From Pseudomonadota bacterium (GTDB lineage Bacteria > Campylobacterota > Campylobacteria > Campylobacterales > Sulfurospirillaceae): a DNA stretch of 64,000 nt. The stretch spans positions 1 to 64,000 of the forward strand of contig JAGDMU010000014.1 in the NCBI GenBank assembly GCA_017860615.1, read 5' to 3'. The translations under genes and the position numbers were made by a program. Shown piece after piece: positions 1 to 64,000 of this stretch. The notes under the pieces are model-generated. The model was not told the origin of the DNA. It saw only the letters and a list, made by a program, of their open reading frames with translations, and did not search any database. Numbering within the stretch: the stretch's first letter is position 1; every line of letters starts with the position of its first letter.

Positions 1-2477
<2,477 letters not shown>

Positions 2478-2478
<1 letters not shown>

Positions 2479-3893
2479 TGCTCTATTCTGAGATAAAGGA
2501 GAGAGAAAATCGATTTATAACAGCTCTTAAAATCGCTTTTCCACTCCTGCTTCTCATAGGCATTTTTTTCCACTCTTTTCAACTTTTTTCACACACCTCA
2601 ATCAACTTTTTTCTTCTCATTTTACTGATTCCCATTTACGTTTACTATACGGTTTATCTTATTTATCATGGTTTTCAAACAACCCTGATTGATCCTATTA
2701 CCAAAACATTTACCAGAGCTGAAATTATCGCTAAAATTGAGAAAATACGCGACCCAGAAAATACAACCATTATCTTTTTACATCTTCATAATTTAAGTGA
2801 TATTAATGAGCGTTATGGCATTAACAATGGTGATTTGGTACTCAGTAAATTCATTCAAAAACTTGAGTTTTTTTTACGTGAGCACCGTTTTAAAAATGTT
2901 TCAATCGGACGGTACAGTAGTGATAGTTTTTTGTTTTTCATTAAGCATCCTAGCAAAGAGCTTAAACATCTTTTGACGATTTTTACTAAAAGTGTTCAAA
3001 ATGTTGGCATTGCAAATATCGAAGTTAAAGTGGCTTTTTCACTTTTAAGTGCTGCGTACGACAATGATGCCAGTAACCTTATAGAACGACTTTTAATGTT
3101 GATTGAAGAGCAAAAAAAGAGTGAAGAGACAACCCCCAACATTAAATTGGATCAATTTAAAACCATCATTTATGAAGCAATTCATCATCGTAAACTTTTT
3201 TTTAAATACCAACCCTCTTTGTCACTCCAAGAAGAAAAGATTACGGTACTAGAGGTTTTAACGCGTATGGAGTCTCAAACATATGGATCGCTTTCTAAAC
3301 AGCAAATTCAACGTATTGTAAACCATACAGGACACGAGAGAGAGTTTGATGAAAAGGTTTTTGAACTCTTATTGGAAGAAATTTCACCTTTGATGGAAAA
3401 AGAAGTACTTTTAAGTGTTGAAATATCTCCCGTAACACTCCGAAATCTCAGTTTTAAACGTTATCTTTTAACCCTTTTTGAACAACAAAAAATTTCACCC
3501 AATCGTTTTATCTTAGAGATTGCAGAAAAAAAGAGTTATGAAAATATGCACCGTTTTAAAGAAATTATTGAAAGCTATCAAGAAGTTGGATTTAAAATAG
3601 CACTTGGCAATTTTGGAGGTAATAACTGTGGTTTTGAATACCTCAAATATTTACCGATTGATTTAGTAAAATTTGATATTGAATTTACTAAAAAAATTGA
3701 TGATTCAAAGTATCAACACCTTCTTGAACATTACATCGAACTTATCCAAATGCTTCATATTCAAAGTATGGTAAAATTCGTAGATAAAGAGGCTCTTTTA
3801 CATAAAATAAAAGAGTTTAAACCTGATTTTATACAAGGGTTTTGCATTTCAAAACCTAAAAATTTAGAACATATAATAGGAGAAATTAAATGA
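2478..3893 (+). CDS. Membrane-anchored degenerate GGDEF-EAL protein
   Basis: 471 residues. Two hydrophobic helices lie at about 17-65, then a GGDEF-fold region whose signature is replaced by GRYSSDSF, then an EAL-fold region. In the EAL part the key motifs are eroded: EVLTR in place of E-(A/V)-L-x-R, and GNFGGNNCGFEYL in place of DDFGTGYSS, although VKFD and QGFCISKP survive. It therefore probably neither makes nor hydrolyses cyclic di-GMP and more likely acts as a binding or scaffold protein at the inner membrane. It overlaps gyrB by one base and queF by four (ATGA), which suggests one transcript. The function is inferred from fold only. Confidence 0.75.
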
Positions 3894-4285
3894 AATACGG
3901 TGAACAAATTATTAAAGAATTTGATGTTGAAAAAGATTTGGAAATTTGGCCAAATCAGCATAAAAAAAATTACGTGATTAAACTGACATTGCCAGAATTT
4001 TGTTGTCTTTGCCCACGCAGTGGCTATCCTGATTTTGCAACAATTTATATTGATTATATTCCTAATGAACTGGTTGTGGAACTTAAAGCGATCAAACTTT
4101 ACATCAATAGCTTCATGAACCGTAATATCAGCCATGAAAATTCAGCGAATGAAATTTACGATCTTTTAGATTCTAAACTCAAGCCAAAATGGCTTAAAGT
4201 CGTAGCCGATTTTAATCCAAGAGGTAACGTACACACGGTGATTGAAATCGACTCTAAAACTGTTCGAAATGAGAGTCCATGTTAA
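3890..4285 (+). CDS. queF: NADPH-dependent preQ0 reductase
   Basis: Reduces 7-cyano-7-deazaguanine (preQ0) to preQ1 in queuosine biosynthesis, in the cytosol. 131 residues, the short unimodular type. The nucleophilic cysteine is Cys41 in CCLCPRSGYPDFA, with the family aspartate Asp48 in PDF. The QueF signature ELKAIKLYINSF is followed by a His-Glu (SHEN). The start overlaps the previous stop (ATGA) and its own end overlaps the next gene by seven bases, so it sits inside a compact operon. Confidence 0.95.
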   Translation: MKYGEQIIKEFDVEKDLEIWPNQHKKNYVIKLTLPEFCCLCPRSGYPDFATIYIDYIPNELVVELKAIKLYINSFMNRNISHENSANEIYDLLDSKLKPKWLKVVADFNPRGNVHTVIEIDSKTVRNESPC

Positions 4286-5490
4286 ACCCTAAACTTGTAG
4301 AGCAGTTCTTTGGGGCTGCTTCCATTCAGCGCTGGAATGATTATCCACGTATGGTAGAGTTGGTGGAGCTTGATAAACAAGCACATAAGTTTATCATCGC
4401 CTATTTTATTGCCAAAATGGAACCCAAAGAGAGCATTGATATGCGCTCTTTAATCGAAGCGGGTATTTTTGAATTTTTACGTCGCGTGGTTGTTACCGAC
4501 ATTCGCCCCGATGTCTTTCGTAAAGCACTTCAAAAAAAAGAGAAAGAAATCAATACATGGGTTTTAGAACAACTCTATGATTCTCTCAGTGACATCGAAG
4601 ATGGGGCTTTCTATGAGCGTTTTAAAACCTATCTGAGCGATAGTTCTATGTACAAAAAAGAGCGTTTTATCCTTAAAGCCGCTTCGTACATGGCAACACG
4701 CTGGGAATTTTCCATTGTCTATCAAACCAGTCAATTTCTCAACAATATTGATCGTGTAAAAGATGCTGTTGAAGAGGAAATTGAAGATTATTACGAACTT
4801 ATCAGTGTTCGAAAAATGGCAATGAATAAAAAAATCTCTAAAATTGTTGATTTAAGCGGACGACTTCGTTTTCAAAAACGTTGGGCACAAACGCCACGTA
4901 TCCCAGAAACGTCAGTATTGGGGCATATGTTGATAGTGGCTATTTTAGGGTATTTCTACTCGCTCTCTGCCAAAGCGTGTGACCAGCGTCTTGTCAATAA
5001 CTTTTTTTGCGCCCTTTTTCATGATTTTCCTGAAGCGCTTACGCGTGACATTATTTCTCCTGTTAAGTATTCTGTCAGCGGATTGGATGATATTATCAGT
5101 GAGTTTGAGATCAAAATGATTGAAGAAGAGATACTCCCATACCTTCCAGAGGGACTTATCAAAGAGTTTAAATACCTTCTTGGACTTTATGGCGACAATC
5201 AAAAAGATGAGTTTATGAACCGCATTAATGAGCATGAAATTCAAATGGTTGAGGATGTCTCGGCTTACAATGAAGAAAAATACAATGCCATTGATGGAAA
5301 AGCACTGAAAAATTGCGATAATCTAGCGGCATTTATTGAAGCAACACTTTCGATATCACATGGTGTGAAGTCTAAAGAGCTTATCCAAGGCAAAGAGCAC
5401 ATTCGTGGCAAGTTGAAAGAAAAAGGGAAAATAGGAAATGCTGATTTTTATAAATTGGCGTTGGATATTGAGAAGTATTTGGGAGTTTAG
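4279..5490 (+). CDS. HD-domain phosphohydrolase, YfbR-like
   Basis: 403 residues. The carboxy half has an HD metal-dependent phosphohydrolase domain close to the 5'-deoxynucleotidase YfbR: VLGHMLIVAIL supplies the first histidine, FHDFPEALTRDIISPVKY the HD pair and the following conserved loop. The amino 200 residues are not in YfbR and I do not recognise them. A dNMP or nucleotide phosphatase role is likely but the substrate is not shown by the sequence. It overlaps queF by seven bases and is the last gene of the run; the SRP RNA gene on the other strand ends ten bases past its stop. Confidence 0.8.
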   Translation: MLNPKLVEQFFGAASIQRWNDYPRMVELVELDKQAHKFIIAYFIAKMEPKESIDMRSLIEAGIFEFLRRVVVTDIRPDVFRKALQKKEKEINTWVLEQLYDSLSDIEDGAFYERFKTYLSDSSMYKKERFILKAASYMATRWEFSIVYQTSQFLNNIDRVKDAVEEEIEDYYELISVRKMAMNKKISKIVDLSGRLRFQKRWAQTPRIPETSVLGHMLIVAILGYFYSLSAKACDQRLVNNFFCALFHDFPEALTRDIISPVKYSVSGLDDIISEFEIKMIEEEILPYLPEGLIKEFKYLLGLYGDNQKDEFMNRINEHEIQMVEDVSAYNEEKYNAIDGKALKNCDNLAAFIEATLSISHGVKSKELIQGKEHIRGKLKEKGKIGNADFYKLALDIEKYLGV

Positions 5491-5500
5491 GGCGTAATGT

Positions 5501-5608
5501 AAAAAACCCTCTCCCAGATGACTGCGGCACACACCTAAAAAAAGCGCTCTGCTGTGTTCCCACCCTGAAGCGTTACTCTTAAAAGACATTGCACAGGTCT
5601 AGAGAGTT
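5501..5608 (-). ncRNA. ffs: Small signal recognition particle RNA (4.5S type)
   Basis: On the minus strand the apical domain reads CGCTTCAGG, then GTG-GGAA-CAC, then AGCAGAGCG: a three-base-pair stem closed by the GGAA tetraloop, flanked by the asymmetric loop (TCAGG / AGCAG) that binds the M domain of Ffh, as in E. coli 4.5S. The outer ends also pair (AACTCTCT at 5608-5601 with AGAGGGTT at 5512-5505), and a run of six T follows. Length about 104-108 nt. It partners Ffh for co-translational membrane targeting. Its 5' end lies 15 bases from the ung start on the opposite strand. Confidence 0.88.
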
Positions 5609-5622
5609 GGAAAAATGTTTTA

Positions 5623-6255
5623 TTGGATGAGTTTCAAAAGCCCTATTTTGAGAACTTAAAAAGTTTTTTAGTCGAAGAAAAAAAATCATATACGGTTTAC
5701 CCAAGCGGAGCTAATATCTTTGCAGCGTTTGATAACACGCCATTTGACAACGTTGAAGTGGTCATTTTAGGGCAAGATCCCTATCATGGAGCCAATCAAG
5801 CACACGGGCTCTCATTTTCGGTACAAGACGGCATCCAGCATCCACCATCCCTTCAAAATATCTTCAAAGAGTTACGTGAAGATCTTGGTTGTGCCATTCC
5901 TCAAAGCGGCAATTTAACGGCGTGGGCAAAACAAGGGGTATTCTTACTCAACACGGTTTTAACCGTACGAGCCAGTGAAGCCAATTCACACCGTGGGCAG
6001 GGTTGGGAAAACTTTACTGATGCCGTCATTAAGCTTTTGAGTGCTCAAAAAGAGCATTTGGTTTTCATTCTCTGGGGAAGCCCTGCGGGAGCTAAAGCAT
6101 CACTAATTGATAGTAAAAAACATCTTATTTTACGTGCTCCTCACCCTTCTCCACTCTCTTCGTATCGTGGTTTTTTTGGCTCAAAGCCTTTTTCAAAAAG
6201 CAACACATACCTTATTTCTAAAGGTAAAAAACCTATCAATTGGTGTTTGGCTTGA
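5623..6255 (+). CDS. ung: Uracil-DNA glycosylase, family 1
   Basis: Removes uracil from DNA at the first step of base excision repair. Motif 1 is VVILGQDPYHG with the catalytic Asp, motif 2 is ILRAPHPSPLSSYRGF with the catalytic His, and LVFILWGSPAG lies between. The only usual start is TTG at 5623, giving 210 residues that begin at DEFQKPYF. In-frame codons just upstream read SWKNVLL, which matches the conserved amino terminus of this family (W-K-x-x-L before the E-F), but no ATG, GTG or TTG is available back to the stop at 5566. So the start is uncertain, and the frame runs into the SRP RNA gene. mutY follows with a four-base overlap. Confidence 0.93.
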   Translation: MDEFQKPYFENLKSFLVEEKKSYTVYPSGANIFAAFDNTPFDNVEVVILGQDPYHGANQAHGLSFSVQDGIQHPPSLQNIFKELREDLGCAIPQSGNLTAWAKQGVFLLNTVLTVRASEANSHRGQGWENFTDAVIKLLSAQKEHLVFILWGSPAGAKASLIDSKKHLILRAPHPSPLSSYRGFFGSKPFSKSNTYLISKGKKPINWCLA

Positions 6256-7214
6256 ATGTAAAAGAGGCTATTTATGAATGGTATCAAAAGCATGGAAGGC
6301 ATGATCTTCCGTGGCGCCAAACAAACGATGCGTACAAAATTTACCTCAGCGAAATTATGCTTCAACAAACACAAGTCAAAACCGTGTTGGAGCGGTTTTA
6401 TTTTCCTTTTTTAGAGCGTTTCCCAACCCTAAATAGTGTGGCAGAGGCTCCCCTTGATGATGTTTTAAAGATGTGGGAAGGTCTTGGCTACTATACCAGA
6501 GCAAAGAACCTTCATCATACTGCCATAACATGTAACGGTGTTTTACCGTATAATCCTGAAGAATTAGGTGGTCTTAAAGGTATTGGAAAAAGCACGGCAC
6601 ATGCCATCTGTTCATTTGCATACCATCAAGCACTGCCAATACTGGATGCCAATGTCAAGCGTGTTTTGTGCCGATACTTTGCACTAAGCGTAAAGGACGA
6701 AAAAGTACTTTGGGAAAAAGCGTGGAAGCTTTTGCATGTACACTATCCGTATGAGCACAATCAAGCTATGATGGACATCGGTGCGATGATCTGTACACCG
6801 AAAAATCCCAACTGTTTAGCGTGTCCACTCAGTTTTTCTTGTAAAGGTAAAGAGAAACCTGAAGGTTACCCCTTGGCAATTAAAAAAGCTAAAGTACCGA
6901 CCAAAAAACGGTTTGCTTTGGTCATTGTAAAAGAGGGAAAATTAGGACTTATTCAACGTAATGAGCGGTTATTGCATGGGCTTTGGGGCTTTATACAAGT
7001 TGATGTATACCCAAGTAATGCCAAGAGCTTAGGAAGTGTCTCTCACACGTACAGCCATTTTAAACTGCAACTAGAAGCCATGCAATGTGAGTCTTTAGAA
7101 AAAGTAGATGGCTATTTTACGAACGAAGAGATCGCCAAACTAGCCCTTTCTACGGTCGATAAAAAGATTTTAGCTCTGCCTGCCATGATGGGGAATATAC
7201 CCCCTACTTCCTAA
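6252..7214 (+). CDS. mutY: A/G-specific adenine glycosylase
   Basis: Removes adenine mispaired with 8-oxoguanine. Shows LSEIMLQQTQV with the catalytic Glu, the helix-hairpin-helix GGLKGIGKSTAHAI followed by DANVKRVLCR with the catalytic Asp, and the iron-sulphur ligands C-x6-C-x2-C-x5-C near residue 195. The carboxy part is the NUDIX-like 8-oxoG recognition domain (HGLWGF, HTYSHFKL). I chose TTG at 6252 because it overlaps the ung stop (TTGA); in-frame TTG 6240 and GTG 6243 are alternatives. Co-transcription with ung makes a base-repair pair. The 3' end overlaps the convergent MFS gene by 45 bases. Confidence 0.93.
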   Translation: MNVKEAIYEWYQKHGRHDLPWRQTNDAYKIYLSEIMLQQTQVKTVLERFYFPFLERFPTLNSVAEAPLDDVLKMWEGLGYYTRAKNLHHTAITCNGVLPYNPEELGGLKGIGKSTAHAICSFAYHQALPILDANVKRVLCRYFALSVKDEKVLWEKAWKLLHVHYPYEHNQAMMDIGAMICTPKNPNCLACPLSFSCKGKEKPEGYPLAIKKAKVPTKKRFALVIVKEGKLGLIQRNERLLHGLWGFIQVDVYPSNAKSLGSVSHTYSHFKLQLEAMQCESLEKVDGYFTNEEIAKLALSTVDKKILALPAMMGNIPPTS

Positions 7215-8354
7215 CATTAAAAGTGTTGTTCCACAGAGACTTACCATCATCATTACGCCTGTAATGGGGAAAAGTGTGCCATCGTGCATAGAACTGGCAA
7301 TAAAACCCATGAGTGCACCCACACTGTACTGCAAAACACCAATGATGGCATTGGCAGAAGCGCTGATGGTTGGGAAAAATTCCAGTGTTAAAGAAATCGA
7401 GTTAGAAAAGATAAACCCTAGCGTTCCGACATAGAGTCCGATAAGTGGGAAAAGCAGATAAAGACTCTCATTTCGAAACACAAATAACAAGATTCCTAAA
7501 ACCGCTTGTACGGACATTCCAAAACGAAGTAAGCTCAGAGGCTCTATTCGTTTTACAAGCCATGCGTTAAGTCGTCCAAAAATCATGATCATTAAAACAT
7601 TTGCTCCAAAAAAGAGCGCAAACTTGCTAGGGCTTATGTGGAAATGTTCCATGTAAATAAACGATGAAGAGGTGATGAACGTGTACATTCCAGAGCTAGA
7701 AAGTATTTGCGATATGATAAAAATCATCGCAAGCTTATGACTTAGAACGATTTTATAGTTTTGAATAGGCGTGATTTTAGTGCGCTTTTGTTTTACAGAG
7801 GGAAAGCGAAAGAGATAATAACCCAATGCAAAAAGCGTGTAAAGTGCTAAGAGTACAAAAATAATTTCCCACTCAAAAAAATGAAGGACTAAAGAGCCAA
7901 GGGAAGGAGCAAGCAGTGGTGCCATAAGCATCACCATACCGATAAGTGAAAAAATACGCGCACTTTCTTTACCATCAAACATATCGCGAACTGTTGCCGA
8001 TACATTAACCGTAGCGATACCACCGCCAAAAGACTGAAGGGCACGAAGTATCCAGAATGTTTCAATTTGAGGGGTAATGGAGAGCATAAAACTGCTCAAC
8101 CCAAAAACAATAAGCCCAATGATGACCATAGGACGTCTGCCATAGGCATCGGAGATGGGACCACCAAAAAGTTGCCCCATTGCCATACCAAAAAAGTAGA
8201 GGCTGAGGCTAAATTCTACGTTGGGAATGCTGGTATGCAGATCTGTTGCAATAGCTGGAAATGAGGGAAGATACATATCAATCGCCAAAGGGGTAACCGC
8301 TGAGAGAGCTGCAAGGGTTAAAACGATTTGGCGTTCTGTAAGTGAGTGGGACAT
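7170..8354 (-). CDS. MFS drug exporter, Bcr/CflA family
   Basis: Twelve-helix major facilitator with the motif-A loop GGPISDAYGRRPM between helices 2 and 3, and the Bcr/CflA-type amino end (LAALSAVTPLAIDMYLPSF). Family members export bicyclomycin, chloramphenicol, sulphonamides or cysteine; the substrate here cannot be told. The start is placed at the internal ATG (MSHSLTERQ) behind AAAGAGA, giving 394 residues; the frame is open 57 codons further upstream but that stretch is not membrane-protein-like. It runs convergent to mutY. Confidence 0.85.
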   Translation of the reverse strand: MSHSLTERQIVLTLAALSAVTPLAIDMYLPSFPAIATDLHTSIPNVEFSLSLYFFGMAMGQLFGGPISDAYGRRPMVIIGLIVFGLSSFMLSITPQIETFWILRALQSFGGGIATVNVSATVRDMFDGKESARIFSLIGMVMLMAPLLAPSLGSLVLHFFEWEIIFVLLALYTLFALGYYLFRFPSVKQKRTKITPIQNYKIVLSHKLAMIFIISQILSSSGMYTFITSSSFIYMEHFHISPSKFALFFGANVLMIMIFGRLNAWLVKRIEPLSLLRFGMSVQAVLGILLFVFRNESLYLLFPLIGLYVGTLGFIFSNSISLTLEFFPTISASANAIIGVLQYSVGALMGFIASSMHDGTLFPITGVMMMVSLCGTTLLMLGSRGYIPHHGRQS

Positions 8355-8506
8355 AAATTTCTCTTTAATGTAGTGTGCTGAAATTATAGAGTAAAAGTTT
8401 AAATCCTCTGTTAATAGCAGAATGAAACACGCAGTAGATTCGCTTTTTAAATACATAGTTATTAATATATGTTTAAGTTTACTCAAAATAGAATGATTAA
8501 TATTTA

Positions 8507-8529
8507 ATATGTTATCACATATCACATAT
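8507..8529. promoter_or_regulatory. Operator copy 1 upstream of ttdT
   Basis: A 23-bp site that matches at 20 of 23 positions the perfect palindrome upstream of ttdA (10108-10130). It begins ATATGTTATC and ends with the intact half TATCACATAT. It lies 60 bases before the ttdT start. The same sequence at both tartrate promoters suggests one regulator, most simply the GntR protein encoded next to ttdB. The half-site TGTGA/TCACA also resembles a CRP site, but with a 7-base rather than 6-base spacer. Confidence 0.6.
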
Positions 8530-8588
8530 TTTATGGAAAAATGAGGAAAGTAATGTGTTGAAATAAATTTTTTAAAGGGAGGTTTTGG

Positions 8589-9998
8589 ATGTCAAAGCAA
8601 ACTATTGGGATGATTGTTCCCATTGCTGTGCTTTTCGTTTTATGGTTTTTGCCCGCTCCTCAAGGATTAACAATTGAAGGGTGGCACTTTTTAGCTGTCT
8701 TTCTAGCGGTTATCATTGGCCTTGTGATTGAACCTGTTCCCGCAGCACTCGTTGGTTTAGTAGGTGTTAGTGTTGTTGCTTTGATAGGATTGGCGGGTAA
8801 GACGCCAGCAGCCAATGTGAAATGGGCACTCTCTGGCTTTTCAAACTCCATTATATGGCTGATTTTTGCAGCGTTTATGTTTGCGATGGGGTATCAAAAA
8901 ACGGGTCTTGGTAAGCGCATCTCTTTGGTGATGATTAAGTACATGGGTAAAAGTTCACTGGGACTTGGGTACGCTGTTGCTTTTGCAGATTTGGTATTAG
9001 CTCCTTTTATGCCCTCCAATACAGCGCGTGGTGGTGGAACGATTTATCCTATTGCGATCAATATCCCTATTATTTTTAATTCTACTCCTGAACATGAACC
9101 TCGTAAAATGGGAGCTTACATCACATGGATTGCTATGACAGCAACCTGTGTTACCAGTTCAATGTTCTTAACAGCCCTTGCTCCAAACCTTTTAGCTGTG
9201 GATTTAATTGCAAAGGGTGCAAACATAACCATTGAATGGGGTGCTTGGGCCAAAATCATGGTCCCTTTGATGTTGCCACTCTTTTTAATCACGCCACTTT
9301 TGGTTTATTGGATCTATCCACCAACTCAAAAAACCTCCCCTGAAGCACCTGCTTGGGCAAAAGAAGAGCTTAAAAGAATGGGAAAAATCAGTTTAAAAGA
9401 GATTTTGATGGCATCGTTTGCAGGACTTGCATTGATTCTTTGGATTTTTGGTAAAGAGCTCAAAGTCGATGCAACGATGGCAGCGATCTCAATTGTTGCA
9501 GCAATGGTATTAACACGTGTTATTACATGGGATGATGTTATTGGTAATAAGCCAGCATGGAATATTTTTGTGTGGTTTGCAACACTCGTAGCACTTGCTT
9601 CTGGGCTTAATGATGTGGGTGTTCTAAAATGGATAGGAAAAGGGACTGAAGTTTATCTCTCAGGGCTTACACCTACAATGTTAATGATTTCGATGATAGT
9701 CTTTTTCTTTGTCTTGCATTACTTTTTTGCAAGCCTAACAGCGCATACAACAGCTTTATTACCCATTTTTATTGTTATTGCTGCAAAACTCATCGCTCCT
9801 GATCAGTTGATGACATTTATGATTTTACTTACCAGTACCATAGGGCTTATGGGTATTATTACACCCTATGGAACGGGACCTTCACCTATTTGGTATGGTG
9901 CTGGGTATATTTCGCAGGGAAAATGGTGGGCATTAGGAGCTATTTTTGCTCTTATTTTTATGTCAGTGCTTTTATTGGGTGTGTTTATTTTTCTTTAA
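8589..9998 (+). CDS. ttdT: DASS-family dicarboxylate transporter, TtdT-like
   Basis: 469 residues, about 12 membrane helices, divalent anion:Na+ symporter (SLC13/CitT/TtdT) family. Conserved family elements include ALSGFSNSIIWLIFAAFMF, the substrate-loop APFMPSNTARGGGTIYPI (SNT) and the second-repeat ITPYGTGPSPIWYGAGY. The close resemblance to E. coli TtdT, which exchanges tartrate for succinate, and the adjacent ttdAB make tartrate the best guess; other C4 dicarboxylates are possible. A strong AAAGGGAGG precedes the ATG. Ends before a stem-loop terminator, so ttdAB have their own promoter. Confidence 0.87.
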   Translation: MSKQTIGMIVPIAVLFVLWFLPAPQGLTIEGWHFLAVFLAVIIGLVIEPVPAALVGLVGVSVVALIGLAGKTPAANVKWALSGFSNSIIWLIFAAFMFAMGYQKTGLGKRISLVMIKYMGKSSLGLGYAVAFADLVLAPFMPSNTARGGGTIYPIAINIPIIFNSTPEHEPRKMGAYITWIAMTATCVTSSMFLTALAPNLLAVDLIAKGANITIEWGAWAKIMVPLMLPLFLITPLLVYWIYPPTQKTSPEAPAWAKEELKRMGKISLKEILMASFAGLALILWIFGKELKVDATMAAISIVAAMVLTRVITWDDVIGNKPAWNIFVWFATLVALASGLNDVGVLKWIGKGTEVYLSGLTPTMLMISMIVFFFVLHYFFASLTAHTTALLPIFIVIAAKLIAPDQLMTFMILLTSTIGLMGIITPYGTGPSPIWYGAGYISQGKWWALGAIFALIFMSVLLLGVFIFL

Positions 9999-10008
9999 AA
10001 TGCGTTTT

Positions 10009-10042
10009 ATCCTTGCATGGTATTTTCCATGTAAGGATTTTC
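10009..10042 (+). terminator. Intrinsic terminator after ttdT
   Basis: A 12-bp stem with one mismatch (ATCCTTGCATGG / CCATGTAAGGAT) around a six-base loop, followed by TTTTCT. It separates ttdT from ttdAB. Confidence 0.7.
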
Positions 10043-10107
10043 TAGTAAATTGAGTTTTGCAAGAAGTGGTTTTTCAAGAGATGTGAACATTAAAATGTTT
10101 AAATAAT

Positions 10108-10130
10108 ATATGTGATAAAATATCACATAT
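10108..10130. promoter_or_regulatory. Operator copy 2 upstream of ttdAB
   Basis: A perfect palindrome: ATATGTGATA, a three-base AAA spacer, then TATCACATAT. It ends 20 bases before the ttdA ATG and just upstream of the AAGGAGAG ribosome site, a position suited to blocking or positioning RNA polymerase. A 20/23 copy precedes ttdT. Confidence 0.65.
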
Positions 10131-10150
10131 TACAAAAATAAGGAGAGTAG

Positions 10151-11050
10151 ATGGCGACTCTAAATGATGCCCAAAAAATGGTTGATGTTTTGGGAAAGTT
10201 TATCGATATTGTTTCCAAAGAGCTACCCGATGATGTAATGGCAAAACTGAGTGAACTCCGAGTGCAAGAAGCAAACCCTTTGGCAAAAACGATTTACGAT
10301 GTTATGTTTGACAATCTCGATAAAGCTAAAAAGTTGAACCGTCCAGCATGTCAAGATACAGGCGTGATTCAATTTTTTGTAAGAGCAGGTGCAAAGTTCC
10401 CTTTATTGGGCGATCTTCGTAGAATTTTACGTGAAGCGACCATTTCTGCAACCAAAAGCGCACCATTGCGTCTTAATGCTGTTGAAGTATTTGATGAAGT
10501 CAATACAGGTACCAATGTGGGAACCAACGTCCCGTTTATCGAGTGGGAAATTGTGGATGATAGCTCAAACATCGAAATAGAAGTCTATCAAGCGGGTGGT
10601 GGATGTTCTCTGCCTGGAAGAAGCATCGTTTTACCACCACTTGCTGGGTATGAGGGCGCGATGAAGTTTGTTTTTGACACGATTGTTGATTGGGGTATTA
10701 ATGCGTGCCCTCCTTTGGTGGTAGGTGTGGGAATTGGAACGTGTTCTAACTCCGCGGCGCTTCTTTCAAAAAAAGCCATGTTACGTCCTGTAGGAACCTC
10801 TCATCCTCATCCCAAAGCGGCAGAGATGGAAAAAACCATTGAAGAGGGACTCAATGCTATTGGTCTTGGACCTCAGGGCATTTCAGGAAAAAACAGTGTT
10901 ATGGCTGTTCATGTTGAAGGTATGGCACATCACCCTTCTGTTTTGGGCGTGGGAGTCACGGTGGGATGTTGGGCGAACCGACACGGTGTGATCCGTTTTG
11001 ATGAACATTTGAACTATGAAATTATTTCCCACAAAGGAGTGAAACTATGA
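10151..11050 (+). CDS. ttdA: L(+)-tartrate dehydratase alpha subunit
   Basis: Class I fumarase-type iron-sulphur hydro-lyase, large subunit, 299 residues. Follows E. coli TtdA almost throughout: LNRPACQDTG with the first cluster Cys, EVFDEVNTG, GGGCSLPGRS with the second Cys, and GVTVGCWANRHG with the third. With TtdB it dehydrates L-tartrate to oxaloacetate; a fumarase activity for the same fold cannot be ruled out from sequence. Starts behind AAGGAGAG and overlaps ttdB by four bases (ATGA). The transporter, the operators and the regulator around it support tartrate use. Confidence 0.87.
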   Translation: MATLNDAQKMVDVLGKFIDIVSKELPDDVMAKLSELRVQEANPLAKTIYDVMFDNLDKAKKLNRPACQDTGVIQFFVRAGAKFPLLGDLRRILREATISATKSAPLRLNAVEVFDEVNTGTNVGTNVPFIEWEIVDDSSNIEIEVYQAGGGCSLPGRSIVLPPLAGYEGAMKFVFDTIVDWGINACPPLVVGVGIGTCSNSAALLSKKAMLRPVGTSHPHPKAAEMEKTIEEGLNAIGLGPQGISGKNSVMAVHVEGMAHHPSVLGVGVTVGCWANRHGVIRFDEHLNYEIISHKGVKL

Positions 11051-11661
11051 AAAAAATTTTGACAACTCCCATCCAAGATGAAGATATTAAATCACTCAAA
11101 GTTGGAGATATAGTCTATTTGAGTGGTACACTCGTAACATGCCGTGATGAAGGGCATCGCAGAGTCATAGCAGAAAATACTATGCCAAAATTGCCGATGG
11201 ATCGCATCGCTATTTTTCATGCAGGACCTATTGTGAAAGATGTAGAAGGTGGTTGGGAGATGGTTTCCATTGGACCAACTACCAGTATGCGTATGGAGCG
11301 GTATGAAAAAGAGTTTTTAGCCAAAACGGGTGTAAAACTGGTTATTGGTAAAGGAGGCATGGGTGCAAAAACAGCGGAAGGATGCAAAGAAAGCATAGCG
11401 GTTCATGCCGTTTTCCCTGGGGGTTGTGGTGTTGTTGCCGCAGAGCAAGTGGAAAAAATAGAGGGAAAAGAGTGGCCAGAGTTTGGGATGCCAGAAGCAT
11501 TTTGGGTACTTAAAGTTAAAGAATTTGGACCGCTTATTATCTCGATTGACACTGAGGGGAATAACCTTTTTGAAACCAATAAAGTGACATTTCACGAGCG
11601 AAAAGAAGAAGCGCTTGCTAAAACTTCAAAGCATATTGTTTCAATGATCGCGAAGAGTTAA
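11047..11661 (+). CDS. ttdB: L(+)-tartrate dehydratase beta subunit
   Basis: 204 residues, closely like E. coli TtdB: MKKILTTPI at the start, VGDIVYLSGTLVTCRDEGHRR, AIFHAGPIV, GPTTSMRM, GVKLVIGKGGMG and VKEFGPLIISIDTEGNNL. This subunit completes the active site over the alpha-subunit cluster. The AAAGGAG ribosome site lies inside the end of ttdA. A hairpin terminator follows. Confidence 0.88.
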   Translation: MKKILTTPIQDEDIKSLKVGDIVYLSGTLVTCRDEGHRRVIAENTMPKLPMDRIAIFHAGPIVKDVEGGWEMVSIGPTTSMRMERYEKEFLAKTGVKLVIGKGGMGAKTAEGCKESIAVHAVFPGGCGVVAAEQVEKIEGKEWPEFGMPEAFWVLKVKEFGPLIISIDTEGNNLFETNKVTFHERKEEALAKTSKHIVSMIAKS

Positions 11662-11669
11662 AAAGAGAA

Positions 11670-11692
11670 AGAGGTGCTTTTAAAGCACCTCT
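11670..11692. terminator. Bidirectional terminator between ttdB and the GntR gene
   Basis: Perfect 11-bp stem (AGAGGTGCTTT / AAAGCACCTCT) around a single T in a convergent gap of 36 bases. On the minus strand it is followed by TTTCTCTTTTT, so it best fits the GntR transcript; the plus strand lacks a long T run. Confidence 0.7.
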
Positions 11693-11697
11693 GGTGA

Positions 11698-12351
11698 TTA
11701 GTTTTTGTAGTTAGAGAGGGTACTGTTCATACTGTAGATAATGTGTTGACGCATCGTTTCACATGCACCTTCATAATCTTTTTGAGTCAATTGCTCAACA
11801 ATTTTGTTATGATCTGCTAAAGAGATGCCTGCATACTCTTGTGCCGTTACCAAACGGTTCATGGATAAACCATTCCAAAGCAGAGAGAGGAATGATTTGA
11901 GTTTTTCACTGTCCGCTGCTTCCCAGATGGTCATGTGAAATGCTTGATTGGCAAGGTTGTAGGCTTCGGTGTCACCTGCGTCTTTGGCACGTTGTCCTTG
12001 CTTGTTGACGTTTTGAATGGCTTTGAGTGTTTCATCGTTCATGTTTTTACATGCTCTACGAAGTGCCTCTGTTTCAAGTAAAACGCGCATTTCGTAGTGG
12101 TCTTTAATGGCCTCTTCAGAGATGCCTTTGACAATGGCACAGCGATTTTGGCGAAGCTCCAAAAGTCCTTCATTGGCAAGAATTTGGAATGCTTCACGCA
12201 CAGGTGTGCGAGACATACCGACTTGTTCACCAACGCTATCAAGCGTGATGGATTGACCCTTGCTGATACCGCCAGAGAGGATCGAAGAGCGCAGTATGGA
12301 AGCTACCTGTTCACGAGCGGGTAACATTTGTACTTTTTTGAGATTGATCAT
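11698..12351 (-). CDS. GntR-family regulator, FCD (FadR/VanR) type
   Basis: 217 residues. Amino winged helix (LDSVGEQVGMSRTPVREAFQIL) and an all-helical FCD ligand domain from about residue 75 with its usual Asp/His metal or acid ligand residues (FHMTIW, DHNKI, RQHI). FCD regulators sense organic acids and usually act as repressors of neighbouring catabolic genes. It lies between the ttd genes and the LeuCD-like pair, so it probably controls both, through the palindromes at 8507 and 10108 and/or the inverted repeat in its own divergent promoter region. Confidence 0.88.
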   Translation of the reverse strand: MINLKKVQMLPAREQVASILRSSILSGGISKGQSITLDSVGEQVGMSRTPVREAFQILANEGLLELRQNRCAIVKGISEEAIKDHYEMRVLLETEALRRACKNMNDETLKAIQNVNKQGQRAKDAGDTEAYNLANQAFHMTIWEAADSEKLKSFLSLLWNGLSMNRLVTAQEYAGISLADHNKIVEQLTQKDYEGACETMRQHIIYSMNSTLSNYKN

Positions 12352-12427
12352 AAAATGCTCTTTATAATTCTATATTTATTTAAGTATAGCATGACAAGGC
12401 TATCTTTTCAAGAAAAGAGAGATTTTC

Positions 12428-12466
12428 TTTTTACATGTAACACTTTTTGGGAATTACACGTAAAAA
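12428..12466. promoter_or_regulatory. Inverted repeat in the GntR / leuC-like divergent promoter
   Basis: TTTTTACATGTAA and TTACACGTAAAAA face each other across 13 bases (12 of 13 positions pair). It lies 24 bases before the LeuC-like ATG in a 139-base divergent gap. It differs in sequence from the ttd operators, so it may bind a different protein or be a promoter-embedded operator for the GntR protein. Confidence 0.45.
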
Positions 12467-12490
12467 GATAAAGGCTCAAAAGGATCTAAA

Positions 12491-13741
12491 ATGCACGCGA
12501 TTGAAAAGTTGTTGGCGAAAAAAGCAGGCAAATCATCGGTTAAAACAGGTGAAATTATAAACTGTGAAGTTGATATGGCAGGGATCAATGATCTTTACCT
12601 TCAAACCTTGCGCTCTTTTTTTGAAATGGGTGGTAAAAGAGTACATGATCCAAGTCGTGTCATTATGTTTTTAGACCATTATGCTCCCGCTTCGACCATT
12701 ACCCAAGCAGCAAATCAGAAACAATTTAGAGAATTTTGTTGGGATCAAGGGATTGATCTTTTGATGGATATCGATCAAGGTGTATGCCATCAAGTGTTAG
12801 CCGATAAAGGTTTGGCGTATCCTGGTGAAATTGTTGTTATCACTGACTCTCACACGACAACACACGGCGCTTTTGGTGCGTTTGGAACGGGTGTTGGTGC
12901 AACGGATTTGGCGATTATCTTAGCGACAGGAAAGCTTTGGTTTAGAGTTCCCGAGATCATTAAAATCAACTTTGAAGGCAAACTTCCCAAAGGTGTTTAT
13001 GCCAAAGATGCCATTTTACATGCGATTGGTGAACTAGGAGCTGACTATGCTGTTTATAAAGCGGTTGAATTTGCAGGCTCTATGCTTACCCATCTTAGCA
13101 TTTCAGAGCGTATGGCACTGTGTAACATGAGTACCGAGATGGGTGCAAAAACGAGCTACATTCAGCCCGATGTTATTACGATGGCATTTTTAAAAGAGAA
13201 GGTGACGCGTCCGTATGAGATTTATCATACCGATGAGGATTTTGAATATGCAGCAGAAGTCACCTTTGATGTAAGCAAACTCACACCTCAACTTGCAGCA
13301 CCCTCTAGTGTCGATAATGTTTATGATGTGAGTCAGTTCATTGGTCGCCACATCGATCAAGCCTATTTGGGTTCTTGTACGGGTGGAAGAGCCGAAGATA
13401 TAGGCATTGCAGCCAAAATACTCTCAGGAAAAAAAGTGGCACCTCGTACTCGCTTTGTGATCGTTCCCGCTTCCAAAGGTGTTCTTTTAGAGGCGATGGA
13501 AAAAGGGTATGTGCAAACATTGGTGGAAGCGGGAGCAACGTTTGTAACGCCTGGGTGTGCGGCGTGTTTGGGGACACATGAAGGTATGATCGCTTCAGGC
13601 GAAACGTGCATTACCACCACCAACCGTAACTTCCCTGGGCGTATGGGCGATACGAAAGCGGAGATTTTTCTAGGATCACCCGCTGCTGTGGCTGCGGCAG
13701 CATTGATGGGTGAAATCGTTGATCCAAGGGATTATATTTAA
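12491..13741 (+). CDS. LeuC-type aconitase-family hydro-lyase, large subunit
   Basis: 416 residues, the short LeuC2/homoaconitase-type architecture. Cluster-binding cysteines are in GSCTGGRAEDIG and PGCAACLGTHEG (C-x2-C), with TDSHTTTHGAFGAFGTGVG in the first domain. The family isomerises or dehydrates 2-hydroxy acids: isopropylmalate, homocitrate, citramalate or 2,3-dimethylmalate. Beside tartrate genes and a GntR regulator rather than leuA/leuB, it is more likely a catabolic paralogue than the leucine enzyme. It forms a heterodimer with the next gene, twelve bases downstream. Confidence 0.8.
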   Translation: MHAIEKLLAKKAGKSSVKTGEIINCEVDMAGINDLYLQTLRSFFEMGGKRVHDPSRVIMFLDHYAPASTITQAANQKQFREFCWDQGIDLLMDIDQGVCHQVLADKGLAYPGEIVVITDSHTTTHGAFGAFGTGVGATDLAIILATGKLWFRVPEIIKINFEGKLPKGVYAKDAILHAIGELGADYAVYKAVEFAGSMLTHLSISERMALCNMSTEMGAKTSYIQPDVITMAFLKEKVTRPYEIYHTDEDFEYAAEVTFDVSKLTPQLAAPSSVDNVYDVSQFIGRHIDQAYLGSCTGGRAEDIGIAAKILSGKKVAPRTRFVIVPASKGVLLEAMEKGYVQTLVEAGATFVTPGCAACLGTHEGMIASGETCITTTNRNFPGRMGDTKAEIFLGSPAAVAAAALMGEIVDPRDYI

Positions 13742-13752
13742 AGGATAAGAAG

Positions 13753-14262
13753 ATGCAAAAAGTACTCAATGGAAACACATATGTTTTTGGAAATAATATC
13801 GATACCGATCAGATCTATCCAGGGCGTTTCGTAGAATTTACCGATGTGGAAGATGTGGCTAAATATGCTATGTTTGGAGCTGATCCTGATTTTACTAAAA
13901 AAGTTAAAAAAGGTGATTTTATTGTTGCAGGCACTAATTTTGGCTGTGGAAGCAGTCGGGAACATGCCGCGATTACTCTGAAAGCTGTAGGGGTTGGTGC
14001 AATCATTGCAGAGTCTTTCGCACGTATCTTTTACCGCAATGCGATCAATCTAGGTCTTCCTCTCATTGTCTGCCCTAACATCGCAAAAATGATCCAAACA
14101 GGCGATAGTTTAACCCTTGATTTGCACAGTGGAAAGATTAAAAATGAAAAAGGTCTTATTGCTACGGCTGAACCTATGTCGGAGTATGTGCTAAACATCT
14201 TAGAAAGTGGAGGTATAAAACCACTGATCAAACAGCAATTGGAAGCTCAAAATAACGTGTAG
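13753..14262 (+). CDS. LeuD-type aconitase-family hydro-lyase, small subunit
   Basis: 169 residues, swivel domain. Has DTDQIYPGRF at the substrate-specificity loop, GTNFGCGSSREHAAI (the catalytic SSREH) and ESFARIFYRNAINLGLPL. The specificity loop reads FVEF where characterised enzymes have YLRT (homoaconitase) or YLV-type (isopropylmalate isomerase), so the substrate is probably neither of those; 2,3-dimethylmalate-like acids are one option. Ribosome site AAGGATAAGAAG precedes the ATG. Confidence 0.8.
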   Translation: MQKVLNGNTYVFGNNIDTDQIYPGRFVEFTDVEDVAKYAMFGADPDFTKKVKKGDFIVAGTNFGCGSSREHAAITLKAVGVGAIIAESFARIFYRNAINLGLPLIVCPNIAKMIQTGDSLTLDLHSGKIKNEKGLIATAEPMSEYVLNILESGGIKPLIKQQLEAQNNV

Positions 14263-14389
14263 TACGAACTAACAGAGCATTCCAGTATTTTTACAAGTAA
14301 AGATTTTGTTTACCTAACTCTTTAAGTTTTTAATGCTTTAAGTTATGCCGTTATACAATGAAGCAAGAACGGAAAAAAGGAGTGAAGTG

Positions 14390-15067
14390 ATGCTACGAAA
14401 TGCAATGATATTCGCGCTATCTTTACTGATCCTCAGTGGCTGTACAAGCAAGGATGAGGAGAAAAAAACGGCTCATGAACAAAAGACTCAAGACATTGAT
14501 GTCGGGCTGAAAAATGCTATAAAAGCGGAAGTTTTAAAGAGTATCAACGATCCTAAGTCGTATCAAGAACTTTCATGGAAAAAGATGCAAAGTGGCGACG
14601 TCGTGAGTTCCCGTATTGGGAAAAAAGTTATTTTTATTGCGCATTCATTCAAGGGTAAAAATATTTATGGTGGCACAATCGAAAAAGAAAATATCTACTT
14701 TATTGGAGAAGAGAAGCCTAGTCTTATTATTGATTTTGATGTGAAAGTCGCATTTGAAGAGTTTTTGGCTAACAAAAGCATCATAACACTCTTTTCGACG
14801 AGTATGTGGGATATTGAAAGATTACACGCAGAATATAAAAAAAGTGCAACAGATCCTGATGCAAAAGAGACTATCAAAGATTTTATCTATTCGATCAAAC
14901 GCTTTAGTAAAGCAGATCAGGATTTTTTAACAGACTCGATTTCCAATGCAAACAACCCTCTCTCCATTGCAAAAAATGTAGCACTTTTTTTAACGATAAG
15001 ACTCTTTCCTGAGTTAATAGAAGAGTTACTTTTTAACGAAATAACCTATAACGGAAAATATAAATAA
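14390..15067 (+). CDS. Predicted lipoprotein of unknown function
   Basis: The start is placed at the ATG behind AAAAAAGGAGTGAAG, giving 225 residues. A type II signal peptide ends in the lipobox LILSGC, so the mature protein would be lipid-anchored at about Cys18. The rest is charged and soluble, about 200 residues with no motif I recognise. Ten bases separate it from the Hcp-like gene, which suggests joint expression. Confidence 0.7.
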   Translation: MLRNAMIFALSLLILSGCTSKDEEKKTAHEQKTQDIDVGLKNAIKAEVLKSINDPKSYQELSWKKMQSGDVVSSRIGKKVIFIAHSFKGKNIYGGTIEKENIYFIGEEKPSLIIDFDVKVAFEEFLANKSIITLFSTSMWDIERLHAEYKKSATDPDAKETIKDFIYSIKRFSKADQDFLTDSISNANNPLSIAKNVALFLTIRLFPELIEELLFNEITYNGKYK

Positions 15068-15076
15068 GGAGCTACC

Positions 15077-15706
15077 ATGAAAAAATTTTTACAACTTTTA
15101 TCTTTTTTAGCGCTTAGTGCGCAACTATCGTATGCAGATGATTTACTGGATGGAATTGCGGCATATGAGAAGAGTGACTACGGCAGTGCCATTACGCTTT
15201 TTCAAAGTGCGTGCGAAGCAGATAATGCTGAAGCATGTTATAACCTTGCTACTATGTACGATGCAGGGCTTGGCGTTTACAAAGATGATGTAAAAGCCGT
15301 TACGCTGTTTACCAAAGCGTGCGATGGTGGGTTTATCGATAGTTGCTATAACCTCGGCATGATGTACGACTCAGGCGAAGGCATTGCCAAAGATGCGCTT
15401 AAAGCTTTTACACTTTTTTATAAAACCTGTGAAAGTGGTCATACGAGAGGTTGCTACAATGTTGCTTTGATGTCTTACAAAGGTCAAGGTGTTCAAAAAA
15501 ACTACCCAAAAGCTATTGAGCTGTTCCAAAAAACCTGCGATGAAGGCTATGAAAAGAGTTGTTATAATTTGGGCGTCATGTACCATAACGGTGAAGGTGT
15601 GACTAAAAATTTAGATAAAGCATTGGAACTTTACAAAAAAGCATGTGAACAAAATCTCTCAATTGCCTGTAAAAACTATGGAAAACTAAGAAACGAGATG
15701 CAGTAA
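15077..15706 (+). CDS. Secreted Sel1-repeat, Hcp-like cysteine-rich protein
   Basis: 209 residues with a Sec signal peptide (cut after SYA). Five Sel1-like 36-residue repeats follow, each with the pattern YNLGxMYxxGxGVxKD and a pair of cysteines spaced to form a disulphide across the helix pair (ACEADNAEAC, ACDGGFIDSC, TCESGHTRGC, TCDEGYEKSC). This is the architecture of Helicobacter cysteine-rich proteins. It should be periplasmic or secreted and bind partners rather than act as an enzyme. It is the last core gene before the first island. Confidence 0.88.
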   Translation: MKKFLQLLSFLALSAQLSYADDLLDGIAAYEKSDYGSAITLFQSACEADNAEACYNLATMYDAGLGVYKDDVKAVTLFTKACDGGFIDSCYNLGMMYDSGEGIAKDALKAFTLFYKTCESGHTRGCYNVALMSYKGQGVQKNYPKAIELFQKTCDEGYEKSCYNLGVMYHNGEGVTKNLDKALELYKKACEQNLSIACKNYGKLRNEMQ

Positions 15707-15731
15707 ATCGTTAAGGGAAAAGTTAAAAAAG

Positions 15732-15754
15732 TGGCGGGCAGAGGGGGATTCGAA
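15732..15754. repeat. Left attachment site of the first island
   Basis: 23-bp copy of the 3' end of tRNA-Ser(GGA), starting TGGCGGGCAGAG and ending GATTCGAA, 26 bases after the Hcp-like gene. It matches 20968-20990 exactly and then diverges on both sides, which is how a distal att site left by tRNA-directed integration looks. Confidence 0.85.
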
Positions 15755-15841
15755 ATTTAATCCCTCTTTATAAAAAGCCCATAAAAGCGAAGTTTCTAGT
15801 AACTCTTTTGTATAATATTAGCTTCTTTTAGCCTCTGTGTA

Positions 15842-15861
15842 TGGCACCATAATGGCACTAT
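15842..15861. repeat. Possible integrase arm site, left end
   Basis: GGCACCATAATGGCACTATG region, itself a short direct repeat of GGCAC. A similar stretch (14 of 18 positions, CACCATAGTGTCACTGGG) lies at 20907-20924 just after the integrase stop. Similar short sites inside both ends of an element are typical arm-type integrase sites. Confidence 0.4.
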
Positions 15862-15871
15862 GCATTTAAAT

Positions 15872-16189
15872 TTATAAATAATCTGCTCTTGGTGGGGTAA
15901 AAACATCTACGACCTCACCTGCTTCTATAATTTCGATACAGTGTAGAACATTTGCTGGAATAGTATAGGCATCTCCATATTCTAAGATTTGGTCAAAATC
16001 ATTGAATTTTAATCGATATTTTCCAGAAACAACATACCCACTTTGCTCATTTGGGTGTGCATGCATTGGAACATTATCGGTTGTTTTATAGAGCATTTTT
16101 GTTACCATCGACTTTTCACCATGCGATAGAACAACAAAATCAACTCCTAAAAATGTTTTGTAAACTGCATGTTCTTTTTTTCTAATCAT
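15872..16189 (-). CDS. Small cupin-domain protein
   Basis: 105 residues, a single conserved beta-barrel. Cupin motif 1 is seen in MHAHPNEQSGYVVSGKYRL (H-x-H and Glu) and motif 2 in PANVLHCIEIIEAGEVVDVF with the third His. It could bind a metal and a small ligand. It is last in the LysE-AraC-cupin run, with an AAAAAGGAAAG ribosome site; it may act as a sensor or modify the compound exported by LysE. Confidence 0.8.
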   Translation of the reverse strand: MIRKKEHAVYKTFLGVDFVVLSHGEKSMVTKMLYKTTDNVPMHAHPNEQSGYVVSGKYRLKFNDFDQILEYGDAYTIPANVLHCIEIIEAGEVVDVFTPPRADYL

Positions 16190-16201
16190 TTTCTTTCCTT
16201 T

Positions 16202-16984
16202 TTAGAATCTGTTTTGAGATAAATATTCATAGGCTGTAATTCCATACATTCGTTTAAAATGCCTATTTAGATGAGATAAATCTGTAAACCCAAATTCAAC
16301 AACTGTTGCATATAAATCTTTCGATACATCAAGATATGTTTTAGCATGTATTAATTTAGAATTTAAAAAATATTGATATGGAGTAATGCCTGTATTTGTT
16401 TTAAAAATGCGAATAAATTGAAACTTTGAAAGGTTGAATTCTTGTGCAATCGCGTCAAGATTTAAAATATGTTCAAGATCATTGAAAATAATTTCTTTAG
16501 CTTTTTTAATCGTTTTATCTTCATGTTTGTAGTGTGAAAAAAGGTTTTTTGTTGCAAAATGATCTACGACATGTAAAATGAGTTCATGACATAATGCTTC
16601 ATCTTTTTCTTCTAAAATGGCAGATGTAAGATTCATGATAGCATGTTTCAATCTCTCTTCATATACGATAGGCGAAGAAAATCGAATAGATTCTTTTTCA
16701 CAAAGCGCTTCTAAAAAGAACTCTGGCTTGATGTAGAGCATTACATACTCTAGTCCATCCTCATATTGCCCAGCTCGACCATCATGGACTTGCTCAGGAT
16801 TAAAAAGCATTACGCCATTTTGATAACATGCTTGGGAAGTGCCTTCCAAATCATATGCTTGAATACCTCGTAGGGTCACGCCTAAAGCATACTCTTCATG
16901 AGCATGTTTTTTGTAGGAAAATTCTTTGAAACTTGCCGATAATGCTGTAATCCCCAATCGATTTTTATATATAAATTTATCCAT
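16202..16984 (-). CDS. AraC-family regulator with cupin-like sensor domain
   Basis: 260 residues. The amino half is the AraC-binding beta-barrel (HAHEEYALGVTLRG, FNPEQVHDG). The carboxy 100 residues hold the two helix-turn-helix units of the AraC DNA-binding domain (LDAIAQEFNLSKFQFIRIFK; FGFTDLSHLNRHFKRMYG). Such regulators next to LysE exporters usually activate them when the exported amino acid or analogue accumulates. Two bases separate it from the lysE gene, so they form an operon. Confidence 0.88.
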   Translation of the reverse strand: MDKFIYKNRLGITALSASFKEFSYKKHAHEEYALGVTLRGIQAYDLEGTSQACYQNGVMLFNPEQVHDGRAGQYEDGLEYVMLYIKPEFFLEALCEKESIRFSSPIVYEERLKHAIMNLTSAILEEKDEALCHELILHVVDHFATKNLFSHYKHEDKTIKKAKEIIFNDLEHILNLDAIAQEFNLSKFQFIRIFKTNTGITPYQYFLNSKLIHAKTYLDVSKDLYATVVEFGFTDLSHLNRHFKRMYGITAYEYLSQNRF

Positions 16985-16986
16985 TT

Positions 16987-17580
16987 TTACTCAATGTAAT
17001 CCAGTATGCCTGAAATAATAATAGCAGTGTATAATAAAAATAGTGCCATTATAAAATTAATACTTTTTTTGTAATGGTGTAAAAAACGGGTTATTAAATT
17101 ACCAAAGACAATCCATGAAAAAAACGAGAATGCTCCAATGGCTGTAATGATACAGACAAAGAACATTAATGTATCATAGGATGTGTAGTAAGGCATAATA
17201 AAGCTTGGAAAGATCGTTATACAAAAAAGAATCCCTTTTGGATTAACTACTTGTACAAAAAATCCTGCTTTAAATGAGCCAAACTCATTTTTTGACGTAA
17301 ATGCATTATCCATTCTTGCAACTTGATATGCTAAATAAAGGATATAGATACTGCCTATCCATTGCATTACAAAAATGATGCTAGGAAGGATTTTTGCTAG
17401 CATTGAATTGAGTAAGGCGGATAAAGTAAGTATCATTCCAAAAGCAACTGTTGAGCCGTAACAAAATTGCAATGCTTTTTGTATACCATGATTATGAACG
17501 GTAGATAATATCATGATATTATTTGGTCCAGGAGTTATTGTCATAAGCAGGCAATAAAAAAGAAAAAATGATAGATTCAT
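16987..17580 (-). CDS. LysE/RhtB-family amino-acid exporter
   Basis: 197 residues, six predicted membrane helices. The amino-terminal signature ITPGPNNIMILSTV is the LysE/RhtB family motif, and VVNPKGILFCITIFPSF the second family landmark. It would export an amino acid or derivative from the cytoplasm; the substrate is unknown. First gene of the cargo operon with an AraC regulator and a cupin. Being inside the tRNA-bounded element, it is mobile cargo. Confidence 0.87.
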   Translation of the reverse strand: MNLSFFLFYCLLMTITPGPNNIMILSTVHNHGIQKALQFCYGSTVAFGMILTLSALLNSMLAKILPSIIFVMQWIGSIYILYLAYQVARMDNAFTSKNEFGSFKAGFFVQVVNPKGILFCITIFPSFIMPYYTSYDTLMFFVCIITAIGAFSFFSWIVFGNLITRFLHHYKKSINFIMALFLLYTAIIISGILDYIE

Positions 17581-18195
17581 GAACGCATATCCTCTAAATT
17601 TTAAAGGTTCATTATATTACGTTAAGATTCTTTTTGCATAGTACATTATTGCAAGCTTTTATTTACATCTTAGAAATATCCATCTTGACAACTTTCAAAA
17701 AAAATATTAAAATCTTCGCATGCCAATATTATTGGTAAATTCATGGTTCCATCTGAACCGAACAAGGTCGCTAGAACACAATAGTAAAGTACAATTAAGA
17801 GACACTCAGAACAATTCAGGCACATTAGTCAGATTCGGCAAAAGTACAGCATAAGCTAAAAGAGAAGCCACAAAAAGACATCAAGCCAACTCAAAACAAA
17901 TATATCTCACAAAAACAAATCAATCAATTCAAAAAGACCAAATTATTATCCATTGTCACATCATGCGCACGCATTTTTGCGAATTTGGGACTGTGTCCCC
18001 ATAGAGCAGAAAAGCGAAGCCTTTTAACTTTATCACTACAGCTTGTCTGTAGGGACAACAACGAGCTATAACGTTTAGTTGCAAAGATAAGGTTATCGAG
18101 GCGTTAGCCTAAAGGGGGTAGATAGTATATACCCCCTTAAATATGACAAATAGGATAATACTCGGATTGTGTGGAACCTCATTATTGAGGTTTAA
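17581..18195. other. Gene-free region with hairpins, candidate replication origin of the first island
   Basis: 615 bases without a convincing gene. It holds two clear inverted repeats: CTACAG / CTGTAG at 18036-18052 with a five-base loop, and AAGGGGGTA / TACCCCCTT at 18112-18138 with a nine-base loop. They lie just before the Rep-like gene, the place where a double-strand origin would be expected. No promoter is certain. The left part (17640-17960) is simply AT-rich. Confidence 0.4.
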
Positions 18196-19602
18196 ATGTT
18201 TAATAAAAAAAGTGTTGTCTCAACTTCAAATGAGATACTGGTGTCGGAAAATGTTTCCCTTTCAAAGGGCTATAATTTTAAAACTATAAGCGGTGTGGAC
18301 ACACTCTATTGCTATTATCCAAGTAATGAAGTGTATCGTGATTTTTTTGAATCTATAGTAAATGAAATACTGGAAGCTAAAGAGTTAAACGGTGGGTTCA
18401 TCCCTAAAGACACTCTCCGCATTGTCATAGGTGATAAAGAGTTTTTCTTCAATGGCGTGAGTAAAGGTTTTTACTTTTTTATTGATACTTCTCGTTGGTT
18501 TCGTATTGGATTAAAACATCCCTCTAAAAATACCAACCTCTTAGATATTCAAGTGCAATGTGAAGCAACGGGCATCTATTTATTAGGGCTTGTAAACCTT
18601 ATACATCATATTGAAGCCCTCCTCTGCCCTATTGCGCTTCTTAAATCAGAACTAACACGCATTGATGGCAATATTTTTGTACAGTTTGATCTAAGTTCTG
18701 TCATTGAAAAAGACTTTATTGTCAGTAAAAAGCGCAAACATAGACGAGAAGATGGCGGACGAAGAGGCTATCAATCGCTCAAAATCGGTGATAATCCTTT
18801 TTTAGCACGTTTTTACGATAAAAGAATAGAGCTTATTGGTAAAGAAAAACGCTCGTTAATGGAAGCCTATTTCGTTTTTCATGGCTTTGATCTTAATAAA
18901 CCGATTTGGAACTTTGAGTTTGAATGGCATCGTGATTTTTTTAAACGCTATGGTATTAGAACTGTAGAAGATGGACTTAAAAACGTAGAGATGCTATTTC
19001 ATTATTGTATGAAAATCATCCGCTTTGTGGATAAAACGACCCTCTCCGAAAAAGATTTAATGGCTAACCGCTTACATCGTGCTAAAACACATCCTTTATG
19101 GGAGTATATCGACCAATCTTATACCTTTAATGCGATTCCTCAATCATACGAAGCATTGGAAAAGATCATCCCTAAAAAGAGTGTTTATGATTCCAAAGTA
19201 TTTATGACAGAGTTTGAGTGTCTTCTTAATAAAGGCGTTGAAAATGATGTCTATTTATCACAAGAGGATGTGAAAGAGTTATTAAAGCGAAGTGGTCTTT
19301 GGCTTACCGAGCGCACTAAAAAGCTCTTAAGACCTTTTAAACCACTTCCTCTTTCAATAGATGGTATAAACTATGTCCTCTCAAAAAACAACACTCCTAT
19401 TAAAACCCTACCTTTAAATTTAACGCCAATAAGCACCCATGATTTAAAACAATGTGAAGATTCGCTCCTAACTGCGTTACACATTGAAATGGGTGAAAAA
19501 GATGGGGATATTTCTTTGATTATTAAAAACCTCAAAGCCATCGAGGTAGAAATAAAAAGCCGTAAGTATGAGCAAAGCGAGCTTGAATTATGGCAAGCAT
19601 AG
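18196..19602 (+). CDS. Rep-like replication initiator
   Basis: 468 residues. The middle carries LTRIDGNIFVQFD, LARFYDKRIEL and IWNFEFEWHRDFF, a layout seen in rolling-circle initiators of the Rep_trans / filamentous-phage type, where acidic residues bind metal and a Tyr attacks DNA. I cannot fix the catalytic Tyr with certainty. It would nick an origin on the excised element. The upstream hairpins support this; the following HTH gene overlaps its stop by 13 bases. Confidence 0.6.
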   Translation: MFNKKSVVSTSNEILVSENVSLSKGYNFKTISGVDTLYCYYPSNEVYRDFFESIVNEILEAKELNGGFIPKDTLRIVIGDKEFFFNGVSKGFYFFIDTSRWFRIGLKHPSKNTNLLDIQVQCEATGIYLLGLVNLIHHIEALLCPIALLKSELTRIDGNIFVQFDLSSVIEKDFIVSKKRKHRREDGGRRGYQSLKIGDNPFLARFYDKRIELIGKEKRSLMEAYFVFHGFDLNKPIWNFEFEWHRDFFKRYGIRTVEDGLKNVEMLFHYCMKIIRFVDKTTLSEKDLMANRLHRAKTHPLWEYIDQSYTFNAIPQSYEALEKIIPKKSVYDSKVFMTEFECLLNKGVENDVYLSQEDVKELLKRSGLWLTERTKKLLRPFKPLPLSIDGINYVLSKNNTPIKTLPLNLTPISTHDLKQCEDSLLTALHIEMGEKDGDISLIIKNLKAIEVEIKSRKYEQSELELWQA

Positions 19603-19967
19603 AAGAAGATTTAGAGGAATTAAAAGCACTCATTATGGGCTATGCAAAACCATTAATGACCGTTGAAGAGGTTGCAAGTTATTTGCGCCTCTCCCCACAT
19701 ACAATAAGGCATAAAATTGCCGATCAAACTTTTATTCTTGGAGTTCATTATTCAGATAAAGCAGGTAAAATACTATTTGCAAAAGAGAAACTGGATACTT
19801 GGCTTTGGGAAACAACTCAGGAGTCAAACAATGTCAGTATTCAAAAAAAACAATCGGGTGTGGATAGATTTGTTCGCCAATGGAGCGAGAATCAGAAAGT
19901 CTACAGGTCTAGAGTGGACAGCCTCCAATGTCAAAAAGGTCGAAAAAGAGCTGATACCTCAGCTTAG
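19590..19967 (+). CDS. Helix-turn-helix protein, excisionase-like
   Basis: 125 residues. LMTVEEVASYLRLSPHTIRHKIADQTF is a MerR/excisionase-type helix-turn-helix (HTH_17), followed by KAGKILFAKEKLDTWL, the usual wing and anchor. It could direct excision or repress the integrase. The last 45 residues overlap the integrase gene by 137 bases in another frame and look less protein-like, so the functional part is probably the first 75 residues. Confidence 0.7.
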   Translation: MASIEEDLEELKALIMGYAKPLMTVEEVASYLRLSPHTIRHKIADQTFILGVHYSDKAGKILFAKEKLDTWLWETTQESNNVSIQKKQSGVDRFVRQWSENQKVYRSRVDSLQCQKGRKRADTSA

Positions 19968-20904
19968 AATGGGCGTTATGACAGGAACGTTATCACTTCA
20001 AAAAGAGCGCATTAAAACGGTGCGCTACTATGCTGAGTTGTTCATCGAATCGAAAAAACAGACAACGGCACGAAGTACGTATAGTCGCTATGCTTCTATT
20101 TTAGAAAATGGGATTTTATTTACTTTTGGAGATATTCCAATTCGTGAGATAAAAGTTTCTCATATTGATAAATGGAGAAGTGAACTTTTACAACGATTTA
20201 GTGCTAAAACGGTTAAAGAGTATCAAATTGTTTTTAGAGGTATTTTTCAAAAAGCACTTCACGATGAAGAAATTGGAAGAAATCCTTTTGATGCGTTGGA
20301 CTCTTTAAAAGTGAAAAAGCCAACCATTGTTCCTTTTATGCCACATGAGGTCAAACTCATTTTAGATACAGCGCACGGATGGTTTAAAAACTATCTTGCA
20401 CTTGGATTTATGACGGGTATGAGAGTCGGTGAGATTGTGGCTTTAAAATGGGAAAATGTCAATCTTGACACAAGAGAGATTTACGTTTGTGCCTCTAAAA
20501 CGAAAGGTGTTGAGGGAAGTACCAAAACACAAAGTAGTATTAGGTACATTCCTATCATTGATACATTAGTGCCTTTTATTGAGAATCAAAAAAAGCTTAG
20601 TGGTGACAAAGAGTATGTGTTTGTCAATCAATACGGAAGGGTTTTTTATGATTATAAAACAATAGGTGCTAGGCAATGGACGGATATTTTAAAAGCGTGT
20701 AATCTAGCTCATAGAAGAATGTATGAAATGCGCCATACGTGTGCAACCAATCTTCTTATGAGTGGAAAGTATAGTGTTAATGAGATTGCATCTGTTTTAG
20801 GACATACGACACCACAAATGTTGTTCGAGCGTTATACGAGAAATATATCAGCAGAGCGTAAACCGTTTAATAAAACAATAGATATTTATGCGGTAGATGC
20901 TTAA
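19831..20904 (+). CDS. Tyrosine recombinase (integrase) of the first island
   Basis: 357 residues from the ATG behind CTCAGGAG. It has the SAM-like core-binding domain and the catalytic domain: box I Arg in GFMTGMRVGEIVALKW, the R-H of YEMRHTCATNLL, then LGHTTPQMLFERYTR with the His and the nucleophile Tyr. The usual first His of the HxxR box is Tyr here (YEMR), a substitution also met in phage integrases. The gene points towards tRNA-Ser(GGA), 63 bases from the att site it must use. Confidence 0.93.
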   Translation: MSVFKKNNRVWIDLFANGARIRKSTGLEWTASNVKKVEKELIPQLRMGVMTGTLSLQKERIKTVRYYAELFIESKKQTTARSTYSRYASILENGILFTFGDIPIREIKVSHIDKWRSELLQRFSAKTVKEYQIVFRGIFQKALHDEEIGRNPFDALDSLKVKKPTIVPFMPHEVKLILDTAHGWFKNYLALGFMTGMRVGEIVALKWENVNLDTREIYVCASKTKGVEGSTKTQSSIRYIPIIDTLVPFIENQKKLSGDKEYVFVNQYGRVFYDYKTIGARQWTDILKACNLAHRRMYEMRHTCATNLLMSGKYSVNEIASVLGHTTPQMLFERYTRNISAERKPFNKTIDIYAVDA

Positions 20905-20967
20905 GTCACCATAGTGTCACTGGGAGATTTTTATATCTTTGAAAGTGCCTAAAATAGGGAATTTAGA

Positions 20968-20990
20968 TGGCGGGCAGAGGGGGATTCGAA
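20968..20990. repeat. Right attachment site, within tRNA-Ser(GGA)
   Basis: The 23 bases identical to 15732-15754. They encode the 3' acceptor and T-arm part of the tRNA, so integration rebuilt a complete tRNA at this end. Confidence 0.85.
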
Positions 20991-21055
20991 CCCCCGGTGA
21001 GTTGCCCCACGGCCGCGTTCCAGGCGACTGGATTAAACCACTCTCCCATCTGCCC
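20968..21055 (-). tRNA. tRNA-Ser(GGA)
   Basis: 88 bases with encoded CCA. The acceptor GGGCAGA pairs with TCTGCCC; the anticodon loop is CTGGAAC with anticodon GGA; a long variable arm marks a serine tRNA; the T loop reads GGTTCGAATCC. It reads UCC and UCU codons. It serves as the integration target of the first island. Confidence 0.95.
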
Positions 21056-21099
21056 ATTTTGGATAGGACTGGAAGTATAACGATTTTGTGCTTATTCAA

Positions 21100-21140
21100 G
21101 GATTAATGGCTTTAGATAAAACCATTAATCCCTCTTTTTT
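21100..21140. terminator. Stem-loop between tRNA-Ser and the chemoreceptor gene
   Basis: Perfect 10-bp stem (GGATTAATGG / CCATTAATCC) with a 12-base loop, followed on the plus strand by CTCTTTTTT. It can end plus-strand readthrough from the island; on the minus strand it lies just after the chemoreceptor stop but lacks a T run. Confidence 0.65.
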
Positions 21141-22215
21141 AAGATTTACGTATGGCTTTAAAACCCTCTATAAGTTTCTCAAAACCGACTTTACTTGAAT
21201 TTTCTACACTTTTAAAGGTTTGGATACCCTCTTGGGTATTTCCATTGTTTGCAAAAATATCAATGGCTTTTTTGAGACCTTCATGCACTTTCACATGGTG
21301 TTCATTTACTTCATTAACGACACTTGGGCTGAGTCGTTGGCTAATACTTGAGAACCATTTTCCAAATCGGCAAGCAGTGTGTCCTAAAATATCGGCTTGT
21401 TTGCGAGCTAAAGCGGTATTGTAACCTCTTAGTTTAAGCAAGATATGGTCTATTTTGCCATTGCTTACGGAGATTTCATTGGTGACATTGTCGCATTTGT
21501 TGGTAATGCTGATTGAATTCGTAAGCATAGCTTGAATTTCATTTGCAAACGTACTCAGTGATGCCATGGAGTTTTGTGACTCTTTTTGGAATGTCTCGCT
21601 GGTATCTGCCATAGAATTTGTGTTTTGTTTGAGAATGCTAATGTTTGATTCAACCTCTAAGGTTGCTTTTTGAGTGCGTTCAGCCAGTTTTCGTACTTCA
21701 TCGGCAACGACTGCAAAGCCTCGTCCATGCTCTCCCGCACGCGCAGCTTCGATGGCAGCGTTGAGTGCTAAAAGGTTGGTTTGGTCGGAAATATCTTTAA
21801 TAAGGTTGATGATATCGCTAATAGCTGAAACACTGCTAGAGAGATTTTCTACATCATGGGTGAATTTTTGGGTCAATTCTTGGACTTTTTCTAAAGAGTT
21901 CGTAATCTCTTTTGTTTGGTTTTCAACGTTTTGACCTCGTTGCATGGAGCTATTGTTAAGCGTGTTAATTTCATTGAGCATGGTAAGGCTCTCTTCGACG
22001 GTATATTGTAAAAAATTCATTCCATCTTCGTAGCTGGTAAGAAGAATGCTCAGAAGTTCCTCTTTAGTTTGATCCGTTGACGTTTCTTTGATCTCTTGTG
22101 TTATGCGTAGATTTGAGTTTTGAAGCTCTTCATTGTACTCTTTGAGTTTTTGCAACTCATGTTTTAGTGCTTGATTTTCACTTTCTAGTTCTGCTATACG
22201 TCGTCCGCCAAACAT
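21139..22215 (-). CDS. Soluble chemoreceptor with C-terminal zinc-binding CZB domain
   Basis: 358 residues with no membrane helix. An amino coiled coil is followed by the methyl-accepting signalling hairpin with its tip [20 protein letters not shown]. The carboxy end is a chemoreceptor zinc-binding domain: the first His in [11 protein letters not shown] with the CRFGKW core and the later His residues of [13 protein letters not shown] receptors sense zinc and oxidants such as hypochlorous acid and pass the signal to CheW/CheA in the cytoplasm. GAGGAG precedes the ATG. Confidence 0.92.
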
Positions 22216-22296
22216 TTTGTCTCCTCGGGGTTAAGTGTCAAGAATTATAACAAACGATTTGTGACATTTACGTTGCAATTTGTAAGGATTATAAGA

Positions 22297-22773
22297 TTAG
22301 TAATACCCTACACATATACCATTAGAGAGATTGATCTTTTTCTCAAATGGTGAAGGTCCAAAGTACTTACATTTTTCAATGTAGATGTGGTAGTTGTAGT
22401 CCAGTTCTAAGTCATCGTAGAATTTTTTGAGATTAACCAGTTTGACATCACACACATCAATGATTTCGAGCATTTTATAGATGCAGGAGTTGTTGTGTTC
22501 GATAAGATGCGAAGGTGCAAGACCTGTGTATTTGCAAAAGGCTTGGGATTGTACCATGCCCGTAAGATCGGTGCAGTGCTTGAGTATCTCTTTGTACTTA
22601 GGGATGATGCTCTCTTTTCGTAAAAAGACCACACGCGCATCATCAAATTTTGCAGCTTCGACATCCTTCCAATAACGGTATGCATTGGAAGAGATGCCAG
22701 CTTTGAGACTGAATTCCTTATTGAGCACGTAGCTGTTGAGCCAATGGTTGTGCGTCAGGATTTCCATCTGCAT
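22297..22773 (-). CDS. Hypothetical protein, possibly DNA-binding
   Basis: 158 residues, not recognised. Two stretches could be helix-turn-helix units (FSLKAGISSNAYRYW and QAFCKYTGLAPSHLIEH). Six cysteines are scattered without a clear metal motif. It begins one base after the transporter stop on the same strand with no visible ribosome site, so it is probably translated by coupling. An alternative start two codons in (MEIL) is possible. Confidence 0.6.
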   Translation of the reverse strand: MQMEILTHNHWLNSYVLNKEFSLKAGISSNAYRYWKDVEAAKFDDARVVFLRKESIIPKYKEILKHCTDLTGMVQSQAFCKYTGLAPSHLIEHNNSCIYKMLEIIDVCDVKLVNLKKFYDDLELDYNYHIYIEKCKYFGPSPFEKKINLSNGICVGYY

Positions 22774-22774
22774 G

Positions 22775-24358
22775 TTACATAATCTTCATGCCCAGTTGTG
22801 CTAGAACAATAACGAGAACTAAACCAAGTGGATATACTGCCGCATACGCGATGGAAGGATAGTCTGTTTTGGTCATATTGTTTGCCATTGTTAAAGAAGG
22901 CGTAGAGGTCATAGCACCCGAGAGAAGACCTAAAATATCGAGGAAATTCATCTTTAAAATGTTTCGACACGTAAATGTGATGATGCTTAAAGAGACGATA
23001 AGCGCTCCAAGTGCAAGCACGATAGGCAAGACACCATTGTTTTCCAGCGACTCAACGAGGTATTTGCCTGCATTGGTTCCAAGGGTAGCTATAAAGATGA
23101 GCTGCCCAAGCGTTTTTAAAAGTGTAGTGGAATGTGGTGAAAGGTTCCATACAATGGGTCCAACACGCCCTAAACGTCCAAGCACCAACGCCGTAATTAA
23201 AATGCCCCCCACAAAACTAAGCTTGATAGCACCTACCCCTGGAATGTAAAAAGGAATGCTTCCGAGCAAAATACCAAAAACAACACCTAACGAGATAGGC
23301 AAAAAGTCTGCCGCTGGGTATTTTAAGAGGTCATTACCGATGAGTTTGGTCACTTTTTCAGTGTAGGTTTCAGGAGCAACCACATAGAGTTTATCGCCAA
23401 GACGCAACGTAAGGTCTGGGTACGCAGGAATGTCGATACCCGCACGTCGTACTTTCGTAATGACAGCGCGCAGAGACTTAAGCTCTTTAATCATGCCAAT
23501 TTTTTTACCGACGATCTCTTTATTCGTAGTTAAAAGCCTTAAAACCGCCATATTGTCTTGAAATTCATGTTCTTCACCGATCTCTTGACCCAAAACGATG
23601 CTTAGATTTGCCAGTTGTTCATCGGTTCCTGCAACCCTGATGACATCGCCATAACTTAGCGAAACATCTTCGGTGGTATGATCCACATGCCCATCAGAGG
23701 TCATACGCTCAATGACGGTAGACGTCATGCTCTCGATTTTGGACTTTTTGATCTCAGTGTTTCTAAAATTTTCATTGGTAATGCGAAAATTGCGGGTATG
23801 AATGTCGGGGAAACGTACCTTTTGGCTGGATTCATACTCCTCCACTTCTTTTTGCAAATCGACACGAAACAGCACAGGAAGCACGCGGATAAACAGTACT
23901 GTTGCCACAATGCCAAAGGGATAAACTAGACCAAAGATAACCGAAGTGGTTGCCGTATGTTTGATCTCTAATGCTGCCGCAAGGGCTGGAACGGAAGTGA
24001 GCGCACCCGTAAAAATACCATCGATGATGGTTTTTGGTAGGTCAAAAAAGTAGCCAAATCCAAAGATGATGACAAAAAGCAGAACCAAAAGTGCAGTCGC
24101 GATAAGGTTGAGTTTAAGACCTTCATGCTTGATGGTGTCAAAAAAACCAGGACCTGACTGAAGCCCAACCGCGTAGATAAAAATGGCCAATCCAAAGTAC
24201 TGAAATGCGTCAGAGATGATCATGCCATAATGCCCCGCGATGAGCGCTACGATGAGCATAGCGGTAACATCCAGTGAAAAGCCTCTGATTTTAATATTGC
24301 CTAAGATGTAGCCAACTGAAATGATGGCAAAGAGGTAGAAAATTTCGTTATTAATCAT
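22775..24358 (-). CDS. AspT/YidE-type transporter with two RCK_C domains
   Basis: 527 residues. Two sets of five to six membrane helices (YidE/YbjL duplication) flank a cytoplasmic section with two TrkA-C (RCK_C) domains at about residues 190-350 (SYGDVIRVAGTDEQL, LRLGDKLYVVAPE). Repeat motifs GALTSVPALAAALE and GAMTSTPSLTMAN lie at matching places in the halves, as in aspartate:alanine exchangers. It likely moves an amino acid or organic anion; the substrate is not fixed by sequence. Confidence 0.87.
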   Translation of the reverse strand: MINNEIFYLFAIISVGYILGNIKIRGFSLDVTAMLIVALIAGHYGMIISDAFQYFGLAIFIYAVGLQSGPGFFDTIKHEGLKLNLIATALLVLLFVIIFGFGYFFDLPKTIIDGIFTGALTSVPALAAALEIKHTATTSVIFGLVYPFGIVATVLFIRVLPVLFRVDLQKEVEEYESSQKVRFPDIHTRNFRITNENFRNTEIKKSKIESMTSTVIERMTSDGHVDHTTEDVSLSYGDVIRVAGTDEQLANLSIVLGQEIGEEHEFQDNMAVLRLLTTNKEIVGKKIGMIKELKSLRAVITKVRRAGIDIPAYPDLTLRLGDKLYVVAPETYTEKVTKLIGNDLLKYPAADFLPISLGVVFGILLGSIPFYIPGVGAIKLSFVGGILITALVLGRLGRVGPIVWNLSPHSTTLLKTLGQLIFIATLGTNAGKYLVESLENNGVLPIVLALGALIVSLSIITFTCRNILKMNFLDILGLLSGAMTSTPSLTMANNMTKTDYPSIAYAAVYPLGLVLVIVLAQLGMKIM

Positions 24359-24429
24359 AAAAAATAGTGCCTTAAAAGAATTAGACGAATTATACCTTAA
24401 TTTGGTCGTTACTTTTAAGGCACGAGTGG

Positions 24430-24966
24430 TTAAAAATCTTTCTCGATTTTAAACGCATCAAAGATGATATCAATGGCAGACATGCGTGCACCGTGATTGG
24501 TTGCATCCAAAATTTCCCCATCGGTATAGCCAAGATCACGGAGTTTTTGAACATCCGAAGCATTTACATCATGAGGGGTGCGAACGGCTTTGAGAACAAA
24601 GAGAAGCATCGCTTTTTCTTTGGCATCTAGTTTGGCGTCGTTGGGGTTAGCGCGCATCGCTTCAACATCTTTAGGCGTCCAGCCCAGCATATTGATAAGA
24701 ATAGAAGCGTTATAATCGACACAATAGCTACAGTTATTTTTATCGGAAATAAGCATACGAATGCTTGCTAACAAAGGCATCGAGAGAGCTTTTTGTTTAA
24801 CCATGTAGTATTCGATGAAGCTCATTTGCTGTTTGATGAGTTCAGGGCTTGCACTAAAAATTTGGGCTGAGTTACTCACGCGTCCGCGCATTGCTTCTAT
24901 TTTTCCATAAAGCTCTGCGAGCTCACCTGTGGCATCTGTTGGTTTGACGGTAGTGATTAATGGCAT
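24430..24966 (-). CDS. AhpD-like / carboxymuconolactone decarboxylase family protein
   Basis: 178 residues, all helical. The redox pair is C-S-Y-C in NNCSYCVDYNASIL, the AhpD-type peroxidase signature, with the second half-repeat LRDLGYTDGEILDATN. Members reduce peroxides or act on alkylperoxidase partners. It overlaps the isochorismatase gene by ten bases and shares its TetR-controlled promoter. Confidence 0.85.
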   Translation of the reverse strand: MPLITTVKPTDATGELAELYGKIEAMRGRVSNSAQIFSASPELIKQQMSFIEYYMVKQKALSMPLLASIRMLISDKNNCSYCVDYNASILINMLGWTPKDVEAMRANPNDAKLDAKEKAMLLFVLKAVRTPHDVNASDVQKLRDLGYTDGEILDATNHGARMSAIDIIFDAFKIEKDF

Positions 24967-25526
24967 AATTTTTCCTTTTTAAGTAATGGTATCCATTCAT
25001 TAAGTGTTAAAACACGACTAAATCCAAATGCTTGAGCGACTAAAAAAGCTCGATGCAACTCCTCCGCACTCACCTCGCCTGCTTCATTGGCAAATGCTAG
25101 TGTGCCATTGGCATCACTTAAAAACTCGACGTTAAATCCAAGCTGTGAAGCATCACGTGCTGTTGCATCGCAGCAGTTTTGAGTCATATAGCCTATGATA
25201 GTCACCGTGTCAATACCAAGGCTTCTTAGTCTGTAGTTTAAGTCTGTTCCTACAAAAGAACTGGCATGGTTTTTTTCGATGTAGAGGTCAGGTTTGATCT
25301 TTTTGATCTCATCGTGAAATTCCCACATGTGACTTCCTCGCACAAATGCACCTGCATTTTCTTTGAGGCTGGTGTGTTGCACAAAGACTATAAGAGTGCC
25401 CTTTTTATGGGCTTCTGCGATAGCGGTTTTGATGTGCTCAAAACTGTTTGGCGGGTAGCTGATGGGCAGAGCACCACCCTCAAAATACTCATTTTGGACA
25501 TCAACAACGATGAGCGCACGTTTCAT
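24957..25526 (-). CDS. Isochorismatase-like cysteine hydrolase
   Basis: 189 residues. The catalytic triad residues appear as Asp in ALIVVDVQNEYF, Lys in YIEKNHASSF, and the nucleophile Cys in GYMTQNCCDATARDA, with the cis-peptide before it. Family members hydrolyse nicotinamide, N-carbamoyl amines or isochorismate; the substrate here is open. AGGAGG precedes the ATG. First gene of a two-gene operon divergent from tetR. Confidence 0.88.
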   Translation of the reverse strand: MKRALIVVDVQNEYFEGGALPISYPPNSFEHIKTAIAEAHKKGTLIVFVQHTSLKENAGAFVRGSHMWEFHDEIKKIKPDLYIEKNHASSFVGTDLNYRLRSLGIDTVTIIGYMTQNCCDATARDASQLGFNVEFLSDANGTLAFANEAGEVSAEELHRAFLVAQAFGFSRVLTLNEWIPLLKKEKLCH

Positions 25527-25535
25527 AAAACCTCC

Positions 25536-25551
25536 TTGACTGTTTGGTCAA
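25536..25551. promoter_or_regulatory. TetR operator 1
   Basis: Palindrome TTGACTGTTTGGTCAA ten bases before the isochorismatase ATG. It pairs with a second copy 34 bases away. Confidence 0.8.
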
Positions 25552-25569
25552 GTAGCATTCTAACAGAAA

Positions 25570-25585
25570 TTGACCGATTAGTCAA
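25570..25585. promoter_or_regulatory. TetR operator 2
   Basis: Palindrome TTGACCGATTAGTCAA, same outer halves TTGAC / GTCAA as operator 1. It covers the -35 zone of the tetR promoter (its -10 is at 25603), so the regulator should repress itself. Confidence 0.8.
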
Positions 25586-25599
25586 GTGTATGAAAAATA

Positions 25600-25608
25600 T
25601 GCTATAAT
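25600..25608 (+). promoter_or_regulatory. Extended -10 promoter of the tetR gene
   Basis: TGCTATAAT, a perfect extended -10, ends 25 bases before the ATG; operator 2 lies where the -35 would be. Confidence 0.7.
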
Positions 25609-25633
25609 CAACCCAATCATAAAGGAACTATAA

Positions 25634-26200
25634 ATGGAAAATACACGCGACAAACTCATTCACGCGGCATTTGACGAGATTTTTTCACACGGCTATCAAG
25701 GTGCGTCACTCTCGGACATCTTAGCCAAAGCAGGCGTGCACAAAGGCTCCATGTACCACTTTTTTGCCAATAAAAAAGAGATGGCACTCGCTTCCATTGA
25801 AGAGACGATACTGAAGCGAAACATGGAAAAATACCGTTATGTTGAGACCAATACCAACGGTTTTTTGGAAGAGTTTTACACCCGCTTGCGCGACACCTCT
25901 GTGCGAGACTTCAAACGCGGATGCCCCATCGCCAACATTGTCCAAGAGATGTCCAACATCGATGAAGATTTTAATGTGTTGATGAAGTCCATTTATGGGG
26001 CGTTTCGTGCCAACATCAAAGCTATTTTAGATAAAGCCATAGAAGTGGGCGAAATGAAACCCTGCGATACCGCAAAGTTAGCACTTTTCATCACTTCAAC
26101 GATTGAGGGCGCCATCCTTGCCGCCAAAGCCAGCGGTAATGCGCAGGATTATGTCGATGTGATCGAGGAGTTGATAGAGCATATAGAGGGGAAGAGGTAA
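25634..26200 (+). CDS. TetR-family regulator
   Basis: 188 residues. Amino helix-turn-helix LSDILAKAGVHKGSMYHFFANKKEM is the TetR signature (YHFF...K), followed by a helical ligand domain of the TetR_C/YxaF-like type (RGCPIANIVQEMS). It stands divergent from the isochorismatase-AhpD pair with two palindromic operators between, so it should repress that operon and itself, probably released by a small reactive or aromatic compound. Confidence 0.92.
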   Translation: MENTRDKLIHAAFDEIFSHGYQGASLSDILAKAGVHKGSMYHFFANKKEMALASIEETILKRNMEKYRYVETNTNGFLEEFYTRLRDTSVRDFKRGCPIANIVQEMSNIDEDFNVLMKSIYGAFRANIKAILDKAIEVGEMKPCDTAKLALFITSTIEGAILAAKASGNAQDYVDVIEELIEHIEGKR

Positions 26201-26225
26201 TTGAAAAAATTGTCAAATTAGCAAT

Positions 26226-26255
26226 ATCGGAGTAGTTTTATCTCTCCGATTTTTC
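26226..26255 (+). terminator. Intrinsic terminator after tetR
   Basis: 7-bp stem ATCGGAG / CTCCGAT with an 11-base loop and a TTTTTC tail, 26 bases past the stop. Confidence 0.8.
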
Positions 26256-26289
26256 TACAATATCCCAAACGCAAAGCAAAAGAGGTTCG

Positions 26290-27138
26290 ATGAAAGAGAG
26301 TACGCGAGAAGATTATGTTCGTTTGGTGTATAAAGTTGTTTTTTACATCGAGCAAAACGCAGGCAAAGAAGAGCTCAGTCTTGAGGAGCTTTCGCGCATT
26401 GCTGGGTTTTCAAAGTACCATTTTCACCGCATTTTCAAAGCGGTTACGGGAGAAAACATCGGCGATTTTATCGCTCGAGTGAGGCTGGTCTATTCGGCGT
26501 GGAAGCTCAAAACTGAGCCTAAAATCACCGATGTAGCACTCTCGTGTGGCTTTGAAACCAATGCCTCTTTTAGCAAAGCGTTCAAAAACCGTTTTGGTGT
26601 AAGTCCGCGCATGTATGCGGCTCAGCTCAAAGCGAAAAAAGGAGTTGTGATGCTAAAACCTACCATTGTCGAGTTCAAGCCTTTGAGTGTTTTTTACGTA
26701 CGAAAAACAGGAGCTTATCAAACTTCTTCGTGTGAGGCGTGGAATGCCTTGATGGCATTTGCCTATGAGCAAAAGATGAAGTTTCGTAAAAATATTATGG
26801 GTAAAGAGACGATGCACTTTGGCATCGGGCACGATAACCCCAGTCTTGTTGAGCAAAATTTATTGCGTTACGATGCATGCATTACGTGTGAGGACGAGAG
26901 CATTGAGCCTAAAGGTGAAGTCTTTAAAAAGGTACTCGATGGCGGAAAATGCGCAGTGTTTTTACACAAAGGAGCGTATGAAAACCTAAAAATGACTTAT
27001 GATCAAATCATGGATTGGGTCGTTTCCGAGGGTGTGGGACTTCGCGATGCACCTTTGTTTGAGAAGTACCTCAACCGTGACCCAAGACGCACCAAACCTG
27101 AGAACTTACGTACCGAGATATACGTGCCGATAGCGTAA
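26290..27138 (+). CDS. AraC-family regulator fused to a GyrI-like effector domain
   Basis: 282 residues. The amino third is an AraC-type double helix-turn-helix (LEELSRIAGFSKYHFHRIFK; ALSCGFETNASFSKAFKNRF). From residue 120 comes a GyrI-like small-molecule binding domain (IVEFKPLSVFYVRKTGAY ... EVFKKVLDGGKCAVFLHKG ... EKYLNRDPRRTKPENL). This is the SoxS-Rob/BmrR-like design used for sensing lipophilic or cationic compounds. It ends four bases from the convergent methyltransferase. Confidence 0.9.
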   Translation: MKESTREDYVRLVYKVVFYIEQNAGKEELSLEELSRIAGFSKYHFHRIFKAVTGENIGDFIARVRLVYSAWKLKTEPKITDVALSCGFETNASFSKAFKNRFGVSPRMYAAQLKAKKGVVMLKPTIVEFKPLSVFYVRKTGAYQTSSCEAWNALMAFAYEQKMKFRKNIMGKETMHFGIGHDNPSLVEQNLLRYDACITCEDESIEPKGEVFKKVLDGGKCAVFLHKGAYENLKMTYDQIMDWVVSEGVGLRDAPLFEKYLNRDPRRTKPENLRTEIYVPIA

Positions 27139-27142
27139 GTTT

Positions 27143-27757
27143 TTAAGGCTTACGCCCTGTTAGCAAGAAAATAGGATACTCCCCATAAGGCTTTTTGGCA
27201 ATGCTCACGATTTCGATGGTGACATCCTCAAAGCCCGTTTTTTTGGCAAGTGCAGCAAACGCCTCTTGATCAAAACCAAAGTGAAAAACGCCCATATCTT
27301 CGGTATGAAAAGTGCCATCTTCTTTATCTAAATCTGCTAGAGCGATGGTGCCGCCACTGTTGAGCATACGGTAAAATTTGTGAAAAAGTGCAAGTGTGTC
27401 TTCGACGTGATGAATGGTCATCGAGGAGATGATGCCATCAAATGTGTCATCAAGCTCATGTGTTACGAGGTCAAGCTCTAACATCGCAAGCTCACAGGCA
27501 AGGGTGTCTTGTTTAGCGCGAAGCTGTTCGTTCATAGAAGGAGAGATATCAACCGTGGTGATCTTTTTCACATGTGGTGCAATTTTGCTGGTCAAAAGCC
27601 CCGTGCCTGAGCCAAAGTCCATCAGATGCGTTGTTGTTTTATCGTAGGAAAGTTTGTTTAAGATAGCATCGGCGATGTTCGTGACATTGTCAACACGAGC
27701 AGGTTCTTTTTCGTACACTTTTGATTTTTCAGAAAAATAGTCTTTTTGGGTTTTCAT
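27143..27757 (-). CDS. Class I SAM-dependent methyltransferase
   Basis: 204 residues from the ATG at 27757. Motif I is LMDFGSGTGLLTSKIA, motif II TTVDISPSMNEQL, and the post-II/III region IISSMTIHHVEDTLALFHKF, all typical of UbiE/Methyltransf_11 proteins. The substrate is not known. Single gene, convergent with the AraC-GyrI gene. Confidence 0.85.
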   Translation of the reverse strand: MKTQKDYFSEKSKVYEKEPARVDNVTNIADAILNKLSYDKTTTHLMDFGSGTGLLTSKIAPHVKKITTVDISPSMNEQLRAKQDTLACELAMLELDLVTHELDDTFDGIISSMTIHHVEDTLALFHKFYRMLNSGGTIALADLDKEDGTFHTEDMGVFHFGFDQEAFAALAKKTGFEDVTIEIVSIAKKPYGEYPIFLLTGRKP

Positions 27758-27849
27758 CAATGCCCTTTGAAGTGGATAATAGAGTATAGCACACGCATTT
27801 GGCGAAGAAAATTAACCTCAAAAACTATATGGAATATTTGTGTTTGCAT

Positions 27850-28644
27850 TTAACCCACTACAAATGAGGCGTATCCCACAACACGACTATCATCACCCGT
27901 ACGCGCAAAGCTAGTGCGATAGTCTAAAAAATGGGCTTTTAAGTTGTGCGAAAGTGCACTTTGTACCATTGCCTTAACCCCTGTTATGCCACACGCTTCA
28001 CAGCCGTGAGAGAGGGCGTGAATATCCAGATGAGCGATGGCATTGATGCAGAGATTGTCCAGTTTATTAGCCTCTTCTTCTGTGTAAAAATGGCTAAGAT
28101 CAGTGCTAATGACGACGAGTGTTTTTTCATCCAGCAGTAGCGCATCGATGAGCAGTGAGAGTTCACCATGGGTGATGTCACCATAGACGATTTCAACAAC
28201 ACTCGCCTCTTTAAAATAGTGCCTAATAAAGGGCATTTGCACTTCTGTGGAGTGCTCCTCATGCGCCATAGGGTGAAAGTCTAAAAAGGCAAATTTTTTC
28301 TGTAAAGCATGGCTATATTCTAAGTCGATTTGGATTTCACCACAGGGTGTATGGTATGCTTCAAAAAGGGCGATGGAAGCACCTGCGATGTAGATGCGAT
28401 GACTAGGACCTAGAACAACGACACGCTCTATATCAGGGCGTTTTGAAGCGGCATAGTGGTAGGCAAGATTGGCGGTATAGCCACTGTAAATGTAACCCGC
28501 ATGAGGTACAATCAGTGCGCGAGGTAGGACATCTAGCTTTGTTTCTGGCATCTCTTTATCAAAATGGGCAATGTAGTGTTTGATTTCACTGCAACTATCG
28601 GGGTAAAACATGCCAGCAACGGCACTTTTTCGGTATTTAGTCAT
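27850..28644 (-). CDS. MEMO family protein (AmmeMemoRadiSam system B)
   Basis: 264 residues from ATG at 28644. Metal-site motifs of the family are all present: VPHAGYIYSG, GPSHR, EEHSTEVQMPF, STDLSHF and HGCEACGITGV (the conserved Cys). The fold resembles extradiol dioxygenases; human MEMO1 binds metal but its enzyme activity is unclear. Its start overlaps the radical SAM gene by eight bases, forming a three-gene operon with AMMECR1. Confidence 0.92.
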   Translation of the reverse strand: MTKYRKSAVAGMFYPDSCSEIKHYIAHFDKEMPETKLDVLPRALIVPHAGYIYSGYTANLAYHYAASKRPDIERVVVLGPSHRIYIAGASIALFEAYHTPCGEIQIDLEYSHALQKKFAFLDFHPMAHEEHSTEVQMPFIRHYFKEASVVEIVYGDITHGELSLLIDALLLDEKTLVVISTDLSHFYTEEEANKLDNLCINAIAHLDIHALSHGCEACGITGVKAMVQSALSHNLKAHFLDYRTSFARTGDDSRVVGYASFVVG

Positions 28645-29629
28645 CAAAAACTCCTACGAGTTTGGTCTTACAGTTGGGGCAGCATCCCTCAATAAGGTAG
28701 TTTTCGGTTACTTCAAAACGGTGGCGTTTGATTAAAATCGTATGACACTTGGCACATTTTGTTGGGTTTTCAAGCCCGACATTGCCGATGTAGATGTGTT
28801 TTAAGCCAGCTTTTTGCCCGATGGCTTCGGCACGTCTAAGTGTATCAATGGAGGTTGCGGGAAGGCCTTGTTCGTGGTAGTCAGGATGAAACGCGCTGAT
28901 ATGCCACGGTGTTTGTTCTCCCAACTCTTTGGCGATAAACGACGCAATTGCAGTTAGTTCCGCATCCGAGTCATTTTTGGTAGGAACGATAAGGGTGGTG
29001 ACTTCGACCCAGATGCCATTACGTTTGAAGTGTTTGAGGTTTTCCAAGATGGCTTCAAGCCCACCACCAAGCTCTTTTTTGTAATAGTCATGGTTGAACG
29101 ATTTGAGGTCAACATTGGCAGCATCGATGATGCCCACCATATCATCTATCACTTCAGACGATTCAAAGCCATTCGTCACAAAGATGTTTTTGATGCCTTT
29201 TTCATGGGCTAAAATGGCTATGTCTTTTGCATAGGGGTAAAAGATGGTTGGTTCGTTGTAAGTGTAAGCGATGGAGGCACATTCGTATTTGAGTGCCATC
29301 TCCACAATGTTACGAGGCTCAAAAAATTCTTTGACCTGTAATGTTTTTTCTTGTGAAATACTCCAATTTTGACAGAAAGGACACTTGAAGTTACAACCGA
29401 TAGTGCCGAGTGAAAAAGCTCTGGTATCGGGCAAAAAGTGGTAGAGAGGTTTTTTCTCTACAGGGTCAACGTGCATGGCTACTGGGTAACCATAGACAAG
29501 GTTTTTGATGGCTCCATCGACATTCTTGTTTACACCACAAATACCACTTTGTCCCTCTTTAAGATGACAGTAATGCGCGCAGAGAAGACAAACCAGACGT
29601 GAGCCTTCGGTTTTAAAATAGTTCATCAT
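28637..29629 (-). CDS. AmmeMemoRadiSam system radical SAM enzyme
   Basis: 330 residues from the ATG that overlaps the AMMECR1 stop (ATGA). The radical SAM cluster motif C-x3-C-x2-C is CNFKCPFC. Extra cysteines lie at the amino end (CLLCAHYC, GICG) and at the carboxy end in a rubredoxin-like pair of CxxC knuckles (CAKC, CPNC). It is related to pyruvate formate-lyase activators. The substrate is unknown; the fixed partnership with AMMECR1 and MEMO suggests a common modification pathway. Confidence 0.92.
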   Translation of the reverse strand: MMNYFKTEGSRLVCLLCAHYCHLKEGQSGICGVNKNVDGAIKNLVYGYPVAMHVDPVEKKPLYHFLPDTRAFSLGTIGCNFKCPFCQNWSISQEKTLQVKEFFEPRNIVEMALKYECASIAYTYNEPTIFYPYAKDIAILAHEKGIKNIFVTNGFESSEVIDDMVGIIDAANVDLKSFNHDYYKKELGGGLEAILENLKHFKRNGIWVEVTTLIVPTKNDSDAELTAIASFIAKELGEQTPWHISAFHPDYHEQGLPATSIDTLRRAEAIGQKAGLKHIYIGNVGLENPTKCAKCHTILIKRHRFEVTENYLIEGCCPNCKTKLVGVFDD

Positions 29630-30168
29630 TTCACCTTTTCGACTCTGTAACGCCAGATGTCCGGATGACTCTCCAAACATCCCGCTTCCAGTCCAGCTTT
29701 TTGACACAGATATGAAAAGAAAAGCTCAAAGGTTGGCAGTTGTTCCCAAACTTGAGGTAAAAAAGTTGCTTTGCGGGAGTCTTTTTGAAGGATGATGCCA
29801 TCTTCACCTACGATGACTTTGTTTTTAAGATCATCTCGTGTTTCATACACGATAGGTTCAGGCTCACTGAGCAGTGAGACTTCAATGTGAACGCGCGAAA
29901 ACTCTTCAGGGCTTAGTGGGTAAAACCGTGGGTCATCAAAGGCGGCGGCTTTTGCGTTGTGTATGAGATCATCTAAAAGCGGTCGATGAGCGATGAGTGA
30001 GCCAATGCACCCTCGAAGTTGGCGATCAAGGGTGAGCGTAACAAAGGTTGCTTTGGGGGTGGCAAATTCAGGATAGCGTTCCAATAGAGCTTTTTTATCA
30101 AGTGTTGAAGTGTGACTCAAGCCATCTTTGATGGCATTTTTAGCAATATCTAGGATCACGTTTCGCAT
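29626..30168 (-). CDS. AMMECR1-domain protein (AmmeMemoRadiSam system A)
   Basis: 180 residues. The signature LRGCIGSLIAHRPL is the six-residue family core (LRGCIG), followed by DPRFYPLSPEEFSRVHIEVSLLS and FLPQVWEQLP. No activity is established for the family. GGAGG precedes the ATG and the stop overlaps the radical SAM start, so it heads the operon. Confidence 0.93.
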   Translation of the reverse strand: MRNVILDIAKNAIKDGLSHTSTLDKKALLERYPEFATPKATFVTLTLDRQLRGCIGSLIAHRPLLDDLIHNAKAAAFDDPRFYPLSPEEFSRVHIEVSLLSEPEPIVYETRDDLKNKVIVGEDGIILQKDSRKATFLPQVWEQLPTFELFFSYLCQKAGLEAGCLESHPDIWRYRVEKVK

Positions 30169-30235
30169 GGTGCCTCCTTTTGAGGACTCTATTATATGAT
30201 AAAATGGCTGATAGGTTATACAAAAAGGAGTGCGA

Positions 30236-30733
30236 ATGCTGATGACAATTTTACAGCATACACCTGCGTGGGTTTATGTGCTTTTTGTCGTACTGTTAGG
30301 ACTTGGATGGATGCAGAGCCGTGACCGTGTTGTGCCCTATTTTAGGGCGTTTGTATTGCCATGTATCATGGTGATTTTTTCCATTTATGGCGTTGTTTCG
30401 GCATTTGGTATGAGTATTGGCATTGTTGCATGGAGTCTTGGCATGATGGCAGTTATGGCACTGGGTATTCGCATAAGAGCTTTTTACAATGCTGTTTATA
30501 TTGAAGAACACAACGCCTTTGCGATTAAAGGAAGTTGGCTGTGGTTGGCTTTAATGATGGTCATCTTTTGGTTGAAATTTGCTGTAGGAGTCATGCTTGC
30601 TCGTCAATTAGCAGTGATTTACGAGCCTTGGTTTATTCTAAGCGTTAGTTTTTGTTATGGATTACTGAGTGGTATTTTTTTAGTGCGTGTGATTATTCTG
30701 TGGAAAATCAAGAGCATACAGGTCAAACATTAA
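30236..30733 (+). CDS. Four-helix membrane protein of unknown function
   Basis: 165 residues from the ATG behind AAAAAGGAGTGCGA; the upstream in-frame GTG at 30230 lies inside the ribosome site, so I reject it. Strongly hydrophobic with four to five predicted helices and few charged residues. No family motif that I can name. Confidence 0.65.
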   Translation: MLMTILQHTPAWVYVLFVVLLGLGWMQSRDRVVPYFRAFVLPCIMVIFSIYGVVSAFGMSIGIVAWSLGMMAVMALGIRIRAFYNAVYIEEHNAFAIKGSWLWLALMMVIFWLKFAVGVMLARQLAVIYEPWFILSVSFCYGLLSGIFLVRVIILWKIKSIQVKH

Positions 30734-30776
30734 CACAGTTTTGATAGACTATCGTATGATTTTTAAGGAGCAATGG

Positions 30777-31175
30777 ATGAAACAGTGGATGGCAATAGTA
30801 ATGTGTGTAGGTCTTTTTTCAGGCTGTAGCATGAGTTTTAACTATAATTTTTGGAGCCAAAAAGCACCGCAAACGCCTTCCCCTGCTGTTCAAGAAGTCA
30901 AAATAGCACTTCCTAGTACGGTTTTGATGTACGATCTTGACATTACTGATCGCCCTTACACTAGCCTTGGTGAAGTGAGTGTGAGTGTCACTAAACTCAA
31001 CCCATGGGGTGAGAACCCAAAACAATCTGACGCCGAAGCCAAGCTCAAAGAAGAAGCTGTGAAAAAAGGAGCAGATGCGCTTATTTTTGTACGCTATACC
31101 AAAGTAGGTGTTTCATACAATCGTTGGAGTGGCATCGAAGGCAAAGCGCAAGCGGTCAAGTTTACACGTTATTAA
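30777..31175 (+). CDS. Small lipoprotein, RcsF-like fold possible
   Basis: 132 residues from the ATG behind TTTAAGGAGCAATGG. The lipobox is GLFSGC, so Cys18 should carry lipid. The rest (YTSLGEVSVSVTKL, EAVKKGADALIFVRY) recalls the small YajQ/RcsF-type repeat in which an alternating beta sheet is followed by a helix with KGADALI. The function is unknown. It follows the four-helix gene by 43 bases. Confidence 0.65.
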   Translation: MKQWMAIVMCVGLFSGCSMSFNYNFWSQKAPQTPSPAVQEVKIALPSTVLMYDLDITDRPYTSLGEVSVSVTKLNPWGENPKQSDAEAKLKEEAVKKGADALIFVRYTKVGVSYNRWSGIEGKAQAVKFTRY

Positions 31176-31214
31176 AAGCGCAATTTTGTTCTATTCTCAC
31201 ATGTAAAATTGCGT

Positions 31215-31220
31215 TATACT
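31215..31220 (+). promoter_or_regulatory. -10 element of the AraC gene at 31227
   Basis: TATACT sits seven bases before the chosen ATG. Transcription would start at or next to the ATG, so the mRNA may be leaderless. Confidence 0.5.
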
Positions 31221-31226
31221 AAAACC

Positions 31227-32027
31227 ATGAGACCTACATTCTTAAGCGACACGGCGTTTGAAAATATCGCCGATTCGACCAGTAGCTTTTCTTGCCATTT
31301 TCATGACACTTATACCATCGGGCTAACGCATCATGGCATGTTTACGTCGTTACATGAACATAAAATTACTCAAGCCTATGCACGCTCTGCTCGCATCATC
31401 AACCCTGGAGAAATTCACGGTGGGGATTCTCTCTCATGGCAATATACCAACTTTTATCCCAGCGTAGAATTGTTAAGCAGTCTGTACGAGCAGATGTACG
31501 GTGAGAAAAAGATGCCTATTTTTGAGAAACACATCATTCAAGATGATGAACTTTACGCTCGATTGATGCTCTTTTTTCAAGCGGTTTATGCCAATGAAGC
31601 GACAATGCTTTTAGAGTCTAAACTTATTGGCGCCCTCTCCTATCTCATCGCGCATTACGCGCATAAAGCCACGCCGTATTCTTTTACATGTGAAGATTCC
31701 AAAGCGATGTCTATGGTGGTGGAGTACATTCACGACAACATCGCTTCAGACATTAGTTTAGATGCACTTGCGGTAACGGCGAAGGTAAGCAAGTACCATT
31801 TTCTAAGGCTATTTAAAAAACACACGGGATTGACACCTCACCAATACATCATCGCGGAGCGCATTTGCAAAGCTAAAACACTTGTCCTTGGGGGTGAATC
31901 GTTAAGCCTTGCAGGACTCCACGCAGGCTTTAGTGACCAGTCGCATTTCATCCGCTCTTTTCGCAAGATTTATGGCTATTCGCCAAAAAAACTGCTTCAA
32001 AAAAGCAATTTTATTCTATATAAATAG
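31227..32027 (+). CDS. AraC-family regulator
   Basis: 266 residues from the ATG (MRPTFLSD). The amino half is a cupin-like sensor (SCHFHDTYTIGLTHHG, INPGEIHGGD). The carboxy half has two helix-turn-helix units (LDALAVTAKVSKYHFLRLFK; AGLHAGFSDQSHFIRSFRKIYG). It stands just before the DMT permease, which it probably activates. An upstream in-frame ATG at 31209 overlaps the -10 box and is unlikely. Confidence 0.9.
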   Translation: MRPTFLSDTAFENIADSTSSFSCHFHDTYTIGLTHHGMFTSLHEHKITQAYARSARIINPGEIHGGDSLSWQYTNFYPSVELLSSLYEQMYGEKKMPIFEKHIIQDDELYARLMLFFQAVYANEATMLLESKLIGALSYLIAHYAHKATPYSFTCEDSKAMSMVVEYIHDNIASDISLDALAVTAKVSKYHFLRLFKKHTGLTPHQYIIAERICKAKTLVLGGESLSLAGLHAGFSDQSHFIRSFRKIYGYSPKKLLQKSNFILYK

Positions 32028-32063
32028 TCTCAAAAAGAGTAAACTTTGCACCAAGGAGTTAGT

Positions 32064-32960
32064 ATGGTCAATAAAAATCTTTTTTTCTTTTTACTCTTTT
32101 TAGCGATGGTCGCATGGGGTGGTTCATGGGTCAATGTGAAAGTTTTAGGGCATTATGTCAGCGCTTTTGAGATGATCTTTTTACGTTTTGGCATTACCGC
32201 TGTTACGATGGTGCCTATTATTATTTGGTTGAAACATTCGTTTAAAATTGATCTCAAGAGCTTTGGTCTCGTGGTCTTAGTGGCGCTTGCTTTGATTTTT
32301 TACAACAAATACTATTACCTTGGAACGAAGTTTGGTACAGCCTCCTTAGGTGGAGCGATGGTTACCACGATGATTCCCATCTTAACCTTCATTTTATTGG
32401 CATTGATGGGTGTAAAGAAGGTTGGCTCCAAAGATCTGTTTGCGCTTGGTTTAGGTGCTGTGGGTGTTTTAACGATGTTGCATATATGGACGTTTGATCT
32501 GGCACATATCTTGGTCATTCAAAATCTTTATTTTTTTCTAGCGGCCATTTTATGGGCTATTTTGACGATTATCAGCTCAAAATCAACGAAAATTTCACCC
32601 ATTGTTTTCACGTTTTATATGTATATTGTCACGGTTGCATTGGATTGGATTTTGTTTGTAGATGTGAGTGCGATACCTTTTGAGACATTTGATAGCATCT
32701 TTTGGATAAACACGCTTTTGATTTCCTTGGCTGCATCCACCTTTTCCAATACGATCTATTTTTTAGGGATTGAAAAATTAGGCGCAGCCGAGGTGAGTTC
32801 ATTTGTCTTTTTAGTGCCATTTTCAGCGATAGGGTTGAGTGCTATTTTCTTAGATGAAAAAGTCGATTTCTTCATCATTATTGGAACCGTTTTAACGCTT
32901 TACGCGGTCAAACTGCTCAATAACATTACAATTTTAAAGCGACACCGAAAAAGCGTTTAA
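32064..32960 (+). CDS. EamA/DMT-superfamily permease
   Basis: 298 residues, ten predicted helices in two EamA repeats (first WGGSWVNVKVLG...FEMIFLRF; second ILWAILTIISSKSTKISP...LGAAEVSSFVFLVP). Start at the ATG behind CAAGGAGTTAGT. It likely exports an amino acid or metabolite. The 3' end overlaps the convergent esterase gene by 35 bases. Confidence 0.87.
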   Translation: MVNKNLFFFLLFLAMVAWGGSWVNVKVLGHYVSAFEMIFLRFGITAVTMVPIIIWLKHSFKIDLKSFGLVVLVALALIFYNKYYYLGTKFGTASLGGAMVTTMIPILTFILLALMGVKKVGSKDLFALGLGAVGVLTMLHIWTFDLAHILVIQNLYFFLAAILWAILTIISSKSTKISPIVFTFYMYIVTVALDWILFVDVSAIPFETFDSIFWINTLLISLAASTFSNTIYFLGIEKLGAAEVSSFVFLVPFSAIGLSAIFLDEKVDFFIIIGTVLTLYAVKLLNNITILKRHRKSV

Positions 32961-33498
32961 TACCTTCTAGGTGGCGTTCTAGCCCTTCAAAGCTGTGAGT
33001 GCCACCCTCTTCTACCATCATTTTTGCACCTTCTAAAACATCTTGCGTTTCTTCATAGTCTAAGACCTCATCACCCTTTTGAAGTAACACAAGCAAGTTG
33101 TCAAGGTTTGGCTCTTCGATTTCATAACTTTCTAGCATCTCAAGGTGCGATTCATTCCATTCATATGAGCTGTTATCATAATAATTTACACCTTTACCAA
33201 GCGCTCTTTGAAGCGTCTCTGGTGCATTCACCGCTGGATTGATAAGCACGGCTTTGAGGTTGTATTTATCGCTGAGATAAAGCGAATAATACCCACCAAG
33301 GGATGAACCCATAAGATAGACTGGTTCATTGTCCTGATACGATTCAATGAGTTCACTCAGTGTTTTAATCGCAAGATCGGGAATTGTAGGCAAAGATGGG
33401 GCAATAAAATGAATTTTATTTTCTTGACAATACGCACGAAGCATTTTTGCTTTGCTTGCCTCCCCGCTAGAGCCAAATCCGTGAATATAGATAATCAT
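32926..33498 (-). CDS. YqiA/UPF0227-type alpha/beta hydrolase
   Basis: 190 residues. IYIHGFGSSG is the oxyanion-hole strand, YLMGSSLGGYYS holds the nucleophile Ser (G-x-S-x-G), LLQKGDEVLDY the Asp, and EGGTHSFEG the His. This fits the small YqiA esterases that cleave short acyl esters in the cytosol. The natural substrate is unknown. Confidence 0.87.
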   Translation of the reverse strand: MIIYIHGFGSSGEASKAKMLRAYCQENKIHFIAPSLPTIPDLAIKTLSELIESYQDNEPVYLMGSSLGGYYSLYLSDKYNLKAVLINPAVNAPETLQRALGKGVNYYDNSSYEWNESHLEMLESYEIEEPNLDNLLVLLQKGDEVLDYEETQDVLEGAKMMVEEGGTHSFEGLERHLEGIKRFFGVALKL

Positions 33499-33551
33499 GG
33501 TTAACCTTTATGTAACAAATAAAGGTGAGTATAGCAAAAGTTTCGTTAGGC

Positions 33552-33557
33552 TATAAT
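33552..33557 (+). promoter_or_regulatory. -10 box of the formate dehydrogenase-like operon
   Basis: TATAAT in GGCTATAATACG, 27 bases before the ATG at 33585; GTTAGGC upstream gives no clear -35, as is usual in this phylum. Confidence 0.6.
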
Positions 33558-33584
33558 ACGCGTAATTACAAAGAAGAGGTTAGT

Positions 33585-33869
33585 ATGAAATTAAACGAAT
33601 TAGAAGCTCGCAAAATCATTTTGATGGTCATGGGTGACAAGCGTCCCCTTACCAAAACGGACGAGGAATTGGCACTGCTTCTCAAAAAAAGATTGACTAA
33701 AAAAGAGTGTGAAGTGCTAAATACCGAGGCCTGTGGTAAAGATAAAGAGGCAACGATGCGTGAGCAAAAAATAGATGCCGTACGTTATGAAGCTCTCAAA
33801 GCGAGTGCCATTAAAAAGATGAAAAATGAGTCTGTGCATGGGGACTTTTTCTATACCAAAGGTGAATAA
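33585..33869 (+). CDS. Small charged protein before the formate dehydrogenase gene
   Basis: 94 residues from the ATG behind AAGAAGAGG. Rich in Lys and Glu, helical, with one Cys in VLNTEACGKD. No motif recognised. It is only three bases from the molybdoenzyme start, so it is co-translated with it and may help its assembly; this is inference from position alone. Confidence 0.65.
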   Translation: MKLNELEARKIILMVMGDKRPLTKTDEELALLLKKRLTKKECEVLNTEACGKDKEATMREQKIDAVRYEALKASAIKKMKNESVHGDFFYTKGE

Positions 33870-33872
33870 ACG

Positions 33873-35936
33873 ATGGAACATTTTGAAGTAATTGATAGTG
33901 TTTGTACCTACTGTGGGGTTGGTTGCGACATTGCTGCCAATGTTAAAGACAATAAAATTCACAGCATCTTCGCCCACCCTGAAGGAGTAGTATCTGAAGG
34001 AAACTTGTGTGTGAAAGGCAAATACGGCTACGAATTTGTCGATGCGCCAGATCGTCTGAGGATTCCACGTATTCGCAAACAGTTCTTAGCAAAAAATCCA
34101 GCCATTCAAGCAAAAATTGCTTCAACGCTGGTAGAGCTTGATGAAACATGGGTTGAAACAACGCTAGAAAGTGCTACCACAGCAGCAGCGATAAAACTTC
34201 AAGAGATTCAAGCAACATATGGGCGAACGAGTGTCTGCTCTATCGGTGGAGCAAGAACCTCGTGTGAAAGTTCCTATTTGCTTCAAAAATTTACCCGTCA
34301 TACGCTAAATTCTCCGCATGTTGATAACTGCGCGCGCATTTGCCACTCTCCAAGCCTAAAAGGCATGCGAACGACCATTGGTGAAGGTGCTGCGACCAAC
34401 CCATACAATGATATTTATAATGCCGAATTTATGATCGTTTTTGGCTCCAACACCACTGAAGCACATCCGATTATCTCCAACCGCATTGTTGATGTCGCAG
34501 GTAAACACGATAACTTAGCTGTGTTTGATGTCAGAGAAATCACCCTACACCGCTTTGCTAAATACAAAGGCATTATCCCGCATGAGTCGAACCTACTAGT
34601 GCTCAATATGATGGCATATGTCATCATTACCGAAGAGCTTTATAATGAGCATTTTTTGGCAGACCGTACCAAAGGGTTTGAAGACTTTAAAGAGAAAATT
34701 CTCAATGACCCTTATGCCAATCCAAAGTATTTTGAGCAAATTGAAGGCTATGAGTACCTAAGCAAGCTCATCCCAAAAGTAGCACGTGAATATGCCCTTA
34801 AAAAGTCGATGATTTTTTGGGGACTCGGTGTAACCGAACACATTGATGGCTCATATACGGTGATGGCGATCACGCATTTGGCACTGATGACAGGCAACAT
34901 CGGAAAAACGGGTGCAGGTCTTATGCCGCTTCGTGGGCAAAACAACGTCCAAGGCGCTTGTGATATGGGTATGCTCCCTTACTATGACCCTGATTATCAA
35001 ACACCAAAAGAAATCGGTTTTATGACACCACAATTAGTGGATGAAATGATTGATGGTCGCATTAAAGCGGTGATCAATATGGGCGAAGACCTTACCCATG
35101 TTCACCCTAACAGCAATAAAGTCAATCGTGCGCTTGATAATGTTGAGTTCATACTGGTTCAAGAGCTGTTTATGACTGAAATTGCCAATCGTGCTGACAT
35201 CGTCATTGGCGTGAAATCTGCCTATGAAAAAACAGGTGTTTATGTGAATGCTATGCGTCGTCTTCACCTTTCTCAACCGCTTGTAAAGTCTGATTTGCCC
35301 GATGATTGGGAAGTCATCAAACTTTTGGATAATAAATTAGGTGGAAGTTACACGTATGAAGACTCTAAACAGATTTGGGATGAAGTGCGAGAAGTAGCCT
35401 ACAGACGTTTTTCAGGAGCAAGTTATAATAGACTTGAGCGTCACCGTGTTCGTGGGCTTCAATGGCCCGTACACACAGAAGATACACCCATCTTGCATCA
35501 ACTAGACTTTCGAACGGAAGACGGCTACGGTGAGTTTCACTATCATCAGTATGAGCTTCGTGGCATGGTGCAAGAGATCCATGAAAAAAGACTCACGGGC
35601 TATCATCTCACCACAGGTCGAACACTGGCGCAGTATAACAATGCTTCGCAAACCAGTCGCAGTGAAAGACTCAATAAGCGTTATGATGAAACGATTTTAT
35701 TAGTCCATGAAGACGATGCGGCAGATTTTACCAGTGAAAAAGTGGTATTAAAAACAGAGTTTGGTCAAAGTGCTCCTTTGAGCGTCAAGTTTACTGACAA
35801 AGTTCAACCTAAAACGCTTTTCTGTACGTTTCATCATGCTAAATCGAAAATAAACAATCTTTTCGGCGATAGGTGTGACGAGCTTATCTTAACAGCGGCA
35901 TTTAAGTCGATCAAAGTGGAAGTTGTAAACGTTTGA
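33873..35936 (+). CDS. Molybdopterin formate dehydrogenase-like enzyme, alpha subunit
   Basis: 687 residues, soluble, with no Tat signal. The amino 4Fe-4S domain has C-x2-C-x3-C (CTYCGVGC) and the later Cys in NLCVKGKYG. The Mo/W ligand is the Cys of CARICHSPS, at the place of selenocysteine in E. coli FdhF, followed by the conserved His; this marks a Cys-type formate dehydrogenase. LMPLRGQNNVQGACDMG and the carboxy GRTLAQYNNASQT bind the pterin cofactors. It probably oxidises formate or reduces CO2 in the cytosol; no electron-transfer subunits are next to it, so its partner is elsewhere. Confidence 0.85.
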   Translation: MEHFEVIDSVCTYCGVGCDIAANVKDNKIHSIFAHPEGVVSEGNLCVKGKYGYEFVDAPDRLRIPRIRKQFLAKNPAIQAKIASTLVELDETWVETTLESATTAAAIKLQEIQATYGRTSVCSIGGARTSCESSYLLQKFTRHTLNSPHVDNCARICHSPSLKGMRTTIGEGAATNPYNDIYNAEFMIVFGSNTTEAHPIISNRIVDVAGKHDNLAVFDVREITLHRFAKYKGIIPHESNLLVLNMMAYVIITEELYNEHFLADRTKGFEDFKEKILNDPYANPKYFEQIEGYEYLSKLIPKVAREYALKKSMIFWGLGVTEHIDGSYTVMAITHLALMTGNIGKTGAGLMPLRGQNNVQGACDMGMLPYYDPDYQTPKEIGFMTPQLVDEMIDGRIKAVINMGEDLTHVHPNSNKVNRALDNVEFILVQELFMTEIANRADIVIGVKSAYEKTGVYVNAMRRLHLSQPLVKSDLPDDWEVIKLLDNKLGGSYTYEDSKQIWDEVREVAYRRFSGASYNRLERHRVRGLQWPVHTEDTPILHQLDFRTEDGYGEFHYHQYELRGMVQEIHEKRLTGYHLTTGRTLAQYNNASQTSRSERLNKRYDETILLVHEDDAADFTSEKVVLKTEFGQSAPLSVKFTDKVQPKTLFCTFHHAKSKINNLFGDRCDELILTAAFKSIKVEVVNV

Positions 35937-35943
35937 GTTAAAT

Positions 35944-35970
35944 TAAAGTAGCTACTCGTTAGCTACTTTA
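35944..35970. terminator. Hairpin after the formate dehydrogenase-like gene
   Basis: Perfect 11-bp stem TAAAGTAGCTA / TAGCTACTTTA with a five-base loop, eight bases past the stop. An A run follows on the plus strand, so it is a textbook terminator only for minus-strand transcripts, yet its position suggests it also ends this gene. Confidence 0.6.
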
Positions 35971-36018
35971 AAAAAAAGTAGTTCAATAAAGTTGGTATTT
36001 TAGGGATTTTAGTATGAA

Positions 36019-36042
36019 GTGGCCGGGAGAGAGGGATTTGAA
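36019..36042. repeat. Left attachment site of the large element
   Basis: 24-bp copy (GTGGCCGGGAGAG then AGGGATTTGAA) of the 3' end of tRNA-Ser(TGA), 83 bases past the formate dehydrogenase-like stop. It is identical to 62768-62791 and diverges at once on both sides. Confidence 0.88.
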
Positions 36043-36166
36043 AGGCATAAATTTTCTATATTATACATTTTGTAAAATAATCATTAAAATAGCCTATTTT
36101 AGGCATTAAGAAAACTTTCTCAATTTCCAATAATATGTTATTATTCCAATAAAATATAAATTTATG

Positions 36167-36183
36167 TTGGAAATAGGTTGGAA
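36167..36183. repeat. Integrase arm-type site, left end
   Basis: TTGGAAATAGGTTGGAA, 125 bases inside the left att. The same 17 bases occur at 62676-62692 inside the right att. Further TTGGAA or TTCCAA words nearby (36125, 36145, 36188) may be weaker sites. Confidence 0.6.
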
Positions 36184-36251
36184 TAAATCCAATTAAAGAT
36201 CAAAAAAAACTGCTAAAATAATTTATATTATATCGTTTCTAGAGGTGAGCA

Positions 36252-37265
36252 ATGACAAAAGATTTAACATCATCGACAATCAGTAGACAAAATATTTTAA
36301 ATAATAATTATGCATTGGATCAAATAGAATCTAACTTATCTCTGGGTGGCACATATTGGCATAATGAAGCTGTATTTACTAAGGTACAAGTAGCGGAGCT
36401 TTTGGAAATAGATATAAGAACAGTTGAGAGATATTTAGAAAGCCATTATGATGAATTAATCAAAAATGGATATAGAGTTTTAAAGAATTTTGATTTAAAA
36501 CAGTTTAAAGAGGATGTCTCCGACATTGATGTCGGAGACATCTCTAAAATCCCTTCATTAGGGCTTTTTACATTTCGAACGGTTTTGAATTTAGCTATGC
36601 TTGTAACTGAAAGTGAAAAAGCAAAAGCTATTAGAAATAAGATTCTTGATATCGTCATTGACGTTGTTGCTCAAAAAGTAGGTGGGCATACAAAATACAT
36701 CAATCAACGAGATGAATCTTATTTGCCATCAGCATACAAAGAATATAACTATAGAAAAGAATTTACAGATGCTCTTGATTATTATCTCCAGGCTGATAAA
36801 TGGAAATATGGAAAATACACGAATCGGATATATGAAATAATATTTTTAGAAAATGCACAAGAGTATAAAAAGATACTCGATTTAAAAGATAAAGATCAGA
36901 TTAGAGAGACTATGTACTCCGAAGTATTAAATGCAATTGCTAGTTTTGAGCATGGTTTGGCTGTTGAAATGAAACAAGCATATGAAGAACTTAGTCGAAA
37001 ATTAACGACAAAAGAACTAGATGCATTGATAGAAAAAGCAGCTAAAAGTCCATATTTAGTTCCTCATATTGATGATGCTAGGGCAAAAATGTCAAGTAGA
37101 GATTTATGCTTTAGGGATGCTTTGCATCAAAAACTTGAGAATTATATTCAATCTGTTCCTGAAGGAGATTTTGATAAATTCCTTGGAGAGACAAGTAAAT
37201 CTTTAGAGGAAAGATTATCTGATCCTGAAACATTGGCTGTTTTAAAACGATTGAAAGATCGATGA
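36252..37265 (+). CDS. HTH-containing partner of a Fic/Doc toxin
   Basis: 337 residues. A helix-turn-helix-like stretch FTKVQVAELLEIDIRTVERYL lies at about 42-62, then a domain that recalls RhuM-type virulence proteins (GLFTFRTVLNLAMLVTESEKA, LDIVIDVVAQKVGG). The long helical carboxy part is unassigned. It overlaps the Fic/Doc gene by four bases (ATGATGG), the usual arrangement of an antitoxin or regulator before its toxin. A 30-bp near-palindrome lies inside the gene. The toxin-partner role is inferred from position. Confidence 0.65.
   Translation: MTKDLTSSTISRQNILNNNYALDQIESNLSLGGTYWHNEAVFTKVQVAELLEIDIRTVERYLESHYDELIKNGYRVLKNFDLKQFKEDVSDIDVGDISKIPSLGLFTFRTVLNLAMLVTESEKAKAIRNKILDIVIDVVAQKVGGHTKYINQRDESYLPSAYKEYNYRKEFTDALDYYLQADKWKYGKYTNRIYEIIFLENAQEYKKILDLKDKDQIRETMYSEVLNAIASFEHGLAVEMKQAYEELSRKLTTKELDALIEKAAKSPYLVPHIDDARAKMSSRDLCFRDALHQKLENYIQSVPEGDFDKFLGETSKSLEERLSDPETLAVLKRLKDR
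36513..36542. repeat. Perfect 14-bp inverted repeat inside a coding region
   Basis: GATGTCTCCGACAT and ATGTCGGAGACATC flank a two-base TG. It falls at codons for DVSDIDVGDI of the 337-residue protein. Confidence 0.85.
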
Positions 37266-37699
37266 TGGAACTCCAAATATTTTATTTTGATACAAAACAC
37301 GCGATTGACGTTCATGATTGGATTATTGAACACAGTGGTGGATTGCAAGGGTATAGAGAGATTGGTCTTTTGGATAGTGCATTAGATCATATTCAAAACG
37401 ATTTGTATTACCCGCTATTTGTTGAAAAACTTAAACATTTAATAATTGCTGTTAATAAGTTTCATCCTTTTAATGACGGTAATAAACGATCAAGTCTTGT
37501 ATTAGGTGCATATTTTTTAGAGATTAATGGATACGGTTATTGTATTGAACGATTTATACGAGAAATGGAAAATATTGTTGTGTGGTTGGCAGAAAGTAAA
37601 ATCAATGATGCACTATTGCTAGATATTTTAAAATCTATTATCGAAGAAGATGAATTTACTGAGTCATTGAAATTAATGATTTTTGAATCAGTTCAATAA
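37262..37699 (+). CDS. Fic/Doc-family protein
   Basis: 145 residues, the size of Doc-type proteins. The active loop FHPFNDGNKRSSLVLG matches H-x-F-x-D-(G/A)-N-K-R, with the Lys typical of Doc kinases rather than the second Gly of AMP-transferring Fic enzymes. It would modify a cytoplasmic target such as EF-Tu with phosphate or a nucleotide. The partner gene is directly upstream; together they resemble an addiction module placed between the left att site and the integrase. Confidence 0.83.
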   Translation: MMELQIFYFDTKHAIDVHDWIIEHSGGLQGYREIGLLDSALDHIQNDLYYPLFVEKLKHLIIAVNKFHPFNDGNKRSSLVLGAYFLEINGYGYCIERFIREMENIVVWLAESKINDALLLDILKSIIEEDEFTESLKLMIFESVQ

Positions 37700-37708
37700 G
37701 GTTATAAA

Positions 37709-38809
37709 TTGAGCCGCATCAAAACTAAATATCAAGGTGTTTTTTATCGTGAAGCTGTCACGAATGGTAAGCCCGATAAGACATATTATATCGTTTTTAA
37801 AGACACGCATAATAAAACCGTTGAGACAAAGATCGGCAAAGAAAGCGAAGGTGTACGTGCGAATTACTGCAATCAAAAGCGTAATGAAATTATCACAAAG
37901 CAACGCTTAGGTGAAGATCTCCCCGCAATCGCCATCAAAAAGAAAAAGCATATTATCACGTTAGATATGGCCGCAGAAAAGTTCTTCAAAGAACGTGAGA
38001 TGCAAAATAAAGATAATGCTCATACGCAATCAAAATACAATAATTGGATCGCTCCAGTACTTGGTAAGATGGATATTGATTTAATTGGGCTTGAGGAAGT
38101 CAGAGGACTGCAAGAGAGCTTGGTGAAAAAAGAGTATGCAGCAGCCACGATCAATTTCACGATTAACCTTTTGCATGCAATAGTCAATTATGCGATTGAA
38201 AATAAACTATCGACGACTGTCCATAATCCTACAAAAAAGCTCAAGCAATTAAAAGTCGATAATGCTCGAGATCGATATTTGACAAAAGAAGAGTGTCAGA
38301 GACTTTTAGAGGCCGTTGAAGATGAACCGGTACTCAGACTATTTGTGCGATTGAGTTTGAGCACTGGAGGGCGATTAGAGACGATCTTGAGTATATGCAA
38401 AAAAGATATTGACTTCACCAATAAAATAATTGCGCTAAAGGATCATAAAAACGCCTCTTCATATCGTGGATTTATCAATGACGATCTCACGAGTTATGTA
38501 AATGAATACTGTAAGTATCTAAAACCAAACGATAAGTTGATCACGATGCCAGTACGTACACTCAGAAGACAACTATCAAATATTTTTGCAGATCTCTTTA
38601 ACGCAGATTTAGACAAAAACGATAGAAAAAACCGAGTCGTTATTCATACCTTGAGACATACTTTTGCTAGTTTATTAGCGATTCAAGGAACGCCTATCTT
38701 TACAATTCAAAAGCTGATGAATCACCAAGATATAAAGACCACTCTCCGCTATGCTAAATTAAGTCCTGAGAGTGGTAGAGATTTTGTTGAGAGGCTTTTA
38801 TTACTCTAA
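37709..38809 (+). CDS. Tyrosine integrase of the large element
   Basis: 366 residues with a TTG start behind AATAAGG. Amino arm-binding domain (YYIVFKDTHNKTVETKIG), core-binding domain at about 90-180, and catalytic domain with Arg in STGGRLETIL, the full box HTLRHTFASLL, then LMNHQDIKTTLRYAKL with the second His and the nucleophile Tyr. It recombines the tRNA-Ser(TGA) 3' end. It lies 1.7 kb from the left att. The convergent subtilase gene ends seven bases away. Confidence 0.92.
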   Translation: MSRIKTKYQGVFYREAVTNGKPDKTYYIVFKDTHNKTVETKIGKESEGVRANYCNQKRNEIITKQRLGEDLPAIAIKKKKHIITLDMAAEKFFKEREMQNKDNAHTQSKYNNWIAPVLGKMDIDLIGLEEVRGLQESLVKKEYAAATINFTINLLHAIVNYAIENKLSTTVHNPTKKLKQLKVDNARDRYLTKEECQRLLEAVEDEPVLRLFVRLSLSTGGRLETILSICKKDIDFTNKIIALKDHKNASSYRGFINDDLTSYVNEYCKYLKPNDKLITMPVRTLRRQLSNIFADLFNADLDKNDRKNRVVIHTLRHTFASLLAIQGTPIFTIQKLMNHQDIKTTLRYAKLSPESGRDFVERLLLL

Positions 38810-38815
38810 AATCAT

Positions 38816-41005
38816 TTACATGAAAGGAATTTTGACCTCTTGTTTTATTCGAATTGGTTGTAATGTTTGATATTTTTGTCTGATAGAGTTATATAACTGA
38901 AAGCCTTTTTTAGCTTTAACAGTCACAACTAATACATAAGGTAGTTTTTCTGTTTCAGTATTTTTAATGGCTTTTCCTGCGTCACGAGCTTGATATACTA
39001 TATCGAAACAAGGCTGTTTTAGCGTATTAGCATGACATTTGCCTTCGTGATGGAGAGTAGTTTCCCACTTATGTGCATCTTTTCTAAAATCTGCTTCTGT
39101 TTCATACATTTCTTTTCTACTAAAAAATGCTTTACTTTTTCCTTCTGGGCTGCTATCTGGTCTAAATGTTATTACTAATCCATTATTTGTATAACTATCT
39201 GGATAAGAAGGATTTATTTTAGCAGTGAAGCAAAAGGTCGCTTTAATAGAGATCTTTCCATCTAGTTGTTCATCAGGAAATGGAATAGGAACTCTGATAT
39301 ATTGTGATGCATCAAGCTCCCCTTTGTATATGACACTTACTTCATTATGATCAGTATAAATGACTTGTTGAATATTATTAGGGAAAAGACCTCTTCCCAC
39401 TTCATCCTGAGATAAAGACTTTTTGGGTTTTATATTATGAATCATTAGTGCTTTAATTACTAATGGATCAATTTTTGTATCAAAAATACTAGCTATTCCT
39501 ATACAGTTTCGAAGAACTAATGGTGATGAAAAGCTTGTGCCAGCAGTTGAATGGACTTGTTTCGAAATAGGAGAATATATCAAGAAAGGATTAGTAGCAT
39601 GGCCACCAAATGCTAGGCCATCAGGTTTAATTAATCCTGGACTTCTTCCTGGTCCAATGCAACTATAATGAGTTCTTTCCCAAGTATCATCTTCATTTGT
39701 AGCTGCACCTATAGCTAAAGCATTTATCATATCTGATGGGGGCTGTATCCGATTTAATCCAGGTAGGTCACCATCATTTCCGACAGCAACAGTTAATAAC
39801 GTATTTTGTTTAGATAGATAATCATCCAACATGGATGTCCAAACGTGTACATCGTCATCTTCAATAGGAATTCTTGGTCCAAGGCTTAAATTTGCAAAAT
39901 GATAGCTTTTTGAGTTTAAAGCATCCAAAATTTTCTTTAGAACTGAGAATAAGTCAGGATCCGAAGGTGTATTATTATCTAATACTCTATAATGGTCTAT
40001 TTTAGAATAAGGAATTGGTAAAGTCGTTTGTTCTGCTTGAATATTCCCAAATAAAATAGTTGAAGTAACTTCTGATCCATGATTTAACAAATCTTGATTT
40101 GTTACTTCTCCACCAGGGTAGACTTTTTCATTACACCATTTTGATAGATGGGTGTTCCCTATACCACCATCAAATACAGCTACTTTGATATTTTGATCGA
40201 TAGCATCTTCAATAGGAAGACTCATTGAGGGCATTGTATGTATACTTCTTTGTATTAAGGGCTCAAATATTCTTAATTTTGGCATTTCTCTTAATACACG
40301 AAGATATGTAAAATTAGCTATTTCTTTTGCTTTGATACTATTTGTTGTCATAGGCAAAAAAGTTAATCCAGAGACTTGTAAGAGTTTAGAAAAATCTATA
40401 TCTGCTCCTATTTTTTTTGAAAATTCGGTGAATGATTCAAGAATCCCTGACTCGTTCTCTGGGGTATGTAAAATCACCTCAAATTGCTGTTCCTTATTTT
40501 GAGTGATATTCCCTTTTATTTTATCTTGAGGCTCAAAGAGTAAAAGATCTTCATTTTTAATAATTTCTTGCTGTAGATTTGCTTCAATATCATTAGATTG
40601 TAAAGCTTCTAATAAGTCATCAAATGCATCTTTGCTACCTGATATAAAAATATTAGAAGTCATTTCATAATCAGGAGCTTTCTTTAGTTGTGTTTTTCTT
40701 GGATGAATACGTAAAGATTTACTACCAATATCATTAAAACCAAATTCTTCAAATAACTTTGTAGGATAGTATGATTTTGCAATATATGCTGGATGCAAAA
40801 TAAAGTTTGCAACAATTTTATTATTGGGCATTGCTTCATGAGGCAGAGTATTAATTTTTTCTAAGAGTTGCTCTGTGCTAGTAATGAGATGTTGGCTTGC
40901 TTCTCGAAAAGAGTAAGGATGCTTTTTTTTATCTCCACCATTTTTATGCTTAATAGCATGTGTTAAAGTTTCTCCAAATCCAAGTAATATATTCCTGTCA
41001 TTCAT
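38816..41005 (-). CDS. Subtilisin-like (S8) serine protease of a two-gene AAA system
   Basis: 729 residues with no signal peptide, so cytoplasmic. The catalytic triad is complete: Asp in VAVFDGGI (about 277), His in LNHGSEVTST (about 307) and Ser in GTSFSSPLV (about 489), with the oxyanion Asn in AVGNDGDLPG. The first 240 residues may hold the enzyme inactive or bind substrate; the last 200 form a beta-rich extension. It follows the AAA+ gene by 12 bases. The pair resembles ATPase-gated proteolytic effectors found in defence islands, but its target is unknown. Confidence 0.87.
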   Translation of the reverse strand: MNDRNILLGFGETLTHAIKHKNGGDKKKHPYSFREASQHLITSTEQLLEKINTLPHEAMPNNKIVANFILHPAYIAKSYYPTKLFEEFGFNDIGSKSLRIHPRKTQLKKAPDYEMTSNIFISGSKDAFDDLLEALQSNDIEANLQQEIIKNEDLLLFEPQDKIKGNITQNKEQQFEVILHTPENESGILESFTEFSKKIGADIDFSKLLQVSGLTFLPMTTNSIKAKEIANFTYLRVLREMPKLRIFEPLIQRSIHTMPSMSLPIEDAIDQNIKVAVFDGGIGNTHLSKWCNEKVYPGGEVTNQDLLNHGSEVTSTILFGNIQAEQTTLPIPYSKIDHYRVLDNNTPSDPDLFSVLKKILDALNSKSYHFANLSLGPRIPIEDDDVHVWTSMLDDYLSKQNTLLTVAVGNDGDLPGLNRIQPPSDMINALAIGAATNEDDTWERTHYSCIGPGRSPGLIKPDGLAFGGHATNPFLIYSPISKQVHSTAGTSFSSPLVLRNCIGIASIFDTKIDPLVIKALMIHNIKPKKSLSQDEVGRGLFPNNIQQVIYTDHNEVSVIYKGELDASQYIRVPIPFPDEQLDGKISIKATFCFTAKINPSYPDSYTNNGLVITFRPDSSPEGKSKAFFSRKEMYETEADFRKDAHKWETTLHHEGKCHANTLKQPCFDIVYQARDAGKAIKNTETEKLPYVLVVTVKAKKGFQLYNSIRQKYQTLQPIRIKQEVKIPFM

Positions 41006-41017
41006 TGGTATGAATCC

Positions 41018-42100
41018 TTATTTTTTATTTTGTAAAGCCCTTACAATGGTGGAACGTGATACCTCTAGTTTATTTGCAATGTCTTGTTGTGTCAATCCAT
41101 GATTCGCTAAATACATAATCCATTCTTTTTTTGACTCTTTATTTAAAGAAAAATACTCTTTTAGTTCTAAATCAAACTGATCACATAAAGTTTCTATTAA
41201 AAGCTTGTTTTCTAAAACAGCATTTTTTTTAGCATGATTTAGTTTTTTTTCAATTTCTGAAAATGAGCATTCTTGTATCTTTTGAGCTAGCCAGTCTGAT
41301 AGCGAATGGTTAATATCATGTTGCTTGAAAAACTTACTCACTTGATTTATTTCTGGCAAATTAAAAAGAATCACTTTATCAAAACGTCTCCAAATTGCTC
41401 TATCTAGTAGCTCTGAATGATTGGTTGCTGCAAGAAGCAATGAAGTTGTTGGCCATTCGTCAATAGCTTGTAAGAGTACTGTAACTAGCCTTTTTAGCTC
41501 TCCTACATCTGAATCATCGTCTCTTTTTTTGGCTATGGCATCAAATTCATCAAAAAATAATATACAAGGAAAACTTTTTGCGTAATTTAGAACAGCTCGA
41601 ATATTGCTTCCTGTTTTGCCGAGATAGCTACTCATAACAGTTGCAAGATCTAAGGTTAATAGAGGTAATTTTAATTTTTCTGCTAAGTAATGTGCCATTA
41701 ATGTTTTTCCTACGCCAGGAGGGCCTGCCAGGAGCGCAGAGCGTGTAGGGATGAGTCCTTGCTTTAGAAGAGAGTCACTTTTTTCTCTTTCTATGCAAAT
41801 ACGGTTGATTTCATTTTCTATTTTTTCGTTCCAGATAGGCTCAACATGTAGAGCAACAGATTCTTCAACTAATAATAATTTTTGCCTTGTGTCTGCATCG
41901 ACTGGCATTGGAATATGATTATCTATGCTTCGTAACGTTTTTGTCTTTAACAGTGAGCTAAGTTCCTCCGCAAGTTGAGGATCGCACTTATTTAACTTAC
42001 CTGATAATTTACGTATCCTCATTTCAAAACTTTTCTGATTGCCATTTAGACCATCATTTAACAGTTCAATTAGTGATTCTTTTAAAATTTTTTCAATCAT
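41018..42100 (-). CDS. AAA+ ATPase with C-terminal HTH, partner of the subtilase
   Basis: 360 residues. Amino 110 residues helical; Walker A GPPGVGKTL near residue 123; Walker B ILFFDEFDAIAKK near 178; sensor I and arginine-finger region in LLAATNHSELLDRAIWRRFDKV. The family is the FtsH/katanin-like classic AAA clade. The carboxy end has a resolvase/Sigma70-type helix-turn-helix, LTQQDIANKLEVSRSTIVRAL. So it may both unfold or present substrates to the protease and sense or repress its own promoter, where a tandem repeat lies. Confidence 0.87.
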   Translation of the reverse strand: MIEKILKESLIELLNDGLNGNQKSFEMRIRKLSGKLNKCDPQLAEELSSLLKTKTLRSIDNHIPMPVDADTRQKLLLVEESVALHVEPIWNEKIENEINRICIEREKSDSLLKQGLIPTRSALLAGPPGVGKTLMAHYLAEKLKLPLLTLDLATVMSSYLGKTGSNIRAVLNYAKSFPCILFFDEFDAIAKKRDDDSDVGELKRLVTVLLQAIDEWPTTSLLLAATNHSELLDRAIWRRFDKVILFNLPEINQVSKFFKQHDINHSLSDWLAQKIQECSFSEIEKKLNHAKKNAVLENKLLIETLCDQFDLELKEYFSLNKESKKEWIMYLANHGLTQQDIANKLEVSRSTIVRALQNKK

Positions 42101-42134
42101 TTACTTCTCATTTTCTTGTCTCATATGCTTGCAT

Positions 42135-42178
42135 GATACAATAATTTTTATAAAATGATACACTAATTGTATAAAATA
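42135..42178. repeat. Tandem repeat in the AAA-subtilase promoter
   Basis: Two adjacent copies of about 22 bp sharing GATACA-x-TAATT and TATAAAAT (one-base gap), 34 bases before the AAA+ ATG. Possible operator for the HTH at the end of the AAA+ protein. Confidence 0.5.
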
Positions 42179-42335
42179 GAAATAAAAAATGGGGAAAAAA
42201 TTACAAATGAAGCATTTTTTACATAATATGACACATTTAATATGAAACAATGATTCAAAATATACATTTGTTTAATAAAAAAGATTTTGTAGGGTATATC
42301 ATGAAAATATAAAATACTTTATTGCACGAGAGTTT

Positions 42336-43538
42336 CTATTTATTATTGCTATCGACACATTTTAATATGGACTCATTAATTAGAGTGCTATTGTAATCAA
42401 AACGCATATCTCTCACACTGGCAACTTTCCAATGATAATTTCTATAGGACTCACTGGAATTTGTATCAATATGTAAAAGCAATCGATGAATGAGAGTTTG
42501 TTGTTTTTGCTGATCTGTTAAGTTGCTATCTATAATCTTTTGTCTCAAGGCACAGTTATCAAACTCATCATCATAATAGTACACTCCATCTTTTACTCCT
42601 AAAAAGAAAATAGGTTTTTGCTCGTTTATGTCAAATGCTAAAGTGGTTTTATTTTCTAGATACCAGTTGGCAGAAATTTTATCAATTGGCAAGATCCATG
42701 ATGAGTATGTTGTCCTCATAAAATCACCTATTAACCCATTAGGCAAAATGCTACTTAAAGTACTTAATACAAGGGCACTAACGATATAAATACCAAGTAT
42801 TGCCTTAAGCCAGGTTTGGCATGCCACTGAAAAAGATAATTTGATACTTTGAATAATCTCAAAATTGAATAGAAAAGCTATTAATAACAGCAAGATATTA
42901 AGTAGAATAGCCGTACTAAAAATACCAACGAATAGTTTTAAGGATAAGATAATTTCTGTTTCATTTATCGCTTGAATTGGAATGATATTAACGACTTTTA
43001 GCGTTGTGGCAATAACTACGGCAATGGATATAAATGAGAATATCTGAATATCTCGTGTATTCAAAAGGTTTCGTTTTGAGAGATTTATAGCATGAAAGTA
43101 TTTAAAAATATTTTCTAAATCATCTACTTTTTTAGTCATTACAGATGGGATTTCTAAAATGATTATTTTGATATCTGGGTTTAAATCAATAATATTTTTG
43201 ATTTTCTCATGTTTGATTTTTTCGAATCTTGTATGACTCATTTGTCCTTTACGCTTTACCCATTGTGTATCTACTATTTTAGATATATATTTTGATATAC
43301 AATTTTTGAAAATTTTTGGTTGTTCTTTTTCAGGACGAACGCTAATATTGCTCGTATAGATTATTTTGTCATTATCACACAGTAAAATAAATTGTTTACA
43401 TCGTTCAAACTCAAGTGTATTATTGTGACCATTGATGAAGCTGAGATAATCACTATAAGAGCCATTAAAAATGCGAAATTGTTTTATGAAGTCTATAATT
43501 TTTGAATCGTAAATGGATAAATGGCTTTCTAAATCCAT
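42336..43538 (-). CDS. Membrane protein of unknown function in the defence block
   Basis: 400 residues: a soluble amino part of about 165 residues, four predicted membrane helices between about 165 and 275 (IQIFSFISIAVVIATTL; LFVGIFSTAILLNILLLLIA; AILGIYIVSALVLS), then a soluble tail of 120 residues. No signature recognised. It lies 235 bases upstream of the AAA+ gene on the same strand. It could be a third, membrane-acting component or an unrelated gene. Confidence 0.6.
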   Translation of the reverse strand: MDLESHLSIYDSKIIDFIKQFRIFNGSYSDYLSFINGHNNTLEFERCKQFILLCDNDKIIYTSNISVRPEKEQPKIFKNCISKYISKIVDTQWVKRKGQMSHTRFEKIKHEKIKNIIDLNPDIKIIILEIPSVMTKKVDDLENIFKYFHAINLSKRNLLNTRDIQIFSFISIAVVIATTLKVVNIIPIQAINETEIILSLKLFVGIFSTAILLNILLLLIAFLFNFEIIQSIKLSFSVACQTWLKAILGIYIVSALVLSTLSSILPNGLIGDFMRTTYSSWILPIDKISANWYLENKTTLAFDINEQKPIFFLGVKDGVYYYDDEFDNCALRQKIIDSNLTDQQKQQTLIHRLLLHIDTNSSESYRNYHWKVASVRDMRFDYNSTLINESILKCVDSNNK

Positions 43539-43642
43539 TAATTTCCTTTATGTTGATTAAATATATTATATTATTTCATAATATTGAATGCAAGGTGATA
43601 TCGTAGAAAATAGATTTATGATATTGCAATAAAAAGGTCGAT

Positions 43643-44428
43643 ATGAAGTGCATATTTTGTAAAGTAGATACAACACATGATAAATCAGTAGAACATATAT
43701 TGCCAGAATCACTTGGAAATACAGAACATTGGTTGCCTGCCGGTATCGTATGTGATAAATGTAATAATTATTTTGCGATAAAGATAGAAAAACCATTATT
43801 GGAATCATCATATTTTAAATTAAATAGAAGTTATCAAGAAATATATAATAAACGTGGTCGAATACCTTCTGTACCCGCAGTATTCTTATCAAAAAGTGAT
43901 AGTTTTGGAGCTCACTTATCTACGTATGGTGATTCGCTCTACTTTCAGGAAAATGAGGACATCGTAAAATTACAAAATCTGAGTAATAAAAATACAACTT
44001 TCAAATTGGTAATGCAGCTTCCTCCTAAATGCCCAGAACCGAATTCAATGGATAGATTGTTAGCTAAAGCAGCACTTGAGGCCTTAGCGTACAAAGCTAT
44101 AAACCACTCTTTGCCTCTTGATGAAATCGTGAATCACGATGCTCTTGATCCGCTCCGGAATTTTGCAAGATATGGAAATGGTAAAAAATGGACTTATCAT
44201 CAGCGAAGTCTTTATGATATCAACAAAGTATGGCAAGATCACGATGCAAATGAATTATATCAGTGTCTTCACGAGTTTGATTTTCTATATACAGAAGATC
44301 AAGAATTATATTTTGTACTCATTATTTTTGGAATTGAATATGCTATGAATATGGGCGATACAGATATTGAAGGATATATAACATGGTTAAAAGAGCATGA
44401 TAATAAGTCACCTCTTTATATAGAGTAA
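43643..44428 (+). CDS. HNH endonuclease-like protein
   Basis: 261 residues. The amino end has the treble-clef HNH layout: CIFCKVDTTHDKSVEHILPESLG (first CxxC and the E-H-I-L-P motif) followed by IVCDKCNNYFAIKIE (second CxxC and the N-N of the HNH core). The rest (200 residues) is not recognised and may recognise DNA or a modification. It starts a four-gene plus-strand run. Restriction of foreign DNA is the natural guess. Confidence 0.75.
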   Translation: MKCIFCKVDTTHDKSVEHILPESLGNTEHWLPAGIVCDKCNNYFAIKIEKPLLESSYFKLNRSYQEIYNKRGRIPSVPAVFLSKSDSFGAHLSTYGDSLYFQENEDIVKLQNLSNKNTTFKLVMQLPPKCPEPNSMDRLLAKAALEALAYKAINHSLPLDEIVNHDALDPLRNFARYGNGKKWTYHQRSLYDINKVWQDHDANELYQCLHEFDFLYTEDQELYFVLIIFGIEYAMNMGDTDIEGYITWLKEHDNKSPLYIE

Positions 44429-44490
44429 TCTTTCACTAGTTTTTTGCGAAGTAGTATGAGTCGAATAAAATTTAATAAAGGTCAGTTAAG

Positions 44491-45588
44491 ATGATGCAAG
44501 AATCTCGAACAACATTAACGTTACAATCTATAATCGTTGATTTAGTACAAAGAGGGATTAAAAAAGGGCGAGATCTAGATGCAGCAGTTTTAAGTATGGT
44601 TGGTAATACTTTTAATCAGTATCAAGGCGATTCATTTGTGCTAGTTGAATTGAATGATGAACAAATTTTAAAATTTTTTATTGATGATTCTGATCAGTCT
44701 TTTTGGTATCCCCGTGCTGGAGTATTTCATTTTTGTGCATATTATCAACATACAAATAATTTTCCCTTGGGGAGGTGTTATTTTATCAAAATAGGAGATT
44801 TAATTAGTGCAGGTCGCTTATTAAAAAAGTTCTTTGAAGGTCTACCAACCCCTTATCATGAAAGTGATATTGAGAAACTGACTGATCCAGGATCTTTACC
44901 ACAAAGGATTAAGCAATATCAAGATACGTGTCATAATCAAGAGTCATTAGTTTTGAAAAATTTATTTAATGGCCGTGTAATTGAAACGGCAACAACAAAA
45001 TGCATTTATTTAAAGACTTCGGGATGTCTAGTTTGTGGCTCTATAGCTTCTCATTATGTTGCAACTACTGTAAGTGATACTCAAGATGGATTAATGGTGG
45101 CTTTTTTTACTTGCAAAGAACATTTTAATGAAGTTAAGTCATATAATTCAAATTTTGATTGGCTTTGCGAAAAATTGCATATAAATGTCCCTGATATATT
45201 TCAATCAACAGATATGACGCGGGACGAGCTGCTAGCGATTTCTAAAGAAATTTTAGAATCTGATCTTGAGTGTGAGGATATCGCTATGACAAGCGATACA
45301 ATAACTTGTTTTAGAAAATCGCGTTTAAAAATTATTCTAAGGATGACAGCGCCATTAAAATATGCATACATGTTTTATGATGTGCAAGGTAATCAACTCG
45401 CTAGATTTGATGGAGCTAATCATCATAATGATAAGTTAGAGTTTCCGCCAGATCATTTTCATGTGGCACCTGAGATTGATAATAACAATATTCGGCAAAG
45501 CTTTTTAACTGGATACTTCCCTCTAGATATAAAAGGTATTAATAATGTTATTAATGAGCTTGAGCGGCATATGTCTAATTCCTACTAG
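44491..45588 (+). CDS. Hypothetical protein with a CxxC centre and a DUF6516-like tail
   Basis: 365 residues, not assigned. The middle has a possible zinc knuckle (GCLVCGS ... FFTCKEHFNEV, with Cys and His). The carboxy end, YMFYDVQGNQLARFDGANHH followed by FPPDHFHVAPE, is like the H-H...H-x-H tail of DUF6516 proteins found in toxin-antitoxin settings. It lies between the HNH and UDG-like genes with a 36-base gap to the latter. Confidence 0.5.
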   Translation: MMQESRTTLTLQSIIVDLVQRGIKKGRDLDAAVLSMVGNTFNQYQGDSFVLVELNDEQILKFFIDDSDQSFWYPRAGVFHFCAYYQHTNNFPLGRCYFIKIGDLISAGRLLKKFFEGLPTPYHESDIEKLTDPGSLPQRIKQYQDTCHNQESLVLKNLFNGRVIETATTKCIYLKTSGCLVCGSIASHYVATTVSDTQDGLMVAFFTCKEHFNEVKSYNSNFDWLCEKLHINVPDIFQSTDMTRDELLAISKEILESDLECEDIAMTSDTITCFRKSRLKIILRMTAPLKYAYMFYDVQGNQLARFDGANHHNDKLEFPPDHFHVAPEIDNNNIRQSFLTGYFPLDIKGINNVINELERHMSNSY

Positions 45589-45624
45589 TATCGAGATTTA
45601 GATTGTTATTGTTAAGGAATAAAT

Positions 45625-46311
45625 ATGAATTGCGAATATGAGCACATTGTAGAGCTAACAACACAATATTATTTTAGAACTCAATTCTTTAAAGAGCAAC
45701 TAAATGGCATACTAATTATGGGTTATAATCCAGGAGAATCTAACGACGATAGGATGAACATTACCACTGAACCGTTATCTAGTAGTTTTTTTTCAGATGG
45801 GAAAAATCTTAGTACATGGCCTTTTAATAGAAAAATAGAAAAGTTCTTTTCTTTATGGGGATTTCCACTGGAGACGCAAGCTGATAAAATATCGAAATTT
45901 GAAAAATCTATTTTTCAATCTAATTGGTGTCTAAAACAACTGGCTCATAACAGCGGTAAAGATTTGCAACTATGCCTAGAAAATAAAGATTTTTTTATAA
46001 AGCAAATTCAAATTTTCAAACCTAAAATTTTACTGCTTTTTGGTAAGCAAATGATTTATGCATTAAACAACTCTTCAGTTCTACCAGAAATTGAGCATAT
46101 CGTAGGTGCATCTAGACCATTTGAGATGCTAACTAAAAGAATAGAAAATTGTAAAAAGTTCAAAATATATTTTCAAGAATTTAGAGATATGAATGTTATA
46201 GTATTCCCGCACCCTACTGGTTCAATAGGAATACAAGATAAGTATATTGCGGCATTTGCCGAAGAAATTACCCCAATTTTTGAACAATTTGTGAATAGCA
46301 AAGCACAATGA
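45625..46311 (+). CDS. UDG-superfamily-like protein
   Basis: 228 residues. The pattern fits the uracil-DNA glycosylase fold: motif 1 GILIMGYNPGES (as in the G-x-N-P-G of Mug-type enzymes), the middle strand KPKILLLFGKQMIYAL (as in the LG-x-x-A strand of family 4/5), and motif 2 VIVFPHPTGSIG (as H-P-S/T). It may excise a base, perhaps a modified phage base, or have lost activity. The housekeeping ung is at 5623, so this is an extra member inside the element. The Fic gene overlaps its end by four bases. Confidence 0.6.
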   Translation: MNCEYEHIVELTTQYYFRTQFFKEQLNGILIMGYNPGESNDDRMNITTEPLSSSFFSDGKNLSTWPFNRKIEKFFSLWGFPLETQADKISKFEKSIFQSNWCLKQLAHNSGKDLQLCLENKDFFIKQIQIFKPKILLLFGKQMIYALNNSSVLPEIEHIVGASRPFEMLTKRIENCKKFKIYFQEFRDMNVIVFPHPTGSIGIQDKYIAAFAEEITPIFEQFVNSKAQ

Positions 46312-47153
46312 TATATCCATGTAAAGATGATTGCATCAAACTCCTCAATAAATACCAGGACAAATTAACACCAGATCAGTATCGAAATATAGAAGCTACG
46401 ATAGGCAATCATGCTTTCGAGGGGATGTTTGCAGATAAATATGATATTGATAGATTGGTACGTATGGCAAAAAATGATTTATCCTATGAAGAAGCACGTA
46501 TTGAGGCTATTGCAGAGATCAAAAGCATACGTGCGCAGATCCAGGATAAGAATACAGAACTACCACTCTTTGATCAAGAACTATTAGGCTCGAATAAAGT
46601 TGAGGCCATAAACTTAGAAGATTTATTTTTGAAAGAACAAAAGCTAACCCTTATTGCAGAATTATCGATAAGGAATAAGCCGGTTATGGGGATTTTCGAT
46701 TTTAACTACCTCCAGGCTATTCATAAACGCCTTTTTGATGATGTCTATACGTTTGCCGGAAAAGGTCGTTTTGAGATGGGATATCCTGGTGTATTTGTCA
46801 AAGGTGAGACACGCTTCACACCTGGGATCAAATTACCAGAAGTATCCAAAGCTCTTTTTGATGCGCTTCAAGATGATAAGTTTTTTGTGAATTTGGATCA
46901 TAAAGAATTTGCTCAAGAAATGGCGATCTTCTTTAATGGGTTAAACTTGCTGCATCCATTCCGTGAGGGAAATGGACGAACGCAGCGTTTATTCATGGAA
47001 AGTGTTGCTCAAAATGCCGGTTACGTTTTATCACTCCATCAAGTCTCTCAAGAGGCAATGATCAGAGCGTGTCAAAACGCTGATAAAGGGTTTATCAATA
47101 GCCTCGAGATACTTATGCGGCATCATCTTGAGCCGATAGAAAACAAGCGATAG
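46308..47153 (+). CDS. Fic protein with built-in VbhA-like antitoxin segment
   Basis: 281 residues. The Fic core has the full active loop HPFREGNGRTQRLF and the flap region VYTFAGKGRFEMG. The first 60 residues look like the VbhA antitoxin helix bundle: IGNHAFEGMF carries the inhibitory Glu-Gly (normally S/T-x3-E-G; here Asn takes the S/T place), followed by KNDLSYEEARIEAI. So this AMP-transferase should be held off by its own amino terminus. It is coupled to the UDG-like gene by ATGA. Confidence 0.82.
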   Translation: MIYPCKDDCIKLLNKYQDKLTPDQYRNIEATIGNHAFEGMFADKYDIDRLVRMAKNDLSYEEARIEAIAEIKSIRAQIQDKNTELPLFDQELLGSNKVEAINLEDLFLKEQKLTLIAELSIRNKPVMGIFDFNYLQAIHKRLFDDVYTFAGKGRFEMGYPGVFVKGETRFTPGIKLPEVSKALFDALQDDKFFVNLDHKEFAQEMAIFFNGLNLLHPFREGNGRTQRLFMESVAQNAGYVLSLHQVSQEAMIRACQNADKGFINSLEILMRHHLEPIENKR

Positions 47154-47379
47154 AAGCTAAGGAATGAATGCTCTCGAGTGAATGAGTGAAAATACCAAGA
47201 GCATAGCCATAAAGGATCATTATAATGATCAACCACCGCACCTCTTAAACCCACCGATGAAAAAACCGTGCCGGTATTTTTCACAGTGTTTGTAACCCGG
47301 TGCTATCTCCGGATCAGATCGATGGTCATTAAAAAAGATAATAATGTAATAAATTTAGACTACGTAAGTTAGATAAGAA

Positions 47380-50268
47380 TTATTGTAATTTAAATTTGAC
47401 ATTAATAGATTTTTCTATAGTTTCAATACAAGATTTTTGAATTTTCCAAAATTCTTGTGATGCAATTGATTTAGAAGTATGATTCTCTTGCAAAATAGTA
47501 AATTGCTTTGTATTGTTATTAAGAAGAACTGGAGAGCTTTTAGCCCATGCCTCTTGCGCATATTTATAAAAATAATATGCAGACTCTTTCGTGTTTGATT
47601 CAATGAGAACTTGCCCAATCCAAAATGCAGCATAACCTAAATTAATAAGCCTATTTGTTATATCATTAGTAAAAATATAGTAAAACGACTTGTAATAGCA
47701 GATAAGGGCTTCATCTTTCATATTTTTTAAATATAAGCATTTACCAATATTACCATGTTGTGCGCCACCGCCATCTTTTAAAATTATATTTTTATCAATG
47801 ATCGTATCCAAAGTATTATTCAATAAAAACAATGTAAGTGCTTTATCTATATTTTCAATTGTCCCAGTATCTCTAAGTGCTAATGCTTGATTATGTTTAA
47901 TATCAAATTTATCTTCTTGTTCACCTCTATCAAGTAAATATATAATTTGTTCAGAGATATTTATTGCGTTGTCATATTCTTTCCTAAACCAAAAAAGGTA
48001 ACATTTTGTTGCACAAAGCCGAAAGTATGATTCTCCTTTACTCTCCAAGATTTCTTCATATTTGGCAATTAACTCATCAGCATAATCAGATTCTCCATAT
48101 TCAACAAAATATTTTATTGATGAATTTAAGAGTACATCAAATTGGAGGTAGGTTTCGATTTTTTTCTTAGACCAAGTAATAGAATTAAAAAAAAGTTTTA
48201 CTACTCGTAAATATTCTTCAATAAATCCTGCCGCTGTCATACTAGATGAAATTTCTAGTAGTGTATTGAGTGCACTTTGATAATCACCAGCATTAATTGA
48301 TAATTCAGTTTTATTAGTAAAATTTAAAAATTCATCAAAACTCGTTGTATAGTTTAATTTATTCTTCAAAATGACAATAAATTTATCATAATATTGTATG
48401 AAGAGTGTAATATATTTATTCCTTTCAGATGTTGGATAATTAGTTCTAATAAATTCTTTGACTAAAGGATGTAATTCAATATAAGTCGTGTCTCTTTTTT
48501 CAATAATTAAGTTTAGGTTATATAAAGACTTGAGAGCTTTTTGAAATTTGTTATAGTTTAACTCATTGCTCATAATATCAGCATAATCTTCTTTTGTTTC
48601 AGGAACAATAGCTTCTGCTAATGTTCGTAGCACAAGCCTTTCTCTATCTTGTAATAATTCCCATATTCGTCCAAGTAGCTTCTTAGCAAGAATTGAAGAA
48701 TCATCTCTCTCCAGATTATGACCAGTTTCTATTTTTAACAAAAAGTCTTTTAAAGAATCTTCTCCCTTTCTAGATTGTGCTAAAATCAAACTTAGCCATA
48801 AAGCATGACCATGTGTAAAATTATAGGCTTGAATTGCATATTTTGTTAACTTTTCTTTATTAATTGTTGTATTCCCTTGTAAAAAATACTGTATGGTGTC
48901 AGATTCACTCAAGCCTTCTAATTTTAATTGATGAAAATCGACGCCTGCATACCGAATAAATGGTCTACATGTGAAAATAAATTTTGATTTATGATCATAT
49001 TTTATGGCTGCATGAAAGAACTTACCAATACCACCAATAGGTTCGAAGTATTCCAAATCTATATAGCTATCAACATTGTCTAAAACAAAAATTGTCTTTT
49101 GAGTTCCTAAATATTTAAAAAATAACGCAATTAATTCTTCTTCACTAAATCCAACAATCTCAGATAAATTAATCGAGGGTTCAACTCTTTTTATCATTGA
49201 ATATATTTTTAGTATAAACTTGTGCTCTTCTTCTTTAAAATCTTTCCAATCGATAATTGAGTAATTATTTTCATTATTTATATAATGAGAAGCTAGTGCA
49301 GATTTGCCTTCACCACCTATACCAGTAATAAAAAAAACTTTAAATGCCTCAGATTGTAAGAGAGAAAGTTCTTTTTCTCGACCTATCCAATTAGATACAG
49401 ATGGGGCAATATCACTGCCGTCATCTTTATGTTGAAAATTCATTGATTCTCGACTAGATTCTGATAAGTTTTTAGAAGTATTAGTTATTGTGTTGGTATT
49501 GTCTAAAGCTATTACTTTTAGTTCATTCAAAAAAGAAGGAAGATGACTATAATTTTCTAATGTTATCTGGGTAAGATGGTTATTCTTTACATCGTGTGTA
49601 TTTACTAAAAAATGTTTTGGTCCATATCCATCCATTAGTGAATTTATATAGTTAAAAAGCTCTTCAACATAGGGATCTTTAAATGAAAAACCTATAAATA
49701 AAAAAGAATATTGAGAAAGCAATTTTTGAAATTGAAATTTTGCTAGATTATCATTACGATATAACATCTCATATTGCTCTTTAAAGATAATACAGTGATC
49801 TGGTTCTGTGATATCACCATGTATTTTTAAAATAAAACTATCAATATCATTAATTGTTGATAATTTAAAATTGCTAGACTGCGTCATTATGTTTGCAATT
49901 TCACAATTCTTCTCAAGTAATTGATCATAATTAGTAGTAATAAAACGTTTTGATATTTTAGTTATTGTTTGATGTATAAGTGATTCTGTATGGGTAATAT
50001 TGCAATCATTCTCAAAAGATTCTAGAATGAGCTTTTTTTCATGTTTCAAGTTATCTAAAATATCTAAAGGTGTCATAATTTCAGACTCTAAAGCATTTAG
50101 CCAAGCATCTGCTTTTTCAATATAGCCCTTTTTATTAATTAATAAATTTTTAACAATTGTATGCCAAGAAGGCAAACCATGATTAATTGATAATCCTGAT
50201 CCAACAAATATAATTAATTGGTTTTGTTTAATGGCATCATGTAGGGCTTGGGGAATAGTATATGACAT
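47380..50268 (-). CDS. SIR2-STAND defence protein, Avs5-like architecture
   Basis: 962 residues. The amino 250 residues are a SIR2-like NADase domain: LIIFVGSGLS at 18-27, RFITTNYDQLLE, ILKIHGDITEPD and FLFIGFSFKDPYVEEL. The middle is a STAND/NB-ARC ATPase with Walker A FFITGIGGEGKSALA, Walker B KTIFVLDNVD and the FIFTCRP strand. From about 600 on come TPR-like helical repeats that would sense a phage product. Binding should trigger NAD+ depletion and abortive infection, as known for SIR2-STAND (AVAST type V) proteins. A single gene with its own promoter region. Confidence 0.88.
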   Translation of the reverse strand: MSYTIPQALHDAIKQNQLIIFVGSGLSINHGLPSWHTIVKNLLINKKGYIEKADAWLNALESEIMTPLDILDNLKHEKKLILESFENDCNITHTESLIHQTITKISKRFITTNYDQLLEKNCEIANIMTQSSNFKLSTINDIDSFILKIHGDITEPDHCIIFKEQYEMLYRNDNLAKFQFQKLLSQYSFLFIGFSFKDPYVEELFNYINSLMDGYGPKHFLVNTHDVKNNHLTQITLENYSHLPSFLNELKVIALDNTNTITNTSKNLSESSRESMNFQHKDDGSDIAPSVSNWIGREKELSLLQSEAFKVFFITGIGGEGKSALASHYINNENNYSIIDWKDFKEEEHKFILKIYSMIKRVEPSINLSEIVGFSEEELIALFFKYLGTQKTIFVLDNVDSYIDLEYFEPIGGIGKFFHAAIKYDHKSKFIFTCRPFIRYAGVDFHQLKLEGLSESDTIQYFLQGNTTINKEKLTKYAIQAYNFTHGHALWLSLILAQSRKGEDSLKDFLLKIETGHNLERDDSSILAKKLLGRIWELLQDRERLVLRTLAEAIVPETKEDYADIMSNELNYNKFQKALKSLYNLNLIIEKRDTTYIELHPLVKEFIRTNYPTSERNKYITLFIQYYDKFIVILKNKLNYTTSFDEFLNFTNKTELSINAGDYQSALNTLLEISSSMTAAGFIEEYLRVVKLFFNSITWSKKKIETYLQFDVLLNSSIKYFVEYGESDYADELIAKYEEILESKGESYFRLCATKCYLFWFRKEYDNAINISEQIIYLLDRGEQEDKFDIKHNQALALRDTGTIENIDKALTLFLLNNTLDTIIDKNIILKDGGGAQHGNIGKCLYLKNMKDEALICYYKSFYYIFTNDITNRLINLGYAAFWIGQVLIESNTKESAYYFYKYAQEAWAKSSPVLLNNNTKQFTILQENHTSKSIASQEFWKIQKSCIETIEKSINVKFKLQ

Positions 50269-50433
50269 TAATAAATATCCTTTATGTCCAATCTTGGTTA
50301 TGATTATAGCATTACTTAATATAACTATAAGACCTCTATAAAATTAAAAAATAACACTTGTTTTTCATATTTTGGTATAAATAATTTACAATTGATCTAA
50401 GTCCATTTAAAAAATCTCTTTTTGAGAGAAAAA

Positions 50434-50490
50434 GACTTATACAACTTTGTATATTATGCAGATTTGTATAGTAACAAGTTTGTATAAGTC
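50434..50490. repeat. Inverted and direct TTGTATA repeats upstream of the SIR2-STAND gene
   Basis: GACTTATACAA (50434-50444) and TTGTATAAGTC (50480-50490) are perfect inverted copies, with two more TTGTATA words between them. Candidate regulatory site in the 258-base gap before the SIR2-STAND gene, or a terminator for the upstream membrane gene. Confidence 0.5.
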
Positions 50491-50526
50491 GAATGTTCTA
50501 TTTTAAGAAAATTCAATAGTATCTAT

Positions 50527-51042
50527 TTATTTAAGTGTAAGATCAACACCTAAAAGGTTACTAAAACCCGTGTAAGCTCTGATCTCTTTACGCCAATTTT
50601 TTTCTAAAATAGATCTTTTGCTATTTTGATCCGAGCAGCTAGCGTAATGTGTTACTCCCATCGCCACATTGAAAATAAAACCACTTACAATACCACCAAA
50701 GAATAAAATTAAAATAATTAAGCCTTGCACATATTGATTTTTAGGTTTTAAAAGCATGGTATTAAACTTGTGAGAGAGATAAACGCTAATTGCCATCATT
50801 ACGGCAATAAATAAAGCAAAGATAATCATAGTAATAAAAATGTTTGAGTCTACTGTCCCAAGACCAAAATAGCCATCTGCACCAGGACATCGAAATCCAC
50901 TCGTAAGATCAAAAAACAAAGGATCAGGGTAAAAGGATATAAAAGGGATAGCAAAAAGGCCAAAGGCAAAAATGAGTTTTAATGTTGACGAAATCAATTT
51001 TGTTTTACTGTTCGGCATTATAAATTCATTCAGTTTTGTCAT
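50527..51042 (-). CDS. Small membrane protein, third gene of the HTH operon
   Basis: 171 residues with three predicted helices (LKLIFAFGLFAIPFISFY; IFITMIIFALFIAVMMAI; GLIILILFFGGIVSGFIF) and an extracytoplasmic loop with two Cys. Not recognised. It starts right after the stop of the preceding gene (TAAATG), so expression is coupled. Confidence 0.6.
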   Translation of the reverse strand: MTKLNEFIMPNSKTKLISSTLKLIFAFGLFAIPFISFYPDPLFFDLTSGFRCPGADGYFGLGTVDSNIFITMIIFALFIAVMMAISVYLSHKFNTMLLKPKNQYVQGLIILILFFGGIVSGFIFNVAMGVTHYASCSDQNSKRSILEKNWRKEIRAYTGFSNLLGVDLTLK

Positions 51043-51480
51043 TTATATAAAAAAATATATGCATATAGCTGAATAGATGGTAAGAAACAAAATCATTTGT
51101 TTGACGGTAAAATCAGTTTTCCATTTTCTATAAGCTTTCTCGAGCATATAAATGCAAATAAATACTACGAACGTTGTGAGCATTAAAAAATACCACCTAT
51201 ACTCAAATGTCGTAATGACCCATTTCGGCTTAAAAAGTTCAACTAAAAAAAGTGTAAAAACAAGTGCTATCCATCCCCATAGAATTATTTTTGCATGCAA
51301 GGATACGAAGAAAGATGAAAGATACTTATGATTATCGTCATCTGCAAGACAAGATATTTTTGGGATAGTATAATTATTTACTGTGTCAACATTTGCATGA
51401 AATGCTACACCAGTAGTGTGATCGTGTAGGGTTGCGCTGCTAAAGTTATTATTGACTACTTGATTAGGTCGATCGGACAT
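51043..51480 (-). CDS. Small membrane protein with an N-terminal Asn-rich tail
   Basis: 145 residues, three predicted helices after about residue 60. The amino tail QVVNNNFSSATLHDHTTGV resembles a stretch in the HTH protein upstream (NNFQNSTLSGNATGV). AAAGGAATAAAA precedes the ATG. No known family. The shared tail suggests that the two proteins may associate. Confidence 0.6.
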   Translation of the reverse strand: MSDRPNQVVNNNFSSATLHDHTTGVAFHANVDTVNNYTIPKISCLADDDNHKYLSSFFVSLHAKIILWGWIALVFTLFLVELFKPKWVITTFEYRWYFLMLTTFVVFICIYMLEKAYRKWKTDFTVKQMILFLTIYSAICIYFFI

Positions 51481-51482
51481 TT

Positions 51483-51914
51483 TTATTCCTTTGATTGAAT
51501 CATTTGAAATAACAAAGTATGTAGTTTGTTTTGATCATCTTGATATTTTTTGCATAGTTCTTTGAAAAGAGTTTTTGCAAAATCATCGCATGGCAAGAGG
51601 TCACCTTCTTGATTCGCAGATAATGATATTTTATTGGATGACCCAATTTCAACACCAGTTGCATTCCCTGACAAAGTTGAATTTTGAAAATTATTTATTT
51701 GAGAATGATCATTTGTGAATAGTATTGATAAAATCTCTGGATTTTCTTCTGCTACCTTTTCTACTAATGCACCAATAGCATTTCGACTTCTCCATCCACT
51801 AATAGTTGATTGTGTTGTTGATAATTTTTCAGCAAGTTCAGTGATAGTCTTAATATTGTAATGTTTAATAAGTTTTTGAATTAATATCTCAATATTCAAT
51901 ATATATCCTTTCAT
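51483..51914 (-). CDS. Repressor-like HTH protein, likely master regulator of the element
   Basis: 143 residues. The amino part is a CI/XRE-type helix-turn-helix (TITELAEKLSTTQSTISGWRSRNAIG). A linker with NNFQNSTLSGNATGVEIG follows, then a helical tail. It is divergent from the replisome organiser gene, with a consensus promoter and AT-rich repeats between, the standard lysogeny-switch layout. The ATG at 51914 lacks a ribosome site; the TTG at 51899 has AAAGGA six bases before it and is probably the real start. Confidence 0.75.
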   Translation of the reverse strand: MKGYILNIEILIQKLIKHYNIKTITELAEKLSTTQSTISGWRSRNAIGALVEKVAEENPEILSILFTNDHSQINNFQNSTLSGNATGVEIGSSNKISLSANQEGDLLPCDDFAKTLFKELCKKYQDDQNKLHTLLFQMIQSKE

Positions 51915-51939
51915 TTAATTATATATTTCAATATTATTC

Positions 51940-51968
51940 TTGACAAGTATTTAATTATGAGATAAAAT
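51940..51968 (+). promoter_or_regulatory. Consensus sigma-70 promoter for the replication/transfer genes
   Basis: TTGACA, exactly 17 bases, then TAAAAT. It points towards the replisome organiser and lies 26 bases from the divergent repressor gene, a place where the repressor could act. Confidence 0.75.
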
Positions 51969-52213
51969 ACAATTTAAAATATTGATAATATATTAAAATA
52001 TTCGTTATTTTATCAAAAAGCTATCTAAAATACAAAAATATGGAGGAAAATAAGTCTAGGAGTAAATTATTTATAAAACATTTTCCCTATCAACGACCAA
52101 GCAGCTAGGGAAAACGAACACCGTTCTGAGTTGAGGGTGTGGTCTGCAATTCTACCACAAATCCCTCTAATTGTTAAAAATTCAAAATTTGAAAAATACA
52201 CAAAGGGATATCT
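51969..52213 (+). other. Structured 245-base leader before the replisome organiser gene
   Basis: It holds a direct repeat TTAAAATATT (twice, about 20 bases apart), a 9-bp stem-loop TTTTCCCTA / TAGGGAAAA at 52081-52114, and a 6-bp stem-loop TGTGGT / ACCACA at 52138-52159. Could be an untranslated leader, a small RNA or an origin of replication. No gene seen in it. Confidence 0.45.
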
Positions 52214-52999
52214 ATGGCCAAAAAATACTACTGGTTAAAGCTACCGAGTAACTTCTTCGTGGATCCAAAAATCAAGAAGCTTCGCAAAATTGCAGGTGGC
52301 GATACATACGTGATTATCTTTCTAAAAATGATGCTGCTTGTGATTAATACCAACGGCATTCTTGAATTTGAGGGCATCGAAAAAACGTTGGAAGATGAGT
52401 TGTCTTTAAAACTTGATGAGGATGAGAATAACGTAAAAGTTGTCTTAGCCTTTTTAAGTTCAAACGGAGAGCTAGAGGAAGTTTCTGATGAAGCTTTTTT
52501 ATTGCAACGTGTGCCTGATCTAGTGGGCAAAGAAGGTGATAGTGCCGAACGTGTAAGACGTTTAAGGGATAAGAAAAAAGTCGAATTGTTACATTGTAAC
52601 GACATAGTAACAGAGTGTAACGATGATGTAACACAGAGAAAGAGAAAGATAGAAGATATAGAGAAAGATATAAAGCCCTCTCTCTTACTCTCTCCCTCTC
52701 CTCAAAGATCAACGCTTGATCTAAAAAGTATTAAAAGCTTTAGAGAGCAACTTTCTAATTTATGCCCTACTTTGGAATTTAGCTTATGTGGCAAATTGGG
52801 GTACTCCAATGAGCATAAAGGCTTTTGTTTAAAAAGCGGTTATATCTATAGTCTTCAAACAAAACAATTGGTTGATCGAAATGAAAGCTTTGAAATCTGG
52901 CAACACCTCTTCCAGCAAAAAAATGAAATCTTTAAGTATGTAAACACACAAATCCAAAACCAAAATAAGGAAGAAAACTATGCAAACAACAATCAGTGA
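52214..52999 (+). CDS. Phage-type replisome organiser (DnaD-like N-terminal domain)
   Basis: 261 residues. The amino 110 residues match the phage replisome organiser domain (YYWLKLPSNFFVDPKIKKLR, GGDTYVIIFLKMMLL, VKVVLAFLSSNGEL), a winged-helix initiator that loads helicase at an origin. The middle is a charged linker with serine-proline repeats and the end is unassigned. AAAGGGATATCT precedes the ATG. It suggests that the excised element replicates. The next gene overlaps it by 20 bases. Confidence 0.8.
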   Translation: MAKKYYWLKLPSNFFVDPKIKKLRKIAGGDTYVIIFLKMMLLVINTNGILEFEGIEKTLEDELSLKLDEDENNVKVVLAFLSSNGELEEVSDEAFLLQRVPDLVGKEGDSAERVRRLRDKKKVELLHCNDIVTECNDDVTQRKRKIEDIEKDIKPSLLLSPSPQRSTLDLKSIKSFREQLSNLCPTLEFSLCGKLGYSNEHKGFCLKSGYIYSLQTKQLVDRNESFEIWQHLFQQKNEIFKYVNTQIQNQNKEENYANNNQ

Positions 53000-53243
53000 A
53001 AATGCGGCAAAAATTCTTGAGGAACTGAACTCAAACCCTGTTTTTAAAAAGCTTATTTGCCTAAATCAAAAGCAAGCGGCCGAAGCAATCGGCATTAGCT
53101 CAACGACTTTAAGTTTATTGCGCCGCGATGGTTTGGGGCCACAATTTATCAAGGTGCAACAGAGAGGTAAGCGAGCTAGAGTCCTTTATACAAAGTTAGA
53201 ACTAGCAGAATGGCTTTCTCGTAGCACCATCAAAACCATGTAA
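52980..53243 (+). CDS. Small HTH protein, AlpA/excisionase type
   Basis: 87 residues. LNQKQAAEAIGISSTTLSLLRRDGLGPQFIKV followed by RVLYTKLELAEWL is the HTH_17 layout (helix-turn-helix plus wing) of excisionases and AlpA-like regulators. AAGGAAGAAAACT gives a ribosome site inside the preceding gene. May direct excision or switch on transfer genes. Confidence 0.78.
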   Translation: MQTTISENAAKILEELNSNPVFKKLICLNQKQAAEAIGISSTTLSLLRRDGLGPQFIKVQQRGKRARVLYTKLELAEWLSRSTIKTM

Positions 53244-53253
53244 GAGGTGTGTT

Positions 53254-53685
53254 ATGAAACATGAAGATACAGATATTCTAAAGCGGCTACAGGCTCTTGA
53301 GAGCAAACTTGAGAGGCTGACGAGAGAGGAAATGTCATCAAATCTTTTTTTCGAATTTCGCTTTCTTTTTCAGGGTGAGCAGATCCTAACCGGCATTGTT
53401 GATACTACGGCTTGCGATGGAATTATCAAAAAAAAGTTTAGTCTTTTAAAAGCTCAATATGCGCTTACTCGAAAAATCAAAGAACGCGCGGAGTTTGTCG
53501 TGTGCTTAGCTAGCAAAAATGATCGTGTGAGCATAAGTGAATTTTTCATTACGGGCGAAAGTTTTATGAAAATCACTGGTTTTGTGCCGAACGTCGAAGA
53601 ATTTTTTGAGTTTGACAAATCATATAAAGTGTATTGTGAATCGCTTGATCAAGGTGAAAAAAGGAGTGAACAATGCGCTTCTTAG
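53254..53685 (+). CDS. Hypothetical protein of the transfer operon
   Basis: 143 residues. A short amino coiled coil (DILKRLQALESKLERLTREEM) and a compact mixed domain follow; not recognised. It ends 13 bases into the VirB6/DotA-like gene, so it belongs to the same operon. Confidence 0.6.
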   Translation: MKHEDTDILKRLQALESKLERLTREEMSSNLFFEFRFLFQGEQILTGIVDTTACDGIIKKKFSLLKAQYALTRKIKERAEFVVCLASKNDRVSISEFFITGESFMKITGFVPNVEEFFEFDKSYKVYCESLDQGEKRSEQCAS

Positions 53686-55797
53686 TATTGTTTGTATTTC
53701 CTTTTTTTCTTTTTGCTGATGTTGCAAGTGAAAAGGATACTTTAGCAAGTTCCCTTTTCGAATCCAATGATGCGACCGTTAGCGGATCATGTAGCTATGG
53801 ATGCCGAGCCGTTGCGTCGGGTTATGTGACTCAAATCGTCGATATTGACGCTAAGAGCGGCACAACACAATGTGAAGTGTATAGCGTCCCAGGAACAAAA
53901 CAATCGTACACCGGATCAATACAACGGCCAATTAGTAAGCTCCAACACGGAGAGCAGCTACAAACTAGCCGGTGCGACATACGATACCGGTACAATCACG
54001 TTCTCGAGATTTTTAGCCGGTATGTGTACGCTAGACCCTGATATTATCAACTTTAACACAACGAGTTCAACGGGTATTTTAAGCCTTAAAAATCCTGGAT
54101 CAATTTACGGTACAAATGTATCTACATTAAATGCGTCCAAAGATAAAGAGCTTGTCGCAAGTGCGGATAGTTTAAACAAATCCAATTTAGCTTATTTCGC
54201 AAATCTTTTTTCCAATATGTCAACGATTTATAGTTATCTTCAAAACCTCTTATTTGCGTTTGTATCCGCTTTCTTCGTGGTAATGATTGGCTCTCAAAAA
54301 CTTCAAGCGTATTTAGAAAATAAGCCAAGTAATATAAGCTATTTGAGTAAGCTCTATGTGCCGATTATTGCCGTTGCTTTTTTCTACGTGCCAATTCCTC
54401 AAGAGAATAATATGCACAGCTCCATTATGCAAAATATTATTCGTAATTTTATGGGTACGAGTACAAAAATCGCTGATAAAGCGGCCGTATTGGGTGCAAA
54501 TGTTTATTTACAAAAACTTTACTCAAGTGTTGGAGCTAATTCAATGCAAGGTGAAGCAACGATCTATTCAATCAGAGATAGCGCAAAAGCTCAAGCGGCA
54601 TTTTACAATACGGCACTAGGTGAATGTAAAAGTCGCTTTCCTGATGCGATGACATTCCAGGTGAGCGATGGTGATTTAGCACAAAAAAATGTCTATAACT
54701 ATAACGGAGTTAAAGAGGGAGTAACTGCTCAAGGGTGTCGTGCGATTGAGCGAAAATGGCTTGTGCAATCTAAAGTGTATAAGCAATACTTGGCATATTC
54801 TAATCAAGTTAAAAGTAGTTTTTCTAATAATAAATTGCAAGGTAAGCTCGCACAGGTCAACACATATTTAAATAACCGCCAAACAGAGCTCGGATGGGTC
54901 AATTCGATTTTAATGCCAAGTGCTGCTATAACTATTCAGCTCATGCCTTTAGTTCAAGAGGCTGTTGAACAAGCCCAAATATCAGCAGGCGATAATGAGA
55001 AAAAAATAAATGATAGCTATAAAGAGGATGAAGATAAGAGCTTTTGGCAAACAATCAAAGAAAGAGGTCAAAATTACATAGGACAGCTTGTTGGAAAGGT
55101 TGCCTATATGGTTTTGCCAGGCTCAAATGCGATTTATGAATTTGGTCGTGATGCAATTAAAGCCGGAGCTGACATCTTTGGTTCTGTCCTAGCTCTTTCC
55201 GGAGTAGTTGGTGGCGCAGCAGTCTCTTTGGCAGTCAATAATGGTGGAGCGCAAATCGGTGGGTTAATTTTTACTGCTACTGTTTTAGATTATATTTTAG
55301 ATTTTTTACCACTTCTCGCAAGTGTCGTAGCCGGTATCTTAGCGATTTTAGGATGGATTATTGAACTCACAAAGTATTTTTACGTTACGCCATTTGTCGT
55401 TGCATTCGCTGTCACCATGCGTCGTGTCGACAAAATGGTTGAGTTTTTAGTAACGGGAATAGCTCTATTTTTTAAACCGACATTATTGGTTATTTTTGCA
55501 TTTTTAGGGCTTTTTTTATATTGGCTAGGCAAAGATGTCTTTTTAGCATTTGGATATGAGCAATTTAACCTTTTAAGTAGCATGAATGAGGGATTTATAG
55601 TTTCTATGCTTTTAAATATTGTTGTTGTTTTATTGAAGATGGTTTCTTCTATTGCTTCAACCTTTTTTTTATGGAAGCTCATACTCACTGGCCCATCGTA
55701 CACCATGCGCTTAATCGGCATAGATCGTGCCGGTGAGTATACCAATCTAATCCAAGCAGCAGCACAAAAACTAGATCAATACAGTGTTAAATTGTAG
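53673..55797 (+). pseudogene. VirB6/DotA-like type IV secretion membrane protein, split by a frameshift
   Basis: A signal peptide (MRFLVLFVFPFFLFA) starts at 53673 behind AAAAGGAG, but the frame breaks at 54041. From about 53905 the continuation is in the next frame and runs to 55797. Removing one A from the AAAA at 53897-53900 joins them as VPGTNNRTPDQYNGQLV. The only start in the long frame is an unlikely TTG at 53845. The product, about 705 residues, has a periplasmic amino part, two central helices, a long hydrophilic loop, and five or six helices in the last 250 residues, like VirB6, TrbL or DotA/TraY. It may be broken, or the extra A may be a sequencing error. Confidence 0.7.
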
Positions 55798-55835
55798 TAA
55801 TTCTATTTTTGATTTAGACATTAAAGGAGAGAAAA

Positions 55836-56237
55836 ATGAAACCAGAAACAGCAGAACAAATATATCAATTTTTTGAGGAAGCACAAATTGTCCTGGCGAC
55901 GCTAGAGGATCATATCGCGGCATTTAATCGTGCCTCGAAAGTCTTTGAAAAAACGACGAGCGATTTTGCAAAAGTCGAAAAGAGCATCGATGGGATTGGT
56001 ACGCTAGTCGCCGAGAAAATTCAAGTAAAAACTATTCAAGCCTATTTATTAGGCTCGGTGGCAGAGCTTGAAAGTGTCACGAAAGATCTAAAAAGGCGTA
56101 AGCATGAAGAACGTTCCACGTTGAAGATTGTTTTTGCTGCAACGTGCCTTTCCGCACTTGCAACAAGCATCATTTTTATAGCGTTTGAAGCGGCCAATAA
56201 ACCGCTTTTCAATCTTATTTATCAACTTGTTCATTAA
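55836..56237 (+). CDS. Coiled-coil protein with a C-terminal membrane anchor
   Basis: 133 residues. The first 95 are helical and charged with heptad patterns (FEEAQIVLATLEDHIAAFNR, VEKSIDGIGTLV); one membrane helix comes near the end (FAATCLSALATSIIFIAFEA). AAAGGAGAGAAAA precedes the ATG. The layout recalls small anchors in conjugation operons but no family is recognised. It stands ten bases before parA. Confidence 0.6.
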   Translation: MKPETAEQIYQFFEEAQIVLATLEDHIAAFNRASKVFEKTTSDFAKVEKSIDGIGTLVAEKIQVKTIQAYLLGSVAELESVTKDLKRRKHEERSTLKIVFAATCLSALATSIIFIAFEAANKPLFNLIYQLVH

Positions 56238-56247
56238 GGAGAACACC

Positions 56248-57027
56248 ATGAAAAATATCGCAATTATTAATACCAAAGGTGGCGTAGGAAAAAGCACCCT
56301 CGCCTTTCACGTTTTACCGGCTATTTTAGCGGATAGAAATTTTTCGATTCTAGAAATCGACAATAATAATACAACAACAACGGCGTTTTCAAATACACAA
56401 ATCTTGAAAGGAAAAATTACCTCGGTAAATATCGACGAAGGTATGCAAAAATTGGAAGAGCTTGTTATTAATAATATGTTGGATGGGGACAAGATCAGCG
56501 TGATTGATGCCGGTGGTGGTGATGACTCACTCAGAGTGATCCATTCGTTTATCGACCAAGATTTGATCGCAGACACGTTATTTCTCATCCCTTTTATGCC
56601 TGATTTCGTGCAGCTTAAAAATCTGGTTGATACGTATAACGTTTTACCAAGTGAGGCGAAAATCCTGGTGGTCTTAAACAATGCGGATATCAGTGATCCT
56701 GATCATCTTATGTTCGTTAAGGGTAACGAGGACTTTGAGATACCGGATATCTCATCTACGTTTAAACACTTTGCTGTTTGCCCTAAAAGCCCACTTTTTT
56801 CTTATGCCGCTTCACGCAATAAAGAGACGATCAAAGATCTTGCCCTACTCGCAACCCAATACAACCAAAAAGAGATCCTAGATTACGCGAAGATAAAAAC
56901 CAAAGGTGATAAAGACAAGATGACCAAGATTTACCGCAATTGGAAGATTTCACGCAATGCAAAAGCATACCTCGAGAGTGAAGCGATCGCGCAGCTCAAA
57001 AGCATCATTCTGGGAGAGCAAGCATGA
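56248..57027 (+). CDS. ParA/MinD-type ATPase
   Basis: 259 residues. The start is set at 56248 (GGAGAACACC before the ATG); the frame is open 63 bases further up but inside the previous gene. Deviant Walker A KGGVGKSTLA, Walker A' region SVIDAGGGDD, and switch strand LEIDNNNTT. ParA proteins move or position DNA by forming ATP-bound patches on the nucleoid or by pairing with a centromere-binding protein. The next gene, a small HTH protein overlapping by four bases, and the phased repeat array after it complete a partition-like set. Confidence 0.83.
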   Translation: MKNIAIINTKGGVGKSTLAFHVLPAILADRNFSILEIDNNNTTTTAFSNTQILKGKITSVNIDEGMQKLEELVINNMLDGDKISVIDAGGGDDSLRVIHSFIDQDLIADTLFLIPFMPDFVQLKNLVDTYNVLPSEAKILVVLNNADISDPDHLMFVKGNEDFEIPDISSTFKHFAVCPKSPLFSYAASRNKETIKDLALLATQYNQKEILDYAKIKTKGDKDKMTKIYRNWKISRNAKAYLESEAIAQLKSIILGEQA

Positions 57028-57296
57028 AGTACGAAGATTGGATTGCTAAGAACACGCCGTTAAAGCGTGTCTCTTCCCTAGAGCCATACAGAGACGAAAT
57101 TCAAAAGCTTGTGAGTTTGAATTACACGCATAATCAGATCGCTGATTATTTACAAGAAGTAAGAGGCCTTGAGATATCAAGGCAGCAAGTTCAGAAGTTT
57201 CTCTCGAAAAAAACAACCAAAGAAAAAGCGGTGCAAGCTGAAAAAGGTGAAATACCGAAAGTGAGTTTAGAGGATAAGTTCAAAGGATACCTCTAG
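57024..57296 (+). CDS. Small HTH protein, candidate centromere-binding partner of ParA
   Basis: 90 residues, basic. YTHNQIADYLQEVRGLEISRQQVQKFLSKK is a helix-turn-helix of the phage-terminase/KfrA-like type; both flanks are charged. It overlaps the parA stop (ATGA) and ends 17 bases before the heptamer array, the usual place for a centromere-binding protein or relaxosome accessory protein to act. Binding to the array is inference. Confidence 0.7.
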   Translation: MKYEDWIAKNTPLKRVSSLEPYRDEIQKLVSLNYTHNQIADYLQEVRGLEISRQQVQKFLSKKTTKEKAVQAEKGEIPKVSLEDKFKGYL

Positions 57297-57313
57297 GGCA
57301 AAAAGATAGGTAA

Positions 57314-57424
57314 TGCAACCTCGTGCCACCGTAATGCTACCGAAAGCAATCGTATGCAACCACTTGCTACTCAATGCTATCAAAAAGCTACCGTGTGCCA
57401 CCAAAGAGCCACTCAAAGGCAACC
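57314..57424. repeat. Helically phased array of eleven heptamers
   Basis: Copies begin at 57314, 57324, 57335, 57345, 57355, 57365, 57375, 57386, 57396, 57407 and 57418. The first ten fit WGCNAYY (for example TGCAACC, TGCCACC, TGCTACC, AGCTACC); the last is GGCAACC. Steps are 10 or 11 bases, mean 10.4, the helical repeat of B-DNA, so every copy faces the same side. Spacers are not conserved. Reads as a multi-site protein platform such as parC/stbDR centromeres. Confidence 0.9.
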
Positions 57425-57435
57425 GAGAAAACATT

Positions 57436-57461
57436 CACACCCAACGCCACGTTAATGGCAC
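57436..57461 (-). other. Candidate origin of transfer with F-like nick region
   Basis: On the minus strand a hairpin (GCCA-TTAACG-TGGC, 57459 to 57446, extendable by two G-T pairs) is followed by GTTGGGTGT and then GAATG. The F plasmid nick region reads GTGGGGTGT^GGTGC after its hairpin. Spacing from hairpin to the presumed nick (between 57437 and 57436) is 9 bases. The MobF relaxase gene starts 56 bases away. Nicking here would send the parA side first and the relaxase gene last. Confidence 0.6.
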
Positions 57462-57492
57462 GAGGTGAAAAAAAGACGAAAAAGAGGCAAAA

Positions 57493-60348
57493 ATGCTTTC
57501 AATTGCAAATATGAATAGCGCACAAGCAGCTCATTATCATGCGAAAGATCAAAACTATTATCAGCAAGATAAAGAGACAAGCGTTTGGGCTGGCAAAGGT
57601 GCTGAACGTTTAGGCTTGAGTGGTGAGACTGATATTAAACAGTTTGAGCGATTGTGTTACGGTATTCACCCAAGCGAAGAACGCACTCTTGTTGATATTA
57701 GTGAAAGAGCGGGCACGGATCTAACCTTTTCCGCTCCAAAATCCGCATCGATCTTATGTGAATTAGGTGATGAACGTACCAATCAACTCATACGTGCAGC
57801 ACATGATCAAGCGGTGCAAACCACACTGGCATTTGTTGAAGATCATTATGCTCAAACAAGAGAACAAAAGGACGGGCATAGAGAAGCAATTTCTACTGGT
57901 AATCTCATCATCGCTAAATTTCAGCACGATAGCAGTAGAGAGAACGATCCGTCATTGCATACGCATTGCTTTATCGTCAATGCAACGCAAAAAGAGAGCG
58001 GAGAATGGCGAGCGTTACACAATGATCAGCTCTTTACTCACAAGATGTTTCTAGGCCAGACGTATCGCAATGAATTGGCCAAAAATCTTAGAGAGCAAGG
58101 ATTCACGATTGAGGTAACAAATGCCAAAGAGGGATTCTTTGAAATTAAAGGCGTTTCCAAAGAGTTGCTCCGTGAATTTTCACAACGTCGTGAGCAAGTC
58201 CTCGAGAAATACGAGGAGTTAAAAAAGCAATATCCTGGTCTCGAGGAAGAGAAGCTCAAGGAAATGGCTACAACCGGTAGCCGAAGCGTCAAAGATAAAA
58301 ATGCTGATCGCAGTGTCATCAAATCTAACAATATCGAAAGAGCCAAAAACATTCTATCCGGTAAAGATTTAACTTATCTCAATCAGCTGAATAGTTCGCC
58401 GCTACATCCAGAACAGCAAAAATTAACGGCTAAAGATGCGGTAGATCTTTCGATTCGTATTCAAAGCGAAAAGACGAGTGTGTTTAATCGTGAAGATGTG
58501 ATGAAAAACGCAATGAAGCTTTCGCTAGGTGAGCATTCACTTAATGCTATGCAGAGTGCTTTTGATGATCATGTCAATGAGCGATCGATTGTGCAACTGG
58601 ATCAAAATGCTTACTCTACACCGGAGCTCTTACAAAAGGAGTTTGAGATTGTTGAAATGGCAAAAAACCGCACAGATCCTTTAATCTCTGCACAACACGT
58701 GGAGGAGTATCTAAGCCATACGCCTTATAGCCTCACAAAAGGACAACAAGAAGCGTATACACACATTCTCACAAGCAATGAGTCTATTTCAGTGATCCAG
58801 GGCGATGCCGGCACGGGTAAAACGTTTATGCTTAAAGCCGTGAGAGAAACGCTCGAGAGTCAAAAGCAAAGTAGCATTATAAGAGGGCTCGCTTTTACCG
58901 GGAGAGCCAGTGAAGAACTTGAGCGTGAAAGCGGTATCCCCTCTACGACATTGCACGCTTTTTTTGTCAATCCACCGGCAGAAAAGAATATGGTTTATAT
59001 CGTAGATGAGGCTTCAATGGTCAGTTCGTTACAGATGCACCACTTATGTGAGATTGCTAAAGAAAACCATTCAAAAATTGTGTTTATCGGTGATCAAAAG
59101 CAATTCCAATCTCTAGGCGCTGGCAATATGTTCTCGCAGCTTCAAAAGCAAAGTGATATCCGTATCGTTGAGATGACAGAAAATAAACGTGCACAAACAG
59201 AATTGATGCGATCGCTGTATTCATCCATCAAGAGCAAGGATTTAGAAGAGGCGTTTGGCATTTTAGAAAAGCATCAACGACTTCATGAAACAACGGATCT
59301 CGAGAAGATAAAAAACGAATATCTCAAAGATCGTCATGATACGTTGCTTCTTGTGGATACGAACGCAAATCGTAGAGCTTTAAACGAGTTAATCCGAGCG
59401 GATCTCGTCGCCCAAAAGGAAGTCACACAGTCTCAACCATTATCTATCAAAGAGGCAATCAATCTAAACGAGATTGAAAAACACTACTCGAGTAATTATC
59501 AAGTAGGTCAAATTGTTGTCGCGCAAAACGCGTTTCAAGGATTTAGTGCTGGGCAAGAAGGGATGATCACCGCGATTGATCATCCATCCAATACGATCAC
59601 TGTTACCAAAGATGAGCAACGGATCAACATTGATCTAAGTAAAGCTCACGCTCAAGCAATACAAACCTTTGCTATCAAAGAAAAAGCATTTGGTGTCGGA
59701 GACAAGATCGTTTTTACAAAAAACAATCGAAATCTTAAGTTTAGAAATGGCGAGGTTGCTGTGATCCAAGCGATTTATGGGAATATCATCAAAGTGCAAA
59801 AGGGAAATAAAGAGTTAGCGTTTGATGCTTCCAAGTATCCCTATATCGATCATGGATACGTCATTACAGCACATAAAAGCCAGGGGCAAACGACCAGTAG
59901 GGTTATCGCTTTCACGAATGCACAAATGGCCAATTTAAACCGCTTCTACGTGCAAATTACCAGGGCAAAACGTGATGCCTTAATCTATACCAACAGCATA
60001 GCAACACTCAAGGAGAATACACAAAAAACGCAAATTAAAACCAGTACCCTAGATTATTTTAGGTCGGCAATGCAGCATGAGGCACATACAAATCACAATT
60101 ACAAAAGGACATTCAATGAGCAAAAAGAACGAAGAATATCAAGAGGATCAACTCTTTCAATACTGGGAGACTATTGCACAAAGCTCAAAATTGCATTCGC
60201 AGATCTTAGCCGACATTTTGGCGTATTTAAAAGAGCTCGACGAGAGATTGAAAGCACTCGAGGCAAAGATCAAATGAAAAATATCTTACTTAAAAATGAG
60301 CGCGAAAAAGCAGCTCAATCCATAACACAATCACGAGAAAGGAGATAG
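57493..60348 (+). CDS. MobF (TrwC/TraI-type) relaxase-helicase
   Basis: 951 residues. The amino end matches TrwC: MLSIANMNSAQAAHYHAK with the catalytic Tyr candidates at 15, 22 and 23, then WAGKGAERLGLSGE. The HUH metal site is SLHTHCFIVN. The helicase part has Walker A GDAGTGKTFM, Walker B VYIVDEASM, ITAHKSQGQT and VQITRAKRDALIYT (RecD2-like SF1). It nicks oriT, stays bound to the 5' end and unwinds the strand for transfer. AAAAGAGGCAAAA precedes the ATG. The tail overlaps a small ORF. Confidence 0.93.
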   Translation: MLSIANMNSAQAAHYHAKDQNYYQQDKETSVWAGKGAERLGLSGETDIKQFERLCYGIHPSEERTLVDISERAGTDLTFSAPKSASILCELGDERTNQLIRAAHDQAVQTTLAFVEDHYAQTREQKDGHREAISTGNLIIAKFQHDSSRENDPSLHTHCFIVNATQKESGEWRALHNDQLFTHKMFLGQTYRNELAKNLREQGFTIEVTNAKEGFFEIKGVSKELLREFSQRREQVLEKYEELKKQYPGLEEEKLKEMATTGSRSVKDKNADRSVIKSNNIERAKNILSGKDLTYLNQLNSSPLHPEQQKLTAKDAVDLSIRIQSEKTSVFNREDVMKNAMKLSLGEHSLNAMQSAFDDHVNERSIVQLDQNAYSTPELLQKEFEIVEMAKNRTDPLISAQHVEEYLSHTPYSLTKGQQEAYTHILTSNESISVIQGDAGTGKTFMLKAVRETLESQKQSSIIRGLAFTGRASEELERESGIPSTTLHAFFVNPPAEKNMVYIVDEASMVSSLQMHHLCEIAKENHSKIVFIGDQKQFQSLGAGNMFSQLQKQSDIRIVEMTENKRAQTELMRSLYSSIKSKDLEEAFGILEKHQRLHETTDLEKIKNEYLKDRHDTLLLVDTNANRRALNELIRADLVAQKEVTQSQPLSIKEAINLNEIEKHYSSNYQVGQIVVAQNAFQGFSAGQEGMITAIDHPSNTITVTKDEQRINIDLSKAHAQAIQTFAIKEKAFGVGDKIVFTKNNRNLKFRNGEVAVIQAIYGNIIKVQKGNKELAFDASKYPYIDHGYVITAHKSQGQTTSRVIAFTNAQMANLNRFYVQITRAKRDALIYTNSIATLKENTQKTQIKTSTLDYFRSAMQHEAHTNHNYKRTFNEQKERRISRGSTLSILGDYCTKLKIAFADLSRHFGVFKRARREIESTRGKDQMKNILLKNEREKAAQSITQSRERR
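60116..60277 (+). CDS. Possible small coiled-coil protein overlapping the relaxase tail
   Basis: 53 residues in a frame different from the relaxase, starting at an ATG with AAAAGGA eight bases upstream. The sequence is amphipathic with clean heptads (ILADILAYLKELDERLKALE), more protein-like than a chance shadow. The relaxase frame across the same bases is also open and charged. Either both are made or the relaxase tail is poorly constrained. No homologue known to me. Confidence 0.35.
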   Translation: MSKKNEEYQEDQLFQYWETIAQSSKLHSQILADILAYLKELDERLKALEAKIK

Positions 60349-60350
60349 TA

Positions 60351-61922
60351 ATGTCAACGATTTTATTATGTTTATTGTTTAATGCCGGTGCTTTATGGGT
60401 GTTTCAAAAGAACCTTCCAATACCAGGCGGCGCAGTCTTTGTGCTACTTTGTATTATGGAGTATCTTGCATGGGCATTTATTTTCAAAAGACAAGAATCG
60501 ATCAATGGTCGTATCTTTGATGATAAAGCGTGGGTGATGGGAAGTTATCCCAATTACTATGAGCAAACGGAAGGCAATCGATGGACGGCTTCAAAGCGTG
60601 TCAAAGAAATTATGTCTAAAGGAGAATTGTTCCTGGATCAGTTTCGGTTTGATCGTAGCGTTTTATATCGTTTGTCGCCAGTCTATGGATTGGCTAGTAA
60701 ATTTAATGATTTTGACTGTTATGCGGATCCAGTAGATTTTACGCAGTCAGGAATTATATTTGGTGGTATGGGATCAGGTAAAACAGAATTTTATCACTCC
60801 CTTATCGCACAAGATAAGTTCGATCGTGTAGTCGCGTATGATACCAAAGGCGATCTTGTGCAAAAGCATTATAGTGTGTTGAAAGATATTATCTTAAATC
60901 CGTATGATCAACGAAGCCATATTTGGAATCCTTTCGAGGAGGCTAAGACGAGTCCTTTTGTGACAGAAATTTTCTTAACCAATCTTTTCAATGCGTTAAG
61001 TGGCACACAAAAAGACTTTTTTAGCGCAAGTTCCAAACAACGATATATGAAGCTTTTTAACGATATTCTTTATAACAACAGTGAGCTTTCATCGAATGAG
61101 CAGTTTGATCTTTTTATTCAACAGCTCAAGGAGTATTTCAAAGAAAATCAAGATCATGAAAGACGTAGTGAAGCGGATGTCGCCAGTACAATGCATTTGA
61201 CGTTTGAATTTTTTGACTATATGAATTTTTGTATTCAAAACGGTAGCCCTACTTTTACGATTAAAGAGTATCTCTCTCGTAAGAGCTGCAAGCTCTTCTT
61301 ACTCTCGAGGGATGATCAACGCTCAAAACTTACCCCGTTTTTTACCGGCTTTTTGGCTGCCATGACGGCCGTCATGTTAAGCCAAGAAGATCAAAAAACC
61401 TCTCTCACTCTCTTTGCTCTTGATGAGTACCTCTCTTTTGCTCAAAACCTCGATAGTGAAACGATCGAGGGGTTACATACCAGGATCAGAAGTAAAGGCG
61501 GTTGTTTGCTTCCAGGTGTGCAATATTTCCCAGAGCAAAGTAACAAGGCAGACAGTGCTCAAGGTATTACGCAAAAAATGTTAAACTCAGCAGCTTATTG
61601 GTTTTTATTTCAAGGTGTGGATGAATATACACTCAAAAAGATCAATAGTACGATTGGTAAAGTACGTTATAGAAAAGAGCAGATTAGAGAGCAACTTGTT
61701 GCGGATCCGTTGAATCGTAAAAATTACCAAATTGAAGAATCGGATCTGCTAAATACCAGTTTGTTTCAATCATTAGGTCAAAATTACGAGCATATTACGT
61801 TTGTACCGTCGAAACAAATTTTGTATAAAGGGTATACGCCAAGAGCGGAATTACCGATTAGAAAAGAAAATTATCTTCAAAGTGAGAATATCGAAAAATA
61901 CTATCGGGAGGTACGGGTATAG
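60351..61922 (+). CDS. VirD4/TraD-type conjugative coupling protein
   Basis: 523 residues. Two amino membrane helices (ILLCLLFNAGALWVF; AVFVLLCIMEYLAWAFIF), Walker A IIFGGMGSGKTEFYH near residue 140, DTKGDLVQKHY after it, and Walker B LTLFALDEYLSF near 360 with GGCLLPGVQYF following. A hexameric ATPase that passes the relaxosome to the mating pore. The gene starts two bases after the relaxase stop. With relaxase but no pore ATPase, it fits a mobilizable element. Confidence 0.88.
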   Translation: MSTILLCLLFNAGALWVFQKNLPIPGGAVFVLLCIMEYLAWAFIFKRQESINGRIFDDKAWVMGSYPNYYEQTEGNRWTASKRVKEIMSKGELFLDQFRFDRSVLYRLSPVYGLASKFNDFDCYADPVDFTQSGIIFGGMGSGKTEFYHSLIAQDKFDRVVAYDTKGDLVQKHYSVLKDIILNPYDQRSHIWNPFEEAKTSPFVTEIFLTNLFNALSGTQKDFFSASSKQRYMKLFNDILYNNSELSSNEQFDLFIQQLKEYFKENQDHERRSEADVASTMHLTFEFFDYMNFCIQNGSPTFTIKEYLSRKSCKLFLLSRDDQRSKLTPFFTGFLAAMTAVMLSQEDQKTSLTLFALDEYLSFAQNLDSETIEGLHTRIRSKGGCLLPGVQYFPEQSNKADSAQGITQKMLNSAAYWFLFQGVDEYTLKKINSTIGKVRYRKEQIREQLVADPLNRKNYQIEESDLLNTSLFQSLGQNYEHITFVPSKQILYKGYTPRAELPIRKENYLQSENIEKYYREVRV

Positions 61923-61951
61923 CTTCAAGATAGGGGAAATTCCCCTATCTT

Positions 61952-62236
61952 TTAAACAAGAGCAATCGTTAGTTTTTTGCCTAGAGCTTGGCTAGCTGAA
62001 ATTAATGTTGTAAGCGTTAATGATTCGTTTGAGGGGCTTAATAATCGATCAACCGCAGCCCTACTTGTGTGCATCATTTGTGCCAGTTTTGTTTTAGAAA
62101 TTTTTTGAACTTTCATTTCTTGTTCTAATTGATAAGCAATGACTCTTTTAATAGCGGCATCATTAACTTCTTCATAGATACCTTCGTCTCTCAAAAATTC
62201 ATCAAAATCACTTCTCATATTTGGTTGTAGTTTCAT
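61952..62236 (-). CDS. higA: HigA-type XRE antitoxin
   Basis: 94 residues. Helix-turn-helix KISKTKLAQMMHTSRAAVDRLL with the family tail TLISASQALGKKLTIAL. It overlaps the toxin gene by four bases and follows it, the toxin-first order of HigBA modules. It should bind HigB and repress the promoter at about 62570-62600. Confidence 0.87.
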   Translation of the reverse strand: MKLQPNMRSDFDEFLRDEGIYEEVNDAAIKRVIAYQLEQEMKVQKISKTKLAQMMHTSRAAVDRLLSPSNESLTLTTLISASQALGKKLTIALV

Positions 62237-62568
62237 TTTATATCCTTTAATCTACTTAAAGCTAAATCAAGATCGCTTTTTTCTGTCTTTTGCGTTTTTT
62301 TAATAAACGCATGCAGCAGTACCATGTATTCGTCGATAACAGCGAATATAACTCTTGCAATTCTTTTGTCTGATATATTGCTTCTCACTTCAAAAAGCTT
62401 TTTACCGAGACCCTTACATGTAGGCATACCTATTGGCCATCCATACTCTACCGTTTTAATATCCTCGCCAATGATTTTTCGATCATCTTTGGCAAGAGAT
62501 AATAGCCACTCTCTCACGGGTTTGTTTCCGTTACTTGTTTCATAAAATATCGAAGTGATTTTTTTCAT
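62233..62568 (-). CDS. higB: HigB/Gp49-like toxin, RelE superfamily
   Basis: 111 residues. Shows FYETSNGNKPVREWLLSL, the Gp49 signature, then GKKLFEVRSNISDKRIARVIFAV and MVLLHAFIKKTQKT with the basic residues that cut mRNA on the ribosome. Last gene before the right att site, it would help keep the element. Confidence 0.88.
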   Translation of the reverse strand: MKKITSIFYETSNGNKPVREWLLSLAKDDRKIIGEDIKTVEYGWPIGMPTCKGLGKKLFEVRSNISDKRIARVIFAVIDEYMVLLHAFIKKTQKTEKSDLDLALSRLKDIK

Positions 62569-62675
62569 AGTAAAATTGTATCAAAAATGGTACACAAAGG
62601 TCAATAGGTGAATTAGTCATTAATAGATTGCAATGGATTTTTTAAGAGAAATATTGAATTACTAGATAGGTTTTA

Positions 62676-62692
62676 TTGGAAATAGGTTGGAA
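62676..62692. repeat. Integrase arm-type site, right end
   Basis: TTGGAAATAGGTTGGAA, identical and in the same orientation as 36167-36183, 75 bases inside the right att. Confidence 0.6.
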
Positions 62693-62767
62693 AGAAGCTT
62701 TTTTGATTTTTCTTAAATTGCTTTAGAATGTCGATAAAATGGGAGTTTTGAAGGAGTTTAAGGATTG

Positions 62768-62791
62768 GTGGCCGGGAGAGAGGGATTTGAA
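62768..62791. repeat. Right attachment site, within tRNA-Ser(TGA)
   Basis: 24 bases identical to 36019-36042, covering the 3' end of the tRNA including the encoded CCA; integration rebuilt the tRNA here. Confidence 0.88.
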
Positions 62792-62856
62792 CCCCCGGAG
62801 GTATTACCCTCAACGGTTTTCAAGACCGCCGCATTAAGCCGCTCTGCCATCTCCCG
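62769..62856 (-). tRNA. tRNA-Ser(TGA)
   Basis: 88 bases with encoded CCA. Acceptor CGGGAGA pairs with TCTCCCG; anticodon loop TCTTGAAAA carries TGA; long variable arm; T loop GGTTCAAATCC. Reads UCA, UCG and probably UCU. Integration target of the large element. Confidence 0.95.
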
Positions 62857-62866
62857 ACAGAAAATT

Positions 62867-62915
62867 GGGGATCAAGGCTTTGCAGGCCCATGCCTTACCG
62901 CTTGGCTATATCGCC
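62867..62915 (-). pseudogene. tRNA-Cys(GCA) missing its 3' third
   Basis: The 5' 49 bases of a tRNA-Cys are intact: acceptor half GGCGATA, D-arm GCCAAGCGGTAAGGC, anticodon loop CTGCAAA with GCA, up to GATCCCC. The T-arm, acceptor 3' half and CCA that should follow are absent; AATTTTCTGT leads straight to tRNA-Ser ten bases on. It cannot fold into a working tRNA. In this phylum Cys normally lies between Leu and Ser in this cluster, so it was once functional. Confidence 0.8.
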
Positions 62916-62937
62916 ACCGTATTTCTCTATATCGAGG

Positions 62938-63024
62938 TGGTGCCCGGAGCCGGATTTGAACCGGCACACCCAAACGGGCGAGGGATTTTAAGTCCCTTGC
63001 GTCTACCAGTTTCGCCATCCGGGC
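62938..63024 (-). tRNA. tRNA-Leu(TAA)
   Basis: 87 bases with encoded CCA. Acceptor GCCCGGA / TCCGGGC; anticodon loop ACTTAAAAT with TAA; long variable arm CGCCCGTTTGGGTG; T loop GGTTCAAATCC. Reads UUA and UUG. Confidence 0.95.
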
Positions 63025-63053
63025 AACGCGTTTCTTTTTAAGATTAAACTAAA

Positions 63054-63128
<75 letters not shown>

Positions 63129-63220
63129 ATCTAAAAAAGAGATGAGAGTATAGCAGTTTTTTTTCGTAATGTAAAGTCATTTGTGAAAAATTCTTTACAT
63201 GTAAGCTTTTTTAGAGCGGT

Positions 63221-63231
63221 TTTGCTATAAT
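63221..63231 (+). promoter_or_regulatory. Extended -10 promoter of ilvD
   Basis: TTTTGCTATAAT region: TGC directly before TATAAT (63226-63231) makes an extended -10, 26 bases before the ATG. A T-rich stretch replaces a -35, as is common in Campylobacterota. Confidence 0.75.
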
Positions 63232-63257
63232 CTAAGAAAATTTTTAAGGAATAATTG

Positions 63258-64000
63258 ATGCGTAGTGATCAAGTCAAAAAAGGGTACAACAGAGCGCCAC
63301 ACCGAAGTTTGTTTCGAGCAACAGGCCTAAAAGATGAAGATTTTAACAAACCATTTATTGGAGTGGCAAATTCCTATATCGATATTATTCCTGGTCACTT
63401 CTTCTTACATGAGTATGCTGTCATCATTAAAGATGAGATTCGCAAGAACGGTTGTGTACCCTTTGAGTTTAACACTATTGGTGTCGATGATGGTATTGCA
63501 ATGGGACATGATGGTATGCTCTACTCTCTTCCAAGTCGCGAGTTGATTGCTAACTCTATTGAAACAATGATGAACGCACATATGTTGGATGCGATGATTT
63601 GTATTCCTAACTGCGACAAGATAGTACCAGGTATGATTATGGGTGCGCTTCGTGTCAATGTTCCAACGGTTTTTGTCAGTGGTGGACCAATGAAAAAAGG
63701 GTATACGAAAGAGGGAGCTCCTATTGATTTAACGACAGCATTTGAAGCGGTTGGTAAATTTGAAAAAGGCGACATTAACGAAGCAGAGCTCAAAGACATT
63801 GAGTGTAATGCCTGTCCAAGTGGCGGTTCATGTTCTGGTATGTTTACAGCCAATAGTATGAATACACTGATGGAAGCGATGGGCATTGCTCTTTCAGGTA
63901 ATGGTACCATTCCAGCTCTAACCCCTGAGCGTGAAGTACTTTTACGCGCTGCGGCAAAACGCATCTGTGAGATTGCCATCGATGATCGCTTTAAAATTCG
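63258..64000 (+). CDS. ilvD: Dihydroxy-acid dehydratase, 5' part
   Basis: Cut by the window end after 247 codons. Converts 2,3-dihydroxy-isovalerate and its methyl analogue to 2-oxo acids in valine, isoleucine and leucine synthesis. Seen: [49 protein letters not shown], the cluster Cys in [11 protein letters not shown], and [20 protein letters not shown]. Starts behind TTAAGGAATAATTG. Single-gene start divergent from the tRNA cluster. Confidence 0.96.

Follow-up and report, generated by a model that had tools for sequence, protein, structure and literature searches.

What is the role of eleven copies of a heptamer that recur every 10 or 11 bp in front of a relaxase gene, and which protein would read them? 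The row lies in the window, by which we mean the whole 64,000-nucleotide stretch of DNA that was analysed, on an integrated element of a Sulfurospirillum host whose MobF relaxase is 95% identical to its S. diekertiae counterpart. The relevant features of the element are:

36019..62791, no strand: integrated element of 26.8 kb, with a 24-bp direct repeat at each end
36019-36042 and 62768-62791: the 24-bp direct repeats (attachment sites), which match the 3′ end of tRNA-Ser(TGA)
37709-38809: tyrosine recombinase of the element
52214..52999, + strand: replisome-organizer/DnaD-like helicase-loader protein of the element
56248..57027, + strand: ParA/StbB/TraL-like ATPase with the P-loop KGGVGKS, its gene overlapping the HTH gene by 4 bp
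57024..57296, + strand: 90-aa HTH protein, StbA/TraK-like, the proposed ligand of the array
57314..57424, + strand: the array, eleven heptamers WGCNAYY (the last being GGCAACC) at steps of 10,11,10,10,10,10,11,10,11,11
57493..60348, + strand: MobF (TrwC-type) relaxase-helicase (TrwC E 5.5e-86)
60351..61922, + strand: type IV coupling protein, TrwB-like

The array is situated in a 196-bp gap, with the genes of the ParA-like ATPase and the HTH protein upstream and the MobF relaxase gene downstream; the ORF list of the window holds no ORF of at least 60 aa in 57297-57492, and a terminator search found none. Because no VirB4-type gene was detected, with neither PF03135 nor PF19044 matched anywhere in the genome, the element is probably an integrative mobilizable element (IME) and not a self-transmissible ICE. 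Elsewhere on the element, a protein of 962 aa that combines SIR2-like and NB-ARC domains (47380-50268, − strand) represents defence-like cargo, and a subtilase (S8) beside an AAA ATPase (38816-42100, − strand) forms a pair reminiscent of defence cargo, with Fic, HNH, TumE-like and UDG-like genes nearby. The element ends with an HTH and Gp49/RelE-like pair (61952-62568, − strand), probably a toxin-antitoxin module, and a 650-aa ORF in the replication/transfer segment (53845-55797, + strand) has no Pfam or PHROGs match.

All eleven heptamers and all steps listed in the earlier note were re-found at their positions, and its mean step of 10.4 was recomputed as 10.40. Columns G2, C3 and A5 of the heptamer are invariant and positions 6-7 are C or T; the spacers had been described as variable, correctly, since the remaining columns of the array hold only 0.06-0.6 bits. 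The array is far above chance. Ten WGCNAYY matches fall within its 111 bp, against at most three (+ strand) or four (− strand) per 111 bp in the rest of the window and at most five per 111 bp in 300 Markov sequences of 64 kb each. Single-base Fourier power at periods of 9.8-11.4 was dropped as a test of the array because it failed to discriminate, and a motif-and-step detector was used instead, which presupposes no motif and scores in bits any 7-bp motif recurring at 10/11-bp steps. By this measure the array reaches 58 bits, whereas dinucleotide shuffles reach at most 11 and the second-best place in the 64-kb window 17. The detector also flagged a few other repeats in the 424 kb scanned, for example near the R46 replication-initiator gene, so that a high score is by itself no proof of an StbA-type site.

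The two genes directly upstream suggest which kind of system the array belongs to. The family HMM of the ATPase matched StbB of R388 (6e-21), StbB of R46 (2e-17) and TraL (8e-14) far better than IncC ParA (1e-4), and the protein matched NCBIfam StbB at E 9e-8, under the curated cut-off; by sequence it is of the StbB/TraL type, nearer StbB than generic plasmid ParA. The 90-aa protein is predicted to be a helical HTH protein, and its relationships are more distant. Its profile aligned with the HTH region of R388 StbA at a weak 10.2 bits, and hhalign against the same protein gave a probability of 78 and E 1.8e-5, the latter for one single comparison. A single-sequence structure model (mean pLDDT 68.5) overlapped 7pc1, the StbA DNA-binding domain, with Z 4.4 and rmsd 2.9 over 54 residues, at rank 19; this unspecific overlap is compatible with an StbA-type DNA-binding domain. 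Foldseek searches with the model returned nothing at E <= 0.001, a PDB sequence search with alignment A1 gave no meaningful match, and PHROGs and NCBIfam hold no family for the protein. No relative was found in viral contigs, for which alignment A1 is too diverse a query.

Between the array and the relaxase gene, the bottom strand carries a small hairpin, GCCATTAACGTGGC, followed by GTTGGGTGT/GAATG (the slash marking the putative nick), which gives two further features:

57446..57459, − strand: oriT hairpin GCCAcgttaaTGGC, adjoining the predicted nic
57436..57437, − strand: predicted nic, bottom strand 5′-GGGTGT/GAATG-3′, 12 bp past the last heptamer

Folding of the hairpin strand gave z -2.26 relative to shuffles, 3 of 200 of which folded equally well. 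In sequence and fold, the locus has the layout of a MobF oriT, that is, a hairpin, then a putative nic, near the relaxase gene; the R388 oriT is arranged alike, with a hairpin and then TATTGTCT/ATAGCC, and ten relatives have a hairpin and an ACC-containing site placed in the same way. The predicted nic sequence also resembles the F nic region. Judged from these likenesses, 57436/57437 is probably the nic. If so, the array is on the oriT's leading side and would pass into the recipient ahead of all other DNA. Neither the position of the nic nor the conservation of step order and nic distance described below figured in the earlier note.

We then compared the locus with its relatives. A total of 399 genomes of the order were searched and the flanks fetched, and 23 MobF loci proved comparable over ~4-5 kb upstream of the relaxase. 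Arrays with different motifs occupy the same place: TGTAACC (G015 and G020), TGTGAAC (G029), ATTGAAC (G019), an AATGTCC-like motif (G010), TTGCAA (G243), GTTATTA (G014), AAAGAAC (G365), AGCTCAC (G211), TGTCAAA in four copies (G007) and ATAGCAA (G003, another contig of which has a second, weaker array), with exact 11-bp rows directly after the HTH gene in G150 and G345. In the G243 array (locus L052, 4893-5030) many TTGCAA motifs double as parts of short inverted repeats. Every MobF locus with an array also has genes for a ParA-like protein and for a 90-aa protein homologue. An array was present in 14/14 loci with the HTH gene and in 0/9 without it (Fisher 1.2e-6), or in 12/14 and 0/9 at a strict cut (score >=25; Fisher 6.7e-5); these counts serve as guides only, being not fully independent owing to shared ancestry of the MobF loci and to short contigs (the negatives G145 and G220). 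The cleanest negatives, G351 and G386, retain the relaxase, hairpin and nic-like site and have neither HTH gene nor array. Loci that keep relaxase and parA with the motif lost, which the earlier note had said would refute its reading, were sought; the array-less MobF loci are also without a relaxase-adjacent HTH gene.

In three genomes (G065, G026 and G133) the relaxase gene is 6-17 kb away from an HTH homologue that has an array of its own, so that here too the array is linked with the HTH gene rather than the relaxase. The strongest array found, at 107 bits, is that of G065 (locus L012, 1218-1405), with 18 TCAAGAA-type copies at 10/11-bp steps beside the HTH homologue and a ParA gene; its contig also carries a MobF relaxase, at a distance of ~16 kb. 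In a class-wide profile search of 397 genomes, the best phased score lay at most 400 bp from the HTH homologue in 19 of 25 cases with E <= 1e-9 (p 0.002). Strong arrays in G010, G211 and G365 are ~0.85 kb from the HTH gene because parA sits between the two. Homologues with E > 1e-9 showed no significant proximity tendency, and several remote ones have weak or no arrays. The MobC-adjacent HTH homologues on plasmids of Salmonella, Citrobacter and Paraburkholderia have arrays as well.

Divergence within the MobF loci points in the same direction. Relative to the window, G020 and G015 are 87-89% identical in parA, 92-93% at the relaxase start and 94-100% in the nic region (92-100% for these last two taken together), whereas identity falls to 73-81% in the HTH gene and 61% in the array. 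In G023 and G012, which carry the array type of the window, identity is 91-99% for array and HTH gene alike (91-96% for the HTH gene). Since the two change jointly while the sequence around them stays ~90-100% identical, they look cognate. The link to the 90-residue protein proposed in the earlier note is thereby strengthened, both by this co-divergence and by the way arrays track the HTH gene over the 23 MobF loci. Three same-type relatives differ from the window at seven array positions, five of them in spacer or N columns; of the other two, one is a C-to-T change that the motif allows and one breaks an invariant G, numbers too small to test. Distance and step order are kept where the motif is not: the start of the last repeat lies 18-21 bp from the putative nic in 9/11 loci (16 and 9 bp in the other two, values that hinge on which register the detector picked). 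Of the steps in the two positions next to the nic, 17/20 measure 11 bp (near-duplicate G015 left out; permutation p 5e-5). Some of this conserved geometry may be inherited from a shared ancestor, with few indels since. Even so, the spacing has outlived the motif: the layout persists, whereas motif and reader shift in step.

We consider it probable, with good confidence, that the array serves as the platform to which the 90-residue HTH protein binds, within the leading side of the oriT of the IME. The HTH protein would act as the StbA/TraK-type partner of the StbB/TraL-type ParA ATPase, with one HTH domain per heptamer. As steps of 10-11 bp put the copies on one face of the helix, bound protein would cover ~110 bp starting 12 bp from the putative nic and probably bend this DNA or wrap it, and at so short a distance the array may act directly on the relaxosome. 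The complex could then serve both as a relaxosome accessory and as a handle, comparable to a centromere, that the ParA ATPase would use, so that transfer and the stable inheritance of the excised element are coupled; control of the downstream relaxase operon may be a further function. That the protein binds and wraps the array and affects nicking or segregation is what we infer from these comparisons, and by analogy the array would be the handle by which HTH protein and ATPase balance inheritance of the circle against transfer. The earlier note had proposed a protein filament or multimer platform for segregation and/or relaxosome control; of this, the link to segregation and relaxosome control gains support from the tracking of the HTH gene, the co-divergence, the StbB-type ATPase and the probable nic alongside.

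How far does the evidence distinguish this platform from other uses of phased repeats? The array might mainly be a parS-like centromere for ParA segregation of the excised, replicating element, its nearness to the nic being incidental, a possibility that we take seriously without favouring it. The ParA-like ATPase is encoded in the same operon, the replisome-organizer gene suggests that the circle replicates, the R388 repeats (stbDRs) are required for stability (PMC3098194), and the three genomes whose relaxase gene is 6-17 kb distant from HTH gene and array fit such a site; a free-standing centromere, however, would need neither the 18-21 bp to the nic nor the 11-bp nic-proximal steps, part of which descent may explain. 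We doubt that the HTH protein uses the array as an operator to repress the operon of relaxase and coupling protein. It does lie in the gap before the relaxase gene, and R388 StbA represses several promoters (PMC3937220), but no sigma-70-like promoter was found in the gap, the single match falling within the relaxase gene, and eleven phased copies exceed the usual operator. An operator role would in any case be compatible with a binding platform at the oriT.

Readings that dispense with a dedicated protein fare worse. As the repeats are direct, the element has a replication gene and the spacers are A-rich, one might think of replication iterons or intrinsically curved DNA, but the information sits in the motif columns, there is hardly any A-tract of at least 4, and whether a locus has an array depends on the HTH gene and not on the relaxase, all of which makes this very unlikely. 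That the array consists of functionless, decayed tandem repeats is scarcely credible: tandem duplication is able to yield 10-11 bp repeats, but the spacers vary, 10- and 11-bp steps are mixed, and phasing is kept across loci with unlike motifs. Loss of phasing in HTH-bearing relatives was not seen among the MobF loci, which further disfavours decay.

Taking the binding platform as the preferred reading, we suggest, tentatively and as a possibility we hold short of belief, that such arrays are widespread as nucleoprotein scaffolds built into the oriT, whose geometry is fixed (constant nic distance, and 11-bp steps near the nic followed by mostly 10-bp ones), in which motif and reader would co-evolve freely as the private 'key' of each element and which would replace TraY/TrwA-type accessories. 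Isolated cases (R388, R46, NAH7 and R721) turn into a testable rule, namely that an StbA-like HTH protein predicts a phased row beside the oriT, whatever its motif. This rule helps to locate transfer origins and cognate sites in elements without a studied relative. The window and G020/G015 offer natural diverged protein/array pairs in near-identical backbones, with which to dissect recognition, incompatibility and how segregation is coupled to conjugation.

Among known systems, R1 parC has phased repeats bound by a small protein. The analogy with R1 parC and ParR drawn in the earlier note is not supported, as ParMRC combines an actin-like ParM with a ribbon-helix-helix ParR, neither of which was found here, where the ATPase is a Walker ParA and the DNA binder an HTH protein. 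RP4 (IncP) has TraL, which is ParA-like with a KGGxxK-type P-loop, and its TraK, according to work cited in PMC3098194, binds the nic-traK region; the gene order of TraK/TraL is reversed, however, and the relaxase is MOBP. The detector found no clear array in the traJ-traK gap of the IncP plasmid pBS228 (13.9 versus 11.9). PMC3098194 attributes the class of P-loop seen in the window, KGGVGKS, to MOBP plasmids. MOBP/MPF_I plasmids of Salmonella and Citrobacter, such as pB72C, have an HTH and TraL-like operon next to MobC, with an HTH protein 32% identical to ours. Counted from the MobC side, the steps of pB72C (11,11,10,11,10,10,10,10) follow the order seen here from the putative nic; it differs in its GCA-core motif, its MOBP relaxase and an array upstream of the HTH gene.

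The nearest likeness is to R388, where StbA binds the repeats, lowers transfer and is needed for stability, and StbB is needed for transfer (PMC3098194). The detector recovered the R388 stbDRs and matching rows in R46, R721 and NAH7. All four share with the window phased direct repeats by the oriT, on its leading side, and an HTH DNA-binding protein with a StbB-type ParA ATPase; R388, R46 and NAH7 also have a MobF relaxase. The analogy with StbA and the stbDRs made in the earlier note holds up, as the ATPase matches StbB above generic ParA and the array abuts the probable nic. That note had also set the motif apart from known ones; it does differ from that of R388, but this carries little weight, since motifs vary between elements anyway. 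The rows of the four plasmids step almost strictly by 11 bp and adjoin the stbA start, against a mean of 10.4 bp here, and the R388 repeats begin ~115 bp from the nic, compared with 12 bp from the predicted nic. R388 has two sets of five stbDRs (PMC3098194), here replaced by a single row of eleven, which lies downstream of the HTH gene and not upstream as the R388-type repeats do of stbA. The gene order is ParA, HTH, array, relaxase in place of stbA-stbB-stbC, and no stbC was recognised among the window genes. The array is a real, non-random variant of the StbA-type oriT/segregation site; that type of site was already known, and what is new and of interest is a conserved geometry with a drifting motif.

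Follow-up and report, generated by a model that had tools for sequence, protein, structure and literature searches.

Background

The chemistry by which MobF relaxases nick oriT is known from the plasmids F and R388. At the nick, the record of plasmid F (NC_002483) reads GCAAAAACTTGTTTTTGC, then the nonamer GTGGGGTGT^GGTGC, in which ^ marks the cut. Accessory proteins have their sites on the transfer-gene side in both plasmids: IHF, TraY and TraM in F, a placement consistent with the gene positions in the F record, and TrwA in R388. PMC12117103 describes IHF, TraY and TraM sites at the oriT of F.

For R388, PMC3098194 describes 9-bp repeats with two-base spacers, and states that StbA is required for stability, that it restrains transfer and that StbB promotes transfer. 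The same text lists TraK of RP4, which binds between nic and traK, as a relative of StbA, and gives a classical KGG motif for TraL, the StbB-like protein of RP4.

We analysed a candidate oriT on the minus strand of a stretch of 64,000 nucleotides, called the window in the following. In our reading, to which we assign a probability of roughly 0.88, an integrative mobilizable element has its oriT here, which is cut by a MobF relaxase and accompanied on its leading side by a module of repeat array, HTH protein and ParA-like ATPase. For a MobF element, an F-type nick is to be expected and adds a member to a known kind. What is new is the combination of such a nick with a helical array on the leading side and StbA/StbB-like partners, where the relaxase side in the window leaves no room for accessory sites. 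A literature search, which had most subscription papers outside its reach, yielded no description of an F-type nick together with a helical array and a StbA/StbB-like pair. No MobF oriT in this phylum, the Campylobacterota, was found in that search.

An integrated element with its own relaxase

The candidate site lies in a 26.8-kb element (36.0-62.8 kb) that is bounded by att repeats and encodes an integrase, a relaxase and a coupling protein of its own:

36019..36042, left end of the element, 24-bp direct repeat GTGGCCGGGAGAGAGGGATTTGAA
37709..38809, plus strand, tyrosine recombinase of the element
57493..60348, plus strand, MobF relaxase-helicase of 951 aa with Tyr15, Tyr22, Tyr23, His145 and H156-T-H158
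60351..61922, plus strand, type IV coupling protein of the TrwB/TraD family
62768..62791, right end of the element, the same 24-bp repeat GTGGCCGGGAGAGAGGGATTTGAA, in the 3' end of tRNA-Ser(tga) at 62769-62856

A preliminary description of this DNA had named the relaxase encoded 56 bases from the site as MobF, and profile searches bear this out. The protein exceeds the cut-offs of PF08751 (289 bits, cut-off 25), of the NCBIfam MobF model NF041492 (264, cut-off 100) and of relax_trwC, TIGR02686 (234.5, cut-off 145.5), and its N-terminal Y15, Y22 and Y23 as well as H145...H156-T-H158 align with TrwC. Because VirB4/TrbE (PF03135) and F-type TraC (PF11130) gave no match in the whole genome, the integrated element is probably mobilizable, borrowing a mating apparatus.

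Among its other genes are defence-like ones, an IetA/IetS pair (41018-42100 and 38816-41005), and genes for a SIR2-NB-ARC protein (47380-50268), a Fic protein (46308-47153) and an HNH protein (43643-44428). At the right end (61952-62568) there is a pair of Gp49-like toxin and HTH antitoxin; similar-looking ORFs occur near the relaxase in L042, one of the related loci treated below. Elsewhere in the window, 18196-21055 holds a second tyrosine recombinase (19717-20904) beside tRNA-Ser(gga) (20968-21055) and a 468-aa ORF, and is perhaps another small integrated element.

The candidate nick site

Between the proposed nick and the relaxase ATG (57493) there are 56 bp. The site itself consists of three adjoining parts:

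57446..57459, minus strand, putative relaxase-recognition hairpin GCCA-TTAACG-TGGC (GCCATTAACG at 57459-57450, TGGC at 57449-57446), which an inner or outer G.T pair may lengthen by one
57437..57445, minus strand, nonamer GTTGGGTGT, F counterpart GTGGGGTGT, with the proposed nick behind its last base, between 57437 and 57436
57432..57436, minus strand, GAATG, the first bases after the nick, whose 5' end is predicted to carry the relaxase

From 57459 downward the minus strand thus reads GCCATTAACGTGGC, GTTGGGTGT, GAATG, which is the order of short hairpin, nine bases and GAATG reported previously. The resemblance to the nick site of plasmid F that had been pointed out at the same time holds as well. 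The two nonamers are equal at 8/9 bases with one mismatch, each is flush with its hairpin, and in DNA folding both window and F form a hairpin with exactly 9 unpaired bases behind it. Of the post-nick bases, GAATG and GGTGC have the first alone in common.

By themselves, hairpin and nonamer of the window are unremarkable. The hairpin is weak (4 Watson-Crick pairs and one G.T, -3.2 kcal/mol, z -0.6), 53 of 200 shuffles fold as well, and the whole 64 kb window contains one other, chance-like match to a hairpin with GTNNGGT[GC][CT] at about 34669. It is the comparison among loci that lifts the site above chance, and on such sequence grounds 57437/57436 is very likely the nick site of an oriT.

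Near copies

The window was aligned with five near copies whose relaxases are 94-95% identical (n = 6 sequences), including one from Sulfurospirillum diekertiae JPD-1 and one from a Sulfurospirillaceae MAG. From the hairpin to GAATGTTTTCTC, 35/35 columns are invariant, as against 73/115 in the array, and two of the copies have a different array with an 11-bp insertion. The preliminary description had named loss of the GGGTGT core in close homologues as an observation that should count against the site; the core is kept in 6/6 near copies while the array diverges. In remote relatives this exact core gives way to a shorter constant one, GGT followed by G, C or A and then by T or C, with GGT in 21/21 listed sites.

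Recurrence of the nick design in remote relatives

Relaxase searches across genomes of the phylum, covering several families, supplied 38 loci oriented to the relaxase, of which 35 are distinct; relaxases of the remote relatives are 31-50% identical. A strict rule asked for a perfect stem of at least 4, a loop of 2-9, a gap of 0-1 and GTNNGGT[GC][CT] in the 1500 bp upstream of the relaxase. It was run on 34 loci, L077 being left out because its upstream DNA was too short. The rule was refined on the same loci in which it was counted, and with this proviso it matched 14/34 loci on the strand opposite the relaxase and 0/34 on the relaxase strand, compared with a mean of 0.35 and a maximum of 4 loci in shuffled sets.

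Adding 7 sites picked by eye (L034, L036, L043, L044, L045, L076 and L087) to the 14 strict ones gives 21 distinct sites, or 24 with three near copies. GGT stands at -5 to -3 in 21/21; position -2 is G in 17, C in 3 and A in 1, position -1 is T in 13 and C in 8, and positions -9 and -8 are GT in 17. The exact nonamer of F occurs in 4/21 sites (L036, L037, L074 and L083), and two sites carry GTATGGTCT, which is one base off the GTATTGTCT of R388 if the R388 stem is taken as GCACCGAAAGGTGC. Stems vary with their complementarity kept, as in GGAACGAAGTTCC versus GGAGGTGCAACCTCC, both beside GTCAGGTGT^AAACTCTT. The sites of L031, L075 and L088 are near-identical (CCACCTCATAGGTGG-GTT[TC]GGTGC) across three taxonomic families and have differing HTH proteins, a likeness that suggests either transfer of a nick/relaxase unit or strong constraint.

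No site was found in 14/35 distinct loci. Four of these 14 (L039, L073, L082 and L085) have the ATPase described below, and there the HTH/ParA-like genes are present and hairpin plus GTNNGGTSY was not found.

The gap between stem and nonamer is 0 or 1 base in the relatives, and in the CATTGGTGC form the stem extends into the nonamer. With spacing this variable, the oriT could be correctly placed and the nick still lie 1-2 bases away from 57437/57436. We consider such a shift unlikely, as the window has the exact spacing of F in addition to 8/9 nonamer bases.

Outgroup plasmids were also inspected, 8 being examined among 40 matches listed, of at least 5000 matching records. A plausible hairpin with GTNN[GT]GT[GC][CT] is present in 4/8, namely in Denitratisoma (GTGGTGTGT), Acidovorax (GTGGTGTGT), Alcaligenes (GTATGGTGT) and Nostoc (GTAGTGTGC); the remaining 4/8 gave no convincing site of this form. 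The HTH and ParA-like profiles matched none of the 8 plasmids, and a scan of IMG/VR for relatives returned none.

Ten loci from later searches were then tested under the frozen rule. In its strict form it gave one doubtful match among the ten (L114, with a 4-bp stem and no array). Relaxed to at most 2 G.T pairs, a setting chosen after the new loci had been seen, it matched 3/9 testable new loci, with 0 on the other strand and 0.095 in shuffles. L112 and L113, sites of another family, have GTTAGGTGT^GAATG behind stems that differ yet stay complementary. At L110, the sole new locus with both HTH and ParA-like genes, the site GTTGGTCT was found by eye, and the array past it is clear (z 4.6 at lag 10, 3.3 at lag 11). 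L112 and L113 are without the HTH/ParA pair and reach z 2.3 at lag 10 and nothing at lag 11. Since the nick occurs at these two loci in the absence of both the pair and a clear array, the modules are separable. Carried over to new loci, the nonamer performs better than the strict hairpin rule.

A helical array on the leading side

Past the proposed nick lies a series of short repeats:

57315..57424, minus strand, array of 11 units [AG][AG]T[AGT]GC, probably the platform to which the small HTH protein binds
Unit starts: 57424, 57413, 57402, 57392, 57381, 57371, 57361, 57351, 57341, 57330, 57320

The spacing is 10 or 11 bases with a mean of 10.4, and the first unit begins about 12 past the nick. 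Averaged over the sites, the 110 bases that follow the nick have a z of 2.6 at lag 10 and 2.8 at lag 11, other lags giving -1.0 to -0.2; harmonics of the array appear at 20-22, 30-32 and 41. A z of 2 was passed at lag 10 or 11 in 18/21 sites, and in 11/14 among the strict ones. Nothing comparable to this periodicity was seen on the lagging side, which was testable in 11/24 sites.

The repeat word varies by element (e.g. TGTCAA, ATACGAAA or TTCTCAATATG). Array similarity tracks HTH-protein similarity after relaxase similarity is removed (partial Mantel r 0.47, p 2e-4, 19 loci), and nonamer similarity tracks the relaxase (0.47); as the loci are related, the Mantel p values are indicative only.

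Two smaller features were noticed in this region. GAGT begins at +11 or +12 past the nick in 9/21 sites (L028-L031, L033, L035, L075, L076 and L088) and within +40 at three other places only; it may mark the first array unit, with a phase fixed relative to the nick. In the window, an 11-bp perfect inverted repeat (ACCTCGTGCCA / TGGCACGAGGT, 57318-57328 and 57456-57466) connects the outer flank of the hairpin with the far end of the array.

In the window the array is directly upstream of the relaxase gene and the hairpin is weak, which would also fit a transcriptional operator or leader of the relaxase operon beside which the F-like nonamer is incidental. We regard this as very unlikely. In 8/21 sites (L028, L036, L037, L043-L045, L086 and L087) hairpin and nonamer are 327-956 bp from the relaxase with the array alongside, and at L028, L036, L037 and L043-L045 ORFs intervene. 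An operator also does not account for the strand bias of 14 to 0, nor for a nonamer that stays unchanged in 6 near copies whose arrays drift. That the array accompanies the nick even where the nick is far from the relaxase speaks for a role at oriT rather than at the relaxase promoter, and we reject a relaxase operator as its sole function.

Proposed partner proteins of the array

Three plus-strand genes follow on the leading side of the array:

57024..57296, plus strand, 90-aa HTH protein in StbA-like position (Pfam Clr5, 22.2 bits, cut-off 22.3)
56248..57027, plus strand, ParA/StbB-like ATPase with the classical KGGVGKST motif
55836..56237, plus strand, protein of 133 aa, apparently helical and with a membrane stretch at the C terminus, resembling StbC in position only

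Members of the HTH family have about 84-126 aa and lie on the leading side in 19/21 sites, and the ParA-like ATPase gene does so in 20/21 distinct sites. L040 alone lacks both genes, and L034 stops at a contig edge. The 133-aa protein has no Pfam match, and its family is present in 5/38 loci, 4 of which are Sulfurospirillum copies.

The ATPase scores 31.8 bits (E 9e-8) with the StbB family NF041292, whose cut-off is 200, and its family profile scores 49.6 bits with StbB of R388. For the HTH protein, the family profile gives 15 bits with StbA of R388, next to an unrelated TrwC match at 12; the hhalign probability is 29%, and a low-confidence model superposes on 7PC1 with Z 5.0 and an rmsd of 6.2. 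StbA was absent among the matches listed in a profile search of PDB sequences with the HTH family, and a solved-structure search from a single HTH protein returned nothing useful. At these values the profile match to R388 StbA is only suggestive, and the HTH protein is not established as a StbA homologue.

That the array is a partition centromere (parS) of an excised or plasmid form, with the true oriT elsewhere in the element, draws on the adjacent genes for ParA-like and DNA-binding proteins, on the fact that partition systems typically have arrays to which a partner protein binds, and on the need for R388 StbA in stability given in PMC3098194, but it is highly improbable, as parS alone leaves unexplained the constant hairpin and GTNNGGTSY beside the array and the match to the F and R388 nicks, and as the nick persists in L040, L112 and L113, where the HTH/ParA pair is missing.

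Comparison with F, R388 and RP4

Read as an oriT, the site is like that of F (TraI, MOBF12) in having a hairpin flush with a nonamer (GTNGGGTGT), a MobF relaxase and a nick strand opposite the transfer genes. Unlike F, the window has just 56 bp on the transfer-gene side and its array on the leading side, where by eye F has no such array, and the post-nick bases differ. The likeness to F put forward in the preliminary description is retained for the nick; the leading-side array with its StbA/StbB-like pair resembles R388 and RP4 instead.

With the oriT, stbDRs and stbABC of R388 (TrwC, MOBF11) the window shares leading-side repeats, which have an 11-bp period in R388 (lag-11 z 6.8), accompanied by a small DNA-binding protein and a ParA-like ATPase. 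The differences are that the repeats begin about 120 bp past the nick in R388 and about 12 in the window, that the window genes point toward oriT and not away from it, that the ATPase motif is KGGVGKST and not SGNVGKST, that the nick core is F-type, and that the relaxase side is without room for TrwA-like sites. By analogy, the module resembles the stbDR-StbA-StbB arrangement of R388 placed beside an F-type nick. The leading TraK/TraL module of RP4 is likened here by its published description, and the RP4 relaxase is MOBP, not MobF.

Proposed mechanism and implications

From the chemistry of F and R388 we infer that the MobF relaxase, once bound to the hairpin of the minus strand, would cleave at 57437/57436, directly behind GTTGGGTGT, and remain attached to the 5' end of GAATG. 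Strand and position of the nick would then give the direction of transfer that had been proposed earlier: array, HTH gene and parA-like gene would lead, and the relaxase gene would enter last. With eleven repeats at a mean distance of about 10.4 bp, the 90-aa HTH protein could cover a single face of the helix. By analogy with R388, this protein may coat the array and the ATPase may position or release it for transfer, so that both would form a module with accessory and positioning functions by which the relaxosome is aided or gated, much as by StbA and StbB at R388.

A broader proposal is more tentative, and we hold it at somewhat less than even odds. In MobF elements of the Campylobacterota, the accessory platform would be wholly on the leading side, and the F-type nick, coupled to an array with one unit per helix turn that an element-specific HTH protein reads and a ParA-like ATPase drives, would unite the start of transfer with positioning in the cell. 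The array word would serve as an identity code that drifts with the HTH protein, the nick would drift with the relaxase, and GTATGGTCT and GTGGGGTCT, nick cores that stand between those of F and R388, would imply a single continuous MobF code, GTNN[GT]GT[GC][TC].

What the analysis offers for this phylum is a candidate oriT, complete with strand and direction, in a family of integrated elements, together with some twenty natural combinations of an array and its HTH protein on which recognition can be tested. Sites intermediate between the nick cores of F and R388 are now available. Finally, the transfer route of the element bears on how anti-phage defence genes move.
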